Shown here: one piece after another, positions 1-64,000 of the stretch
How the letters are laid out: each line of letters starts with the position of its first letter
Position numbering within the stretch: the stretch's first letter is position 1
DNA from: Burkholderiaceae bacterium
Lineage (GTDB): Bacteria > Pseudomonadota > Gammaproteobacteria > Burkholderiales > Burkholderiaceae_B
Assembly: GCA_023653055.1 (NCBI GenBank)
Contig: JAMNXR010000017.1
Span: forward strand, 1 to 64,000
DNA: 64,000 nt
Direction of reading: 5' to 3'
Program-made: the position numbers and the translations under genes
Notes under the pieces: generated by a model
What the model was told of the DNA's origin: nothing
Database searches by the model: none
What the model saw: the letters and a program-made list of their open reading frames with translations, nothing else

Positions 1-392
1 CGCTTGTGTCCCAGTAACTCTAAGGCACGATTGGCGATCACCTCATTGGCGTTCATATTGGTCGAGGTGCCTGCGCCCCCTTGAATCAGATCCACCACAA
101 ACTGCTCATGCAGATTGCCTTGCAATATTTCCTTGGAAGCCGCGACGATCGCATCGCACTTTGTCGCATCCAGCATACCAAGTTCTAGATTGGTCTGAGC
201 CGCTGCAATTTTGAGTTCGGCCAAGGCGCGGACCAAATCAGGATAGGTCGAAATTGGCAACCCTGTGATGGGGAAATTTTCAATCGCACGCAGCGTATGG
301 ACGCCGTAATAAGCTTGGGACGGCACATCTCGATTTCCGAGCAAGTCATGCTCTTGACGCGTGTTGTCTGAATCTATGCTGGTAATGCTCAT
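1..392 (-). CDS. aspA: Aspartate ammonia-lyase / fumarate lyase family, N-terminal part (truncated by window edge)
   Basis: Reverse translation from 392 gives MSITSIDSDNTRQEHDLLGNRDVPSQAYYGVHTLRAIENFPITG...GGAGTSTNMNANEVIANRALELLGHK, typical of aspartase/fumarase class II. Confidence 0.9.
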   Translation of the reverse strand, partial: MSITSIDSDNTRQEHDLLGNRDVPSQAYYGVHTLRAIENFPITGLPISTYPDLVRALAELKIAAAQTNLELGMLDATKCDAIVAASKEILQGNLHEQFVVDLIQGGAGTSTNMNANEVIANRALELLGHK

Positions 393-464
393 GCGAGAGG
401 CTCCGTAAGGCAATTAAAAAGAATGCAGCTAAGCATCCACACTCAACCACCTAACTATCCTACC

Positions 465-1589
465 TCAATCAATCGCGTTTCTTTGTGAAAATTCAATTAA
501 TAATTGACACACCTTCTCAGGCTGCTCTTGCTGCACCCAATGACCCGCCCCCTCCACCAGAAAAGTGCCCTGATAGCGCGTGGTCAATGCACCCTCCACG
601 CGCTCGAGTCCCCCTGGCGTTTGATAGACACCCCAATCTTGCTGACCACCAATAAACATCGACGGAACATCAATTGTTTTGCCCGCAAACACCGCTAGAT
701 CTTTATCGCCGGGGTTCGCACGGTAGCCTTGCAACCCACCTTGAAAACCCGTGCGGTCGTATTCGTCCACATAGAATTTGAGTTCCGCCTCAGTCAGCCA
801 GGTGCACGCAGCAATTTCCTGCACCGAAGGCATGTCAGGTGCGACAGACTCCGCCATGCCTTTATCCAAATCCATGACGTAATAGCGGGGCAACTTTTCC
901 CATTCGCTCGCCGTCAACCCACTTAAACGAAAGGGCTTATTGGGGGTCCAGTCGGCACTTTTCACATGATAGTAAGCACGCAAAAAATCATGGAGTCCTT
1001 GCGTGGGATGCCAAATGTTTTCATTGGCAGGCTCTGTGGCGTAATACCGCATGTAATACTTTCTAGGCGGCTTAAGTTGCGTGAGCGCCTCGTCAATCAG
1101 GTTAGGAGGCGCCGGCTTGACTCCCTGATTGGCGGTATTAAAGGGCAATGCGACTGGCCCTCCCCGAAAGGGTGAGCTCATCATCACCACCGAGCGAAAA
1201 ATATCGGGGCGCATCAAGGCACACCAGCCCGCCAACGGTGATCCTTGATCATGTCCGACCACAACTGCAACGGTGCGATGCCCCAAGGCCGCGACCAAGG
1301 CTAAGACATCATGCGTCTTATTAAGCGTACTAAAAGGGCGCAAATCATCGTGATAGGAGACACCTGCGCCACCGCTACGACCATAGCCACGCACATCCGG
1401 TGCAACGACATGAAAGCCCTGCTCGGCCAACGGCACCAAGACCTTTCGCCAACTATAGGCAAGCTCCGGAAAGCCGTGCAACAGCACCATCAGAGGTCGG
1501 CCCGTCCCCTCAAAGCCCGCCTCCAGAATATGCATGGTGATGCCGTTGACATCATGAACAAGCCTAGAGCGGACCCCCGATGGCAGCAT
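465..1589 (-). CDS. Alpha/beta-fold hydrolase (epoxide hydrolase-like)
   Basis: LLHGFPELAYSWR, APDVRGYGRS, GHDQGSPLAGW nucleophile elbow, C-terminal GAGHWVQQEQPE. Confidence 0.88.
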   Translation of the reverse strand: MLPSGVRSRLVHDVNGITMHILEAGFEGTGRPLMVLLHGFPELAYSWRKVLVPLAEQGFHVVAPDVRGYGRSGGAGVSYHDDLRPFSTLNKTHDVLALVAALGHRTVAVVVGHDQGSPLAGWCALMRPDIFRSVVMMSSPFRGGPVALPFNTANQGVKPAPPNLIDEALTQLKPPRKYYMRYYATEPANENIWHPTQGLHDFLRAYYHVKSADWTPNKPFRLSGLTASEWEKLPRYYVMDLDKGMAESVAPDMPSVQEIAACTWLTEAELKFYVDEYDRTGFQGGLQGYRANPGDKDLAVFAGKTIDVPSMFIGGQQDWGVYQTPGGLERVEGALTTRYQGTFLVEGAGHWVQQEQPEKVCQLLIEFSQRNAID

Positions 1590-1590
1590 C

Positions 1591-2556
1591 TTAATTACGC
1601 TCTAAGTTGATCGCATCAGCCGTTTTCTTCCAAATATCGAGCTGGGACTTGTTGAAATCTCCCATTTCCTTTGGCGTTGAGCTTTGCAACTCAAACGCAA
1701 TCTTGTCCAACTGCTCACGCACGTCTTTACGTCCAGCCACCTCTTTCATGGCTTTCCCGACGCGATCGACAACATCCTTTGGTAAACCGGCAGGACCAAA
1801 TAGGCCGGCCCAAGGCACGATGGTCATACCCTTGATGCCGACCTCCTCTGCGGTGGGTGTTTCAGGCGCTAACGGGCTGCGGTTCGGCAACAGTGTCATG
1901 AGTACGCGCAAACGTCCCTCTTGCACCATTTGCAACGCATTGCCTGGTGTGGCTAACAACACCTGAATGCGACCAGCAATCAGATCCGCAGTTGCAGGGG
2001 CGTCGCCCTTGTACGGGACATGCACCATATTAAGTTTGGACTCCTGTGCAAACTGTGCCGTTGTCAGGATGCTGGTGCCATTACCACTGCCGTAGTTCAG
2101 CTTGCCAGGGTTAGCCTTTGCATAGGCAATGAGTTCTTTCATGTTTTTGGCAGGAACATCTGCATTCACAAACATGAAAAATCCGAACTTACCCACTAAA
2201 GAAATCGGCGTAAATGCCGTGATGGGATCGTAGGGAGGCGTTTTGCGCATCGTGGGCGCCCCATTCAAGCCTGTCGTGGTTGCAAACAAGAGCGTGTAGC
2301 CATCTGCAGGCGCGTTAATCACCGCGTTTCCGGCAATCGCGCCATCAGCGCCTGCACGGTTGTCAATAATGATGGGCTGACCCAAGCTTTCGGATAAGGC
2401 TTTCATCACAATACGCGCAGTCTGGTCGGCCGCACCTGCTGGTGGGAAAGGCACAATCATACGAATGGGTTTGTTTGGGTAGCTTTGTGCAAAGCTGCTC
2501 ACGCTCGCGCCGAGAATACAGGTACCCAGCAATAATGATTTAAGAAGTCGCTTCAT
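1591..2556 (-). CDS. Tripartite tricarboxylate transporter substrate-binding protein (Bug family)
   Basis: Signal peptide MKRLLKSLLLGTCILGASVSSFAQ; YPNKPIRMIVPFPPAGAADQTAR and NRAGADGAIAGNAV motifs. Start placed at the internal Met before the signal peptide. Confidence 0.9.
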   Translation of the reverse strand: MKRLLKSLLLGTCILGASVSSFAQSYPNKPIRMIVPFPPAGAADQTARIVMKALSESLGQPIIIDNRAGADGAIAGNAVINAPADGYTLLFATTTGLNGAPTMRKTPPYDPITAFTPISLVGKFGFFMFVNADVPAKNMKELIAYAKANPGKLNYGSGNGTSILTTAQFAQESKLNMVHVPYKGDAPATADLIAGRIQVLLATPGNALQMVQEGRLRVLMTLLPNRSPLAPETPTAEEVGIKGMTIVPWAGLFGPAGLPKDVVDRVGKAMKEVAGRKDVREQLDKIAFELQSSTPKEMGDFNKSQLDIWKKTADAINLERN

Positions 2557-2718
2557 TTTTATCCTCTTATTAGTTTTAGTACTACATCCATTTGTATTGA
2601 TAAACCGCCTCACGCACGCTGTCTACAAGGGTTATCCCCTTAATATTCCTGAGCGTGCGTATACAGTCACCGATCACCCATAAAATACCTGTTAAAACGA
2701 ACAATTTTTCTAGCGGAT

Positions 2719-3714
2719 ATGCATCACGTTATGTCTCAACCACGTTCTATCGCAATGATCGGTGCTGGCCTCGCAGGTTTGAGTTGTGCACAGGCACTAA
2801 CTGCCCAGGGGCACCATGTGCAGATTTTTGAAAAAAGTCGCGGTGTGGGCGGGCGAATGAGCACACGCAGTTTTGAAGATTGGGCGTGTGATCATGGCGC
2901 GCAATACTTCACCGCGACCGATCCAGCCTTCAAGCTTCAAGTCGAGCGCTGGCAATCTGTTGGCGCTGCAGCGCTTTGGGACGCAAAGATGACTAGCTTT
3001 GACGCAGAGGGTTGGCAAACAATCAAACCGTCTGTGGGTCGCTTTGTAGGTACACCATCGATGACCTCCCCTGGGAAACAGCTCGCAAAAGATCTAACGA
3101 TCCATTTTTCAACGACCATCGATCAACTCTTGCGTGAGGGCGGGGGTTGGACGTTGCATAGCAAAGAGCATGGCCTGAACGCGTCACGCTTCGATACCGT
3201 CCTGCTAGCGATTCCCTCCAAGCAAGCGGAGGTCCTTGTGCAGCCGCACTCGCAAGTACTGTATCAATACTGCCAAGATGCCGTGATGTTGCCAAACTGG
3301 ACATTGATGGTCTATGCCAAGGCGCCCCTGCCGCTAGACTTTGATGCGGCATTTATTAATCAGGGCATGTATAGCTGGCTCGCCCGTAGTTCGAGCAAAC
3401 CCATGCGTCCGCAAGCGGAGGCGTGGGTCGCTCAGGCCACAAGCGAATGGAGCAGCGCGCATGAACATTTGACTAAAGATGAAGCGGCACCGTTATTGGT
3501 CGATGGCTTCGAAGCACTGACAGGCTACCGACCCGAACTGTTCCAAAATCATCTCTGGCGCTTTGCAAGACTCGCTCAACCAAACGATACGGGCCCACAG
3601 TTTGACCCAACACTGCAGCTGGGCCTATGCGGTGACTGGACGACCGGTCAAAAGGTCGAAGGTGCATGGCTCAGCGGGCAGGAACTTGCGCGCATCCTCT
3701 TCATTCACGCCTGA
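2719..3714 (+). CDS. FAD-dependent oxidoreductase (renalase/amine oxidase-like)
   Basis: N-terminal dinucleotide-binding IAMIGAGLAGLSCAQAL...EKSRGVGGRMSTR; C-terminal LGLCGDWTTGQKVEGAWLSG. Confidence 0.88.
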   Translation: MHHVMSQPRSIAMIGAGLAGLSCAQALTAQGHHVQIFEKSRGVGGRMSTRSFEDWACDHGAQYFTATDPAFKLQVERWQSVGAAALWDAKMTSFDAEGWQTIKPSVGRFVGTPSMTSPGKQLAKDLTIHFSTTIDQLLREGGGWTLHSKEHGLNASRFDTVLLAIPSKQAEVLVQPHSQVLYQYCQDAVMLPNWTLMVYAKAPLPLDFDAAFINQGMYSWLARSSSKPMRPQAEAWVAQATSEWSSAHEHLTKDEAAPLLVDGFEALTGYRPELFQNHLWRFARLAQPNDTGPQFDPTLQLGLCGDWTTGQKVEGAWLSGQELARILFIHA

Positions 3715-3729
3715 CTCAATGACCTTTCC

Positions 3730-4554
3730 TTGATCACAATGACTCTCTCACACCGCACACTCAAAGATCAGATGTACGAAGTGGTCTTCAAAAGCGAATC
3801 GTCCGCCGGGCGATTATTCGACAAAATTCTCATTGGGATGATTGCGCTATCACTCGTGGTGGTGATTCTTGACAGCATCAGCGATATCGCCCAACGCTTT
3901 CACTCAATTTTATTCACGCTAGAGTGGTTTTTCACCCTCCTCTTTAGCTTGGAATACATCGCACGCCTGTACTGCGCAAAAAATCGTATCAAGTACGCGA
4001 CCAGTTTTTTTGGGGTGATCGATTTGATTGCCGTACTCCCCACCTATTTGGCTTTATTTTTCCCTGATCTACATGCCTTAATTGACATTCGTATCTTACG
4101 CATGATTCGAATCTTTCGTATTTTTAAACTCACGGCCTATGTCGAGGAATATGCACATTTGGGACACGCGCTGAGTGCCAGTCGCAAAAAAATCCTTGTT
4201 TTTCTATCCTTTGTCTTAATGATCGTACTGGTCATGGGCACACTCATGTATGTCGTTGAAGGTCCTGAAAATGGTTTTACAAGTATCCCCATTGCAACGT
4301 ATTGGGCGATCACCACCATGACCACCGTGGGCTTTGGTGATATCACGCCCCATACTGATCTGGGTAAGCTGATCGCCTCCGTCATGATGTTGATGGGCTG
4401 GGGAACACTGGCCGTTCCGACCGGAATCGTGACCTCAGAAATGTCACGCTCGCACGGCAGACGTCTGCTTGCTCAAGCAAGCTGTCATGAATGTGGGGCC
4501 GATCATTTAGAGAAACAGGACCTCTTCTGCCGGGACTGCGGCGCTAAGATTTAA
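3730..4554 (+). CDS. Voltage-gated potassium channel-like ion transporter with C-terminal zinc ribbon
   Basis: S4-like RILRMIRIFRIFK, selectivity filter TMTTVGFGD, C-terminal CHECGADHLEKQDLFCRDCGAKI. Confidence 0.88.
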   Translation: MITMTLSHRTLKDQMYEVVFKSESSAGRLFDKILIGMIALSLVVVILDSISDIAQRFHSILFTLEWFFTLLFSLEYIARLYCAKNRIKYATSFFGVIDLIAVLPTYLALFFPDLHALIDIRILRMIRIFRIFKLTAYVEEYAHLGHALSASRKKILVFLSFVLMIVLVMGTLMYVVEGPENGFTSIPIATYWAITTMTTVGFGDITPHTDLGKLIASVMMLMGWGTLAVPTGIVTSEMSRSHGRRLLAQASCHECGADHLEKQDLFCRDCGAKI

Positions 4555-4709
4555 ACAAAACTTAGCCTAGAACCTCACAATATCTCGCATTTAGGGGTTA
4601 TCGAGTAAAGATCACTCGATCTTCACATACAGATCATCCAAAATGGCGAAATTAGAATACAGAACAAAAAATATTCCTTCCCCCTATTCCATTGTTAATA
4701 GAAAACAAT

Positions 4710-6005
4710 ATGTCTAAGAAAATCAAAGCTCTGTTATTGATGTCCGTGGCTGCTGTCACGTCCCTCACAGGTTGTGTACAAACGGGATCGACAACGTTTC
4801 GAGATATGTCCTCGGCGTATCGTACAGTGTTAGAAGACTACGCGAACGACAATGTAGTACTCAATATTGTTCGTTCGTCTAAGATGATGCCGGTCAGCTT
4901 TTTGGATATGCCCTCAGTGGTCGGCACTGGAAGCGTGACTGCAGGTGCCGGTATCTCGGGAACGGTCATGAGCAATGCCGCCAACTCCATCCCAGGATTT
5001 TTCTCTGCAGCAGCAGGCTCTTCGTATGCGCCCAATGCGAGTTTATCTGTCAACAACGGATTTAACTTTACGCAATCCTCTTTGGATAATGCGCAGTTCA
5101 TGACGTCTTTCTTAAGCGACATTACTCCTCAGACCGTCGCTAGCCTGTCGAACAACCAAGTGGCTCCAAAATCGATTTTGTATTCCCTTGTGATCGACAC
5201 CATTGAATTGCGCGACAAAAACAACGTTATTGTCCTCAGCAGAACGAATAACCCGCTCTTACCTGAATATGAGGACTTTCAACGGGTGATGTACACCCTC
5301 ATCCAAGCGGGGCTTAACACCGAGCTTGTTCCACAAAAACAAATCGTCTCTGCCCTTATGACGGCTGAAGAGCTGAACCGTAATTTGATTGCGGCTGTGA
5401 CGGCGCAGACTCAACCAGGCACGATGGTTGAGACCATCAAAAATGGTGGCAAAACCATGTATCAATTGGTACGAGTCGTGCCCACCACACGCATGTGTTT
5501 AAATAGACAGGCTGAACAGGACACACTTGGTGGTATTTTTGGGGATTCTGCTTACTGTAATCAATCCGCGACTGGTGTCATACCCGCTAAGTCTATACCC
5601 GCTGCCACCCTTGAGGCGTTGAAGAAGTCAGGGCTACAAAAAGGCAGCATCCTAGTTGTCAAAATGCGCTCAACACGGAATGTGTTTGATTACCTTGGTT
5701 CCTTGGTCACGCTTCAAAATCAGGATCCACCTCAGCTCATTAAAGTCCTCAATTCAGATCAATTTGCCAAGAATCCTAGTATGCGTTACGACCCGAATGC
5801 TACGGCTTACCCACTTTTAATCGTAAACAAGGATCGATCCTCAGGTAGTACTCTGACTTCTGTGAATTATCAAGGTGCCACCTACAACGTACCCGCAGAT
5901 TCGGCCAGCTACACTCGGCAAGTACTAACCATAGTCTCACAGCTTCTTACACTCAACAAGGTACCAGGCTCCATTCCGAGCTCACCAGCAGTGCTGATCA
6001 AGTAA
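4710..6005 (+). CDS. Putative lipoprotein of unknown function
   Basis: Signal peptide with lipobox LTGC (MSKKIKALLLMSVAAVTSLTGC); no domain recognised. Confidence 0.65.
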   Translation: MSKKIKALLLMSVAAVTSLTGCVQTGSTTFRDMSSAYRTVLEDYANDNVVLNIVRSSKMMPVSFLDMPSVVGTGSVTAGAGISGTVMSNAANSIPGFFSAAAGSSYAPNASLSVNNGFNFTQSSLDNAQFMTSFLSDITPQTVASLSNNQVAPKSILYSLVIDTIELRDKNNVIVLSRTNNPLLPEYEDFQRVMYTLIQAGLNTELVPQKQIVSALMTAEELNRNLIAAVTAQTQPGTMVETIKNGGKTMYQLVRVVPTTRMCLNRQAEQDTLGGIFGDSAYCNQSATGVIPAKSIPAATLEALKKSGLQKGSILVVKMRSTRNVFDYLGSLVTLQNQDPPQLIKVLNSDQFAKNPSMRYDPNATAYPLLIVNKDRSSGSTLTSVNYQGATYNVPADSASYTRQVLTIVSQLLTLNKVPGSIPSSPAVLIK

Positions 6006-6022
6006 AGAAGTTTGTTACAGCT

Positions 6023-6054
6023 AAAGCCAAGCAACACGCTTGGCTTTTTTTTTG
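6023..6054 (+). terminator. Rho-independent terminator
   Basis: AAAGCCAAGC-AACAC-GCTTGGCTTT perfect 10-bp stem followed by a T-run, just downstream of 6005. Confidence 0.9.
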
Positions 6055-6078
6055 TATTTTTGCACCTCGCTCGACTGA

Positions 6079-7317
6079 TCATCCATGTGATAAAAAAGCT
6101 GAAACCAACAGCATGATGAGCATCGTTAATCCCAGGCCAGCACCCACGTATAAACCATAGCGCTGACCACCTGCCATAAAACCCAAAACTGTTTTTGCAA
6201 TCAAACTTGCCGCCAAAGCCAAGAGCACGCCCAGTTGCGCAGACTTTAAGTCTAAACCGCCCGTCACGTGAAGCTGCACAACACTGGTAATGGCAGCATG
6301 CAGCTCAGCGATCGCTACCAACCCAGTCAGTATCAACATACTGCCCTCTCCGAACAGCGAAGCTAACCAAGCCGATAGTAAAACCACTGCGGAAATGATG
6401 ACAGCAATGAGAATTGCTTGACTGAGCTTGAATGCTCGCGAGGGGAGTTCGCTTGAAGCAACGGGATGGCGAATGCCTATTCGAGCACACAGCAATGCAA
6501 CGCCCAACAGGGTGAGTGCCGCCGCTGCGATAGGTGCAACCAGGGACTTTAGTAATGCTGGTGAAATCAGGCCAAGCACCACCGTCACCAACAATAAAGA
6601 TGACAGGTTAGCCAACAGTGCTGCAGCGCTTGCTATTGCCGTCAACGCGGGGACTTCCCTAGCGCGCTTACCAAAACTGGCAACGGCCAAAGTTGAGGAT
6701 ACAAAACCTGCAAAAAAACCAGTAAGAGGAAAGCCAACACTTGGCCCCACTGCACGCTGGGCGATATGCCCCATCATACCGACAACCATGACCAGCACGA
6801 CAATTCGCCAGATCATATGCAAGTCGAGCACCCCCCATGGATCAAGAGGATGCTGAGGGAGAAGGGGTAACACGACAACCGCCGCGGCGGCAAGCATCAG
6901 GAGGTCCTGCAACTCCTGCTCACTGACCAATTCACGACTCAGGCGTTGTAGGTGTGGTTTCGCATACAACAAAATGGCAACCGTAACACCTAGCGCAGCA
7001 GACATGACGAGCTCTTTACGTGCTAGCCCCCCCAGCATAAAGCTCACCAGCATGGTGACCTCGCCAGTCAATCCGGGATCTGTATCCGCTGTTTTTAAAT
7101 ATCCTGCGACGGCCAGTGCACCCACTACAAGCAAGCCCGCGACGAAAGGGGCCACACCGAACCCCCAGGTCACCGAGCCCAACACAGCAATCAGGGCATG
7201 CGTACGTGTTCCTGCTTTTGCAGTGTCATGGCCATGTGCCCGCTCTCTCACCAAGCCGATGAGGAGCCCGACTCCCAAGGCTGTCAAGGTCCCTCTTACT
7301 GCTTCCTCTGACCACAT
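6079..7317 (-). CDS. MgtC/SapB family / DUF4010 integral membrane protein
   Basis: TALGVGLLIGLVRERAHG...AGTRTHALIAVLG MgtC-type N-terminus and a polytopic membrane C-terminal half. Confidence 0.85.
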   Translation of the reverse strand: MWSEEAVRGTLTALGVGLLIGLVRERAHGHDTAKAGTRTHALIAVLGSVTWGFGVAPFVAGLLVVGALAVAGYLKTADTDPGLTGEVTMLVSFMLGGLARKELVMSAALGVTVAILLYAKPHLQRLSRELVSEQELQDLLMLAAAAVVVLPLLPQHPLDPWGVLDLHMIWRIVVLVMVVGMMGHIAQRAVGPSVGFPLTGFFAGFVSSTLAVASFGKRAREVPALTAIASAAALLANLSSLLLVTVVLGLISPALLKSLVAPIAAAALTLLGVALLCARIGIRHPVASSELPSRAFKLSQAILIAVIISAVVLLSAWLASLFGEGSMLILTGLVAIAELHAAITSVVQLHVTGGLDLKSAQLGVLLALAASLIAKTVLGFMAGGQRYGLYVGAGLGLTMLIMLLVSAFLSHG

Positions 7318-7391
7318 GACGCGACTCCTAAAAATTACACTTTAGGGCTCGACTCAATCACTTGAGAGGCTTGGGTGGCTGAAAGACAGAC

Positions 7392-8288
7392 TTATTGCTG
7401 ATACTTAACGTAAAAGTTGTTTAACTCATCGAAGATCACCGATGAGATGTAGCCGGTAGCAGGCATCGCACGAACAGTGATTGTTTCACTGACTAAAAAA
7501 TTCTCAAATGCCCAACCCGGTGGGAGATTTAGCTGATCTTTTAGGTCTATCAAGCCTTCACGGGTGAGGTTCGTTGACACTTCATTGGTGAAGGAATACA
7601 TAATGTAAGAATCACCAACAGGCGACACCAGCCTATGCGCCAGTGTTCCGATGTTCCAAATATAATAAATTTGGCTGTTGTAATTGTAAGACGTGTAAGG
7701 TGAATCGATCAGACCGGCAATAATTTCCGTTTTCTTTTTAAATGCATCCCAAATACTAATACGAACTTCGCCATTTTTCGAAAAACGTAATTGTCCAATA
7801 TAAAAGAATTTGTCTCGGACAGTAGAGAGATTGACGTCCATGATGAACTGGTGAGACCCTCCCCGAAAGACCTTCAACCCAGTATCCGTGGCGAGCGTCT
7901 GGGCGGTAATCGAAGCAACCGTTAAATTGTAGTAATAATTTTCATCGCAAGAGGGTACAACCATATAGGTAGAGTAGGTCGTTACCACGTAGCTGAGTGT
8001 CCACCAATCAAAAGCGCCGGCAAAAATCGTACATACCAAACCCCTCGCATTCATGATCCCAGCAAGCGCGGCATCTGTTTGGCTTTTAAGAGAAAATTTT
8101 TTGTTGGGTTGACTTTCAGAAGCTGTCGAGGGCACGGCCGAGCTTTGAGCAGCAGCGGGCGATGTCAAAATGGAAGGCTGCGTTTTGGAAGGCTGCGTTT
8201 GTTGCCCCCAGGCAAACATCGCGCTGTGCATTAAAAAGAAAGCAAAGAGAAACTTTAACTTAAGCATAAGAGCGAAAGAGGAACTCAT
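7392..8288 (-). CDS. Secreted/exported hypothetical protein
   Basis: Hydrophobic signal-like N-terminus, then a Q/S/P-rich linker; no domain recognised. Start could be the internal Met near 8267. Confidence 0.5.
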   Translation of the reverse strand: MSSSFALMLKLKFLFAFFLMHSAMFAWGQQTQPSKTQPSILTSPAAAQSSAVPSTASESQPNKKFSLKSQTDAALAGIMNARGLVCTIFAGAFDWWTLSYVVTTYSTYMVVPSCDENYYYNLTVASITAQTLATDTGLKVFRGGSHQFIMDVNLSTVRDKFFYIGQLRFSKNGEVRISIWDAFKKKTEIIAGLIDSPYTSYNYNSQIYYIWNIGTLAHRLVSPVGDSYIMYSFTNEVSTNLTREGLIDLKDQLNLPPGWAFENFLVSETITVRAMPATGYISSVIFDELNNFYVKYQQ

Positions 8289-8549
8289 TAAGGTTAAAGA
8301 AAATTACAAGACATAAAAGTCTTGGATTTGTGAATATAAGATATAAGTGTTTATCATACTTCCTAAGTGTCACTCATCAAACACTATCAGATCAAATCCG
8401 CTTGTAAACCTTCTACAAGTTCTCTCAAATACTCACAGCCATCTTTTCGCGAACCAAATAAATCTAGCGATCTAGAGCTTACTCGGTTATAAGATGCAGA
8501 ATCTAGATTTTTCTGGCAGGCGCTTACACGCTCAACGCTCAACCTTGAC

Positions 8550-9341
8550 ATGAAAATACCTTTAAATTCATTTATTTTGGCTTTGAGCATTTGGTGCTCT
8601 GCTGCACTCTCCCAGACCTGTGACAAGCTTATTGTCACAGGTCCCCCTGCAGGCCCACCGTCTTCGTGGCTGCATAATGGGACGCTCATGGGTGCCTCTA
8701 TTGATTTCGTTAAAACTGTTGCGCTGGCTGCCGGAGCAAAATCGGTAGTCGTCAAACCATTTGACACTTGGGCTCAAGCCCTCAGAGCGACAGAAACAGG
8801 CGAAGTTGATCTCTTACTCTCTGCTGCGTATTCTAAAGAGCGGGCCCGATATATGACCTTTATTGAGCCACACTATTCCGGTCAGTTTGTGTACGTTATT
8901 GTATTAAACGGCAAGGAATTTCCTATCAGAGAGTATGCAGATCTCAAGGGCCGCAAAGGAATGGCAGCCAAAGGTGAGACGTATGGTAGTAGTAAATTTG
9001 GTGCCTTTGTTCAGTCAGAACTATCTCTTGAGCGCAGTGACTCTATCGAACATGCGTTTAAGGCGCTCTTAGCCGGAAAAGTTGATTATATTTTCTCGTA
9101 TCAAAATTCTGCGAATAGTGAAATTTTTAAACTAAAGATTGGTGAATCGGTCAGTGTCGCTAAGACCTATCCCTTTTATGCTGAAACGTTCATGGCAGTC
9201 TCGAAACGCTCAAAATGCTCTAGCCTGAACGCAGAGCTATCAAAACAAATCGCGATTGCGAAACAAGCCCATTTATACTATTCACTAAGCGAAAAATATC
9301 AGAGTATTTTTTTCGAGAATTTCGACTCTCCTCAGCGCTGA
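8550..9341 (+). CDS. Extracellular solute-binding protein family 3 (amino acid type)
   Basis: Signal peptide; LMGASIDFVKTVALAAGAKSVVVKPFDTWAQALRATETGEVDLLLSAAYSKERARYMTFIEPHYSGQFVYVI. Confidence 0.82.
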   Translation: MKIPLNSFILALSIWCSAALSQTCDKLIVTGPPAGPPSSWLHNGTLMGASIDFVKTVALAAGAKSVVVKPFDTWAQALRATETGEVDLLLSAAYSKERARYMTFIEPHYSGQFVYVIVLNGKEFPIREYADLKGRKGMAAKGETYGSSKFGAFVQSELSLERSDSIEHAFKALLAGKVDYIFSYQNSANSEIFKLKIGESVSVAKTYPFYAETFMAVSKRSKCSSLNAELSKQIAIAKQAHLYYSLSEKYQSIFFENFDSPQR

Positions 9342-9403
9342 TTTGTCCTGTTGATCTCCCTCAGCAACCTCATACAAATATTCCTATTTGATTTAAAAAC
9401 AAT

Positions 9404-10093
9404 TTGACAACGTACAGCCATACTTTTCGACCCAGTTCCTACACAACAGCACTTCTTCGCGTCATTAGCGAGCATTGTCCGGGGCTCCCAATGGACAGGG
9501 TTCTTGATGTGGGTGTAGGAAGCGGCATTTTTCTCTCAGAGCTTGGCCATCTTGGTGCCCAAGAGCTTTGGGGTGTGGACATCAACCCAGAAGCATTATC
9601 CCTCGCAGATAGCCTTCTTCACGTAGAGGTTGCCTCTACGCCTAGGTTTTTACTTGAAGGAGATATGTGGGAGCCACTGCCTCCAACACTTAACTTCAAT
9701 GTAATTGTCGCGAACTTACCTCACTTTCCAGCTAAAGTCATCCAATCCGATCGTCCTGAAACGTGGACGGGCGGTGATGGACGTCAAATCATGGATCGGT
9801 TTATTAACGCGCTACCTGAGCGACTCACGCATGATGGCGTTGCGTTTATTACACATCATGATTTGGTTGGATTTCAACATACCACTCAAACAATTCGTAA
9901 CGCTGGCCTGGTCTTAGACACCGTCGCAATCTGGACTGTTTTTGAGACACCTGAGCGCATGGATGCCGTCTCAGAGCAGACGCTTGCAGATGGACGAGAA
10001 TCCCTACGATACCTTGGTGGCTATGCCTTTGTGGATGCGCGTGTTTTAGCGATCAGGCCAGACCCCGACTTAAAGCAAATGTTAGCAACCTAA
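9404..10093 (+). CDS. Class I SAM-dependent methyltransferase
   Basis: VLDVGVGSGIFLSELG motif I, GVDINPEAL, NLPHFP (NPPY-like). TTG start. Confidence 0.8.
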   Translation: MTTYSHTFRPSSYTTALLRVISEHCPGLPMDRVLDVGVGSGIFLSELGHLGAQELWGVDINPEALSLADSLLHVEVASTPRFLLEGDMWEPLPPTLNFNVIVANLPHFPAKVIQSDRPETWTGGDGRQIMDRFINALPERLTHDGVAFITHHDLVGFQHTTQTIRNAGLVLDTVAIWTVFETPERMDAVSEQTLADGRESLRYLGGYAFVDARVLAIRPDPDLKQMLAT

Positions 10094-11736
10094 TGAAATT
10101 TTGGCTAAATTTTGCCCTTTTCATACTTTTCAGCATTGGCATTTATAGGGGCGCTACTGCCTCACCTGCACCTGCCACTGAATCTTCCCCCTATGCCCTC
10201 GCGGCCCAACAAAACATTCAAGAAGCTCTCCGCGTGCAGTGCGATAAAACATCTTCGGAGCTAGAAGAGATTCTATGTAACAAGCGCATACGCTTTGGTG
10301 TAAGAACAAACTATCGCTTGTTTGGCGAATACGATGGTCAGACTTTTAAAGGGTTTGAAATCGATCTGGCAAAACTATTAGCCGCTCGTCTAGGTGTTCA
10401 GGCTGAATTCGTTGCGTCTACTGTACCTAATCGAATAGAAAAACTGCTCGAACAAGAAATTGATGTCGTATTGGCCACAATGGCGCATACGCGCGCGCGC
10501 GATGCTGTTATTTACTTCATTCGGCCGCATTACTACGCCTCACCCACCGCGATTGTTGGCGCAAAAAATTTAAACATTCACTCGTGGGAGGATCTTAGAG
10601 GCAAAACGGTGTGTGTGCCTCTAGGTAATTTTTCAAATATTGCATTTACTCAGCATCAAGTCCGCATGCTCATCTACGATCGGCCGGATCGTCTGATCGA
10701 TGCGTTGAGGTTCGGCGCGTGTAGCCTCATTGCCCACGATCAGTCCTTGCTGAAAGCGAATGTGACGGGGCCGATGGCACCGAAAGCGTTATCCGAACGC
10801 TTCGCTGAGAAATTATCTTTTGATGATGTTCCTTGGGGGCTCGGCGTTCGCAAGGAAGCGCAGGAGAATCTCGGTGTCGTTCTTGCACTGTTGATGGCGG
10901 ATCTCCATCAGTCTGGAGCCTTGCAAAACTTGGCGCGCCAGCACCATCTGGATATTAGTTTTCTTGATCAACAGCGAACCAAGTGGTCCAACACACAATG
11001 CCTTCAAAATCAACGCGTGAACAACGCGTGTCTGTCGCCAGCATCAAATCTTGAAGATACGCCCACCGCTATTGCACCAGCCATAAGAGTGTTAGAAAAC
11101 AGCTTGAGTCGTTTTACCGACAAACCCCTAAAATTTCCAATGTTCACCGGATCAAGTGCCGCACAGTTATTTGTCTCGGGCTTATTCGTTTCGTTGATAC
11201 TGGTGTTCGGTTCAGTCATCGCAACCCTTGCTTTCGCCTTATTGTTTTATAGGCTGCTTCTGTCAAAGCTTTTACTTACGCGTATTGTTGGAAATATCAT
11301 TACTCAATTTTTTCAGAACAGCCCGATTATTCTCTTGCTGGTACTTGGCTATTTAGTGGTGACGTTCGTTACACCGTATGGATTCACTCTCGCGGTGTTG
11401 GTATCCGTTGCGGTGATTGGGTTAAATAATGGTGCAAATGGTGGTTCCGCTATGTACGAAACTGCCATGAGTTCTGACTACCCCTCCCCCGTGCTGACCG
11501 TCGTCAAGGATACGAGCGTTCAATTACGTGCCGCTGTCATCAATGCAGCAAAAGCTAGCCCAGTGGCTGCATTTATTGGTGCCCCCGAACTCTTAGCCGT
11601 ACTGACAGACATCACGTCTTTTACTGGTGAGCGAATAACGACTTATGTCATCCTATCTATTTTTTATTTATGCTTGGTTCAGCTTGTTGTGATCGCGAGT
11701 GGACGTCTGACGATGAGGCTGAAAAAAGATGCCTGA
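10093..11736 (+). CDS. Fused family-3 solute-binding domain plus ABC-permease-like membrane domain
   Basis: N-terminal half FGVRTNYRLFGEYDGQTFKGFEIDLAKLLAARLG...; C-terminal half polytopic with VAAFIGAPELLAVLTDITSFTGERITTYVILSIFYL resembling HisM/GlnP permease C-terminus. Confidence 0.78.
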   Translation: MKFWLNFALFILFSIGIYRGATASPAPATESSPYALAAQQNIQEALRVQCDKTSSELEEILCNKRIRFGVRTNYRLFGEYDGQTFKGFEIDLAKLLAARLGVQAEFVASTVPNRIEKLLEQEIDVVLATMAHTRARDAVIYFIRPHYYASPTAIVGAKNLNIHSWEDLRGKTVCVPLGNFSNIAFTQHQVRMLIYDRPDRLIDALRFGACSLIAHDQSLLKANVTGPMAPKALSERFAEKLSFDDVPWGLGVRKEAQENLGVVLALLMADLHQSGALQNLARQHHLDISFLDQQRTKWSNTQCLQNQRVNNACLSPASNLEDTPTAIAPAIRVLENSLSRFTDKPLKFPMFTGSSAAQLFVSGLFVSLILVFGSVIATLAFALLFYRLLLSKLLLTRIVGNIITQFFQNSPIILLLVLGYLVVTFVTPYGFTLAVLVSVAVIGLNNGANGGSAMYETAMSSDYPSPVLTVVKDTSVQLRAAVINAAKASPVAAFIGAPELLAVLTDITSFTGERITTYVILSIFYLCLVQLVVIASGRLTMRLKKDA

Positions 11737-12343
11737 TACCTCGATGAGTCTGATTGCAGGCTTTCTTTATGCCTTTCGTCTCAACATAGAGGTTGGCCTG
11801 TATGCACTGCTAGGTGGTGTACTGTTTGGCTTTCCGTTAACATTTATGCGGGTTCGCGTCGGCTGGACCAGAGTACTCGCTGAGGGATTGACTTCACTCC
11901 TTCGGGCGTTTCCAGTCTTTGTACTAATGTTTGTTTTGCTGGGCGTATTGTCGGATTCGTCACATTTGATACATCAGTATGTGGATAACATCCCAAAAAT
12001 TACCCTCATCTTGGCATTGAGTGCATACGCTACCGCCGTTGTTTCTGATGCTGCACAAGATTGTTGGCAGTATGTGCAGCAGTCCGATACAACGAAAGCA
12101 ATCCTCTTGATTCCCAACTTATTTCGAATTTTTACCATTTTAGTGATGGCCTCTAGCATCGGTGCCGCTATTGGCGTTCACGATGCAGTGTCTTACACTC
12201 TGTCAATATCTGAAGCAACGCCAAATGCGCTCAACCGAATCTGGCTTGTATTTCTTGCAACACTTTTCTTTGTTGCATTTTTTTCAATTATTCGCTTATC
12301 TTTATATCTGGTCGTTCAACGATTATCTAACCGGTTTCACTAA
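11729..12343 (+). CDS. Amino acid ABC permease-like membrane protein
   Basis: GLYALLGGVLFGFPLTFMRV..LTSLLRAFPVFVLMFVLLG resembles HisQ/GlnP N-terminus; overlaps the upstream gene by 8 bp. Confidence 0.68.
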   Translation: MPDTSMSLIAGFLYAFRLNIEVGLYALLGGVLFGFPLTFMRVRVGWTRVLAEGLTSLLRAFPVFVLMFVLLGVLSDSSHLIHQYVDNIPKITLILALSAYATAVVSDAAQDCWQYVQQSDTTKAILLIPNLFRIFTILVMASSIGAAIGVHDAVSYTLSISEATPNALNRIWLVFLATLFFVAFFSIIRLSLYLVVQRLSNRFH

Positions 12344-12375
12344 AATTTCCACCATAATTTTATTTTTGGAATGAA

Positions 12376-12591
12376 ATGTCTCCTCAACTCATTATCGCTT
12401 CATACATCCTATTATCGGTTTTGTTGGCCTATCTTGGCCGTAACACTCGCCTAAAATTCTGGGGAGTGCTGATGGCCTCCCTTATTTTCACTCCATTGAT
12501 CGTGGGCATCATATTATTATTTTTTGGCGCAACGAAATCTCAACTCAAAACAACTGACAAGGTTGCACCGTCAGAACCTCAAGAAAAATAG
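12376..12591 (+). CDS. Small two-TM hypothetical membrane protein
   Basis: 71 aa with two hydrophobic segments, co-directional with the permease genes and ending inside the shared hairpin. Confidence 0.45.
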   Translation: MSPQLIIASYILLSVLLAYLGRNTRLKFWGVLMASLIFTPLIVGIILLFFGATKSQLKTTDKVAPSEPQEK

Positions 12592-12622
12592 CAATCACTT
12601 TTACATAAGTGATTGCTATTTT
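12585..12622. terminator. Bidirectional hairpin terminator
   Basis: AAAATAGCAATCACTT-TTACAT-AAGTGATTGCTATTTT perfect inverted repeat with A/T flanks between convergent genes. Confidence 0.93.
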
Positions 12623-13683
12623 TTATCCGGGGCCGCGGTGGTGACTGGAGCGGGTGTCGCAGCGGCTTTTTGACTATCAGCCGCTGCTTTGGGATCTTTT
12701 GACGCTGGTGTTGTGGCTGGTGCTGGTGCTGTCGTTGCTGGTGCTGTCGTTGCTGATGCTGATGCTGGCGCTGCGCCGTCTACGGCATTCCCTAACACCA
12801 GAGGCAGCCCAGATGGACCAGAACCAAAAATAAGCGTTTTGGCATTTGTGGAACTAGCCAAAGTCTCAGTTGCCTGAATGCCGCGATATCTTAAATAGTT
12901 TTCCGTCATACCTGAATTCACCAGGTTCTGGAAATCTCGGATGCCTGTCGCCTCAATCACCTTGCGCTCAGCCTCCTGACGGGCGGCTTGAATCTTGTAC
13001 TTGTAGGCATCAGCATTCTCAGATTCGACAACCTTATTATCAATGGCCGCCTGAACATTTGCCGGAAGAGTGATGGAGTTCAGCTGTACTGCACTCACCC
13101 TAATCAGCCGCACATTAGATAAACCCGGTGGCGAGATTTGTTGAATCAACAGACTGTCTGATGTGATGGCAATATCATTTGCAACTACAGAGATATCACC
13201 GGTGTAGGCGCTTTTCGAGCTTACCAGAGCAACTTTTTCACGCGTCACCTTGGTAACCAGAGGAACGATCACTTTTTCAAGATAATCCATACCGACGTAC
13301 TTATGAAGCAACGGTAATGTATTTATGTTGACCTCATATTGGAAAGTCACTGAGACATTTGTTTTGAGCAAGTCTGAAGTCAGGAGTTCAAGATTGAGCT
13401 CTTTCAACTTAATCTGAGCATCATACTGATACGCGGTGTTCCACGGAAAAATAATGTGAGCGCCCTCTCGAAGCACCAAATTGAGGTCGACGCCTCCACT
13501 CAAGGGACGATACAGGACTCCAATTTTTCCAACCGGCACCAGAACGAACATATGTGGCCACAAGACAACGAATGATGAAAAGACGAGTACGACCAATAAA
13601 ATAATCGTTAACAATTTCTCATTCGCCCAGCCAAGCATAGCGGCCCACTTACGAATGAAATAACCGGGTTTTACAGTTTGCAT
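12616..13683 (-). CDS. SPFH/Band-7 (prohibitin/stomatin-like) membrane-anchored protein with Ala/Thr/Pro-rich tail
   Basis: Single N-terminal TM; VPVGKIGVLYRPLSGGVDLNLVLREGAHIIFPW; AAIDNKVVESENADAYKYKIQAARQEAERKVIEATG. Confidence 0.85.
   Translation of the reverse strand: MQTVKPGYFIRKWAAMLGWANEKLLTIILLVVLVFSSFVVLWPHMFVLVPVGKIGVLYRPLSGGVDLNLVLREGAHIIFPWNTAYQYDAQIKLKELNLELLTSDLLKTNVSVTFQYEVNINTLPLLHKYVGMDYLEKVIVPLVTKVTREKVALVSSKSAYTGDISVVANDIAITSDSLLIQQISPPGLSNVRLIRVSAVQLNSITLPANVQAAIDNKVVESENADAYKYKIQAARQEAERKVIEATGIRDFQNLVNSGMTENYLRYRGIQATETLASSTNAKTLIFGSGPSGLPLVLGNAVDGAAPASASATTAPATTAPAPATTPASKDPKAAADSQKAAATPAPVTTAAPDKK
12722..12751. repeat. Perfect 15-bp tandem duplication in low-complexity tail of the SPFH gene
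   Basis: GCTGGTGCTGTCGTT repeated twice in tandem. Confidence 0.9.
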
Positions 13684-13690
13684 TTTCTTC

Positions 13691-15355
13691 TCAACTTGTC
13701 ACCAACTGACCATTCACCATCTGCAATAAGTAATCAGCAGACTCATAATAATGATCGTCGTGTGTAATCGCAATAACTGTCTTACCCATCGCGCGCAACA
13801 TCGGAATAATCTTTGCATAAAATAAGTGTCGGAACTCAGGATCTTGATCCGCCGCCCACTCATCGAGAATAATCACTTGCCGCTTTTCAAGCAGCGCAAC
13901 AATCAATGCAAGACGTTTTTTCTGACCTGTTGAAAACCTGAGATTAGAAAAAATACCATCTGTAACAGACACTTTCTTTTCCATTTGAAACAACTCAATC
14001 AAATGATCGATCTCAGTAGGCGTGACATCATTCAGTCCATACAGTTTTTTAAATAAATGAAAGTCTGTAAATACAACGGAAAATAAGTCCCGATAGTCGC
14101 TCGTTGCCGGCAAAGCAATGGGCTCTTCGTTGACGTATATTTGACCGGAAGTCGGCTGAGACAAACCCACTAACATCCTGATCAGTGTAGTCTTGCCAGA
14201 ACCGTTATTACCCCGAACAAAGTAAACGTTGCCGGCTTTAAACTCGTAATTGATGGGGCCTAAACTAAACGGTTGACTGCCTTTCGGAGGGCTTCCTGCC
14301 GTACGAGGTGCTCCGTTTCCATTTGCATACTGATAGGTAATATTTTCGATTCGGATGGACTCAAGCGTAGAAAACACTTCACGTGCACCAAAGCCCTCCT
14401 GGGGCTCTTTGGATAAAATCTTTTCCTCTAACCCAATCAGTTCACGCGCGGCGGCATTGGACTGGGACAGACTCGGTATACTTTGAATGATGCCATTCAG
14501 CGAAGCAGTCAAGAATAAAGCGGTTGTGGTCGCCTGCATCACGCTAGCAGAAAAGTCGGTCGAAAGAATGGGTACAACAAAAATCATTAACCCAACAACT
14601 GCATACATCATGATCTGCAGATAGTTGAAGAAATTTGCTATAAAAATCAAAAGTTTAGACTTCAACTCACTCGTGCCGCGTGCCTCTTTGACCATATCAC
14701 GTGAAATCTCATATGCACGATCAGAATGCATTTTTATTTCTTTATAGCCATTCAAAAAGTCCGAAAACATTTCATTGAGGGCACTTTCGCGTCGTGCGAC
14801 CACCTCGAGCTCATTGGTCACATTTCGGACGGCATGCACACCCGCTAAAACAAGCAGCACACTTGTCATACCGACAAGAAAAAATGCCGTGAGCGAAATA
14901 GTCGCCATGTAAAGCGTCAAAAAAATCACTGTGGCAACGGACTGACAACCGGACACCAAAAATGTGATGGACTGTGAGACCGTTTGAGTATCTCGCGCAA
15001 GTATCTGCAAGATTTCCGCGCGTCCGATGCTATCGACTTTTGCGAGGTCTGACTTGAAAATCTCATTCATGATGCGCATCTTGAATCGATGCACCAAACC
15101 TTGGGTGCTCTTGATACTTTCCCGATTTGCGATATTGGTGATCACAAGAAATGTGGTGAGCAACAAGGCGAAGAGAAAAAACTGTACAGTGACACTATCA
15201 CCATTGCTAACATCCCCAGCCGCCTTATTAATCAAGGCGATCAACCCCATGTTGGTTATACCAACAAAGAAAGAAATGCCAAGGACACGTTTAACATCCT
15301 TGGGACTTTCACGACTGATGAGCTGAAATAAATCAGATTGGGAGTTAATGCGCAT
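13691..15355 (-). CDS. Cyclic-peptide-export ABC transporter (PvdE/SyrD-like), fused TMD-NBD
   Basis: TM N-terminal domain; Walker A VRGNNGSGKTTLIRML, signature RFSTGQKKRLALI, Walker B VIILDEWAADQDPEFRHLFY, switch His AITHDD. Confidence 0.88.
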   Translation of the reverse strand: MRINSQSDLFQLISRESPKDVKRVLGISFFVGITNMGLIALINKAAGDVSNGDSVTVQFFLFALLLTTFLVITNIANRESIKSTQGLVHRFKMRIMNEIFKSDLAKVDSIGRAEILQILARDTQTVSQSITFLVSGCQSVATVIFLTLYMATISLTAFFLVGMTSVLLVLAGVHAVRNVTNELEVVARRESALNEMFSDFLNGYKEIKMHSDRAYEISRDMVKEARGTSELKSKLLIFIANFFNYLQIMMYAVVGLMIFVVPILSTDFSASVMQATTTALFLTASLNGIIQSIPSLSQSNAAARELIGLEEKILSKEPQEGFGAREVFSTLESIRIENITYQYANGNGAPRTAGSPPKGSQPFSLGPINYEFKAGNVYFVRGNNGSGKTTLIRMLVGLSQPTSGQIYVNEEPIALPATSDYRDLFSVVFTDFHLFKKLYGLNDVTPTEIDHLIELFQMEKKVSVTDGIFSNLRFSTGQKKRLALIVALLEKRQVIILDEWAADQDPEFRHLFYAKIIPMLRAMGKTVIAITHDDHYYESADYLLQMVNGQLVTS

Positions 15356-15379
15356 TATTTATACAGAACTCAAAGTCGA

Positions 15380-16312
15380 TCAAGCCGGAGCCGCTTGTTT
15401 TTTGGAAAATATTTTTTTACTTTTTTCAAACTGTTCTTGAAAATAAAGATTCATTTTAGAGCTATCAAAGCTTGCCATCGTGCCTGAGTTTTCGAAGTGT
15501 TTCACGAAAACATATCCCATCGCATAGGTGGTGGCAAAAGCAAAGGTGGGCTGAACGAGTTGATCGACATAAGGCACAGCCTTTAGGGCCATCGCACCCA
15601 CAATTTGTGCCGCGCCTGCAGTTAAGGATCCGCCCACCAGACCACTTGCATAGGCAAGGGCAGCCTCTTTTTTAAACGGAACGTTATATATTTGGCAAAG
15701 ATCGTAAATCATTTTGACCTGAATACCAGAAACCAGCGCAATATCTACAAACGGCACGGGTACAAAGCCAGCCGCCACGGACCACTGAGACCAACTTTTT
15801 ACAACCTTCATTCCACGCATTTCGCGATCAGACGTCACACGCATACGCACCAACTCTTTCTGTGGCTCATTGCATAACTCTGCTTCAAACACCTCATCAG
15901 CGCGCCGCTTGGGCGCAGTGTGCTCACTGGCCTGACTGGTTTCTTGGGAAGTACGTTTCATCTCAGCATCCTTCGACGCATTGTCAACAACAACCTGTGC
16001 TAAAGCATCGAAGCTTGCAGTGTCCGATGCGATCACTTGGTTCACTTGCTTGGCCGTCGCTTTCTTGGTCACCCGTTTCTGTGCAGGCCTTTTCTCCGGC
16101 GGAATCACCTGACTCACCGGCTTTTTAACATCGGAGGTCTTCTTAGCGATCACTTTTTTAGCTACAGTTTTTTTTACTGTTTTTGTCAGGGCTTTTTTTT
16201 GTGCCGTTGTGGTCGCGACTCTGTTTGTCACCACTGACTTTCTAGGTGCACTGAGGGAAGTAATCTCGTCGAGCGGATTAGCCATAATTGTCTTTCTTGC
16301 GCGCGTCGCCAT
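15380..16312 (-). CDS. DUF697-type membrane protein with Lys/Ala-rich N-terminal extension
   Basis: KALTKTVKKTVAKKVIAKKTSDVKKP basic tail; C-terminal WSVAAGFVPVPFVDIALVSGIQVKMIYDLCQIYNV...VFVKHFENSGT. Confidence 0.75.
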   Translation of the reverse strand: MATRARKTIMANPLDEITSLSAPRKSVVTNRVATTTAQKKALTKTVKKTVAKKVIAKKTSDVKKPVSQVIPPEKRPAQKRVTKKATAKQVNQVIASDTASFDALAQVVVDNASKDAEMKRTSQETSQASEHTAPKRRADEVFEAELCNEPQKELVRMRVTSDREMRGMKVVKSWSQWSVAAGFVPVPFVDIALVSGIQVKMIYDLCQIYNVPFKKEAALAYASGLVGGSLTAGAAQIVGAMALKAVPYVDQLVQPTFAFATTYAMGYVFVKHFENSGTMASFDSSKMNLYFQEQFEKSKKIFSKKQAAPA

Positions 16313-16323
16313 AGTCTTGTGCC

Positions 16324-17091
16324 TCAGTGGTGGGACGAAGTCAAAATAATCACCTCATCCGCCAAATCTCTATAATTTTGAGCCGCGGTCGAGCTGGGGT
16401 TATAAGTCAAAATGCTTTGCTGAAATGAAGGAGCCTCTGCAAGCCTAACATTTTCATAAATATGGCTTTTTAACAGTTTGTCGCCAAAACGCTCTAAAAG
16501 TGTGGCCAACACATCCTTTGCATGACGCGTTCTTAAATCTACACGTGACGCAACGAGGCCCAGTACATTCAAATCCGGATTCAAGACGTCTCTGACCTGT
16601 TCAACGGTACGAAACATTTGTGCAACGCCTGACAAGCTCATCACGTGCGTGGTCAAAGGGATAAGTATGTCTTTTGAAGCTGCCAATGCATTTAAAGTGA
16701 TTAAACCTAAGGTGGGCGGTGTGTCGATCAAAACATAGTCAAAGGATTTAGCATTTAATTTAGCTAAGCGACGCTTAAGTATTGTTTCGACTGAGAGCTC
16801 GCCAGCAAGCGCCTTATCCAGGTTCGAAAGCTCGCGTGACCCGGCCAATAGCGAGACACCCTCAATATTAGTCTGAACAATGAGCTTTTGAAGGTCTTCG
16901 CGCGTTGTCATTGCCTCCCAGGCGCCGGGGATCGTTGCACCGCTCGAGAGCCAGCTCGTCGCATTGCCCTGTGAGTCTAAATCAATCACTAGCACGGAAA
17001 AATCACGCGCTGCAAGGCATGCGGCCAAATTTACAACCGTTGTTGTCTTGGCGCAGCCCCCTTTTTGGTTGGCAACAGCGATCACATTCAT
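16324..17091 (-). CDS. ParA/Soj-family ATPase
   Basis: MNVIAVANQKGGCAKTTTVVNLAACLA deviant Walker A, VIDLDSQGNAT, VLIDTPPTLGLITLNAL. No ParB partner nearby. Confidence 0.93.
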   Translation of the reverse strand: MNVIAVANQKGGCAKTTTVVNLAACLAARDFSVLVIDLDSQGNATSWLSSGATIPGAWEAMTTREDLQKLIVQTNIEGVSLLAGSRELSNLDKALAGELSVETILKRRLAKLNAKSFDYVLIDTPPTLGLITLNALAASKDILIPLTTHVMSLSGVAQMFRTVEQVRDVLNPDLNVLGLVASRVDLRTRHAKDVLATLLERFGDKLLKSHIYENVRLAEAPSFQQSILTYNPSSTAAQNYRDLADEVIILTSSHH

Positions 17092-17148
17092 TCGGTGAAA
17101 AACCTTTTATTCAGGGAGCATCATTCGACCCTTTATCACAAAAAACTA

Positions 17149-17175
17149 CGGATCATGTGTCTACCACATGATCCG
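17149..17175 (-). terminator. Probable terminator hairpin for the 17199-17690 gene
   Basis: CGGATCATGTG-TCTAC-CACATGATCCG 11-bp perfect stem; on the minus strand followed by TAGTTTTTTGTG. Confidence 0.7.
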
Positions 17176-17198
17176 CAACACGTGATTCAGACGGATGT

Positions 17199-17690
17199 TT
17201 AGCTCTTAGCTGCTTGGGTAAATTCTTTTTTCAAATCATCTTGAACGGATACGACGCTAAAGTTAGCGAATGTGCCACCGTTTTCAAAATGACGTACAAA
17301 TACCTTGCCAATTGAATAGGTTGCAGCAGAGCCAAATGCAGCTAGCGATACCGCACCAACAATTGTTCCATAGCCTGGCAACAACTTTGCGCTGGTGCCG
17401 ACGATCATCTGAGTCGCACCGGCTGGGACAAGCATGCCAAGCAGAACGGAAATGACACCGCGAACAGCTTGTTTGGAGATTTTTTGGTCGTACAAGTCTG
17501 CCAAATCAACAATCATGTTAGCTTGGATCGCACCTAAGGCTGCCATATCTAACACTGGGATTGGAATCAGCGCAGCACCCACGCTCCATTTTGCTGAGGA
17601 AGCAATCGTCTCTCCGGCGGCATCAAGGCGCTTGATCTTTCGCAGTTCGTCTGCACTCACTTCTACTACGTCAATCGTTGTTACCGTCAT
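17199..17690 (-). CDS. DUF697-type protein (paralog of 15380-16312 C-terminus)
   Basis: AKWSVGAALIPIPVLDMAALGAIQANMIVDLADLYDQKI...VFVRHFENGGTFANFS; same architecture as the 15380 gene without the basic tail. Confidence 0.75.
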   Translation of the reverse strand: MTVTTIDVVEVSADELRKIKRLDAAGETIASSAKWSVGAALIPIPVLDMAALGAIQANMIVDLADLYDQKISKQAVRGVISVLLGMLVPAGATQMIVGTSAKLLPGYGTIVGAVSLAAFGSAATYSIGKVFVRHFENGGTFANFSVVSVQDDLKKEFTQAAKS

Positions 17691-17924
17691 GAAAAGCTCC
17701 GTCAAAGAAGGAAAATAAGTGTTTGTAATTTAACAAATCAGCATATTTGAAAGCTGAATAGTTAGTGTACGCCATACAAGTTACACAAATTTTACAAAAT
17801 GAACAACCATTGAATGCTAATCGAGATAATAGGTCCCATACTAGCAAATCCTCACAAAACGAGAGAGTTGCGCATGGTGATAATCGCCATGCCTTCTAAA
17901 CAGTCAATCGAATACTGCGTCAGG

Positions 17925-19547
17925 CTAAATCGTGACATCCGCACGCCCAAATAATCTGAGCGCCTTGATGCCCATTTGTTGACAAGCCTCGACGAGTTGC
18001 CTCGCATTCGTGGCGGGCACAGTATCTTCGCTGGGATCAATACTTGTCACGAATTGCAGCCAAGGCTCTGCGCCCATTGCATACACATAAACCTCAGTGC
18101 AACCAAGACTCTTGACAACCTTTAACCCTTTTTCACAATCCGAACCATTCAGTCGTCTGGTTTGATCCTTTTTGCGATCAATGGCAACTGGCAATAAAGG
18201 CCCGTACGTCCAACTAAAAGGCGCACCGGCACACTCCATCCCAATAAACAGAATATCAACCCGTCCTACTACTTGCCTAAGCAAATCATACAAAACAGGG
18301 TCTAGGTTATTACTGTCTGCAGCAAACAGCATCGTCGTCTGGCCAGCTCGCACACACCACGCCGCTTTGGAGCGCACGTCCAAATCGCCGTGCTCGCCCA
18401 AAAACGGCAATGCGGTCATGCTCAATTCGCCAGACGCAATCGAGCCTAAGGAATCCAATTCGATCACGTTTTTAAAGCCAATTGACTGCAACATTAGCTT
18501 GAGGGAAGGGTCAGCGATACTGCCGCCCCCCGTCGGTACCACGACAGTACCCACTCGAAAGCGCAGGGCCAACAAGGTCTCGATCAATACATGGTCAGCA
18601 TGATTGTGCGTGAGGACCACGTAATCGATGTGCTCTGGTAAGTCACTTAAAACATAACGTTCAACTTCTGACTGCCCTTCGTAAGCCACGATAGGGTCGA
18701 TCAACACGTTTGTGCCATCCGGCGCTTCAACCAGCACACACGCATGACCGAAATAGCGCCAGCGTGTCTGACCGGTTTTTGCGCTGGGTGTTAACGCAGT
18801 CACAGGGGCTTCAGTCAAAAAGTCGGAGAAAAGGTCTGTTTGCTCGCTGCCGACTTTAAGGGCGGCAAGCACTTGCGATCGGGGCTGAGGATAATGGCGA
18901 AGCCGAGCCAGATAGTCATAAATCTCAGCGTCAAAAGGCTCTTGAAGCTCAAAAATATTTGGGCCAGGCATTTTCGGTGTACTGAATGCAAACGGCCGTA
19001 AGTCACCCTGAGCGCGATAAATCACCGAGCTTTGCACGTTCCGGTTATAGGCGGGGCTCCGATAAAGGAGGGGTTCGTTGACCCGAAGGTCAGGATGGCC
19101 GCCAATCGTATATGTTAATTCGACATAGCCTCTAACGGGCTCAGGCAACTTTTCATAATGAGGTTCAATACTAAAACCGTCGGCGTTTTTGGAGATCATA
19201 CGAAATGATTCACGCAACGCATCGCCAAATTCAATTTGCTTGGCCTGCTCGGCCTTAGTGCTTTCAATCAATGCTTTGACCGCCCCCACCTCACTGGTAG
19301 GTAAGTCCACAAATGGTCCCCCACGAAGATTGGGGTTTTGACAGGCGGCAACGTGGGCTTCTGGCGCTGACACAAACGACTCAAGGACAGCCAAATGTCT
19401 ATATTTAGCGTTGAGGCAGGACGTTGCAGGAGAAACCAGGTGGGCCCAAGCATGCCAACGTTCAACTAAAGGCTCAATAACAACGTCTGTTTTGAGTGTG
19501 ACAAGCGGGTCAAGCATATTCATCCCTGAAGGTAGATTAGTGGGCAT
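17925..19547 (-). CDS. MBL-fold protein with large N-terminal domain (CmlA-like diiron beta-hydroxylase candidate)
   Basis: C-terminal MBL domain [25 protein letters not shown] and [18 protein letters not shown]; about 250-residue N-terminal domain; adjacent to an MbtH-like gene. Confidence 0.72.
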
Positions 19548-19776
19548 TCGCTGCCATTGCCTTGCGCAGGCTCAGAGGACGCATATCCGTCCAGTGTTGA
19601 TCAATATATGCACTCACCTCGACCTTGCTACCTGTAAAACCGACTTCACGCCAACCTGCAGGCGTTTCTTTTTGTTCGGGCCAGATTGAGTATTGCTCTT
19701 CTTCATTGATGATGACTTTAAACAAGTCGCCATCAATTGTGTAGGCATTCACTCGGGCTTTCGTATTTTCAGTCAT
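19537..19776 (-). CDS. MbtH-like protein (NRPS adenylation-domain partner)
   Basis: [54 protein letters not shown] matches the MbtH signature (SxWP...PxGW...C/ayI...WTDMRPxSLR). Confidence 0.92.
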
Positions 19777-19913
19777 GACAGCACTCTCTAGAAATAGTAA
19801 TTTGGTTTGATAGCTGGACCGTGCAGGGTTTGGAGACGCAACTCGATTAAGTCGATTATGACAAAAGATCTTTAAAATCAGCTCAAAAAGGCTCACAATT
19901 CCTTGCAATGCGT

Positions 19914-20327
19914 CTATTTTGGATCGCAGGCGTAATTTTTTAAGTTTTGCTCAACGCTGCGAGGATTGATCGGCTGCCATTGGCTATAAACCTTTTCGGT
20001 CTTGACGATTTGACCGCCCGCCATACGCTCATCGTGAAAGTCAATCGTGTAGGTTCTCACACGATTGTCGCGACAATTGTACTGAGCACGGATCACCACC
20101 GAATGAAACATCAAACCTTGCTGATTTCGCATTTTCTGCTTGTAGTCCAGCATTTCTGCGACATTCACAAAAATATCGGTTCTTAAAATTTCACCGCGCT
20201 CGGTATATGTCACTAACGCGGCATCCTCATGCAAGCTTAACCACTGAGCCTGTGCTACGGAGGCAAACAAGACTGCGGACAATACAACACCGCGCACGAT
20301 ACGCTTGGACCAGCAAGAGATATTCAT
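19914..20327 (-). CDS. Exported small protein, surface-adhesin protein E-like
   Basis: Signal peptide ...[52 protein letters not shown]. Confidence 0.5.
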
Positions 20328-20532
20328 ATGGCACCTACCCTTTTAGGCGTTGGTTCTAATTTATATATCGATTTAAAGTCTTTTTAATGGTGCCTCTGGC
20401 ATTAACCATAATAATAAAGCGGCTTTAATGAAAATTAAGAAACATTTCATTCCAAAATTGCAGTGTTTGTTTTAAAGATCCATATTAATTAGTATGCTCA
20501 AAACAACTGAATCACCCACGGGGACAACGCAC

Positions 20533-21153
20533 ATGAGCGACAACAAACAAAACGAAAACATTGACCATCAGCGCTTCAAACGTCTGCACACCAATGAAAT
20601 GACAGCCGATCAAAAACACTATTTCAACGGCTTGATGAATGGCAGAGTCTCTGGCACAGGGAGCAAGGGTGTTGTTCAAGGTGCAACCAGCCTGGGCGCT
20701 CCCTTTAATGTGTTGCTGCGTAGCCCCGTCCTTGCTGAACGCTTGAGAAATGTTGGCGAGTACCTGCGTTTTGACAGCAGCATTCCAAAACGCCTGAATG
20801 AGCTGGCGATCTTAGTGACGGCACGTGCTTGGACCGCTCAATATGAGTGGTACGCCCATCTTCGACTCGCCCTCAAGGAGGGACTGAATCCAGCGCTCGC
20901 GGCCGAGCTTGCGCAAGGCAAACGTCCCTCAAACATGCAAGCCGACGAACAAGCCATTTACAACTTTTGTGATGAACTGCATAAAACGCACCAAGTCAGT
21001 GATGCACACTACAAAGCCGTCATCGATCTGTTTGGCGAGCAAGGCGCGGTCGATCTGATGGTGGTGTGTGGATATTACGTGATGGTATCAATGGTGCTCA
21101 ATGTCAACCGCACCCCGTTACCGGAAGATGCTGTGCCGATTCCAGAGCTCTGA
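20533..21153 (+). CDS. Carboxymuconolactone decarboxylase-family protein
   Basis: GAPFNVLLRSPVLAERLRNVGEYLRFDSSIPKRLNELAILVTARAWTAQYEWYAH. Upstream in-frame start at 20494 is also possible. Confidence 0.85.
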   Translation: MSDNKQNENIDHQRFKRLHTNEMTADQKHYFNGLMNGRVSGTGSKGVVQGATSLGAPFNVLLRSPVLAERLRNVGEYLRFDSSIPKRLNELAILVTARAWTAQYEWYAHLRLALKEGLNPALAAELAQGKRPSNMQADEQAIYNFCDELHKTHQVSDAHYKAVIDLFGEQGAVDLMVVCGYYVMVSMVLNVNRTPLPEDAVPIPEL

Positions 21154-21337
21154 GTGTTTAATCAATAACTTGTTTGATCACCACATTTGAATAATCAGTG
21201 CGGGCAATCTGCTGGGAAACCTGCATTGAGCTCGCTGTTGTTTTGAGTTATGGTCTAGTCACTAGTGAACTTCTTTTGGATGGATGCACAGCATTCATTC
21301 TGCGTAGAAACTAAATCAATATATTTAGGAGATTATC

Positions 21338-22291
21338 ATGAATCTAATTAAAACCCTTGCGATCAGCTTTGCGCTCATCTGTGCAGGCGCAGCCAATGCA
21401 CAAAACTATTCGATTGCAACTGGCGGTACCGGCGGCGTTTATTACCCAATGGGTGGTGGACTTGCAGCCGTCTTGACCAAAAAAATTCCCGGTGTGTCAG
21501 CCACGGCTGAAGTCACGGGAGGTTCCGTTGACAACCTCAAACTCATTGGCTCGGGTAAACCCTACCTAGCCTTTACGATGTCAGATGCGGCCAAAGACGC
21601 GCTCGACGGCAAGGACAAATTTTCTGGCCGTAAAGTTGATGTCAAAACATTGCTCGTACTGTATCCAAACCGCATGCATGTTGTCACGACCGAAGCAAGC
21701 GGCATCAAGACCATGAAGGATCTCAAGGGTAAACGTGTCAGCACAGGTAGCCCAGGCAGCGCAACAGAAGTGATGGCCTTCCGTCTGATTGAGGCCTCAG
21801 GACTGGACAAAGATAAAGACGTTCGCCGCGAACGCCTCGGTGTTGCTGAGTCTGTCAATGCAGTCAAAGACCGTAAGATCGATGCATTTTTCTGGGTAGG
21901 TGGTCTGCCAACTGCTGCCGTGACCGATCTGGCCAACACACCCGGTACCAAAATCGTCATGATCGATCACGCGGATGCCGTGGATGCCATGAACAAGAAA
22001 TACGGCGATCTGTATTTCAAGGACACCATTCCAAAGTCAACTTACTCGGGTATGGCGGGCGACAACAAGAACGCTTCAGTGTCAAACATCCTCGTGGTCA
22101 ATGGCAAAATGCCTGATGAGGAAGCCTACCAAATTACCAAGGCTGTTTTTGACAACAAGGAAGAGTTGGTTCGCACCCATCGGGAATACGACAGTGTGAA
22201 ACTAGAAAACCAAAAAGCTGCTGCAACGCCGCTGCCTTTTCACCCGGGTGCCTTAAAGTACTTTAAAGAAAAAGGTCAGAGCGTTCAGTAA
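21338..22291 (+). CDS. TAXI-family TRAP transporter solute-binding protein
   Basis: Signal peptide; YSIATGGTGGVYYPMGGGLAAVLTKKIPGVSATAEVTGGSVDNLKLI. Confidence 0.93.
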   Translation: MNLIKTLAISFALICAGAANAQNYSIATGGTGGVYYPMGGGLAAVLTKKIPGVSATAEVTGGSVDNLKLIGSGKPYLAFTMSDAAKDALDGKDKFSGRKVDVKTLLVLYPNRMHVVTTEASGIKTMKDLKGKRVSTGSPGSATEVMAFRLIEASGLDKDKDVRRERLGVAESVNAVKDRKIDAFFWVGGLPTAAVTDLANTPGTKIVMIDHADAVDAMNKKYGDLYFKDTIPKSTYSGMAGDNKNASVSNILVVNGKMPDEEAYQITKAVFDNKEELVRTHREYDSVKLENQKAAATPLPFHPGALKYFKEKGQSVQ

Positions 22292-22321
22292 ACGAACGAC
22301 TTCTATCACTTGCCGTAGCAT

Positions 22322-22363
22322 AATCAGCAAGTGCGCCATCATGCGCACTTGCTGATTTTTTTA
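22322..22363 (+). terminator. Intercistronic hairpin terminator/attenuator
   Basis: AATCAGCAAGTGCGC-CATCAT-GCGCACTTGCTGATT perfect 15-bp stem plus T-run, between TAXI SBP and TRAP permease genes. Confidence 0.9.
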
Positions 22364-22398
22364 AATTTTTACACGTATCAATAGAACTGGGTTTAGCC

Positions 22399-24417
22399 AT
22401 GAGTGAGTCGTCGATCGATCGCGCAACACAACAAAAACTAGATGAACTAATCCGACAAGAAGAAGGCGATGCCAATGATTATCGTGGCTTACTTGCGATC
22501 TTCCTGACGCTTTGCGCAGTCGGCATGTCGATTTTTCACTTGTATGCCGCATACGAAATCGTACCGACACAAATCTTACGCACGATTCACCTCGCCATCG
22601 TGCTCTTTCTCGTCTTTCTGACCTTTCCTCTGACAGCGCGCTTTAAAAACCGACTGATGTGGTGGGATCTGATCATTGCGTGCTTTTCAATTTTTGTGGC
22701 GTATTACATTCTTAGCGGTGGAGATGACTTCACTGACCGTAACACTGAGCCCCTTCCAATGGATATCGCCATCGGCGTGGGCCTGATTCTCATGATTCTT
22801 GAGGGCTTGCGTCGCACCAATGGCATGATCTTGGTCAGTGTGACCATCATGTTCATCCTCTACGCACTATTTGGTAACTATTTGCCTGCGCCTTGGACGC
22901 ACAAAGGCTACGAGATTGGCCGTTTTGTTGGCTTTATGTACATGACCCTCGAAGGCATCTACGGCACCGCGCTTGACGTCTCCGCCACACTCATCATTTT
23001 ATTTACAATTTTTGGCGCCTTTTTGCAGTTCACAGGCGCGGGGAAGTTTTTCATTGACTTTTCTTTTGCTGCGATGGGTGGAAAGTCTTCTGGGGTAGGC
23101 CGAACAATCGTTCTGTCATCCTTTTTACTGGGTGGTCCCTCAGGCTCCGGTGTCGCCACCACCGTGACAGTTGGCTCAGTTGCAGCGCCTATGCTTGAAA
23201 AAGTCGGCTACGAAAAGAATGCCGCGGGTGGATTGCTTGCTGCAGGTGGCCTGGGCGCGATCATTTCCCCCCCCGTCCTTGGCGCCGCAGCTTTTCTGAT
23301 TGCTGATTTTCTAAAAATCTCCTACCTCGACGTCCTGTTGATGGCGACGATTCCAACCATTCTGTTCTACCTTGGTTTGTTCATCATGGTAGAGATCGAC
23401 GTCCGCAAATACGGCATGAAAAAAATGTCGTTCGAAGCCGCCGAAAGCGCCTGGTCATTGACGAAAAAATACTGGTATCACTTTTTCTCTCTGATCTCAA
23501 TCGTCGTGTTTATGATGATCGGCTTTTCGCCGATTATGTCAGTGTTCTGGGCCACAGTCGTCTCGGCTGCGACCAGCATGCTCAGACGCGATACCGCCAT
23601 CATTTCCTATGATTGGTTGCGCGGCCGCGAACCGTTTTTCAAAGGCTTCTATCAGTCAAACTTGATCAAGGCGCTCGCAAATGGTTCGAACGGCGTGCTC
23701 TCGATTGCCGTGACGTGCGCAGGCGCAGGTCTGATTGTCGGCACGGTGACTTTGACTGGCCTGGGCTTAAAATTTAGCTCTATCGTGATCGAGTATGCGG
23801 GTGGCTCACTTCTCTTGACCGCGATCTTTACCGGTCTAGTCGTATGGGTGGTTGGACTCGCTGTGCCCGTCACTGCCTCCTACATTATCTGCGCCGTGAT
23901 TGCTGCACCCGCACTGATTAACTTGGGCGTACCCGACTTTGCAGCGCACATGTTCATCTTTTATTACGCCGTGCTGTCAGAGGTTTCACCGCCAACGGCG
24001 CTATCGCCTTTTGCAGCCGCAGCGATTTGTAAAGGTGATCCCTACAAAACGACACTCCAAACGTGGAAGTATGTCGCCCCCGCCATTCTGGTGCCCTTCA
24101 TGTTCGTGCTAGGCGACGAAGGAACAAGTCTATTGTTGATGGGTTCGACCAAAGCGCTGGCCAATGCCGACTGGCTCCAAATCGCTTGGATTACCTTTAC
24201 TGCCGCCATTGGCATCGTGTGTCTGGCAGGCGGCTTGCAAGGATGGTTTATTGAAAAAACGCTCATCCTCGAACGCACCATCATGGTGATCGCTGGTGTT
24301 GCGTTGACTTACCCTGACAACTGGGCTGATCTGGTGGGCTTTGCCGGCTTTTTCGTGGTCCTTATTAGTCAATTGCTTAGGTACAAGAGAAATATACGCA
24401 AAGCGTCGAGTGCTTGA
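22399..24417 (+). CDS. TRAP transporter fused 4TM/12TM permease
   Basis: Polytopic; GGPSGSGVATTVTVGSVAAPMLEKVGYEKNAAGGLLAAGGLGAIISPPVLGAAAFLIA typical DctM. Confidence 0.93.
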   Translation: MSESSIDRATQQKLDELIRQEEGDANDYRGLLAIFLTLCAVGMSIFHLYAAYEIVPTQILRTIHLAIVLFLVFLTFPLTARFKNRLMWWDLIIACFSIFVAYYILSGGDDFTDRNTEPLPMDIAIGVGLILMILEGLRRTNGMILVSVTIMFILYALFGNYLPAPWTHKGYEIGRFVGFMYMTLEGIYGTALDVSATLIILFTIFGAFLQFTGAGKFFIDFSFAAMGGKSSGVGRTIVLSSFLLGGPSGSGVATTVTVGSVAAPMLEKVGYEKNAAGGLLAAGGLGAIISPPVLGAAAFLIADFLKISYLDVLLMATIPTILFYLGLFIMVEIDVRKYGMKKMSFEAAESAWSLTKKYWYHFFSLISIVVFMMIGFSPIMSVFWATVVSAATSMLRRDTAIISYDWLRGREPFFKGFYQSNLIKALANGSNGVLSIAVTCAGAGLIVGTVTLTGLGLKFSSIVIEYAGGSLLLTAIFTGLVVWVVGLAVPVTASYIICAVIAAPALINLGVPDFAAHMFIFYYAVLSEVSPPTALSPFAAAAICKGDPYKTTLQTWKYVAPAILVPFMFVLGDEGTSLLLMGSTKALANADWLQIAWITFTAAIGIVCLAGGLQGWFIEKTLILERTIMVIAGVALTYPDNWADLVGFAGFFVVLISQLLRYKRNIRKASSA

Positions 24418-24524
24418 TTTGCGGCTGTCTAAGGGTCAAGACGGGTTTTATTACCTCTGTACAGTCAACGGTAGTCCAGTTTGGTCTACAGAAAGGCTAA
24501 AATGCTGGATGATGAGGGGCATGC

Positions 24525-25649
24525 ATGCCCCTCAACCGCCCCATAGAATCACAGCCATTGCAGCCTTTGAATAATAAAACCTCTACCAGTACGACCGATC
24601 TCCTCAATGCCTTAAGTGCCGTCGAACAAGACACCGCACCTGACTCCCTGGAGCAAGCTGAGTTTGATCTCCTGATCGAGCAGGGTAAAACGCTTGCTGC
24701 CAAGCTCGAGACCCTCAAAGTCTTGGTAGAGCAGCATCGAATCCTGTACAACAACACCATCCCCGTTCTACAAAAGAAACAAGATAGCCTGCGCCGTGCC
24801 ATGGTCTTATGGCTTGACCAGCGCTTAAAAGGTGACGACTTAACAGCCCGCCAGGAACGCCTGATGCGTCGCTTGATCTGTAGCATCGGGATGGAGTTTG
24901 CGCTGGCGGGAGATCGCGTGATGCGCGCCCTGCATGATGTCCATAGCGAAGAGTCGCTCGCCGACATTGAGCGCGCACAAGCCGCTGAAGCACATGCGTA
25001 CCTCAAAGAAGCGATGGGCGAAGAGTTTGGTGAAGACAAAGTCTTTGAAAATTTAGACGACGTCTTGCATGCTAAATTTGACTTTATGCGCAAAGAAGCC
25101 GAAGCACGCGCGCGCAATAGAGAAGCAAAACGTGCCAAAAAGAAAAGAATGTCGCCTGCCGACTTACAGGCCGCAGAGGATGTCGAAAGCGCCCTGCGCA
25201 GCCTCTACCGCAAACTCGCAAGTGCCTTGCACCCTGACCGCGAAAGTGACGAAGAGGTGCGTGCATACAAGACAAAGCTGATGAGCGAAGCCAACACCGC
25301 CTACGAGCGACGCGACCTGCTCGCGCTGTTAGAGTTACAAACTAAAGCGCAATTGCCTGCAGCGACCCTCACCTCAGCGCTTTTACGTAAAAAACTAGCC
25401 GCCCTCACCAACCTGATGCGCGAGCGACTCACTGCACTGCACAGGGAGATTCGCGATCATGAGCTTCAAGCAACGGCGGAGTTTGTCTTGCCAGCCTCGA
25501 TGATGATTCATGAGGCATCACTCAAGCACCATCTCAACAGCCGAAAGCGTGAAATGCTGCTCGAACTCAGACGCTTGAATGAAGAGCTGACTAGCGTTAA
25601 AACAGACGCGGGCCTGAAACGGTGGCTCAAAGAGCAAACAGCAGACTAA
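24525..25649 (+). CDS. J-domain-like protein with coiled-coil regions
   Basis: ALRSLYRKLASALHPDRESDEEVRAYKTKLMSEANTAYERRDLLALLEL contains the HPD tripeptide in J-domain context. Confidence 0.65.
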   Translation: MPLNRPIESQPLQPLNNKTSTSTTDLLNALSAVEQDTAPDSLEQAEFDLLIEQGKTLAAKLETLKVLVEQHRILYNNTIPVLQKKQDSLRRAMVLWLDQRLKGDDLTARQERLMRRLICSIGMEFALAGDRVMRALHDVHSEESLADIERAQAAEAHAYLKEAMGEEFGEDKVFENLDDVLHAKFDFMRKEAEARARNREAKRAKKKRMSPADLQAAEDVESALRSLYRKLASALHPDRESDEEVRAYKTKLMSEANTAYERRDLLALLELQTKAQLPAATLTSALLRKKLAALTNLMRERLTALHREIRDHELQATAEFVLPASMMIHEASLKHHLNSRKREMLLELRRLNEELTSVKTDAGLKRWLKEQTAD

Positions 25650-25672
25650 CAACACGACTGAGGAGTCATGCC

Positions 25673-26296
25673 ATGTCCTTGCAGTTTTACTACGCCCCCT
25701 TGAGCTGCGCTTTGGCGACGCATATCGTGCTCGAACACATCGGTGCGGATTACGAAGCACACCGGTTGAACTTGCGTGATAACGACCAAAATAAACCCGA
25801 ATATCTCGCGATTAATCCCAAGGGTCGAGTCCCCGCGCTCATCACTGACCGTGGAATTTTGACCGAAACGCCTGCCCTGTTGGTCTATCTCGCCCAGCAG
25901 TATCCTCAAGCTCAGGTCGCACCTCTTGACGATCCTTTTGCTTTGGCACAAATGCAGTCCATCAATAACTGGTTTTGCTCAACCGTACATGTCCATCATG
26001 CCCATGGTGCACGTGGGCGTCGCTGGTCTGATGACCTTGACGCGCAAAAAACCATGAAGGCCAAAGTCGCTCAAAACATGACGGATTGTGCCGCACTCAT
26101 CGAGAGCGAAATATTGCGGGGTCCCTGGGTGATGGGCGAGCATTTCACCGTCGCAGATCCGTATCTATTTACGATGACGAGCTGGATGGTTGGTGATGGT
26201 GTAGACATGGCGCAATTTCCCAAGCTCTCTGACCACCACAAGCGAATGATGGAAATCCCAGCGGTTAAAAAAGTAGCGCCACTGCACGGGATTTAA
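25673..26296 (+). CDS. Glutathione S-transferase family protein
   Basis: MSLQFYYAPLSCALATHIVLEHIGADYEAHRLNL...NPKGRVPALITDRGILTETPALLVYLAQ. Confidence 0.9.
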   Translation: MSLQFYYAPLSCALATHIVLEHIGADYEAHRLNLRDNDQNKPEYLAINPKGRVPALITDRGILTETPALLVYLAQQYPQAQVAPLDDPFALAQMQSINNWFCSTVHVHHAHGARGRRWSDDLDAQKTMKAKVAQNMTDCAALIESEILRGPWVMGEHFTVADPYLFTMTSWMVGDGVDMAQFPKLSDHHKRMMEIPAVKKVAPLHGI

Positions 26297-26342
26297 GCAA
26301 AAAAATCACAGCCACAAATCATATCTACTCAAGCAAATAGAT

Positions 26343-27086
26343 TTAAGGCCGACCCAACCAGTCGGCTTTTTTAATCTCAATGTCTACGTCCATACCCTGT
26401 TCAGGTTCAATCGCCACGGAAAACAGGTGATGATCGCTAATCATTATTTGCTTAAACTTCCAAGCTGCTGAGGGTTGTTGCGCTCCGCTTTTGAGCATCA
26501 AGCGGGGCGGTTGATTTTCTTGGAGAGAAAAATAAAAAGTATCCAGCCCCATCGATAAACCCTGCCCCTCTGCTTTGATGTAAGCCTCTTTGAGTGTCCA
26601 GTAGGTTAACAAGCGTTCAACTTGCCGCGCGGGAGGGTGCATCAAGATCTCTTCGCTCTCCTCTGGCGTAAAAAAATTTCTTGCGATGTCCACTTCGAGG
26701 CTCGGTTGGTTTAAAGACTCAACATCACACCCCACTCTTGAGGATCTAGACACGGCCACTACACACATTCCTTCTGTGTGGCTCAGATTGAACTCCAATT
26801 TTGCACTCGCGTCAGGTAACACGAGTCTCGGCTTTCCGAACATATTGTTCTCAAAAATTAGCTCCAAAGGTGCGCAGCCAAGTTCCCTCGCCAATGCACC
26901 TCTGACCAAAGCATGTGCGACCAAGTATGTATGCTGGTGACGAGTTGCATGAAATTTTTGCATACGATCGCGTTCTTCAACAGACAGCCAGCGCAACAAC
27001 CGCTCGCGTGTCGAAACATCCTCGATACATTCTGGTGCGAGGTACCATACCTTGGTGTGTGTCAGATTGTGCGATTGGTTTGTCAT
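26343..27086 (-). CDS. 4'-phosphopantetheinyl transferase (Sfp type)
   Basis: VGCDVESLN and LLTYWTLKEAYIKAEGQGLSMGLDTFYF motifs. Confidence 0.9.
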   Translation of the reverse strand: MTNQSHNLTHTKVWYLAPECIEDVSTRERLLRWLSVEERDRMQKFHATRHQHTYLVAHALVRGALARELGCAPLELIFENNMFGKPRLVLPDASAKLEFNLSHTEGMCVVAVSRSSRVGCDVESLNQPSLEVDIARNFFTPEESEEILMHPPARQVERLLTYWTLKEAYIKAEGQGLSMGLDTFYFSLQENQPPRLMLKSGAQQPSAAWKFKQIMISDHHLFSVAIEPEQGMDVDIEIKKADWLGRP

Positions 27087-27096
27087 CGAGAAGGAA

Positions 27097-27597
27097 TTAC
27101 CCCAATACCACCGGCCGATCAGACAACTCGTTCTGGTCCCCGATATGCGCAGGGAAATGTGCCTTCAGGTGCTGTGTCACACTTTTAATTCCGCCGATCG
27201 CCCCACCTCGAAAATCTTTCTGACGGAAAGCTTCCTCGATCTGATGGCAGATGCGCGCCCACTCTGCCTCACCGACTTTGGCATGAATCCCCCGATCAGC
27301 GACAATCTCCACGGCACGATCGGCTAGCAAGACATAAATCAACAGGCCACAGTTGTGCTCAGTATCCCAGACTCGCAAGTTTGAAAACAACTCAAGGGCA
27401 CGCGTTCGCGGCGACTCCCCTCGAACCAATGCGACGGGATCAAGCGCAGTCTCCACGACAAAGCGCAGCTCACCCGAATGCTCAGCCTCGCTCGACTTGA
27501 TAGCGGCCTCGATGTCATGCAACGTCGCGGCTGAAAAAGCCGCGTTCATCTGACGTTGTGTCGTGACCAAATGCTTGAGTAGACGTTTGGCATTCAT
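27097..27597 (-). CDS. TPM-domain protein
   Basis: SGELRFVVETAL...RVWDTEHNCGLLIYVLLADRAVEIVADRGI; start set at MNAKRLLKHL. Confidence 0.8.
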   Translation of the reverse strand: MNAKRLLKHLVTTQRQMNAAFSAATLHDIEAAIKSSEAEHSGELRFVVETALDPVALVRGESPRTRALELFSNLRVWDTEHNCGLLIYVLLADRAVEIVADRGIHAKVGEAEWARICHQIEEAFRQKDFRGGAIGGIKSVTQHLKAHFPAHIGDQNELSDRPVVLG

Positions 27598-27599
27598 TT

Positions 27600-28559
27600 C
27601 TACCATCTCCCCGAGGCACCGCCACCACCAAAACCGCCACCGCCTCCAGAGAAGCCTCCTCCACCGAAACCGCCACCATTGGACCCACCACCAAAACTTC
27701 CGCGCCCAACACTGCGGCCAGATCGAGTGCTCCCTGCGCCGTAATACCCTGTCGTCAATCCACCTAAACCACCACTCAACAAGGTCACGATAAACCCGAT
27801 CACACCACCTAAAAGCGCCGTCAGCAACGCTCCGGCAATAAACCAACCGATAACCGCGACCGCAACACCCGTGACACCTGCGCCCAAAACGCGTCCGAGT
27901 ATTTTTCTTAAAAAACCACCCAATACCAAGGCAATCACAAACAACACAGACAGGGATGACAACGCGCCCTCTTGATCGGCCACTAGCTGCCGCTTGGGCG
28001 CAGGGGTAGGCAAGCTCTCGCCATCAATCACCCGTCCAATCTGCTCTACACCCGCTAAAATCCCACCATAAAACTCTTGTTGCTTAAAGCGCGGAATAAT
28101 CGCACCATCGATAATCCGTTTACTCAGTGCGTCCGTGAGTGCCCCCTCAAGACCATAGCCCACCTCAATCCGCACAGCTCGGTCATTTTTAGCAATTAGC
28201 AAAATGGCACCGTCGTCGACTTTTTTACGACCGATCTTCCACTTGTCCGCCACGCGAATGGCGAACTGCTCGATTTCCTCAGGCTTGGTAGTCGGCACCA
28301 TCAAGACCACGACTTGACTGCCCTTGCGGGCTTCGATGTCGCGCAGCTTTTGATCAAGCGTGCGCAGTTGTTCGGGCGTGAGCGTTTTTGTTTGATCGAT
28401 GACGCGCGCCGAGAGTGCAGGCACCGCAACCTCTGCCGAGGCCTGCCAGGGCGAAATAAAGATACAGAGCAGTACCCACAGGCATACAACAGGCATCCAG
28501 CGGATGCGCTGAGGCTTCTTTTCCAACTGCAAATTGCGAAGCCGTTCAGCCATCCTCAT
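27600..28559 (-). CDS. TPM-domain membrane protein with Gly-rich C-terminus (YgcG-like)
   Basis: ARVIDQTKTLTPEQLRTLDQKLRDIEARKGSQVVVLMVPTT...GGGFGGGGFSGGGGGFGGGGASGRW. Confidence 0.88.
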   Translation of the reverse strand: MRMAERLRNLQLEKKPQRIRWMPVVCLWVLLCIFISPWQASAEVAVPALSARVIDQTKTLTPEQLRTLDQKLRDIEARKGSQVVVLMVPTTKPEEIEQFAIRVADKWKIGRKKVDDGAILLIAKNDRAVRIEVGYGLEGALTDALSKRIIDGAIIPRFKQQEFYGGILAGVEQIGRVIDGESLPTPAPKRQLVADQEGALSSLSVLFVIALVLGGFLRKILGRVLGAGVTGVAVAVIGWFIAGALLTALLGGVIGFIVTLLSGGLGGLTTGYYGAGSTRSGRSVGRGSFGGGSNGGGFGGGGFSGGGGGFGGGGASGRW

Positions 28560-29161
28560 TACTTAGCAGGTGCTTTATCAAAATTAACCGCAGGCGCCTT
28601 GGAAATCTCCGCTTCATTTTCAACCGTAAAACTCGCCTTGGTCTTGTAGCCAAAAATCATTGCCGTGATATTTGAAGGGAAGGAGCGTACCGCGATGTTG
28701 TATTCCTGAACGGACTGAATGAAACGATTACGGGCGACTGTGATGCGATTTTCCGTTCCCTCGAGTTGTGCTCGAAGCTCCTGAAAGCTCTGATTCGACT
28801 TTAGCGAAGGATAGCTTTCCACAACAACCATCAGGCGACTCAGTGCGCTAGTCAGTTGACCTTGCGCAGCCTGAAACTTTTGAAACGCTTCAGGATTATT
28901 AATCAGCTCAGGCGTCGCCTGAATACCCGTCGCACGGGCGCGCGCCTCTACAACTCGGGTGAGCGTGTCCTGCTCAAAGCCCGCCTCACCCTTGACCGTA
29001 TTGACTAAATTTGGCACAAGATCCGCACGCCGTTGATACTGATTCAGCACCTCGGCCCAGGCAGCCTTGACCTTTTCATCGGCTGTTTGAAACGTGTTGT
29101 AGCCACAGCCCGACAAGCTGAGCGTCGCAAATAACAACATAAAGGAGAGATATTTACGCAT
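28559..29161 (-). CDS. lemA: LemA family protein
   Basis: GCGYNTFQTADEKVKAAWAEVLNQYQRRADLVPNLVNTVKG...VQEYNIAVRSFPSNITAMIFGY. Confidence 0.94.
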   Translation of the reverse strand: MRKYLSFMLLFATLSLSGCGYNTFQTADEKVKAAWAEVLNQYQRRADLVPNLVNTVKGEAGFEQDTLTRVVEARARATGIQATPELINNPEAFQKFQAAQGQLTSALSRLMVVVESYPSLKSNQSFQELRAQLEGTENRITVARNRFIQSVQEYNIAVRSFPSNITAMIFGYKTKASFTVENEAEISKAPAVNFDKAPAK

Positions 29162-29249
29162 GAAGCACCCAGTGACCAGAAGATTGTTGATATCAGTTTA
29201 GACTCTCGCTTGAAAAGGTCAAAGACATGCTCCGTTCAATGACCGATAT

Positions 29250-29942
29250 TCAAGTAAAGCTTGATTCAGGAAGCGGCAGATATTCGGCATCCAAATGCCC
29301 TGTTTTCACATAAATCAACGCGCCCTCGGATTGGGTAAAGGGTGTGTGCTGGCTGTAACGCGGACTACGTATCCACGACCCCGTTGGATAACTCCCATGC
29401 TCATCGTGAAAAACCCCTTCAAGCACAAAAATTTCTTCGCCACCTGGATGAATATGCCGATTGAACACTGTTTCTGGTGCCCAGCGCACTAAAGCAGTGT
29501 TTACGCCATTGAATTCATGCAAGGGCTGCACGGTCAAGCCCGGCACCATTCCTTGGTACCACTGTGCAGTTCGAGTATCAATCTGCACTGACTGATTATC
29601 ACCCGAGCAAAACTGCCATAGCTTGACCAGCAACACACAGCCCGTTTGCGAAGCCGGACTGTGCTGGCTACCAGGCGGGTTGCGCAGATATGTGCCGGCT
29701 GGGTAATGAGCATATTCGTCAGAGAACACCCCTTCAAGCACGAGGATCTCCTCTCCCCCGCCATGGGTGTGCGCCGCAAACGCTGCACCCGGTTCATAAC
29801 TTACGACCGAAGTGGCACGTGCGATCTCGCCCCCAACACGATCCAACATCTTGCGTTGCACTCCGGAAGCAGGTGATTCCACCCAGTCCATTTGAGGTGT
29901 TTGTAAAACCACACGCTGGGCGAAGTCGTTGTTGATGTTCAA
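29250..29942 (-). CDS. Tandem-cupin protein (ChrR cupin-like)
   Basis: Two similar cupin halves: AAHTHGGGEEILVLEGVFSDEYAHYPAGTYLRNPPGSQHSP and NRHIHPGGEEIFVLEGVFHDEHGSYPTGSWIRSPRYSQHTP. Confidence 0.85.
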   Translation of the reverse strand: MNINNDFAQRVVLQTPQMDWVESPASGVQRKMLDRVGGEIARATSVVSYEPGAAFAAHTHGGGEEILVLEGVFSDEYAHYPAGTYLRNPPGSQHSPASQTGCVLLVKLWQFCSGDNQSVQIDTRTAQWYQGMVPGLTVQPLHEFNGVNTALVRWAPETVFNRHIHPGGEEIFVLEGVFHDEHGSYPTGSWIRSPRYSQHTPFTQSEGALIYVKTGHLDAEYLPLPESSFT

Positions 29943-30283
29943 AATTTAACCTTATTCTTTAGCGGTGTAGCTTTAGGGGATATCAAACGTAGCAAAATCC
30001 AAAGCAATTCAACAATACCTTGGTAGCCTGCCAATTTCGTAAAAAAGAAAGTCATAACCGTTATGATAAAGCATTACTTAACTATAGGATTGACTAAGTT
30101 TTTTGCAAGTAATTGAGAGATTTAAAAAGTCATTACGCCTTATTCTTAGGGTTGAAAATTGCACTTAGCGGTCTCGCGCTGAAAGATCAGGCTATTTATT
30201 CAGGCACATTGCATCAATACGAGCAAAGTCAACCATGCGTGCTGCATAAGTAACAACAATTTGAAAGAATGGATCATTAGAGT

Positions 30284-31096
30284 ATGACACTCACCCCTCA
30301 ACAAATAGCTTCCTACGAGCGTGATGGCTATTTCGTCCAAGAGAATGCGCTTAGTCAAGCTGCAGCAGAAAATTTACTTGCCTGCACAATGGCGTTTCAA
30401 ACCCAAATGCGTCCGGGTCACGTTCTCGAAAAAGACGGTAAGACGCACCGCGCATTTCATGGCTGCCACCTTTACGATGATACATACAGCGAATTGATTC
30501 GTTCGCCGCAGTTCCTGGTGCCGGCGCAGCAGCTCCTGCGCGATGATGTCTACATCCACCAACTTAAAGTCAACGTCAAACAAGCCTTCTCAGGCGAAAT
30601 GTGGCCTTGGCATCAAGATTATATTTACTGGCGCAATGAGGACAATATTCCATCCGTAAACATTGCCAGTGTCATGATTTTTTTAGATGATATTGATGAG
30701 TTCAATGGGCCGTTATTTTTTATTCCAGGATCGCACACCATAGGTTGTGTTGATACGCCCATCGCTTCGGATGCACCAAAGGGCTGGGAAGGTAACGTCA
30801 GTGCCTCACTGACGTACCAAATTGATGCCCCTCTTGTCACACAACTTGTATCAAAAGGTGGGTTATTTTCTGCAACAGGAAAAAAAGGCACAGCCGTATG
30901 GTTTCATGGCAACCTGGTGCATGCTTCGCCCCCAAATATCTCTCCCTACAACCGTCGCATCGCGATTTTGACCTATAACGCGGTCAGTAATATTCCAACG
31001 ACACAACCTGCGAAGCTTCGACCAGAATTCCTTAATGGACGGGACTATCGTCCTCTAGTCGCCTTAAAAACTGAAAAACGCGCACTAACCGCATAA
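30284..31096 (+). CDS. Phytanoyl-CoA dioxygenase (PhyH)-family Fe(II)/2OG oxygenase
   Basis: MWPWHQDYIYW (HxD) ... FLDDIDEFNGPLFFIPGSHTIG ... VWFHGNLVHASPPNISPYNRRIAILTYNA. Confidence 0.88.
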   Translation: MTLTPQQIASYERDGYFVQENALSQAAAENLLACTMAFQTQMRPGHVLEKDGKTHRAFHGCHLYDDTYSELIRSPQFLVPAQQLLRDDVYIHQLKVNVKQAFSGEMWPWHQDYIYWRNEDNIPSVNIASVMIFLDDIDEFNGPLFFIPGSHTIGCVDTPIASDAPKGWEGNVSASLTYQIDAPLVTQLVSKGGLFSATGKKGTAVWFHGNLVHASPPNISPYNRRIAILTYNAVSNIPTTQPAKLRPEFLNGRDYRPLVALKTEKRALTA

Positions 31097-32001
31097 TGAC
31101 AATGAATCCTTCTCAGCCAATGGCCTCTCATTCAATCCATGACACGATTGAACGTGTTTCATTGAATCAGTTGACACCCGATCTATTTCGTCACGAATTT
31201 CAAAGTCAAAACAAACCCGTCATTTTGACCGATGCTTTTAATGATTCGGTACCTGTCAATATTGAAAGTCTCAACGCTCATGTTGGAGAGATGGAAGTAA
31301 GCGTTCGTGTTTATGGGCCAGAACGTTTGAAAACACCAAAGGCAGAGTGGGCAAGCTATTGCGAAATGCGCAACATGACTGTGAACGAGTATTGCGGTCT
31401 GCTTATAAACGGCACGGCCAAACGAGAGAGCATCTATCTCGCTATGGTTGAGATGGGTGCCACACCTTTACGACGTGTTATTGGCCCAGGCATCGATCGA
31501 ATTGCAGAAAAAACAGGGTTGCGCAGGCAACTACCGAATGACGTGAATGTATGGGTCGGGCCCGGCGGCCATGTCGAGCCCTTGCACTATGACGGTCAAG
31601 ACGGCACGCTGTCACAATTTCGTGGCACGAAACGCGTCTCTTTATTTCCACCGAGTGTACAAAAAGGTCTTTACCCCTTTGAAATGTCACACGGCGGATT
31701 GACACCTAACTTTAGTCAGGTTTATATCGATCAGCCAGATTTTGAAAGATACCCTCTTTTACATTCAGCGCTTTCGGAGCGTCGGACTGTGGATCTTGCA
31801 GAAGGTGAAACCCTTTACATGCCAGTTGGCTGGTGGCATGAAATCGAAGCGCTCGGCAATGACTATATTTGTTCGGTTAATCGTTTTTGGAAAGTCGACC
31901 CAATTTGGCGATACAGCCAGGCACCACAAGCTGCATATTTATACGGCATGTCGCACTTGTTCCGAATGAAGTATCGGCTCAAGAGCCTTTTGGGTCGGTA
32001 A
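31096..32001 (+). CDS. Cupin-like/JmjC-type oxygenase
   Basis: VWVGPGGHVEPLHYDGQDGTLSQFRGTKRVSLFPPS ... LYMPVGWWHEIEAL; start codon overlaps the preceding stop. Confidence 0.82.
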   Translation: MTMNPSQPMASHSIHDTIERVSLNQLTPDLFRHEFQSQNKPVILTDAFNDSVPVNIESLNAHVGEMEVSVRVYGPERLKTPKAEWASYCEMRNMTVNEYCGLLINGTAKRESIYLAMVEMGATPLRRVIGPGIDRIAEKTGLRRQLPNDVNVWVGPGGHVEPLHYDGQDGTLSQFRGTKRVSLFPPSVQKGLYPFEMSHGGLTPNFSQVYIDQPDFERYPLLHSALSERRTVDLAEGETLYMPVGWWHEIEALGNDYICSVNRFWKVDPIWRYSQAPQAAYLYGMSHLFRMKYRLKSLLGR

Positions 32002-32010
32002 GGTATACGT

Positions 32011-33201
32011 TCACTTCCCCTCATCCTTTAAATCCGCAAATTTCGCCGCCATCGTCGGGTTTCCTCTAGTCAACTTTTTAATCGTCACATCCTGCGCCTT
32101 GTCATTGGCGAGGCGCAGATTACGATCTGTCCCCAGTAGCGCTTCCTTAGTCTTTTGCAAATGATCAATTGATTTATCAATTTCTTCGATCGCCTTTTGA
32201 AACTTCTGTGACGCTAAATCGTAGTTCCTTGCGAAAGCACTTTTAAATGTCTCGAGCTCATTTTCAAAATTCGTAATGTCGACGCTTTGCGCTTTGACGA
32301 ACGCGAGTTCAGTTTTGTATTTGAGCGAATTCATCGCCGCATTACGCAGCAGCGTAATGATGGGAATAAAAAACTGAGGGCGCACGATATACATTTTGGG
32401 GTAGCGATGAAACATATCCACGATCCCCGTGTTGTAAAACTCATTATCAGGCTCGAGTAACGATACCATCACCGCATACTCACAACCCTTTTCATTGCGG
32501 TCCTTATCGAGCTCCTTGAGGAAGTCTTCGTTCTTGCTCTTGGTCGCGGTGAAGTCACTTTCATTTTTCATCTCAAACATGATGGACACTATCTCAGTGC
32601 CTGCCTCATCTGCATCGCGAAAAATAAAATCACCCTTGCTACCCGTACGTGCGTCGTTGTCTTTCTCAAAATACGCTCGAGGAAACGCCGTGGCGCGAAT
32701 CCGGTTGAACTCCGTCTCGCAGTGCTGCTCCAAGGTCTCGCCCACCATCTTGGTCGACAAGCGCGCCTTCATGTCGCGCAAGCGCTCGATCGCATCGTCG
32801 CGATCCTTAAGCTGCGTTTCGTATTTATCTTTGAGAGATTTTTCCGCGAGCGCTTTCTCAAGCTGTGCGCGCTCCAAACCAATCTTGAGTGCGTCACGCT
32901 CTTTTTCAACGCCACTGAGCGCCTGCGTAATCGCCAGCTGCTGGGCCATCCCACCCGCCTCGAGCTTGGCCCGAAGCGCCTGTATCTCTGTATCCTTGGC
33001 TGCAGCCGCTTGTTGGGATACATTGACCAGCTTGGCCTCAGCCAAGGCCACCGCATTACGCTTTTCCTGCTCGGCGAGCACTAGCCGCTCGTGAAGCTGT
33101 TGCTCAAACTCACCATCGCGCACTTGTTTGAGGATATCGGCATAACCTGTCTCATCGATTTTGAAAGCTTTGTTGCAATGGGGGCAGATAATTTCATGCA
33201 T
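32011..33201 (-). CDS. DUF2130 domain protein (RmuC-like coiled coil)
   Basis: N-terminal zinc-finger-like [58 protein letters not shown]. Confidence 0.88.
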
Positions 33202-33231
33202 GAGGATTTAGCCTTTTTGATACGTTCTTAT

Positions 33232-33804
33232 TCAGAACTTGGTTTTAGCCCGATTGCACGAATAATTTTTAGTTGTCGTTTTATTATCTTCCGTTTGAAA
33301 AAGCTTGGCTTCTCCCGATACACGATCGACTACAAAGCGCCATTTCTCTGTATAGCCAGAGCCGGGAGAGTTATAGCCGCCAGCAAAAGCGAGTTGTGTT
33401 TCCTTGTTCACGTTAGAAGCCACCCCACCCATGTGATCAGCATAATCCTGCCAGCGATAAACAATAGGTCCAAGCGGCGCAGAACCAGTGGGCGCACTCA
33501 GCCCAAAGCCATTGCTAGGCGCACAAGCTGTCAGGTCATAAATGAAACTCGCTGCAATACAGTGTAAAGACGCATTGCCGCTTTTTCGTGCATCCATCGT
33601 GATCGTGATGGGGTCAGCACCTCTACCCTCACATCTGATGACATCTTTAGCGATCGCAGTCACGTGGAATGCTGACAGCGAAATCAGCAGCACGCTAAGA
33701 GTTATAGAGCGCATGCCGATTATGCGTTGGTGAAGTTTCAGAGGCATCAAATCAGTTTTTGACATCATTACTCTCGTATCTATATTAAATATAAAAGAAA
33801 ACAT
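33232..33804 (-). CDS. Exported hypothetical protein
   Basis: Hydrophobic signal-like segment MRSITLSVLLISLSAFHVTAIAKD; start uncertain (33714, 33768 or 33804). Confidence 0.5.
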   Translation of the reverse strand: MFSFIFNIDTRVMMSKTDLMPLKLHQRIIGMRSITLSVLLISLSAFHVTAIAKDVIRCEGRGADPITITMDARKSGNASLHCIAASFIYDLTACAPSNGFGLSAPTGSAPLGPIVYRWQDYADHMGGVASNVNKETQLAFAGGYNSPGSGYTEKWRFVVDRVSGEAKLFQTEDNKTTTKNYSCNRAKTKF

Positions 33805-33965
33805 TTGTCCTTATCCGGGTTTATATTGAGGAACACAGGCAAAACGATCGCTAGACACCAGGCATATATCGTTTTATGCAAAATCTCTTACTCCTTTCCA
33901 ATTTTCCTAGAACGCTCCTCAATATGACCACAGTAGCGAGCTTTTGGACAGAATAATCTACGCGA

Positions 33966-34412
33966 TTGCGAGTATTACAAATTAATGTCAACTTGGGTAT
34001 GATTGCGCATTTTCGCATTGATCAACCATCTAATAAAAACATAAATGTGCTTGTAATTGATGCTTTTTCAGGTGATTCCGTCTCAATCCATTTGCTGACC
34101 AAAGAAGCGTTCGCTCAGTACTTTAGACACCTGAAAAAAGACGGCGTACTGGCTCTGCATATTACAAATCGCTTTCTGAATTTAAGCCCTGTTGTTAAAA
34201 CCGCCGCCGATGCGTTTGATCAAGACATCAAAGTGATTTCTTTTGAGTCGTCGGGCAATAAGGAAGGTTTTCGCTCTGAGTGGGCCTTGATCTCTAAAGA
34301 TAAGGCATTCTTTGAAGATGCTCGCATGGCGGACGCCAAAACGATCGCGCCACCCAAAGACTTCAAACTCTGGAAGGATGACTACAGTAGTTTGCTTTCT
34401 ATTATTTGGTAA
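33966..34412 (+). pseudogene. Truncated spermidine-synthase-like gene
   Basis: NVLVIDAFSGDSVSIHLLTKEAFAQYFRHLKKDGVLALHITNRFLNLSPVV matches the C-terminal part of the family; N-terminal nucleotide-binding region absent. Confidence 0.65.
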
Positions 34413-34502
34413 AGCAACACAGCGAATCCTCTTCTGCGTGCGCCAGCGCACAGACTCCCACCTCTCCATCCCTGATACTCATATCGCAGATGGAGAGGTG
34501 CT

Positions 34503-36245
34503 TTGCATGAAGAAAACACCCCCCTAAGTTCGCCCCAGCCACCCGCCATCAACCGCAAGCTGTGGCTCCGCTTTCTAACAATCGCCAATCCATACTGGTT
34601 TTCAGAACACCGCTGGACACTTTGGGCAGGACTTGGCCTGTTAGTCGTTCTACTATTCTTGCAAACCATCAGCAGCGTCATGTTCAACCGCGAATCAGGC
34701 GAGTTCATTTCCGCGCTGGCGGATCAAGACGGCTCGCGCTTTTGGGGCTCAATCTGGCGCTACGGCTACATCTTGACCGCAGCCATCACTATTTTTAGTT
34801 ATTTCTATTTTTTACAAGATACCATCGCCTTACGCTGGAGAAAATGGCTGACCAATCAATTTATGGAGCGCTACTTTAAAGAACGCGCTTACTACCAACT
34901 TGGTCAAGGCAAAGTGATTGACAATCCAGATCAGCGTATCGCCGAGGACATCAATACCTTTACCGCACAATCTCTGTTCTTTGCAACGGTCGTCGTGGGC
35001 TCTGTCATTCAAATCATTGCCTTCGGCGGTGTGCTCTGGTCGATCTCACCCAATCTTATTTATTTTCTGATCGGCTACTCAGCCTTTAGCTCCTGGTTTA
35101 CCGCTGCTGTATTTGGCAAGCCACTGATTGGGTTGAATTTTCTGCAGCTACAGCGAGAGGCAGATTTTCGCTTTGGCTTAGTCCGTGTGCGAGAGCACTC
35201 GGAGCCGATTGCCTTTTACGATGGCGAGGTACGAGAGATCACCTTGTTGCAGCGGATGTTCGCCTTCGTTTTCCACAACCAACAGCGCGTCTTACGCTGG
35301 AAATTGAAACTTAATCTTTTTCAGTTCACCCATACATTTCTCACCGCCGTCATTCCTACCGTAATTGTTGCCAACGACGTCTTGTCCGGTCGCTTAGAAG
35401 TCGGGCTAGCCGTGCAGGCAGCAGGCGCCTTTGCCGCGATGTTGATTGCGCTCACCGTCATGGTCAATCACTTTGAAGGCTTGAGCCGTTTTTCTGCTGT
35501 CATTGAACGGCTCTTTACATTTTCGCAGGCGCTTGAAGCCCAGCAATCGCACATGCCTGACCAGAATGGCAATAAGATTGTGACGCAACGAGGCACCTCC
35601 CTCACCTGCAATCAGCTATCCATCTGTACCCCAACGGGCGAAAGAACACTGATTAAACAACTCAACCTGTCCGTGCAGGCAAACAAAGGCCTCATGATTA
35701 TCGGCGAGAGTGGGACGGGCAAAAGCTCCTTACTACGCGTCATTGCAGGATTGTGGTCGACTGGCTCTGGAGAAATCGTGCGCCCCTCTCGGCATGAGCT
35801 GCTGTTCTTGCCACAACAACCCTATCATCCGCTCGGCGATCTGCGTTGTCAGCTGACCTATCCACAAGTGGAAAAAACCATCTCGGACGAAGAGATGCTG
35901 CATTGTCTCGATTTGGTGAACCTCTCCTCCCTGACCAAACGCTGCGGAGGCTTAGGCGGTGAAATCGACTGGACTAAGGTGCTCTCCGTTGGAGAACAGC
36001 AGCGTCTGTCCTTTGCCCGCGCGCTTTTGGCCAAACCCCGATACCTATTGCTCGACGAATCTACTAGCGCGCTCGATGCGGCTAATGAGGCGCGGCTATA
36101 TTCGCAACTACGTGGACTCGACATCACACCTATTAGCGTGAGTCACAGGCAGGCGCTCTTGGATCATCACTATGAGGTGTTGGTGATTTTGGGAGATAGT
36201 GGCTGGAGAATGGCGCCCGCTTGCGGGTTTAAGTGGGATAGTTAG
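34503..36245 (+). CDS. ABC transporter, ABC_membrane_2 family (YddA/SbmA-BacA-like TMD with fused NBD)
   Basis: Polytopic N-terminus ...IALRWRKWLTNQFMERYFKERAYYQL..DNPDQRIAEDI; Walker A GESGTGKSSLLRVIAGL, LSVGEQQRLSFARALL, LLLDESTSALD. Confidence 0.92.
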   Translation: MHEENTPLSSPQPPAINRKLWLRFLTIANPYWFSEHRWTLWAGLGLLVVLLFLQTISSVMFNRESGEFISALADQDGSRFWGSIWRYGYILTAAITIFSYFYFLQDTIALRWRKWLTNQFMERYFKERAYYQLGQGKVIDNPDQRIAEDINTFTAQSLFFATVVVGSVIQIIAFGGVLWSISPNLIYFLIGYSAFSSWFTAAVFGKPLIGLNFLQLQREADFRFGLVRVREHSEPIAFYDGEVREITLLQRMFAFVFHNQQRVLRWKLKLNLFQFTHTFLTAVIPTVIVANDVLSGRLEVGLAVQAAGAFAAMLIALTVMVNHFEGLSRFSAVIERLFTFSQALEAQQSHMPDQNGNKIVTQRGTSLTCNQLSICTPTGERTLIKQLNLSVQANKGLMIIGESGTGKSSLLRVIAGLWSTGSGEIVRPSRHELLFLPQQPYHPLGDLRCQLTYPQVEKTISDEEMLHCLDLVNLSSLTKRCGGLGGEIDWTKVLSVGEQQRLSFARALLAKPRYLLLDESTSALDAANEARLYSQLRGLDITPISVSHRQALLDHHYEVLVILGDSGWRMAPACGFKWDS

Positions 36246-36289
36246 AACACAGACAATCAGTGTTGTGATGAACTATCCTATTTTTTAAG

Positions 36290-36856
36290 TCAGAGAATGA
36301 TGTCCTGTGGTCTTTTAGAACCTGGCAACGTTTTATCCGCAGGAGGTTGCGGCTGAGGACTTCGATTTCTCGAAGCTGCCAGAGTAAGTACCCTGGTGAT
36401 TGCCTCATTAGAACCTAGCAAGCTGAAACTGCTAATACCAATCTGCCCAGTTTGTAGTGGTGCCGCGAAGTTTACGATTCCGCCTTGTTTAATTGTCCTA
36501 AGCACATCAGCAAAAGGATGCAGGATCTGAAATTTATTAGCGCCAATATTCGCGCACTCAGTAGAGAGTGATGCGGCAGAGTTCACACTGCTCATTAAGG
36601 TTAACGAGCGTGAGCCAGTTTCACAGGACAAGCCATTGTGCAGATAAAAAACACATTGATTGTCAGCACAATACAACCCAAAGGTAGCCGATGTGCCTGA
36701 CGACGTATAGGCCTCAAGGGAGTTGCCTTTAGCCGTAGCACGCCAGTCACCCAAGGTGACTAACTCATCCGCTAGCAACGCTTGGCAGCTAAGTAAGGAT
36801 GTAAAAATAAATAGGCAGTTCAAGCTAAGTTTACGCATTTGTATTTGAAAATTCAT
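36290..36856 (-). CDS. Exported hypothetical protein
   Basis: Signal-like N-terminus LNCLFIFTSLLSCQALLA; no domain recognised. Confidence 0.45.
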   Translation of the reverse strand: MNFQIQMRKLSLNCLFIFTSLLSCQALLADELVTLGDWRATAKGNSLEAYTSSGTSATFGLYCADNQCVFYLHNGLSCETGSRSLTLMSSVNSAASLSTECANIGANKFQILHPFADVLRTIKQGGIVNFAAPLQTGQIGISSFSLLGSNEAITRVLTLAASRNRSPQPQPPADKTLPGSKRPQDIIL

Positions 36857-37178
36857 CCTTCTTGGTCAGATTTCTTTATACCAAAATAGTAAAGGACTGA
36901 CTAATTCCTGAATCACACAAAACAACTTAGTTTGTCTGCACATTTTTTGTTATTAAACAAAGGGCTTTTGAAAAACATGTCTTAGTTTCTTTACTCTTGG
37001 AAGAGTCCGTAGTGTCTGTTGAAGTACGCCAGTCCCTGTCACTCTAATTAAATCTGTCCCGCTCACTACGCAAGACAGCTTTTGATTATTCGAGGAAGTT
37101 TTGTCACTTTGAGGCAAGTGAGTCTAAAAATTGTCGCTCTTACATGCCGTGATTGAGCTACTCGAGCATCATATCTAC

Positions 37179-37475
37179 TCAAGATCTCACAATCCCAAAG
37201 ACAATATGCGCAAAAGGTAAAAACGCAATGACACCGACCAGCATGGGATCTTTCAGTTTGAGTTTCATTACGTTGCGAGGTACATACGCGGCTGCAATCA
37301 AAACGAGAGAGTCAAGACTGAAATAAACGGTAATGAGCCAGGCCCAGGACGGGGGGGACCAGACTGTGATGTAGTGAGGTCTGGCTTCTAGATAATCCAG
37401 CGTCATCAACACCAAGCCCGCAATTGAATGCCGTTTTAAGCCACTAATTTCAACCCACTTGTTTAGCACTGACAT
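37179..37475 (-). CDS. Small hypothetical membrane protein (start uncertain)
   Basis: Three hydrophobic segments. The N-terminal part of the supplied 120-aa ORF overlaps a TetR remnant in another frame, so an internal Met is more likely. Confidence 0.35.
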   Translation of the reverse strand: MSVLNKWVEISGLKRHSIAGLVLMTLDYLEARPHYITVWSPPSWAWLITVYFSLDSLVLIAAAYVPRNVMKLKLKDPMLVGVIAFLPFAHIVFGIVRS

Positions 37476-37605
37476 TGAGTAAATCTTCGACGCTACGAAA
37501 GCATTTATAGAAAGTTCCTCGAGACACTTGCGCATGCTCAATCACATCTTCTACTTTGATATCTTTAGCAGATTTAATCGAGACCAACCTAGGACTCGTA
37601 GACAA
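37450..37605 (-). pseudogene. Remnant of a TetR/AcrR regulator HTH
   Basis: Reverse frame reads ...RLVSIKSAKDIKVEDVIEHAQVSRGTFYKCFRSVEDLLNVSAKQVG*, close to DVDDVIQHAQVSRGSFYKYFPSV in the intact gene at 37823-38503. Confidence 0.8.
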
Positions 37606-37822
37606 GGGGTGGGAACGCACCTGCGAGTGCTGTTTTTGTTATTGCCAAAGAGGTGGTAAATAACATTAGCCATCGTTGACTTCTAGCTAGAAAAGGCAAG
37701 CTAAATAGTCAATCCCTCACAACGTAACTGGAACTCGATGAAGCTAAGTAAAGTTAAGCCAGACCAAGTGCTAGCAAGGCCAGTTTAGTTTAGCTAAGCA
37801 TAGCTTGGACATCGAGGTTGTT

Positions 37823-38503
37823 TTAGTCGTCCATCCCAGCGATCTTACCTAGCACGCCAGTTGCGGGGAGTTTCGGTAAAGAAGGCATTGGAATTTTTAA
37901 CAGATCATCTGCTGTTTTTGAATCCAGACCCAAACCCATCAACACTTGATAAAGCACTTTATTTTCATAACCGGTAGACGCAGGCTTACTAAGCATTGAG
38001 TGAACACCACCGATGAGACTGCCAACCAAAAGGTTGCACCCAATTGAAGCAGGCATTTTTGTAAATACCCCTTCTTTAATGCCAAGTTCAACGTCAGCGC
38101 TGATGTGTTTGAAAACGTTGGTATCGGGGTTTTGACTAGGCCAAGGCAGCTGAATGAGAAAATTTCCTATAAGCGGAACTTTCACCAAATAGCGCATCGT
38201 GAGCTTTGATGTAGCAACCAAGCGGGTCGCGGTGTCTGAAATCTGATCCGTGATCGCCTCAATCTCGGTGGTGAGTTCGTTCGTCAGTTGACTTGCCAGA
38301 GCCAGAACGGATGCCTGAACGGATGGGAAGTATTTGTAGAAACTACCCCGAGAGACCTGCGCATGCTGAATCACGTCGTCAACATCGATCTCATGAATCG
38401 ATTTCTCGTACGACAAAGCAAGCACACTAAATATCAGCGTGTTTTGCATTTCCTCACGTCGCGAGGCTGCAACTCTGATTCGATGGTCTTGGATTTTCAA
38501 CAT
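37823..38503 (-). CDS. TetR/AcrR family transcriptional regulator
   Basis: HTH IDVDDVIQHAQVSRGSFYKYFPSVQASVLALASQL with helical C-terminal domain. Confidence 0.88.
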   Translation of the reverse strand: MLKIQDHRIRVAASRREEMQNTLIFSVLALSYEKSIHEIDVDDVIQHAQVSRGSFYKYFPSVQASVLALASQLTNELTTEIEAITDQISDTATRLVATSKLTMRYLVKVPLIGNFLIQLPWPSQNPDTNVFKHISADVELGIKEGVFTKMPASIGCNLLVGSLIGGVHSMLSKPASTGYENKVLYQVLMGLGLDSKTADDLLKIPMPSLPKLPATGVLGKIAGMDD

Positions 38504-38761
38504 AGTGTTAGTTTTAAGCCAATTGGATAGTTATATTTATAAAAAATTAAGTGTCGCTGGCTGGGTCAATGTGCTTGACGCATTTGAAACCTCTATTTAA
38601 CAATTTTACAAGCTTAAATGTCACGCGATACTGGGGGTCATCGTTGGGCTTAGCCTAAGTAAATTTAGGCGCTCAGCCCTAGAAAATAAAATACCCTTTG
38701 GACCATTTTTAAGTCTGATTGCCTGTGCGTTTATCCTCGAAAAAGCGCTGTATCCTGGGCC

Positions 38762-39265
38762 TTAAATTTTTTGCTGAACAATCCGTCTACTTTCAGCGGC
38801 GATGCCATCCGAAATATCTTTACGTTTGCGGTTGTAAACACCCCACGTAATTTTTCCTTCGTAAAGCTCTAAGCGATTTTTTTGTGCTGCCGGAAACGCA
38901 ATCATCTTGTTGTAGTCGGCCATCTGCTTGTTAGAGGGTGATGTGAGAGCGAGCGCCTCATTCAATTCGTCAGCGAGTTTGTCATAGGCCTGAGCCCAGG
39001 CATTAAGAGCGTTTTTTTGTGCCAGCGTTATTTTGGTTCTGTCAGACATCATGGCAAGGTTTATATCGCTTGGCGTACAAAAGGTCTTGGCAAAATACGC
39101 AGCGTACTCAGGCTCAAGACAGAAATACTTTATTTTGCTGGTCAACGCACTAACGGTTTCTCTCGGGCTAGGCGAGTCTGACGGCGCAGGTTTTAAGATG
39201 TCGCCACCAGGGGGGACTGCGCATGCGCTAAGCAGCATGGTGAAGAGAATAACAAGTAAGCGCAT
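38762..39265 (-). CDS. Putative lipoprotein, unknown function
   Basis: MRLLVILFTMLLSACAVPPGG signal with lipobox LSAC. Confidence 0.6.
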   Translation of the reverse strand: MRLLVILFTMLLSACAVPPGGDILKPAPSDSPSPRETVSALTSKIKYFCLEPEYAAYFAKTFCTPSDINLAMMSDRTKITLAQKNALNAWAQAYDKLADELNEALALTSPSNKQMADYNKMIAFPAAQKNRLELYEGKITWGVYNRKRKDISDGIAAESRRIVQQKI

Positions 39266-39446
39266 GAGGACTCTCAGTTATAGATACGTTGATTTTATAA
39301 ACGAATTGGTCAGCGCCGCTGGCGTTGATGCACAGTTGTTCATTTTAACGTATTACGATTGCTTTTGACTCGCACGCTTCTGAGTCATTCTTTTGTAAAA
39401 GAATCTTTATATGATTACATATCTTCACCATATTCAGGATATCCAA

Positions 39447-40592
39447 ATGCAACGACTCCGCAAGCATCTCTGCCTTGCATTTTTGGGGCTGGTAGGCACG
39501 GGTGCCTCTTCTGCGCAAAGCTCAGTCACCTTGTATGGTTTAGTGGACGGCGGATTACGCTACTCTTTGGTGAGCAACGAAACAATTAAAAACGTATCAA
39601 ACGTTGGCCTTGCCTACGGCACGCAGTCGGGCAATCGTTGGGGCATCCGAGGGGTCGAGAGCTTGGGTGGAGGCAATAGTGCCTTTTTTCAACTAGAAAG
39701 CGGTTTTGACCTCGGCAATAGCACTTTAGGTCAAAGTAGTCGGATGTTTGGACGTGCGGCCTGGTTGGGTCTACAAAACGCCTCTTGGGGTGACGTACGT
39801 TTAGGCCGAATGACCAACCTTTCCTCAGACTGGCTAGTCAAGTTTGTCGATCCTTTTGGTGGCGATCTCAACCAACTCAACATGGGGCATGCTTTTACCT
39901 CGGGTAACACCCTTCGCCTCAGCAATGTATTGATGTACAGAACGCCAATCTTTAGCAATATCCAAGCCGGTCTTGGGTATTCCTTTGCAACAGGTTTGTC
40001 CTCGAATGGCGGATCTACTGGCTATGACTTTGCAACCAATAACAATTCGCGTCAGTTGACCGCAGGTATCAAGTATGCCGCGGGTCCGGTGTTTGCTGCA
40101 GCCACCTACGAAAAAGCGTTTGCCTCGGGGTCGTCGGATGCTAGCGGCATGACGGTGAGTAATTGGAATATCGGTGCGACGTACGACTTTACAGTCTTCA
40201 AACTGAGTGCGGGGTATGGTCAAACGCGCGACGGTTTCTGGGCGGGCTCGGGTGCTGGGGGTTCAGGTGCGGCGATACCCACCATGCCTTCAGGTAATAA
40301 TTTAGCGGTCGAATTTGTACCTGGCGTTGGCTATAACAGCTACATCGTGGGGGCTACGATCCCAACCAACTCAATTTCTCGCCTCATGATTTCATGGACC
40401 ATGATTTCACCAAATACCGCGATGCAAGACCTCTACTCAGCCGGTAACCAAAATTCTTATAACTTAGGCTACTACTACGACTTTACTAAGCGCACAAATT
40501 TGTACGCCTATGTTGGACAAAGCACAAACTACGCGACCGATCGCGATGCGAAAAGTACTGTCGTAGGTGTGGGATTACGACATCAGTTTTGA
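39447..40592 (+). CDS. Gram-negative porin (Burkholderia/Bordetella type)
   Basis: Signal peptide ...GASSAQSSVTLYGLVDGGLRYS; SNRWGIRGVESLGGGNSAFFQLESGF; C-terminal VVGVGLRHQF. Confidence 0.95.
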   Translation: MQRLRKHLCLAFLGLVGTGASSAQSSVTLYGLVDGGLRYSLVSNETIKNVSNVGLAYGTQSGNRWGIRGVESLGGGNSAFFQLESGFDLGNSTLGQSSRMFGRAAWLGLQNASWGDVRLGRMTNLSSDWLVKFVDPFGGDLNQLNMGHAFTSGNTLRLSNVLMYRTPIFSNIQAGLGYSFATGLSSNGGSTGYDFATNNNSRQLTAGIKYAAGPVFAAATYEKAFASGSSDASGMTVSNWNIGATYDFTVFKLSAGYGQTRDGFWAGSGAGGSGAAIPTMPSGNNLAVEFVPGVGYNSYIVGATIPTNSISRLMISWTMISPNTAMQDLYSAGNQNSYNLGYYYDFTKRTNLYAYVGQSTNYATDRDAKSTVVGVGLRHQF

Positions 40593-40703
40593 GTGGAGTG
40601 CCAAGCGATAAAACGCTTCGTCACAAAACCTTCACACAACAGTCACCCAACGTTCATCTAGCCTCTCTACAGTCGATTCCAGTGTTCTTAACTGGAATCG
40701 ATC

Positions 40704-42383
40704 ATGAAACTTGCTTTCCCCCGTTTAGCCAAATTCATTGCGCTTGCCTTTGCAGGCGTCACGTTGACAGCGCACGTTACACACGCGCAGAATGCCACGC
40801 CGGACAATCGCCCAGTCGTGCGTGTCGCAGTTCAACAGATCTCCAACAGCGGTGCACTCGATCCGTTACGCGAGCAAAGCAACGTTGGCACACGCGTATT
40901 GCCGATGATATACGCAGGTCTCATTCAGCTCGACACTACCGGCGACTTGAAACCCATGGCGGGTATCGCTGAGTCCTGGAAGCGTATCGACGACCGTACG
41001 CTCGAGTTCAAGCTGCGCCCGGGCGTCAAGTTTCATAATGGTGATCCTGTCACAGTTGAAGATATCGCGTTTAGCTTTGGTCCTCAGCGTATGTTTGGTC
41101 AGTCCAAACCTAATACAGGCGCCGCGACTGCTCAGCCTGCAGCCACTGCAAAAGGCGCAGCCGCTGCCGCCAATGATCCCGCTTTTGCTATGGGTCCCAC
41201 ACCTCCACCCGAAGTGGTCGCGGTCGCACGTAATATCTGGCCTTCACTGATTGGCGTTGAGATTGTTGACGACAAAACCGTTCGTCTCGTCAACGCACTG
41301 CCTGACGTGACCCTTGAGGGTCGACTGGCGCGTCTAGGCTCTGAGATTATTTCCAAAAAAGCGTACTTAGCATCCAAGGACTGGAATACGTGGGCGCAAA
41401 ACCCCGTCAGTGCAGGACCTTTTAAAGTCAAAGAGCTCAAACAGGATCAGTCTCTGGTGTTGGTCGCCAATGATGACTATTTTGGTGGTAAACCCAACGT
41501 ACGCGAGATCCGCTACACGGTTGTGCCTGAGGTATCCTCGCGTATCAACGGTTTAATTTCCGGTCAATATGACTTTGTGACGGATATCCCACCCGATCAG
41601 TTCAAACTTATTCAAAACAACCCAAAGTTTGAAATCACCGGTGGTCCTGTGATGAATCACAGACTGGTGGTGTTTGATAAGACCAACGCTGTACTCGCCA
41701 ATCCCAAGATTCGCCAGGCGATGACGCATGCAATCGACCGCAAGGCTATTGTCGATGCCCTGTGGGGTGGTAAAACGACAATTCCCGCAGGCCTGCAGTG
41801 GGAGTTTTACGACAATATGTATATCAAGGACTGGGAAGTCCCCAAATACGACGTCGCTTTAGCTAAAAAACTGTTGAAAGAAGCTGGCTACAAAGGCGAG
41901 CCGATTCCTTTTCGCACGATGAACAACTATTACACCAACCAGACACAGACCGATCAGATCATGCTCGAGATGTGGAAAGCGGTAGGCTTGAATGTTCAGA
42001 TGCAAATGGCTGAAAACTGGTCGCAAATTTTTGAAAAAGGGCCAATGCGTGGTGTACGCGGCTGGTCCAACTCCGCCCCCTTTAGTGACCCTGTCAGCTC
42101 GATGGTCAATCAGCACGGCCCCAGGGGTCAGCAGCAGCGCATGGGTGAGTGGAGTAATGACGAGTTCAACACGCTTTCAAACGTGTTGGTGACCTCGGTA
42201 AATCATCAAGAGCGACGCGAGGCCTTTGCGCGCATGCTGGTGATCGCCGAGCGTGAAGATCCTGCTTACACAGTCTTGCATCGTACGGCCGTGTTTTACG
42301 CCAAGCGCAAGGATTTCGGATGGAAACCTTCACAAACATTCTTGATGGATTTCCGGGCTGAAAACCTTCAACCTCCAAAATGA
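40704..42383 (+). CDS. ABC transporter substrate-binding protein family 5 (peptide/opine type)
   Basis: Signal peptide; MAGIAESWKRIDDRTLEFKLRPGVKFHNGDPVTVEDIAFSF. Confidence 0.93.
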   Translation: MKLAFPRLAKFIALAFAGVTLTAHVTHAQNATPDNRPVVRVAVQQISNSGALDPLREQSNVGTRVLPMIYAGLIQLDTTGDLKPMAGIAESWKRIDDRTLEFKLRPGVKFHNGDPVTVEDIAFSFGPQRMFGQSKPNTGAATAQPAATAKGAAAAANDPAFAMGPTPPPEVVAVARNIWPSLIGVEIVDDKTVRLVNALPDVTLEGRLARLGSEIISKKAYLASKDWNTWAQNPVSAGPFKVKELKQDQSLVLVANDDYFGGKPNVREIRYTVVPEVSSRINGLISGQYDFVTDIPPDQFKLIQNNPKFEITGGPVMNHRLVVFDKTNAVLANPKIRQAMTHAIDRKAIVDALWGGKTTIPAGLQWEFYDNMYIKDWEVPKYDVALAKKLLKEAGYKGEPIPFRTMNNYYTNQTQTDQIMLEMWKAVGLNVQMQMAENWSQIFEKGPMRGVRGWSNSAPFSDPVSSMVNQHGPRGQQQRMGEWSNDEFNTLSNVLVTSVNHQERREAFARMLVIAEREDPAYTVLHRTAVFYAKRKDFGWKPSQTFLMDFRAENLQPPK

Positions 42384-43381
42384 GTCTTGACCTTCATCAG
42401 GTGAAAAATCAGTCTCCCGAGACGCTCTTGAGCGTCAAAGGACTGACTGTCGCCTTTGCGAACGACACACATGCGCACAGAGTTGTTCACAGCATCGACC
42501 TCGATATTAAAAAGGGAACAGCACTTGGCATCGTGGGCGAGTCGGGGTGTGGCAAAAGCGTGACATGGATGGCGATGTTGGGTTTATTAGGCGCCAAGGC
42601 CCGTGTCTCGGGAAGCGCCAAGCTCTCCGGACAAGAGCTGATCGGTCTCGACGATCGTAGTCTCTCAAAGATTCGTGGCGGTCAGATCGCGATGATTTTT
42701 CAAGATCCTGCCTCTTGTCTCAATCCCGTTCACCGTATTGAAAAGCAATTAGCTGAAAGCCTGGCGTTACACCGAGGCCTATATGGTGCCGAGGCACGCC
42801 AGGTTTCTTTGGATTTACTGGATCGGGTTCAAATGCCCAATGCAGCACAACGCTTGAGTGCCTACCCCCACGAATTATCCGGCGGTATGAATCAACGTGT
42901 CATGATCGCGATGGCCTTGGCGGGCGAGCCCGACTTGCTGGTTGCGGATGAACCCACCACGGCACTCGATGCGACGGTTCAGGCGCAGATTTTGGATCTA
43001 CTCAATCAGTTGCGCAAAGACTCCGACATGGCGCTGGTACTGATTTCTCATGACCTCGGTGTGATCGCAGAAGCGAGTGAGCGTGTAGCCGTCATGTATG
43101 GCGGTCGAATTGTCGAACTTTTACCCACAGACGATTTATTTACTCAGGGTCATCACCCCTATACCAATGGACTCTTGGCCGCGATGCCGTCGATCGAGTC
43201 CGAACAGACCACACTCAAGGCGATTCCCGGCCAGGTACCCAGCGCGGGTACAGACTTTAAGGGCTGTAGCTTTGCACCGAGATGCGATTTCACTCGCGAC
43301 GACTGTCATAACGTCTTACCCGCTCTGCGCAGAGTCCATGTCGAGCATCGTGTGGCATGTCACGTGGAGCGCGCCGCATGA
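42380..43381 (+). CDS. Oligopeptide/dipeptide-type ABC ATPase (DppD/OppD-like)
   Basis: [56 protein letters not shown]. Confidence 0.94.
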   Translation: MSLDLHQVKNQSPETLLSVKGLTVAFANDTHAHRVVHSIDLDIKKGTALGIVGESGCGKSVTWMAMLGLLGAKARVSGSAKLSGQELIGLDDRSLSKIRGGQIAMIFQDPASCLNPVHRIEKQLAESLALHRGLYGAEARQVSLDLLDRVQMPNAAQRLSAYPHELSGGMNQRVMIAMALAGEPDLLVADEPTTALDATVQAQILDLLNQLRKDSDMALVLISHDLGVIAEASERVAVMYGGRIVELLPTDDLFTQGHHPYTNGLLAAMPSIESEQTTLKAIPGQVPSAGTDFKGCSFAPRCDFTRDDCHNVLPALRRVHVEHRVACHVERAA

Positions 43382-44442
43382 CCCTCCTCCTCAAAGCGAC
43401 GCAGGTCACTCGAAACTTTAACGTCAAAGCCTCCAAAACATGGTTCGCCAAGCCGCGTGTGTTACGTGCGGTCAACCAGATCTCACTCGAACTCAATTCC
43501 GGTCAAACGTTAGGGCTTGTCGGAGAATCGGGATGCGGAAAATCTACGCTCGCGCGCATGCTGATTGGCTTACTGCCCACCTCAAGCGGTGAGATCACCT
43601 TTGCTGGGCAACCGATTCAAGCCAAACGCAATGCACACTGGCGCGCGCAACGCAGAGACATGCAGATGGTGTATCAAGATCCTCTCGCTGCGCTGGACCG
43701 TCGTCTCAAGATTTTCGATCAGGTCCAAGAACCACTCGTCATTCAAAAAATTGGCGATCGTGCCGCGCAGCTGGCTGCCACTCGCGAGGCGCTTGAATCA
43801 GTCGGAATTGGTCAGGATCTCTATGGCCGCTACCCCCACGAACTCTCCGGCGGACAACGTCAGCGTGTCGTGATGGCACGTGCGCTAGTACTCAAGCCTC
43901 AGTTACTCGTCTGTGACGAGCCTGTATCGGCATTGGATCTCTCGATTCAGGCACAGGTCATTAATTTATTATCCCAACTGCAAAAAAGTCGCAATCTCGC
44001 CATGTTGTTTATCAGTCATGACTTGCGTGTCGTGCGTCATATTTGTGATGACGTCGCGGTTATGTACCTCGGCAAAATCATCGAGCAAGGTCCTGCGAAT
44101 AAAATCTTATCTAATCCAGCGCACCCGTATACGGCTGCGCTGATTTCTGCGGTGTCTCACCCAAATGGTGCACGCGGCTTTCACGGCACTGACAGCAAGC
44201 TCCGCAAACGTATTCTATTGACAGGCGAACCCCCTAACCCGATTGATATCCCAACCGGTTGCGCTTTTCATCCGCGCTGTCCGAGCGTACTAGCACGCTG
44301 CAAGACGCAAGCGCCTGTCAAAACGATGCTTGATGCTCGACACTCGGTTGCTTGTCATTTGCACTCGGGGACTGCTCCACTTGCCTATATGCCCTCAGCA
44401 AATGAATCTTTACTTATCCCTCCAATCGAAGCTCTCGCCTGA
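43378..44442 (+). CDS. Oligopeptide/dipeptide-type ABC ATPase (DppF/OppF-like)
   Basis: [61 protein letters not shown] overlap with the upstream gene. Confidence 0.94.
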   Translation: MTLLLKATQVTRNFNVKASKTWFAKPRVLRAVNQISLELNSGQTLGLVGESGCGKSTLARMLIGLLPTSSGEITFAGQPIQAKRNAHWRAQRRDMQMVYQDPLAALDRRLKIFDQVQEPLVIQKIGDRAAQLAATREALESVGIGQDLYGRYPHELSGGQRQRVVMARALVLKPQLLVCDEPVSALDLSIQAQVINLLSQLQKSRNLAMLFISHDLRVVRHICDDVAVMYLGKIIEQGPANKILSNPAHPYTAALISAVSHPNGARGFHGTDSKLRKRILLTGEPPNPIDIPTGCAFHPRCPSVLARCKTQAPVKTMLDARHSVACHLHSGTAPLAYMPSANESLLIPPIEALA

Positions 44443-45359
44443 TGAACTATTTATTAACACGCGGCGCGCGCTCAGGTCTGACCGTTCTGTTGGTCGTGAC
44501 CTTTACTTTTTTTATCCTGAGAATGTCCGGCGATCCGGCGATGATGATTCTGTCGGCAGACGCGCCGCCTGAAGCCATCGAGGCATTTCGCCAGAGCTGG
44601 GGGCTCGACGCTCCGCTTTCTCACCAGTATTTTGGCTATCTCGGTAATATTCTGGCCGGTAATTTTGGTGTCTCGATGCGTAACGGCGCCTCTGCGATGT
44701 CACTAGTCCTCGAAGCCATCCCCGCCACCCTTGCCATCACACTCCCCGCCTTTGTATTGAAACTACTCCTTGGCATTCCAGCTGGCATATTTGCCGCATT
44801 TCACCGCAATACCTGGATAGACCGGCTCATCATGAGTTTTTCTGTCGCGGGTCACTCGATGCCGAGCTTTGTACTGGGGGTATTGCTAGTTTTGATTTTT
44901 GCTGTGTCGTTAGGATGGTTTCCGAGTGGCGGCTATGCCTCATGGGAGCATGCGATTTTACCCATTATTACTTTATCGATTGGTGGTGCGGCCGTGCTCG
45001 CCCGTTACACCCGTTCAGCCATGCTTGAGGTACTCGGTCAGCCTTACATCCGTGCAGCTTCCGCCAAGGGGCTGAGTTGGCGTCTTGTTGTCATCCGTCA
45101 TGCTCTGCCCAATGCAGCAGCACCCATTTTGACTATTATGGGCTTGATGCTTGGTGCCCTCATCGCTGGCGCAGTCGTAGTGGAAAGTGTATTTTCCTGG
45201 CCGGGTGTCGGCCGGTTGATTGTCTCGGCGGTTGCCAATCGAGATCTCGCCGTCGTGCAAGCAGCTTTGCTACTAGTGACATTCAGCATGGTGGGCGCTA
45301 ATTTACTGGTCGATGCACTTAACGTGATGATCGATCCTAAAATACGGTCATCCAAGTAG
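44442..45359 (+). CDS. Peptide-type ABC permease (DppB/OppB-like)
   Basis: GLDAPLSHQYFGYLGNILAGNFGVSMRNG; TRSAMLEVLGQPYIRAASAKGLSW. Confidence 0.94.
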   Translation: MNYLLTRGARSGLTVLLVVTFTFFILRMSGDPAMMILSADAPPEAIEAFRQSWGLDAPLSHQYFGYLGNILAGNFGVSMRNGASAMSLVLEAIPATLAITLPAFVLKLLLGIPAGIFAAFHRNTWIDRLIMSFSVAGHSMPSFVLGVLLVLIFAVSLGWFPSGGYASWEHAILPIITLSIGGAAVLARYTRSAMLEVLGQPYIRAASAKGLSWRLVVIRHALPNAAAPILTIMGLMLGALIAGAVVVESVFSWPGVGRLIVSAVANRDLAVVQAALLLVTFSMVGANLLVDALNVMIDPKIRSSK

Positions 45360-45368
45360 GAGAGTGAG

Positions 45369-46235
45369 ATGACAACACTGACACTCAAGCTCTCCAGCCT
45401 TCGCGGTCATTTACTCCGCTGTCCAGCCCTTGTGTTGATCGGCTGGATTTGGCTAGCAGTCATGCTGTTTGTCGCGCTCTTTGCCGAGGTCTTAACGCCC
45501 TACGTTTATACCGCGCTTGACTTGTCGGCGAGACTACAGCCTCCGGTTGGCTTTGGTGGACAGAGCAATCATCTTTTAGGCACCGACGAACTCGGACGTG
45601 ATGTCATGTCACGACTGATTACCTCTATTCGGATGAGCTTACTTATTGCATTTGCCAGTACGTTGATTTCTGCGTCGATCGGTTTAACGTTGGGCTTTTT
45701 GGCGGCACGCTTTCGAGGCTGGGTTGAGCAAGCGGTGATGGTGGCGATTGATTTTCAGGCCTCAATCCCCTTTATGCTGATTGCACTCGCAGTATTGGCG
45801 TTTTTTGGAAATACGCTAGTACTGTTTATCTGCCTCATGGGGTGCCATGGTTGGGAGCGCACGGCGCGCATCACGCGCAACTTGACAGTCTCCGCGATCG
45901 AGCAAGGCTATGCCAATGCAGTTCAAGCCCTCGGTGCAAGCACGTGGCGCATTTACTTTCGACATATCTTGCCCAACATCGCCAGCACCTTGATCGTCAG
46001 TATGACGCTGACCTTTCCAGAAGTCATTTTGCTCGAGTCTGGCTTATCGTTTTTAGGTTTGGGCGTACAAGCTCCTCTTACCAGCCTAGGCAATATGGTG
46101 GGTTATGGGCGCGAATATCTGCAATCCGCTCCATGGATCTTGCTGGCCCCAGCTTCGATTATCGTACTGACCACCCTTTCAATTTCCTTAGTGGGCGACT
46201 GGATACGCGACAAGCTCGATCCGACGCTGCAATAA
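45369..46235 (+). CDS. Peptide-type ABC permease (DppC/OppC-like)
   Basis: HLLGTDELGRDVMSRLI; ANAVQALGASTWRIYFRHILPNIASTLIV. Confidence 0.94.
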   Translation: MTTLTLKLSSLRGHLLRCPALVLIGWIWLAVMLFVALFAEVLTPYVYTALDLSARLQPPVGFGGQSNHLLGTDELGRDVMSRLITSIRMSLLIAFASTLISASIGLTLGFLAARFRGWVEQAVMVAIDFQASIPFMLIALAVLAFFGNTLVLFICLMGCHGWERTARITRNLTVSAIEQGYANAVQALGASTWRIYFRHILPNIASTLIVSMTLTFPEVILLESGLSFLGLGVQAPLTSLGNMVGYGREYLQSAPWILLAPASIIVLTTLSISLVGDWIRDKLDPTLQ

Positions 46236-46288
46236 ACCAACAACAGTTACAACAAATCCTGACATCAATTTAATGAGGAAGACTATTC

Positions 46289-47833
46289 ATGACACGCGCT
46301 AAAAAAAATGTACTCATGATTGTGGTGGATCAATGGCGTGGCGATACGCTCGGCAAGCTGGGTCATCCAACAGTGAAAACGCCAAACATCGATGCGCTCG
46401 CCAACGAAGGCGTGACGTTTGCAAAACACTACACGCAAGCCGTTCCTTGCGGTCCAGGTCGCGCCTCGATGCTGACCGGTCTCTATATGATGACGCACCG
46501 CGCGGTTCAAAATACTATTCCGCTTGATGCGCGGCATACCAACATCGCCAAAGAAGTCCGCAAAGCAGGTTACGAGCCCGCACTTGTCGGCTACACGACC
46601 ACAACGCCCGACCCTCGTGAGACTTCCCATCAAGATCCACGCTTTAAAGTGCTCGGTGCGGACATGGAAGGCTGGAAACCTGTCGGCTCTTGGGGCCTAA
46701 AAATGGAAGCCTATTTTGCCTGGGTCAAAGCCAAGGGCTATCCCGTTCCTAAAATCCCAACGAATATCTGGTTGCCCAAAGGTCAAGACGAAGACGACAT
46801 CGGTGCAACGGCCAAGCCAAGCATGATCCCTGCTGAACTGTCAGACACCTCTTTCTTTACAGACCGTGCGTTGGAGTATCTCAAAGGTACAGAGAACAAA
46901 CCTTGGTTTCTGCATCTAGGCTATTACCGTCCGCACCCACCTTTTATTGCCCCAGAGCCCTACAACGCGATGTATAAGCCTGAGGACTGCCCGGCCCCCA
47001 TTCGCGCAGAATCCGTGGATATCGAAGCAGCACAACACCCAATGCTGGAGTTTTATCTCAAGTCGATTGAGCGCAAAAAGTTTTTCGAACACGGTCAGGG
47101 TATGGGTGCCGACATGACAGAACAAGAAGTCTTACAAATGCGGGCGACCTATTACGGACTGATGTCCGAAGTCGACGCACATGTCGGACGTGTCTGTGAC
47201 TATCTCAAGCAAACCGGTCAGTGGGATAACACCTTGGTGATTCTCACCAGCGACCATGGCGAGCAACTCGGTGACCATCACCTGATGGGTAAACTTGGCT
47301 ATTTTGACCAGAGCTATCATATCCCCATGATCGTGCGCGACCCTAGTGAGTCGGCAAATCTTACCCGTGGCAAGATCGTCCGTCAGTTCACTGAGACGGT
47401 CGATACGATGCCGACGATTCTCGAATGGATGGGCCTCCCCGTGCCACGCACTTGCGATGGCGAGTCACTCCTGCCTTTTATACACCATGCTGAAGCGCCT
47501 GCTGGCTGGCGTACTGAAGTCCACTACGAGTTCGACTTTAGAAATATTTTCTATTCCAAACCAGAAGACTATCTCGGACTTGACATGGATGAGTGCTCGT
47601 TATCTGTGATCCAAAACGATCACTATAAATACGTGCATTTCGCAGCCTTGCCTCCCTTGTTTTTTGATTTAGAAAAAGATCCGGGTCAGATGCGCAACCT
47701 TGCTAAAGATCCCGCTTACGCAACACAGATGTTGGATATGGCTCAGAAAATGCTGAATTGGAAACTCAAGCATGCGGATCGTACGCTCACCGGCTATGCA
47801 GCGTCGCCTGAGGGGTTAGTATCAAGACTATGA
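46289..47833 (+). CDS. Sulfatase/alkaline phosphatase superfamily hydrolase (phosphonate monoester hydrolase-like)
   Basis: NVLMIVVDQWRGDTLG; formylglycine motif VPCGPGRASMLTG (CxPxR); TSDHGEQLGDHHLMGK. Confidence 0.9.
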   Translation: MTRAKKNVLMIVVDQWRGDTLGKLGHPTVKTPNIDALANEGVTFAKHYTQAVPCGPGRASMLTGLYMMTHRAVQNTIPLDARHTNIAKEVRKAGYEPALVGYTTTTPDPRETSHQDPRFKVLGADMEGWKPVGSWGLKMEAYFAWVKAKGYPVPKIPTNIWLPKGQDEDDIGATAKPSMIPAELSDTSFFTDRALEYLKGTENKPWFLHLGYYRPHPPFIAPEPYNAMYKPEDCPAPIRAESVDIEAAQHPMLEFYLKSIERKKFFEHGQGMGADMTEQEVLQMRATYYGLMSEVDAHVGRVCDYLKQTGQWDNTLVILTSDHGEQLGDHHLMGKLGYFDQSYHIPMIVRDPSESANLTRGKIVRQFTETVDTMPTILEWMGLPVPRTCDGESLLPFIHHAEAPAGWRTEVHYEFDFRNIFYSKPEDYLGLDMDECSLSVIQNDHYKYVHFAALPPLFFDLEKDPGQMRNLAKDPAYATQMLDMAQKMLNWKLKHADRTLTGYAASPEGLVSRL

Positions 47834-48495
47834 ATCCCCTTGCCACACTATTACTAAACAAAGAAGCCATCGTGTTTGATCTCGATGGCACGCTACTGCA
47901 TACCGAGCCAGATATTCGCATGGCGATCAATGCAGCGTTGACTGAATGCGGACATAGAACAATTGACCCGAACGTCGAACTCCCCAACCTACATGGCCCC
48001 TCCCGTGAACTAGTTGGAAGCGCCGTCGCCCTAGTCGATTTTCCTGAAGAAGGCTTAGACGTTTTAATCCCCGCCTACCAGAGACATTACAAAGTTCAAG
48101 CACACGCCCATTCAAATCTCTATCCAGGTGTCATGTCGCTGTTGGAGAACCTGCGAGATCGCGACATTAAACTTGCGATTTGCACCAATAAAATCGAAGC
48201 GAATGCACGCCATGCCTTAACAAAAACGGGCATTATCGATTTCTTTGATGTGATCACGGGTTCAGATACGACAGCCTTTCCCAAGCCACACCCCCTACCC
48301 TTGTCTCACACACTCAAGGAACTGGATGTTGCGCACGCGCATGCCGTACTAATTGGCGACACACATGTCGATGCGCGCTGCGCAGCGCGTTGCAATGTCG
48401 ACTTTATTTTGCATCAAAATGGCTATGGAAGACCCAGCGAAGCCGACTATCGGATCGCTGGGCAATTCAATACTTATGACAGCGTGTTTTCTTAG
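47830..48495 (+). CDS. HAD-superfamily phosphatase (phosphoglycolate phosphatase-like)
   Basis: IVFDLDGTLLHTEPDI, GDTHVDARCAARC. Confidence 0.9.
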   Translation: MNPLATLLLNKEAIVFDLDGTLLHTEPDIRMAINAALTECGHRTIDPNVELPNLHGPSRELVGSAVALVDFPEEGLDVLIPAYQRHYKVQAHAHSNLYPGVMSLLENLRDRDIKLAICTNKIEANARHALTKTGIIDFFDVITGSDTTAFPKPHPLPLSHTLKELDVAHAHAVLIGDTHVDARCAARCNVDFILHQNGYGRPSEADYRIAGQFNTYDSVFS

Positions 48496-48522
48496 TCTAT
48501 CACTGTGTTAAAAGTCAGGAGA

Positions 48523-48552
48523 TGGCAAGCTCAATCAATCAGCTTGCCATTT
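48523..48552. terminator. Hairpin terminator between convergent genes
   Basis: TGGCAAGCT-CAATCAATC-AGCTTGCCA followed by TTTT on the plus strand. Confidence 0.7.
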
Positions 48553-49355
48553 TCACGAAAGGGATGCGGACCATCATAGGGTCCGACGAACGCAAGGTGT
48601 GTCACTAATCCCTCTGGCGGCGACCAGCCAAACACACGATATGCGGGCGGCTCTAACATCCAAGTCGATGCAGCGTCCTCGGTCAGATTGAGTGTGACTT
48701 GATGAGCCGGCGAAGGGGTTGTGCTGGCAATCGTTCCGGCAAAGCGAACATCAATCGCACGATGTAGGTGTCCACAAATGACGCGCTCAACATTTGGATG
48801 ACGACTAATAATTTCCTTGAGACGCTCCACGCCACCCTGCATGCCGATCTTATCCATATGACCGATCATGGTCGTAAAAGGCGGATGATGCATCGCCACC
48901 ACGACGGGTTTACCACTATTTTTTTGGAGCTTTTGCTCCAGCCAGTCCAACCGCTCTTGACAGAGTGTGCCTCCACTTTCGCCTGGGATGCTCGTATCCA
49001 ACGTCAATAAGGTTAGCGGTCCGATTTCCACCTCATATTGAATAAAACCAGACGCGCCAAGATATGTATGGTCAGGAAACGCCGCGCGCAATCCCTCGCG
49101 TGTATCGTGATTACCTGGCATCAAGTAAACAGGGATATCGAGGGGCGCAATCAGCTCCGCTAGATGCTGATACTCTAACTCACGACCAAAATCTGTTAGA
49201 TCACCCGTCATCACCACCGCAAGGGGCTTTTGCCGCAAAGACATGACCGACTCCACAGCACGGCGCAAGTAAGGCGCAGTGTCTAGCTTGCCATACGCTA
49301 GGCGACCAGGCTCACGAATATGGGTATCGGATAATTGAACGAAAGAAATGGTCAT
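48531..49355 (-). CDS. Calcineurin-like metallophosphoesterase (CpdA-like phosphodiesterase)
   Basis: FVQLSDTHIREPGRL, VMTGDLTDFG, LMPGNHDTREGLR, VICGHLHRA. Confidence 0.92.
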   Translation of the reverse strand: MTISFVQLSDTHIREPGRLAYGKLDTAPYLRRAVESVMSLRQKPLAVVMTGDLTDFGRELEYQHLAELIAPLDIPVYLMPGNHDTREGLRAAFPDHTYLGASGFIQYEVEIGPLTLLTLDTSIPGESGGTLCQERLDWLEQKLQKNSGKPVVVAMHHPPFTTMIGHMDKIGMQGGVERLKEIISRHPNVERVICGHLHRAIDVRFAGTIASTTPSPAHQVTLNLTEDAASTWMLEPPAYRVFGWSPPEGLVTHLAFVGPYDGPHPFRENGKLID

Positions 49356-49357
49356 GT

Positions 49358-50407
49358 TTAAGACTCCTTGGCAGATATGAATGAAGTGGGCGAAATATCG
49401 ATAGATACCGTATCTCCCTGTTGATAGCGCGCATCCCTTGACACATCAAGAACAAGTGGATCTTGATCACTTACACGCACGCGAAGTTGTATGTGATCTC
49501 CCCGAAAACTTCGCTGCAAAATCATGCCTTGCACGCGGTCAGACTGCGGCTCCCCAATTACGATATCCTCAGGTCGAACCAGTAGTTCTTGACCGAGATG
49601 GGTTGGGACATGAAAGATCGAGGAGCCAATCACAAATAAACCCTCTTGCGTGCGTGAGTGGTTGCGACGCAAGATATTGACGCGCCCTAAAAAGTTCGCT
49701 ACAAAGGCATGATTGGGTTGCCGATATAGCACTTCGGGATCACCCACTTGAATGATCTCTCCCGCACGCATGACCGCCATACGATCCGCGATGGCCATCG
49801 CCTCTTGCTGATCATGTGTCACATAGACCGCTGTCATCCCCAACCGACGTAGCAATTCAGCCAACTCGTCACGCAATGCCTCTTTCAACTTACTATCGAG
49901 CGCAGTCAGGGGTTCGTCCAACAGCAATACTCTGGGGCCTGCCGCAACGGCACGCGCAAGCGCGACGCGTTGCTTTTGCCCGCCCGATAGCTCTGCAGGG
50001 CGTTTATGCTCTAGACCACCGAGTCGGACCAAATCAATCAACTCTCCGACTGTTTTTTTCCGAATTGAAGCGTCTACGCCCTGCACCTTTAAACCGTATT
50101 CAATATTGCGTTCTACAGACATGTGAGGAAATAGGGCGTAATGTTGAAACACCATTCCGACGCGACGCTGCTCGATGGGCCGAGCCGTCACCTCCTGATC
50201 ACCAAAAAATATCTGGCCACCTGCATCTGTCGTTTCAAGTCCCGCCAAAATGCGCAGCAAGGTGGTTTTTCCACAACCTGAGGGTCCAAGCAGCGCCATA
50301 ATTTCACCAGGCTCTACCTTTAGATTCGTGGGCTTTAGACCTTGCGTTCCATCTGGATAGGTTTTTGCACACCCAACCGCAGTCAAAGCAATTTGTTCAA
50401 GTTCCAT
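49358..50407 (-). CDS. ABC transporter ATP-binding protein (Fe3+/spermidine/2-AEP type)
   Basis: LLGPSGCGKTTLLRILAGLE, LSGGQKQRVALARAVA, LLLDEPLTALDSKLKEALRDEL; TOBE-like C-terminus. Confidence 0.93.
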   Translation of the reverse strand: MELEQIALTAVGCAKTYPDGTQGLKPTNLKVEPGEIMALLGPSGCGKTTLLRILAGLETTDAGGQIFFGDQEVTARPIEQRRVGMVFQHYALFPHMSVERNIEYGLKVQGVDASIRKKTVGELIDLVRLGGLEHKRPAELSGGQKQRVALARAVAAGPRVLLLDEPLTALDSKLKEALRDELAELLRRLGMTAVYVTHDQQEAMAIADRMAVMRAGEIIQVGDPEVLYRQPNHAFVANFLGRVNILRRNHSRTQEGLFVIGSSIFHVPTHLGQELLVRPEDIVIGEPQSDRVQGMILQRSFRGDHIQLRVRVSDQDPLVLDVSRDARYQQGDTVSIDISPTSFISAKES

Positions 50408-51224
50408 AGCGTTTTTGTACGAGATTAGCGACCACGTTGAGTAGCCACAACAATGGTAAGACGACAATGAAAAACATCAAGGTGTAGGCAGAACCAATTT
50501 CAATACGCATCGAAGCGTAACTATCCGCCAGACCAACAGGTAGTGTGCGAGTCAGCGGTGTGTGTAAAAGCCAAGTTAAATTGAACTCACCGATGGAAAG
50601 CGTAAACACCATCAGGCCGCCCGCAACAATAGAAGGCAACACCACAGGAACAAGCACAGTAAGAAAGCGCGTCATAAAGCCTGCCCCCAGAGACCTTGCC
50701 GCCTCCTCAATTGAGGCGATCTCAGCCCGCTGAAAAGCCGCACTCACTGTGCGCACCATAAAAGGCAACGTAAACACCATATGCCCCACCAGAATAAACG
50801 CATAGCTCTGCCTAAAGTCTCGCCACTCTCCATAGGTCAGAATAAGGGCGAGACCTGTCGCAAGCCCGGGTACGGCTACAGGCAACGTCAATATCTCCTC
50901 AAAACTTCTTGCCCAACGACCACGTGCGCGTGCCAAGGCATAGGCACACGGTACGCCAATCAAGGCATTACCAATCACGCAGCTGGTCGCAATCAAAATC
51001 GAGGCATATACCGTGGATCCATACTGACTAAAGACATGGACCACCCATTCCAGTGTTAACCCACTCGCAAGGCCACGGCTATATTGCTGTAGAAAAGCAG
51101 CCGTAATCGACAGCACCATTGGACTGATCATAAACAGCAACACCGTTGCCGTCAGTGTCGCCAAAATGGGCGATCGACTATTCATTTGAGTACTCCGAGC
51201 CTTGTCATAGTGCGACTCGCCCAC
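50397..51224 (-). CDS. ABC transporter permease (PotC/AEP type)
   Basis: Polytopic with IEEAARSLGAGFMTRFLTVLVPVVLPSIVAGGLMVF EAA loop. Confidence 0.93.
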   Translation of the reverse strand: MGESHYDKARSTQMNSRSPILATLTATVLLFMISPMVLSITAAFLQQYSRGLASGLTLEWVVHVFSQYGSTVYASILIATSCVIGNALIGVPCAYALARARGRWARSFEEILTLPVAVPGLATGLALILTYGEWRDFRQSYAFILVGHMVFTLPFMVRTVSAAFQRAEIASIEEAARSLGAGFMTRFLTVLVPVVLPSIVAGGLMVFTLSIGEFNLTWLLHTPLTRTLPVGLADSYASMRIEIGSAYTLMFFIVVLPLLWLLNVVANLVQKRYGT

Positions 51225-52020
51225 CCGTCCAGCGTCCCATCAAAAACAAGGATAGCCAAGTCAACAAGCCAAGAGACAAGGACAAGGACGCAGCCAACGG
51301 AAAATTCGCGTAATTGGTGAATTCGTTATAGATGGTGATGGGCAGGACTTCAAACTTGCTGGCAAGCGTGAACGCAGTACCAAAGGCTCCCATCGAGGTG
51401 GCAAAGACAATTGCCGCACAAGCAGCAGTCGTCGGTAGTAACTGTGGCAACCAAGCGTCCCAAAGCACGTGAAAGCGATTCGCCCCTAGCGAGCGTGCCG
51501 CTTCTTCGATAGAGCGATCCATACCTTGAGCAGCGGCGGTATAACTAGCAATCACTCTGGGTAAGGAGAAATATAGATACGCCAGAAACAATCCCGTCAA
51601 ACCATAGGCGAAAGTGACACGCCCGAGACCGATACTTTCAAATAAATCGGCAACAGCACCCTGCCGGCCTCCCAACAAAATAATAAAAAATCCTACCACC
51701 ACACCTGGAAAAGAAAGCGGTAGCGTCAATAGTGCAAGTAAAAAACGTCTTCCAAACACTTTGGGTTTAGCAAGGTACAAACCCACCGCCAAACCAAGTA
51801 TGAGTGTGGCTGCGGTCACCACCAAGGATAAAAGAAGGGTATTGATCAAACTTGTCGCATAACGTGAATCGATCAATATCGCGAAGTATGTTTCCCAACC
51901 TTTGGCTGCAGGCAGCGCGATCAATTGCGTGATAGGCAACAACCAAAATGCCATAAAAAATATTGCGACGGGCATCAGACACGCAGTGAGCACGCGCTGC
52001 GCGCCTGAACCCGAAGACAT
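51205..52020 (-). CDS. ABC transporter permease (PotB/AEP type)
   Basis: Polytopic with IEEAARSLGANRFHVLWDAWLPQLLPTTAAC EAA loop. Confidence 0.93.
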   Translation of the reverse strand: MSSGSGAQRVLTACLMPVAIFFMAFWLLPITQLIALPAAKGWETYFAILIDSRYATSLINTLLLSLVVTAATLILGLAVGLYLAKPKVFGRRFLLALLTLPLSFPGVVVGFFIILLGGRQGAVADLFESIGLGRVTFAYGLTGLFLAYLYFSLPRVIASYTAAAQGMDRSIEEAARSLGANRFHVLWDAWLPQLLPTTAACAAIVFATSMGAFGTAFTLASKFEVLPITIYNEFTNYANFPLAASLSLSLGLLTWLSLFLMGRWTGGRVAL

Positions 52021-52022
52021 GA

Positions 52023-53048
52023 TTAACGCACTTGCTTTAAATACGTGTCAGAAAATGCTTTCTGCACAGTTGCCATTTTGGCGTAATCGACTGCAACAGC
52101 ACGCTTGTACTCGTCAGCTGGCAAAAATCTTGACTGTGCTTCTGCAGACATAGCCGAAGGACGCACTGGACGCAAAAATGCATTTGCCCATAACGCCTGA
52201 CCTGCATCAGAGAGCACGAAGTCCAATACTTTTTTGCCATTCTCTGCGTTCGGTCCTTTATTCACCAAACTCATGACATAAGGAACGACTACAGTACCCT
52301 CGGTAGGGATAACAAACTCAACGTTTGCCTTGTCCTTGTACTTGGCACGGTACGCATTAAAGTCGTAGTCCAGCAAGATTGCAATTTCACCAGATAAGAC
52401 GCGCGCATACGAGGTCTGCTTGGGAACGATAGGTTCATTCTTTTGCAAGGCTTTAAAGTATTCGATCGCGGGTCCGAAATTATCTAAATTTCCACCTCTC
52501 GCCTGATTGATGGCAACCGCGCCCACATAACCAACAAAAGCCGAAGCGGGATCCAAATAACCAATCAAACCCTTGTATTCAGGCTTTAACAAATCTGCCC
52601 AAGACTGTGGCACAGGTTTGCCTTTAAGCGCGTCTTTGTTGACCATGAAACCAAGCGTACCGGAGTGAATCGTGACCCAGTTTCCAGCCGGATCTTTCAA
52701 AGCATCAGGCACCTGCTCCCAACCAGCGGGACGATACGCAGTAACCACGCCGTCCTTAGCAGCTTGGATGCCGAACGTCACGCCAAGATACGTCACATCT
52801 GCGACTGGGCTATTTTTTTCGGCAATCAACTGTGAAAGTGACTGACCGGAATTTTTGTTATCAGGAGGAACGGTAATTCCTGTTTTCTCTTTGATGGCCT
52901 TGAGCTGTGTACCCCAATCTGCCCACTCGGGTGGGCAGTTGTAGCAAATCGCAGTTTGGGCTGTGGCCACGCTGCTAGCGAGACCCGTTGCCGCGAATGC
53001 GACAGCAGCCAAGACATTACGCAGCGTTGAAATTTTTGCTTTAAGCAT
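52023..53048 (-). CDS. ABC transporter substrate-binding protein (Fe3+/AEP-type family)
   Basis: Signal peptide MLKAKISTLRNVLAAVAFAATGLASSVATAQ; LSQLIAEKNSPVADVTYLGVTFGIQAAKDGVVTAYRPAGWEQVP. Confidence 0.9.
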   Translation of the reverse strand: MLKAKISTLRNVLAAVAFAATGLASSVATAQTAICYNCPPEWADWGTQLKAIKEKTGITVPPDNKNSGQSLSQLIAEKNSPVADVTYLGVTFGIQAAKDGVVTAYRPAGWEQVPDALKDPAGNWVTIHSGTLGFMVNKDALKGKPVPQSWADLLKPEYKGLIGYLDPASAFVGYVGAVAINQARGGNLDNFGPAIEYFKALQKNEPIVPKQTSYARVLSGEIAILLDYDFNAYRAKYKDKANVEFVIPTEGTVVVPYVMSLVNKGPNAENGKKVLDFVLSDAGQALWANAFLRPVRPSAMSAEAQSRFLPADEYKRAVAVDYAKMATVQKAFSDTYLKQVR

Positions 53049-53111
53049 TGGTATTCCTCGTCTGTTGGTTAAAAACTTAGTCTCTTGAACTTGACTCATC
53101 AAGCAAGAAAA

Positions 53112-54107
53112 TTAATCAATTCGTACCTGTGCGCGCTGAATGACCTCAGCCCAACGCGCACGCTCAGTTGCAATAAGCGACACAAATTCAACATTCGAAC
53201 TGGTGCGTGCTTCAGCGCCACTTTTAATAAAGGACTCTTGTAACTTTGGATCCTTAAGCGCCTGCGCAGTCGCTTTTTCTAAAAACTGAATCGTTGAAGA
53301 TGGTGTGCCTTTAGGTGCTATCAATCCATACCAAGACTCCACCACGAAATCTTTGATTCCGCCTTGAGCCATGGTGGGAACTTCAGGTAAGAGAGCGCTT
53401 CGCGCATTACTCGTAATGGCCAAGGCGTTGAGCTTTCCAGCTTGCACATGCGCAAGCGCAAGCGGCATATTCACAAAAGCAAAGTCAATTTGTCCACTTA
53501 GTAAGTCAGTGACAGCTTGTGTGGCGCTCTTATAGGGAATATGTGTGGCTTGAATATCGCCCTGCATTTTCAGCAGTTCACCCGAAAGATGATTGGACGT
53601 CCCGTTACCAAAGGAGGCATAGGAGAGTTTGATAGTCGAGCGTTTCGCGACCTCAATCAGTTCTTGCAAGCTTTTAACCTGAAGCTTAGGCCCAACCACC
53701 AGCAAGTTAGGCACGGCGGCAATCAGGGATATGGGGATAAAGTCTTCTTTGGCGTCGAAGGGCAAAGAAGGAAATAAGACTGGATTGATCGCATGTGTAC
53801 CTGTTGTCGCAACAAGAAGCGTATAGCCGTCCGGCTTAGCTTTTGCTACCGCATCAGAGCCAATGTTGCCCCCCGCGCCGACGCGATTCTCGACAATATA
53901 ACTCTGCTTGAGGTCATTGCTGAATTTATCGGCTAAAAGACGCGTCAGAATATCTACGCCACCACCTGCCGCAAAAGGCACGACTAACTTGACGGTTCTG
54001 TCCGGATAGGCTTGGCTGAGAGCCAAACTAGAGAAAAATAAACTACTGAGCGAGACGAAAAGGTATTTCGAACACAAAGCCATCAAACGCATCATCCCAC
54101 CGCCCAA
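53112..54107 (-). CDS. Tripartite tricarboxylate transporter substrate-binding protein (Bug family)
   Basis: AYPDRTVKLVVPFAAGGGVDILTR; VENRVGAGGNIGSDAVAKAKPDGYTLLVATTGTHAINP. Confidence 0.92.
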   Translation of the reverse strand: MGGGMMRLMALCSKYLFVSLSSLFFSSLALSQAYPDRTVKLVVPFAAGGGVDILTRLLADKFSNDLKQSYIVENRVGAGGNIGSDAVAKAKPDGYTLLVATTGTHAINPVLFPSLPFDAKEDFIPISLIAAVPNLLVVGPKLQVKSLQELIEVAKRSTIKLSYASFGNGTSNHLSGELLKMQGDIQATHIPYKSATQAVTDLLSGQIDFAFVNMPLALAHVQAGKLNALAITSNARSALLPEVPTMAQGGIKDFVVESWYGLIAPKGTPSSTIQFLEKATAQALKDPKLQESFIKSGAEARTSSNVEFVSLIATERARWAEVIQRAQVRID

Positions 54108-54242
54108 TCATGTTAATGAGCACATGGTGTGCTTGCAGCATGACAAAACTGTGCGACTTTGATGGCATTTTTATGACAATCGCAAAGCTACCCTAGACAT
54201 GAAATTTTAAAGTAGACACTCTCATGCCTAGGGTGGTGATTC

Positions 54243-54836
54243 TTACTTTTTAGGACGACCTGCACTGAGTTTTGTCAACGCAGCACGTGCCTTATCCAAT
54301 TGAGTCACACTAAAGTTTTTCAGCATGCCGACGCCGATACGAAGCAAATCGCTCTTTTTGAGCTCAATGCCAGCTTTCAAAGCTGCTTTTTTGATGTCTT
54401 GCAATACTTGGTATTCGTGACCTGGCATCGCAAAACTGTCGCGGACTAACTTAACTTTTTTAGCTTTTGGCGTGGGATTAGCCACCACAGGTGCGACTTG
54501 ACTCGCATTCGCAACGCTCGGTTGTTTAGCCGTAGCCTTCTTGGCGACGGGTTTCTTGACTGTCGCTTTCTTGGCCACAGCTTTCTTTGCAGTTGCTTTT
54601 TTAGCTACAGCTTTTTTAGCTACAGCTTTCTTTGCCACTGCTTTCTTAGCTACAGCCTTCTTAGCGACAGCTTTCTTTGCTACAGCTTTCTTTGCGACGG
54701 CTTTCTTGGCTACAGCTTTCTTTGCCACTGCTTTTTTAGGTTTTGCTGCAACTGAACTGGCCAAATCAGCAGAAGCTGATGGCTGTACGGCATTAGCGGG
54801 CGTATTAACGGGATCAATTACAACGTTTTCCATCAT
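54243..54836 (-). CDS. Histone H1-like DNA-binding protein with KKAVA repeats
   Basis: Long (KKAVA)n tract followed by [44 protein letters not shown]...GRPKK. Confidence 0.85.
54538..54745. repeat. Degenerate 15-bp coding tandem repeat (KKAVA)
   Basis: Repeated ttcttagctacagct / tttctttgccactgc type units in the minus-strand gene. Confidence 0.9.
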
Positions 54837-54943
54837 TAACTCCTTCTTACAAATCACAGGAATAATTAATTTATATCATTTATATCGTTTATGCAATTAA
54901 TTTATATATTTACTCTTGTAAATCACTTATCTATGGCGATGGA

Positions 54944-54963
54944 AGTGTCACAAATATGACACT
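54944..54963. promoter_or_regulatory. Palindromic candidate operator AGTGTCA-CAAATA-TGACACT
   Basis: Perfect 7-bp inverted repeat with 6-bp spacer in the divergent intergenic region, about 100 bp upstream of both starts. Confidence 0.4.
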
Positions 54964-55061
54964 GAAGCATCACCGAATTGTCATTCGAGCCAACCACAAT
55001 CCGTGTGTTAATTACTTTATGTGGTCGTGCGTGCTTCACTCAAGCATTCACTTAAATAGAT

Positions 55062-55925
55062 ATGAGTTCAGAGAATACTTTTACGCATGCGCACGAAGGT
55101 GCTGCCGTTTTAACCGCAGCGATTCAAACCAAAGCGCTTGAAGTCACCTATCCAAACGGCTACAAAGCGCTACACAGCACAACGCTCAATATCACCCAAG
55201 GTTCCTTTGTAGTGCTGCTCGGCACCTCTGGCGCGGGCAAATCCACATTGCTACGTTCTCTCAATGGACTGGTTCAGCCCTCGACGGGTTCTGTCCTGAT
55301 CGAAGGTCTTGGAGACTTAGCGAATGCAGCTGTGCTCAAGCGCCATCGTCGCCAAACCGGCATGGTGTTTCAACAACACCATTTAATAGGCCGTCTCAGC
55401 GTACTCAACAACGTCTTAATGGGTCGTTTAGGCTATCACGTCGGCTGGCGGATGTTTTCGCCTTGGACACGTGCTGAAAAAGAACAAGCGCTTTCGGTCA
55501 TTGACCGTGTCGGCTTACTTGATCGCGCACTGACTCGAGCCGACCAACTCTCTGGGGGCCAACAACAACGAGTCGGCATGGCGCGTGCCCTGATCCAGCA
55601 ACCCAAAATATTGCTCGCAGACGAACCTGTCGCAAGTCTCGATCCTAATACCTCTGTGCGTTTGCTCCAATCGATGCACGACATTTGTAAATCCGATGGC
55701 CTGACTGCCGTGGTGAGCTTGCATCAAGTGGAGCTGGCCAGGCAATTTGCAGATCGCATCATCGGTCTAAAAAATGGCGCAGTTGTCTTTGATGGAGCAC
55801 CTGAACAGCTCACCGCGGATCGTGCGCAAGCGCTTTATCACCATTCCAGTCAATCCCCTTCAGTATCCGATCCTTCTTCGGGCTTAAGTCCTACATTCCA
55901 AGAACTATCTTTGAACGGAGTTTAA
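55062..55925 (+). CDS. phnC: Phosphonate/phosphite ABC transporter ATPase (PhnC/PtxA)
   Basis: [86 protein letters not shown]. Confidence 0.93.
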
Positions 55926-55927
55926 TC

Positions 55928-56797
55928 ATGAGTCGTCGTTCCTTTTTATCTGCCGGTGTCGTCCTGATGTGCATGATGGCCAATCAGGCTTACGCACAGG
56001 GACGTGATCCCGCTACCTTGCGTGTCGCACTGCTGCCCGACGAAAATGCTGCCACACTGATCCAGAACGCCCAGCCCCTTAAAGCTTATCTTGAGCGCAC
56101 GCTCAACAAAAAGATTGAACTCATTGTGACAACTGACTACTCGTCCATGATTGAAGCGATGCGCTTTGGCCGTATCGAAGTCGCTTACTTTGGACCTTTC
56201 TCGTATGTTTTAGCTAAATCCCGCGCACCCGCGATTGAGCCCTTTGCCGTCGGCGTTGAGCGTGGCGCCCCCACCTACAATTCCGTGTTAATCGCCAATG
56301 CTGCGGGCGATATCAAGACCCTTGCAGATATCAAAGGCAAACCCTTCGCCTTTGGTGACCAAGCCTCTACCTCCAGCCACCTTGCACCCCGCGCCTATTT
56401 GCTCAAAACAGCTCAGCTTGATGGCGACAAAGATTACAAACCCGTATTTCTAGGTACGCATGATGCGGTGGCCCGTGCCGTTCAGGCTGGCCAAGTTCCT
56501 GCAGGTGCCCTGTCCAAGCCAATTTTGGATTCGTTGATTGCCAAGAAAATTATTGATCCAACAAAAATTGTGCAAATCGGTCTGTCTGATCCGATTCCAA
56601 ACTACCCTATTGTGATGCAAGGCAATCTCACACCGGCACTTAAAGAGTCCGTGCGTGGCGCCTTCCTGAATATGAATGACAAGGAAGTGCTGAAGTCCTT
56701 TCGTGTAGAGGGTTTTGTCGCCACGGATGATAAATCCTATGACGTCTTGCGTGACACCGCTACCGTTCTGAAACTAGACCTGGGCAAGATGAAGTAA
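55928..56797 (+). CDS. phnD: Phosphonate/phosphite ABC transporter binding protein (PhnD/PtxB)
   Basis: LRVALLPDENAATLIQNAQPLKAYLERTLNKKIELIVTTDYSSMIEAMRFGRIEVAYFGPFSYVLA. Confidence 0.93.
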   Translation: MSRRSFLSAGVVLMCMMANQAYAQGRDPATLRVALLPDENAATLIQNAQPLKAYLERTLNKKIELIVTTDYSSMIEAMRFGRIEVAYFGPFSYVLAKSRAPAIEPFAVGVERGAPTYNSVLIANAAGDIKTLADIKGKPFAFGDQASTSSHLAPRAYLLKTAQLDGDKDYKPVFLGTHDAVARAVQAGQVPAGALSKPILDSLIAKKIIDPTKIVQIGLSDPIPNYPIVMQGNLTPALKESVRGAFLNMNDKEVLKSFRVEGFVATDDKSYDVLRDTATVLKLDLGKMK

Positions 56798-57627
56798 TGC
56801 AAACCGTTCAGTCCACGCAGGTTGCTTCACACGCTTCACAATACGCGACGATTTTGAGCGAGGCGCAAGCCTCGGCTCAACGCCAAAAACGTATCTTGCT
56901 CGGGATCATCACACTCTGTATCTTTGCCTTATGGATCACAGGATTTTTTGATCCTACGCGTTTTATTGAAGGCGGCCCCGCCATTGCACAGCTTGCCTCT
57001 GAGATGGTGCCACCTGATTTCACTCGTTGGCGTCATTGGCTCAAGCCTCTTGTTGATACCTTGGCAATGTCGATTGCTGGTACCGCACTTGCAGTCTTAC
57101 TTTCACTACCCTTAGCCCTACTCGCGGCTCCCAACACCACACCCTCTCCTCTTTTGGCGAGGCTCGTACGCGTCATACTTGCCGCGATGCGTTCTGTACC
57201 TGAAATTATTTTGGGAATTTTATTTGTAGCAGCTGTCGGGTTTGGCGCGCTGCCTGGAGTCTTGGCGCTGGCGCTCCACTCAGTTGGTATGGTCGGAAAG
57301 TTTTATGCCGAAGCAATCGAACACGTCGATCCCAAACCCCTCGAAGCCGCACGCGCTGCAGGTGGTAATGGTTTTCAAGTCATTACCCATGCGGTATTGC
57401 CACAGGTTCTTCCGCAACTGACTGACATCACCATTTACCGCTGGGAATACCACTTCCGTGCCTCAGCTGTTTTGGGGATTGTGGGTGCAGGTGGTATTGG
57501 TTTTGAATTAATGGCGGCCTTACGTCTCATTAAATATGACGAAGTCTCAGCAATTTTGCTCACCATTCTTGCCTGTGTGGTGGTGGTGGATGGCATCGGT
57601 GGCGCCCTTCGCAAGTCGCTTAAATAA
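56797..57627 (+). CDS. phnE: Phosphonate/phosphite ABC transporter permease (PhnE/PtxC)
   Basis: MRSVPEIILGILFVAAVGFGALPGVLALALHSVGMVGKFYAEAIEHVDPKPLEAARAAGGNGFQVITHAVLPQVLPQ. Confidence 0.94.
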   Translation: MQTVQSTQVASHASQYATILSEAQASAQRQKRILLGIITLCIFALWITGFFDPTRFIEGGPAIAQLASEMVPPDFTRWRHWLKPLVDTLAMSIAGTALAVLLSLPLALLAAPNTTPSPLLARLVRVILAAMRSVPEIILGILFVAAVGFGALPGVLALALHSVGMVGKFYAEAIEHVDPKPLEAARAAGGNGFQVITHAVLPQVLPQLTDITIYRWEYHFRASAVLGIVGAGGIGFELMAALRLIKYDEVSAILLTILACVVVVDGIGGALRKSLK

Positions 57628-57647
57628 TTTTCGCAATCAAGCCTGAA

Positions 57648-58640
57648 ATGATATCCAACAAAATAGTTGTTACAAACCGTATTCACCCCGAAGTGCGTGC
57701 TCGCCTTGAACAAGTCGGTCATGTGGTCGTCAATCCGTCTCTCGAACCCTGGTCGCAACAAGCACTCACCGAGCATCTCAAAGATGCCACGGCCATGATG
57801 GGGTTTATGACTGATTGTGTCGATGAAAACCTTTTACAACAGACACCGACACTTAAAATCGTAGCTTGTGCATTGAAAGGCTTTGATAATTACGATATCC
57901 CTGCTTGTACAGCACGCAACATCTGGGTCAGCATCGTGCCCGACCTCCTCACTGAGCCTACTGCCGAGCTCGCAGTGGGTCTAGCGATCGCTCTGGGTCG
58001 TTTTGTGCGCCAAGGTGATCAACTGATGCGCACCTCTAGCTTTAAAGGTTGGCGTGCGCAGTTGTTTGGCACGGGTCTGCACAACTCAGTTGTCGCAGTC
58101 TTAGGCTTAGGCATGGTCGGTCAAGCCATTGCACAACGCCTTTCAGGCTTTGGATGCAAGCTTTTACTGGGCGTCGATCCGGTCAACACCATGGCCGGGG
58201 TAACCTCCTGCAACCTCGAAGAAGCCCTCACCACTGCGGACTACGTCTTTGTCGCGATTCCCCTGACTGACAGCTCAATCGATATGCTGAATCATGAGCA
58301 ACTTGTTTATTGCAAGCCAGGTCAACTCATGATTAATGTGGGTCGCGGCTCTGTCGTCAACGAATTAAACGTTGCCCAAGCGCTTGAACAGGGGCGTCTG
58401 GCAGGCTATGCAGCCGATGTGTTTGCTTGCGAAGACTGGGGTATACAAAACCGCCCACACGAGATCGAACCCAGACTGCTGGCACATCCCAACACGGTCT
58501 TTACGCCACATTTAGGTTCGGCAGTCAGCGCTGTTAGGCTCGCAATTGAGCATCGCGCTGCAGACAACATTATTGCTGTGTTGAGTGACGAAGTACCACC
58601 TGATGCGATGAATCAAGTGGTTAAGTACCTTCTAGCGTAA
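57648..58640 (+). CDS. ptxD: Phosphite (phosphonate) dehydrogenase-like D-2-hydroxyacid dehydrogenase family protein
   Basis: ACALKGFDNYDIPACTARNIWVSIVPDLLTEPTAELAVGLAIALGR...GYAADVFACEDWG...LLAHPNTVFTPHLGSAVSAVRLAIEHRAADNIIAVL strongly resembles PtxD as recalled; last gene of a phnCDE operon. Confidence 0.87.
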   Translation: MISNKIVVTNRIHPEVRARLEQVGHVVVNPSLEPWSQQALTEHLKDATAMMGFMTDCVDENLLQQTPTLKIVACALKGFDNYDIPACTARNIWVSIVPDLLTEPTAELAVGLAIALGRFVRQGDQLMRTSSFKGWRAQLFGTGLHNSVVAVLGLGMVGQAIAQRLSGFGCKLLLGVDPVNTMAGVTSCNLEEALTTADYVFVAIPLTDSSIDMLNHEQLVYCKPGQLMINVGRGSVVNELNVAQALEQGRLAGYAADVFACEDWGIQNRPHEIEPRLLAHPNTVFTPHLGSAVSAVRLAIEHRAADNIIAVLSDEVPPDAMNQVVKYLLA

Positions 58641-58666
58641 GTATTTAATGTTGTGTGTGTGATTGA

Positions 58667-59389
58667 TTAAATCAGGCCACCATTAGGCTGAATAATCTGA
58701 CCATGCACCCACGAGGCGCGACTGGAGGCGAGATAGGCTACGACATCGCCCACTTCGTGCGGCAGACCAATCCGATTAAACGGACTCGCTGCGGCCGCGC
58801 GCTGCTTGGCCTCGTCGGTTTTACCTGAATGAAACAAATCAGTATCGACTGCCCCAGGCGCAACAGCGTTAACGCGCACACCGCGCACCGCCAATTCCTT
58901 GGCCATTGAGCGCAACAACCCTTCGACTGCCGCTTTAGTCGCCGTATAGGCGCCCCCACCTGGCACAGAGTTGCGCACCATTGAGGTAGTAATTCCAATA
59001 ATCGCACCACCATCCAACACTTCGCGAGCCGCCTCAGTCAGCACGTTAAACGCACCAAATACATTGACTTCCATCAGCTCACGAAAGTTTTCGTGGCTAA
59101 ATTGTCCAATAGGTAAATAGGGTTTGTTGATGCCCGCATTCGCCACAACAACTTGGGGTCGCGTGCCAAAATCTCGGGCAGCATCGTCAAACACTTTTTT
59201 CACAGCAGAGGGATCTCGCACGTCTGCGGCATAAGCTTTGATCTGCCCCGCCTTTTCTAACGCCCTCGCCTCATCGGGCTTGGTCACATAGGTGAACGCC
59301 ACACGAAGACCATCTCGCGCGAGCGCGTCGACGCAGGCTGCACCAATCCCGCGTGAACCGCCAAAAATAATGGCCAGAGGCTGGGTCAT
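58667..59389 (-). CDS. SDR-family oxidoreductase
   Basis: IIFGGSRGIGAACVDALA, VVANAGINKPY, GGAYTATKAAVEGLLRSMAKELAVRGVRVNAVAPGAVDTDLF. Confidence 0.93.
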   Translation of the reverse strand: MTQPLAIIFGGSRGIGAACVDALARDGLRVAFTYVTKPDEARALEKAGQIKAYAADVRDPSAVKKVFDDAARDFGTRPQVVVANAGINKPYLPIGQFSHENFRELMEVNVFGAFNVLTEAAREVLDGGAIIGITTSMVRNSVPGGGAYTATKAAVEGLLRSMAKELAVRGVRVNAVAPGAVDTDLFHSGKTDEAKQRAAAASPFNRIGLPHEVGDVVAYLASSRASWVHGQIIQPNGGLI

Positions 59390-60376
59390 TTAAACCTTTC
59401 GCAAATGACAGGCCACCATACGTCCAGAAGGCAGAATAGTTTGCTTTGGCTCTTCGGTTTTGCAAATATCAATCGCCTCGGGACAGCGCGTATGGAAATG
59501 GCAACCACTTGGACGCTTGACCGGGCTTGGCACATCACCTTGCAACACGATACGGGTAGTCTTCTTTTCTGGATCGGGCACAGGCACGGCAGACAATAGC
59601 GCAGACGTATAAGGGTGCTTGGGATCAGAAAATAACTCTGTGCGAGTCGCGAGCTCAACGATACGGCCGAGATACATCACGGCCACGCGATGCGTCATGT
59701 GCTCCACGATCGCCAAATCATGACTAATAAAAAGCAAAGCCAAGCCGAGTTCTTTTTGCAGATCCTGCAAGAGATTCACGATCTGGGCTTTAACTGACAC
59801 GTCGAGCGCCGAGACAGCCTCGTCACAAATGATCAGCTCAGGCTCAGCGGCCAAAGCGCGCGCAATACAAATACGCTGGCGCTGACCACCGGAAAACTCA
59901 TGAGGCCAACGCTCACCCGCATCTTTAGACAGACGCACCTTATCTAGCAGATAGGCTACCCGCTCTTTGATTTTGGCTTCGTCGCTCTCAAGACCAAAGT
60001 TACGGATCGGCTCAGCAATGATGTCGTGCACGCGCATGCGTGGGTTCAAGCTCGAAAACGGATCTTGAAAAATCACCTGGACACGCTTGCGCAATGGACG
60101 CAAGGCGCTGGCAGACAGATTATCTATACGTGTTCCGTCGAGGATCACCTCACCAGAGGTCAAATCAAACAAACGCAAAATTGAGCGACCAACAGTGGAT
60201 TTGCCGCAACCCGACTCACCCACCAAGGCAAGCGTTTCGCCTTTCTCAATAGAAAAAGACACACCATCAACGGCGTGAACGTGACCCGTGACCCGACTAA
60301 ACAGACCGGTTTTAATCGGAAAGAATTTTTGAATCTGACGGACTTCGAGCAAAGGTACTGTAGCGGACTTAGACAT
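59390..60376 (-). CDS. Dipeptide/oligopeptide ABC ATPase (DppF-like)
   Basis: [57 protein letters not shown]. Confidence 0.95.
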   Translation of the reverse strand: MSKSATVPLLEVRQIQKFFPIKTGLFSRVTGHVHAVDGVSFSIEKGETLALVGESGCGKSTVGRSILRLFDLTSGEVILDGTRIDNLSASALRPLRKRVQVIFQDPFSSLNPRMRVHDIIAEPIRNFGLESDEAKIKERVAYLLDKVRLSKDAGERWPHEFSGGQRQRICIARALAAEPELIICDEAVSALDVSVKAQIVNLLQDLQKELGLALLFISHDLAIVEHMTHRVAVMYLGRIVELATRTELFSDPKHPYTSALLSAVPVPDPEKKTTRIVLQGDVPSPVKRPSGCHFHTRCPEAIDICKTEEPKQTILPSGRMVACHLRKV

Positions 60377-60411
60377 TCGGATAACCTAATTCGTATGAGT
60401 CATGAGCAAAC

Positions 60412-61404
60412 TTAGTCATTGGCAAAAGCCACTTCACCAGCAAAGTGACAGGCGACTTGATGACCACCCTCTCTCATTTGCATGGCAGGCGCAATCTCAT
60501 GACAGGGTCCTTTAGCCAAAGGACAACGTGACGCAAACACGCAACCTTGAATCTTATTTTTCAAACTTGGCACCAGACCTGGGATTTCTTTCAAACGCGT
60601 CGAATGACCATCGATCGAAGTGCCAAGTTTAGGCACCGCACCCAGCAGGCCCTGCGTGTAAGGATGCAAAGGATTGGCGAATAATTCTTTAACGGGCGCT
60701 TCTTCGACCTTGCGGCCGGCATACATCACCATCACGCGCTCAGCGACTTCGGCTACCACACCCAGATCGTGTGTAATCAAGACAATCGCGGCACCGATCT
60801 TATTTTTAAGATCTGCCATCAAATCCAAAATCTGTGCCTGAATCGTCACGTCCAATGCGGTCGTGGGTTCATCTGCAATCAAGAGTTTGGGATTACAGGC
60901 AAGCGCCATCGCAATCATCACGCGCTGACGCATTCCGCCTGACAGCTGATGCGGATACTCGTCCAGACGACGCTCTGGCTCGGCGATCCCGACGAGATTC
61001 ATCAACTCGAGTGCACGCGCATTCGCTTGGTCATCCGTGACTTTCTGGTGTAGGCGCAGTGTCTCAGTCAATTGACGACGAATCTTTAGTACGGGATTCA
61101 GACTGGTCATCGGCTCCTGAAAGATCATCGAAATCGCATCGCCACGAATGGCACGCATTTCTTTATCTGACATCGTGAGCAAGTCTTTGCCCATAAATTT
61201 GATCGAACCGGCAATCTTTCCAGGAGGCTCAGGAATCAAACGCAAAATCGACATCGCCGTCACAGATTTACCGCAACCGGATTCGCCCACGATGGCGAGT
61301 GTCTCACCCTCATTGACTACAAAACTCACGCCATCAACAGCGCGGTTGATGCCGTCTGGCGTACGAAAATGGGTCTGGAGGTTTTCAACTTCTAATAAGA
61401 CCAA
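60412..61404 (-). CDS. Dipeptide/oligopeptide ABC ATPase (DppD-like)
   Basis: [72 protein letters not shown] start at 61404 inferred ([13 protein letters not shown]). Confidence 0.94.
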
Positions 61405-61417
61405 GAGATATCTCCAA

Positions 61418-62308
61418 TCAGCTTGTTTTCGATTTACGAGGATCAAGCACATCACGGAAACCGTCACCCATTAGGTTGACAGCCAGCACGGTGAGCGACA
61501 AGAAAACCGCTGGGAAAAAGATGATGTAGGGCAAGATCTGGAACAGCGTACGACCATCGGCCATGATGTTGCCCCACGAAGGAATGATCGGAGGCACACC
61601 TGCGCCGATAAACGACAGGATGGACTCCGTGATCATCGCAGAGGCGCAAATATAAGTTGCCTGCACGGTCAAGGGCGCCAAAGTATTGGGCAAGATGTGC
61701 CGCCAGATCAGCATCGGCATCCGGCAACCGCAGGAAATCGCGGCATCGACATAGGCTTGCTCTCTGAGCGACAGCACCACACCTCGCACCAGACGTGAAA
61801 CGCGCGGTATCTCAGCGATCGTAATCGCGATCACGACGTTTTCAACGCTCGCACGTGTAAGTGCCATCAAGGCAATTGCTAAGAGGATCGGAGGAATCGA
61901 CATCAGACCATCCATCACGCGCATGATGATGGCATCAGCGCGACGGAATGTTCCTGAGACCAAACCAATCAAGAGTCCGATCGCCGAAGCCAAAAAGGCC
62001 ACGGCAAAACCAATGGTCAAAGATACGCGTGCACCATACATGACGCGCGAATAAATATCGCGTCCAAAGGCATCCGTACCAAACCAGTGCTTGGCGGAGG
62101 GCTCAAGGTTGCGATTACGCGGTGCCAGTTCAGTCGGATCAACCGTACCGAGCCACGGAGCAAATACCGCAATAATCAACATCACAAGCAACAAGCCTGC
62201 ACCAAAAGCGATCGTCGGATTGTTCAGCAAAAAACCAAAGAAGCCTTTGCGTTGGCGTCGGGGTTTAAGCAAATCCGGAAGTGGGGGGGCAGCAGCAAAT
62301 TGAGTCAT
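61418..62308 (-). CDS. Dipeptide/oligopeptide ABC permease (DppC-like)
   Basis: [52 protein letters not shown]. Confidence 0.95.
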
Positions 62309-63249
62309 CAGTAACGAATCCTGGGATCAACGATTGTGTAGATCACGTCAACCGCGAGGTTGACCAACACGTAAACAAAGCTGAACACCACGACCAAGCC
62401 CTGAATAAGCGGATAGTCGCGGCGCACAATCGCATCGATAGTCAAACGTCCCAAACCGGGAATCGCAAATACACTTTCTGTCACCACTGCACCGCCGATC
62501 AGCAAAGCAATACCGATCCCAATCACAGTGACCACGGGTACGGCGGCATTCTTAAGTGCATGAATAAACAAAATACCCGGCTGACTCATGCCCTTGGCTC
62601 TCGCGGTCCGGATGTAGTCCTGAGAGAGCACTTCAAGCATCGTGGCACGCGTAATACGGGCGATCAGCGCGATGTACACAAAGCCCAACGCAATCGCGGG
62701 CAAAATCAAATGTTCGAGCCAGACACCAAAGCCCTTGGTGTAGGACACATAGCCCTGCACCGGAAACCAGTCGAGCTCGAGTGAAAAGAAAAAGCTCAGC
62801 AAGTAGCCGACCACGAATACGGGAACAGAAAAGCCAACTACCGAAATAGCCATCACGCCGCGGTCGATCCAAGTGCCGGACTTCCAGGCCGCCAACACAC
62901 CGATTGGCACAGCGATACCGACAGCGAGGACAAGTGTCAGCACCATGAGTGAAAGTGTGGGCTCAATGCGCTGGCCAATCAACTCGCTGACAGGAATGCC
63001 CGTAAACATGGAGACACCGAGGTCACCACGAAGAAGATTAAAAAACCACTCAGAGAAACGGATCAGAAAAGGCCTGTCGAGACCCAAACCCGCTCTGATT
63101 TTTTCAACGTCTGCCGGACTGGCTTGATCGCCAGCAATCACAACAGCCGGATCGCCAGGGGCGATATAGAGCAGGCTGAACACAAACAGGGCGACGATTA
63201 GCATAACCGGTATGGTCGCTAGTACCCTGCGAACAATATAACTAAACAT
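62308..63249 (-). CDS. Dipeptide/oligopeptide ABC permease (DppB-like)
   Basis: MFSYIVRRVLATIPVMLIVALFVFSLLYIAPGDPAVVIAGDQAS; TRATMLEVLSQDYIRTARAKGMS. Confidence 0.95.
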   Translation of the reverse strand: MFSYIVRRVLATIPVMLIVALFVFSLLYIAPGDPAVVIAGDQASPADVEKIRAGLGLDRPFLIRFSEWFFNLLRGDLGVSMFTGIPVSELIGQRIEPTLSLMVLTLVLAVGIAVPIGVLAAWKSGTWIDRGVMAISVVGFSVPVFVVGYLLSFFFSLELDWFPVQGYVSYTKGFGVWLEHLILPAIALGFVYIALIARITRATMLEVLSQDYIRTARAKGMSQPGILFIHALKNAAVPVVTVIGIGIALLIGGAVVTESVFAIPGLGRLTIDAIVRRDYPLIQGLVVVFSFVYVLVNLAVDVIYTIVDPRIRY

Positions 63250-63362
63250 AGTGTTAAAAATTCCGTGCTACTAGGTTGAATCCAAAACTACAGCAGATCA
63301 ACTGGGTCGATACGCAAGCAAACTAAGCGCGCGTATCGACCTGTGATCGACTCAAACCAGCG

Positions 63363-64000
63363 TTAGGTTTTCTTCACACCGTTGAACCAAGGCAAGGGGC
63401 CACCGACGATACCGGTGACGTTCTTGCGCCAAGCTTGATAGGTGTAGAAAAAGCCAGTCGGAATATAGACGACTTCTTCCATGCCTGCCTTATTGATCTT
63501 GGCAAAAGCTGCTTTTTCCGCATCGAGTGTTGAGGCATCAAACCACTCATTAATGCCATCCTCAACAGCAGGTACGTTTGGCCAGCCAAACCAAGCCTTG
63601 TCACCGTTCGCGCGCACACCGATGTTTCCGGCGACAGTGGCGGTATCTGCGCCAGCATGCCAAGTGTGGAACATGTTCCAACCACCTTTACCAGGCTCAT
63701 TCTTGGAAGCGCGACGCTGACCCACTGTACCCCAGTCGGTCGCAACGAAATCGACGTTCATACCCAAACGCTTGAGCAAGTCGGCGGTAATTTCGCCTTG
63801 CGCTTTGGTAATGGCGTTATCCTGAGCGACCAGACAGACAACAGGCTCGCCCTTGTAGCCAGACTCGGCCAACATCTTTTTCGCGAGCTCCATTTTTGGA
63901 CCTGTCTTGAGCGCGTCGCCGCCATTCTCTGTGTACAGAGGAGTACCGGGCGTAAAGAAGCTAGCAGAAGCTTTCCAGAGCTTGGTATCTGATCCCACCA
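63363..64000 (-). CDS. Peptide ABC transporter substrate-binding protein, C-terminal part (truncated by window edge)
   Basis: GPKMELAKKMLAESGYKGEPVVCLVAQDNAITKAQGEITADLLKRLGMNVDFVATDW, family 5 SBP. Confidence 0.92.
   Translation of the reverse strand, partial: VGSDTKLWKASASFFTPGTPLYTENGGDALKTGPKMELAKKMLAESGYKGEPVVCLVAQDNAITKAQGEITADLLKRLGMNVDFVATDWGTVGQRRASKNEPGKGGWNMFHTWHAGADTATVAGNIGVRANGDKAWFGWPNVPAVEDGINEWFDASTLDAEKAAFAKINKAGMEEVVYIPTGFFYTYQAWRKNVTGIVGGPLPWFNGVKKT

Follow-up and report, generated by a model that had tools for sequence, protein, structure and literature searches.

The stretch of DNA analyzed here (hereinafter the window; 64,000 nucleotides of a Burkholderiaceae contig) raises the question of why genes for an SPFH protein, a cyclic-peptide exporter, a ParA-type ATPase and two DUF697 proteins lie together on one strand, convergent with a run of periplasmic binding protein and permease genes on the other. 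Judging by its gene content and distribution, the minus-strand set at 12616–17705 (DUF697, ParA, DUF697, exporter and SPFH; Table 1) recurs as a conserved module in NRPS/PKS gene clusters. We further propose, with a probability of roughly 0.7, that it would act as the export and spatial-organization module of a nonribosomal peptide/polyketide pathway. The open reading frames of the described genes were confirmed in the window at the coordinates of Table 1, and the domain calls of the initial annotation (SBP, methyltransferase, SBP–permease fusion, permease, SPFH, PvdE-like exporter, DUF697 and ParA) hold in Pfam and NCBIfam scans. Two of its details need correction: the exported hypothetical protein at 7392–8288, which it grouped with the plus-strand genes, is encoded on the minus strand, and at the place after the permease where it listed a separate small TM protein there is no open reading frame of 80 or more amino acids.

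Table 1. Features of the locus and its surroundings in the window
Feature	Position	Strand	Evidence or remark
Exported lipoprotein, likely start 4710, lipobox LTGC; recurrent module neighbor	4692..6005	+	no Pfam match
Exported all-beta protein; recurrent SPFH-gene neighbor	7392..8288	-	no Pfam/NCBIfam match
Periplasmic binding protein SBP_bac_3	8550..9341	+	PF00497 1e-12
Class I methyltransferase, HemK/PrmC-like	9404..10093	+	PF13649 2.6e-7; NF011529 5.6e-19, below its cut-off
SBP_bac_3 fused to C-terminal amino-acid-type permease domain, EAA loop degenerate	10093..11736	+	PF00497 9.2e-21
Second permease subunit of the arm	11729..12343	+	BPD_transp_1 8.9e-4 and TIGR01726 3.2e-5, both below cut-off
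SPFH/Band_7 protein, N-terminal TM segment, prohibitin/HflC-like	12616..13683	-	PF01145 1.5e-19
PvdE/YojI-like cyclic-peptide export ABC transporter	13691..15355	-	TIGR01194 295.3 bits vs cut-off 286.2
DUF697 protein with long basic, Lys/Ala-rich N-terminal extension; candidate ParA partner	15380..16312	-	PF05128 8.6e-11
Codons of conserved N-terminal peptide MATRARKTIMANPLDE, motif RKTxxxNPLDxI	16265..16312	-	start of the DUF697 gene after ParA
ParA-type ATPase, deviant Walker A KGGxxKT	16324..17091	-	AAA_31 2.3e-48
Terminator-like hairpin between DUF697 and parA	17145..17179	-	15-pair stem + T tail
Stand-alone DUF697 protein, first gene of the module	17199..17705	-	PF05128 6.6e-15
CmlA-type diiron beta-hydroxylase, NRPS tailoring enzyme	17925..19547	-	PF18456 (CmlA_N) 2.5e-72 + metallo-beta-lactamase domain
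MbtH-like NRPS accessory protein; real start probably near 19776	19537..19908	-	PF03621 5.5e-17
PhyH and Cupin_8 oxygenases	30284..32001	+	homologues (85% and 79%) directly 3' of the NRPS in congener G108

Family-wide searches with SPFH and with DUF697 converge on one set of 6 genomes among the 121, in which close relatives of the two are encoded side by side, and thus the minus-strand grouping is not one of chance. NRPS/PKS genes adjoin the module in five of these six genomes, and Condensation domains are found in all six as compared to 48 of the 121 overall (p 0.003). Further DUF697 matches in G045, G113, G037 and at G086:C8 are to other DUF697 proteins, with the module being absent there. 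A cross-phylum survey yielded 56 non-redundant relatives, each with at least 12 kb of context: DUF697 is present in 53 of these loci, a PvdE/YojI-like exporter in 41, and NRPS/PKS genes in 34, spread over many unrelated lineages; in the remaining 22, no NRPS/PKS gene is within reach. All three are entirely missing from 20 control stretches drawn from the same contigs (p 5e-7 for NRPS/PKS), as well as from 26 ordinary Bacteroidota-type SPFH loci. Two of the lineages with the module are available in culture, namely Zwartia vadi (L102) and Polynucleobacter yangtzensis (L101). Because five of the six proteins behind the search profile adjoin NRPS/PKS genes, the matches lean toward the NRPS/PKS-adjacent SPFH clade. 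Some of the 22 loci with no NRPS/PKS gene in reach (L191, L195, L200) have C39-peptidase-type exporters instead, and ParA is absent from most module loci; hence, positioning cannot be the core function of the module.

The initial annotation drew the unit too narrowly: it naturally also takes in the lipoprotein at 4692–6005, the CmlA-type beta-hydroxylase and the MbtH-like protein, and probably also the PhyH and Cupin_8 oxygenases. Around the module, the window has no synthase gene; the synthases of this genome are on other contigs (C3 and C26/C14). The syntenic locus of G108 keeps an NRPS between MbtH and the PhyH/Cupin pair, and the MbtH of the window is 71% identical to its counterpart beside that NRPS. 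Since the synthases lie away from the module locus in the window genome, the module can be tied to a particular product only indirectly. The earlier suggestion that a peptide-like molecule is exported by an SPFH/ParA/DUF697 complex gains support from the recurrent NRPS/PKS neighbors and from the anatomy of the ParA/DUF697 pair; it had, however, overlooked that the module belongs to a biosynthetic gene cluster and has MbtH and the beta-hydroxylase as direct neighbors.

The PvdE-like exporter, MbtH, beta-hydroxylase and periplasmic binding proteins would also fit a hydroxylated peptide siderophore, with the locus being a pyoverdine-type system for export and periplasmic maturation. We consider this improbable: the hydroxylase belongs to the CmlA type, and among the proteins scanned at 2719–24417 there is neither a TonB-dependent siderophore receptor nor any other iron-uptake gene. 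The likeness to pyoverdine export by PvdE and to the "siderosome" of Pseudomonas lies in a PvdE-family ABC exporter tied to NRPS genes; for pyoverdine, an organized assembly of these enzymes is under study (PMC6206403, PMC11172790). The pvd clusters are not known to contain SPFH, DUF697 or ParA genes, all of which the module has.

The exporter of the window combines TM and ATPase domains in a single chain (ABC_tran 9.3e-24, with ABC_membrane weak), and the transport of an NRPS product is its putative role, suggested by gene context. Its SPFH neighbor has prohibitin-2 as the best solved relative of its profile (1.7e-20), with HflC also among the best; no flotillin-specific model in Pfam or NCBIfam matches the protein. 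While it shares an SPFH domain and an N-terminal TM segment with the HflK/HflC and prohibitin cages, it is encoded beside an ABC exporter in a module that lacks an FtsH gene. A related case is the balhimycin NRPS pathway, where proximity labeling placed a paraslipin, also an SPFH protein, near the ABC exporter Tba, leading the authors to suggest a functional membrane microdomain (PMC11960670). In that case the SPFH partner emerged from labeling, whereas in the window it is encoded together with the exporter, DUF697 and ParA.

The ParA of the window reads KGGCAKTT at its deviant Walker A motif and has Thermus Soj (1wcv) as its closest solved relative (7.6e-46). The DUF697 protein encoded next carries 37 K+R versus 19 D+E in the region before its domain, and begins with a conserved basic N-terminus that is probably disordered. 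The RKTxxxNPLDxI peptide is found 3' of ParA in 10 loci, fused to DUF697 in nine of them and on a separate small open reading frame in one (L107). Two further ParA lineages likewise have a basic-tailed DUF697 protein encoded next after ParA. Partners of ParA/MinD ATPases contact them via positively charged N-termini (PMC10241942), and lysine 7 of McdB is critical (PMC12204374). By analogy, the RKTxxxNPLDxI tail resembles ParA-activating partner tails, and the pair appears to have the anatomy of a cargo-positioning ATPase and its partner, as in McdAB and other ParA/MinD systems, where a ParA-type ATPase is combined with a partner bearing a short conserved basic N-terminus. It would differ from McdAB in having as candidate partner a DUF697 protein whose gene accompanies those of an exporter and an SPFH protein, and as predicted cargo a membrane export site. 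Non-specific DNA binding by ParA and stimulation of its ATPase by the partner are predicted from the same analogy.

The affinity of ParA to chromosomal and plasmid Soj proteins might instead mark the ParA–DUF697 pair as the remnant of a DNA-partition system or mobile element that came to lie here by accident. This appears extremely improbable, as ParA keeps its place immediately 5' of DUF697 and the exporter in at least eight loci, the tail is conserved, no ParB-type domain occurs among the neighboring proteins scanned, and no tRNA gene was seen beside ParA. A search of plasmids with the 20-residue tail peptide gave zero matches. The hairpin separating the first DUF697 gene from parA is positionally conserved: long stems are present at this position in all six loci folded, with z of -2.6 to -4.5. 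An Rfam scan of 4000–21000 gave zero RNA-element matches.

Returning to the export and spatial-organization reading, we envision that the exporter would move the finished peptide across the inner membrane. The synthases encoded elsewhere in the genome would make the peptide, together with the beta-hydroxylase and MbtH of the module locus. A ring or cage of the SPFH protein, which is related to prohibitin and HflC and has a single N-terminal TM helix, would corral the exporter, and the DUF697 proteins would serve as adaptors at the inner membrane. In such a microdomain, the basic DUF697 tail might engage nucleoid-bound ParA, and the export site would thereby be spaced or positioned. Periplasmic binding proteins, possibly the one at 8550–9341 and the fusion protein, may act on or sense the exported compound.

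SPFH proteins are often tied to membrane stress, which lends some plausibility to self-protection as a competing account, wherein SPFH and DUF697 would stabilize or repair the inner membrane of the producer against its own membrane-active product, and the ABC transporter would be a resistance pump. The association of the SPFH/DUF697 set with varied product classes (NRPS, PKS and C39-type peptide exporters) is as expected for membrane-active products, and in G082 the neighbor of the SPFH/DUF697 set is an A-KR module of the kind characteristic of depsipeptides, a class that includes some ionophores. Nonetheless, we deem it unlikely because it leaves unexplained both the ParA/basic-tail pair and the recurrence of periplasmic binding proteins directly beside SPFH.

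The plus-strand arm stands in a looser relationship to the module. Its fusion protein has homologues in G086, G111, G604, G630 and G749, and the alignment shows a degenerate EAA loop in all six. In sampled SBP loci from other genomes of the family, similarity to the fusion is confined to its SBP portion. With its SBP_bac_3 domain and HEQRo-type permease features, the arm resembles polar-amino-acid ABC importers with a fused SBP–permease; in contrast to these, it lacks an ATPase gene, none being seen in the arm of the window or of the congener G086, nor among the arm neighbors matched by exporter queries in G604, G630 and G749. These last three Burkholderiales genomes carry the methyltransferase–fusion–permease set without SPFH, DUF697 or NRPS, whereas the arm and the module occur together only in the window and G086; of 13 loci in the beta-proteobacterial SPFH clade, only 2 carry the arm. 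The notion of the two arms as one obligate system is thus not supported, and the neighborhood comparison largely amounts to the rare co-occurrence that the initial annotation had itself named as evidence against such a system. These distributions favor the view that the arm is an uptake or sensing operon with no relation to the export module, which it neighbors by chance, a reading on which we see the odds as even. Against it, the linkage in the window and G086 holds despite protein identities of 39–61% (45% for the SBP_bac_3 protein at 8550–9341), different flanks and an inversion of the cassette relative to the arm; moreover, periplasmic binding proteins of other families recur directly beside the SPFH gene in other lineages. 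A Peripla_BP_6 protein of Roseibium is, like the one at 8550–9341, a candidate binder of the product. We conclude that SPFH is repeatedly accompanied by a periplasmic binding protein, though not by the plus-strand arm as such. As a tentative generalization, which we hold with considerably less confidence than the module's role in export, these loci might represent a widespread export-site machine for secondary metabolites, built of a peptide exporter inside an SPFH cage and of DUF697 adaptors, in some lineages positioned by nucleoid ParA via a dedicated N-terminal peptide, and with a dedicated periplasmic binding protein receiving or sensing the product.

The literature searched on SPFH or Band 7 proteins with NRPS clusters and on DUF697 did not describe this module, that is, an exporter, a prohibitin-like membrane protein and DUF697, with ParA in some lineages, beside synthesis genes. 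New here are the conserved RKTxxxNPLDxI tail of the DUF697 protein after ParA, the basic-tailed DUF697 proteins after two other ParA lineages, and the positionally conserved hairpin. If the export reading is true, the module makes the spatial coupling of giant NRPS/PKS assembly lines to exporters directly testable, and DUF697 gains a concrete context as ParA partner and exporter companion. For genome mining, the SPFH clade together with DUF697 flags biosynthetic clusters even where, as in the genome of the window, the synthases are encoded at other loci. A defense system was also considered and set aside: the PADLOC matches are weak and partial, and are accounted for by shared ATPase or methyltransferase folds.

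Two exported proteins of unassigned family accompany the module. The AlphaFold models of both are of medium confidence, with a pLDDT of 65.5 for the lipoprotein at 4692–6005, whose model shows two long strands, and of 71 for the protein at 7392–8288; Foldseek searches against the PDB returned nothing significant for either (best E 0.099 and 0.14, respectively). Matches of the latter to LolA are weak and we do not claim that identity. Both nevertheless recur, with homologues of the lipoprotein in nine module loci and those of the all-beta protein at the module loci G086, G108, L102, L103, L105 and L107.

The window lies on C29, a contig of 70.8 kb in a genome of 2.84 Mb and 30 contigs. Its minus strand codes for a densely arranged module, with gaps of 107, 11, 24 and 7 bases between successive genes from 17705 to 12616, whose closest named relatives come from freshwater Burkholderiales/Alcaligenaceae. 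The ORFs and domain assignments of the initial annotation both stand, but 7392-8288, placed there on the wrong strand, lies on the minus strand. The CmlA-type beta-hydroxylase and MbtH protein encoded together upstream of the module are hallmarks of NRPS pathways.

Features of the module and its surroundings
Feature	Coordinates	Strand	Remark
MgtC/DUF4010 membrane protein	6079-7317	-	within module region
SBP	8550-9341	+	plus-strand arm
Methyltransferase	9404-10093	+	plus-strand arm
SBP-permease fusion	10093-11736	+	plus-strand arm
Permease	11729-12343	+	plus-strand arm
SPFH	12616-13683	-	module
PvdE/YojI-like cyclic-peptide exporter	13691-15355	-	module
DUF697 with basic extension	15380-16312	-	module; tail codons 16265..16312
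ParA	16324-17091	-	module
Terminator-like stem	17145-17179	-	15 pairs, T tail
DUF697 (first)	17199-17705	-	module
CmlA-type beta-hydroxylase			PF18456, 2.5e-72
MbtH protein			

Of 121 genomes searched in the family, six yielded the SPFH protein, and the same six yielded close DUF697 relatives, encoded next to it. One of these, G108, belongs to the same genus as the window genome and is syntenic on the left flank (homologues of 465-6005 at 64-90%). There, MbtH and a very large NRPS come after the module, and beyond them lie homologues of the PhyH, Cupin_8, CmlA and further window genes. The window locus is therefore a version of that cluster that lacks the synthase. The G108 homologue of the MgtC/DUF4010 protein is encoded beyond the NRPS, and thus the locus has been rearranged. 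Elsewhere, the window genome codes on C3 for an NRPS of ~6000 aa that carries a thioesterase at its C-terminus, and for a PKS-NRPS at the end of C26, which probably continues at the start of C14 (loci L075 and L076), the cluster seemingly having been split by assembly. The ketosynthase of the PKS adjoining the module in another genome, G086, shares 86% identity with the C26 one. An SPFH search of the window genome found no second copy of the module.

An SPFH profile made from six proteins, five of them beside NRPS/PKS genes, yielded 80 named loci with flanks of up to 10 kb and, in an even draw over the phylum, hits in 16 other genomes. After dropping near-identical copies and keeping loci of at least 12 kb outside the Bacteroidota-type clade, BLAST at set thresholds detected DUF697 in 53, the exporter in 41 and NRPS or PKS in 34 of 56 non-redundant loci; G086, with its PKS just past the fetched end, is a thirty-fifth. 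None of the three occurs in 20 control stretches of 20 kb elsewhere on the same contigs, drawn from six genomes (Fisher p 5e-7 for NRPS/PKS), or at 26 ordinary SPFH-gene loci, nearly all from Bacteroidota. On the SPFH tree the association spans Azospirillaceae, Thalassospiraceae, Stappiaceae/Roseobacteraceae and Alcaligenaceae, as well as one myxobacterium, Balneolota and one actinobacterial MAG. Seven Stappiaceae/Roseobacteraceae loci (L109, L110, L112, L114, L117, L122, L123) show a large PKS/NRPS, then SPFH and Peripla_BP_6, with DUF697 genes nearby. Three loci without NRPS/PKS (L191, L195, L200) adjoin C39-peptidase-type ABC transporters (Pfam-confirmed in L191 and L195); hence, the common denominator may be the export of peptides generally, and the module may also serve to export ribosomal peptides. 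SPFH and DUF697 at these three also neighbor Peripla_BP_6 proteins, one fused to OmpA.

The long DUF697 protein following the module's Soj-like ParA always starts with MA[TS]xxRKTxxxNPLDxI or a close variant (the window, G086, G108, L099-L103 and L106). At L107 DUF697 lacks this tail, which is instead found on a separate small ORF immediately 3' of ParA (PKKTIKFNPLDGI), and L105 has neither ParA nor tail. In two further ParA lineages (Stappiaceae; Balneolales), the next gene likewise encodes a DUF697 protein, whose N-terminus is basic but different; L109, L110 and L122 also contain a different ParA lineage. The pair has the anatomy of ParA/MinD systems, whose partner proteins contact the ATPase via a positively charged N-terminus (PMC10241942), the first 20 residues sufficing in McdB, with lysine 7 critical (PMC12204374). 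As the module's ParA is present in a minority of loci (8/56, strict count), it is an added layer rather than part of the core. In each of the six loci folded, a long stem occupies the equivalent place after the first DUF697 gene and ahead of parA (z -2.6 to -4.5); its sequence mostly differs among them, and it would likely cause partial termination, leaving the first DUF697 protein in excess.

Gene content, linkage, motif and hairpin are shown by the sequences; the mechanism inferred is one wherein the exporter, corralled by the SPFH protein, would take a peptide to the periplasm, with DUF697 proteins as adaptors, ParA spacing the export site and periplasmic binding proteins receiving or sensing the product. 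Prohibitins and HflC, to which the SPFH protein is closest in sequence, form membrane cages. The main rival is that the module protects the producer's own membrane. An association of SPFH with an exporter in an NRPS pathway is independently supported by the paraslipin located near Tba, the balhimycin exporter (PMC11960670). The literature searched, mostly outside subscription journals, held no report of a genetic link between SPFH and NRPS clusters or of such a DUF697 role; a set of membrane-organizing partners like this one for an NRPS/PKS export module is previously undescribed.

About 20 other loci have a Peripla_BP_6 gene immediately downstream of SPFH, SBP_bac_3 proteins occur at L188 and L177, and ABC_sub_bind and NMT1_3 proteins in the Thalassospira group; thus, periplasmic binding proteins recur as companions of this SPFH clade. 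The plus-strand arm showed no ATPase gene, and the EAA loop of its fused permease is degenerate in 6/6 aligned homologues, so that the arm may not work as an importer. All of the arm adjoins the module in G086, where the cassette is inverted relative to the window. Its methyltransferase, fusion and permease genes also occur in three Burkholderiales genomes (G604, G630, G749; L182, L183, L184) without module or NRPS; hence, the arm is separable, and the initial proposal that both arms form one system finds no support in that form.
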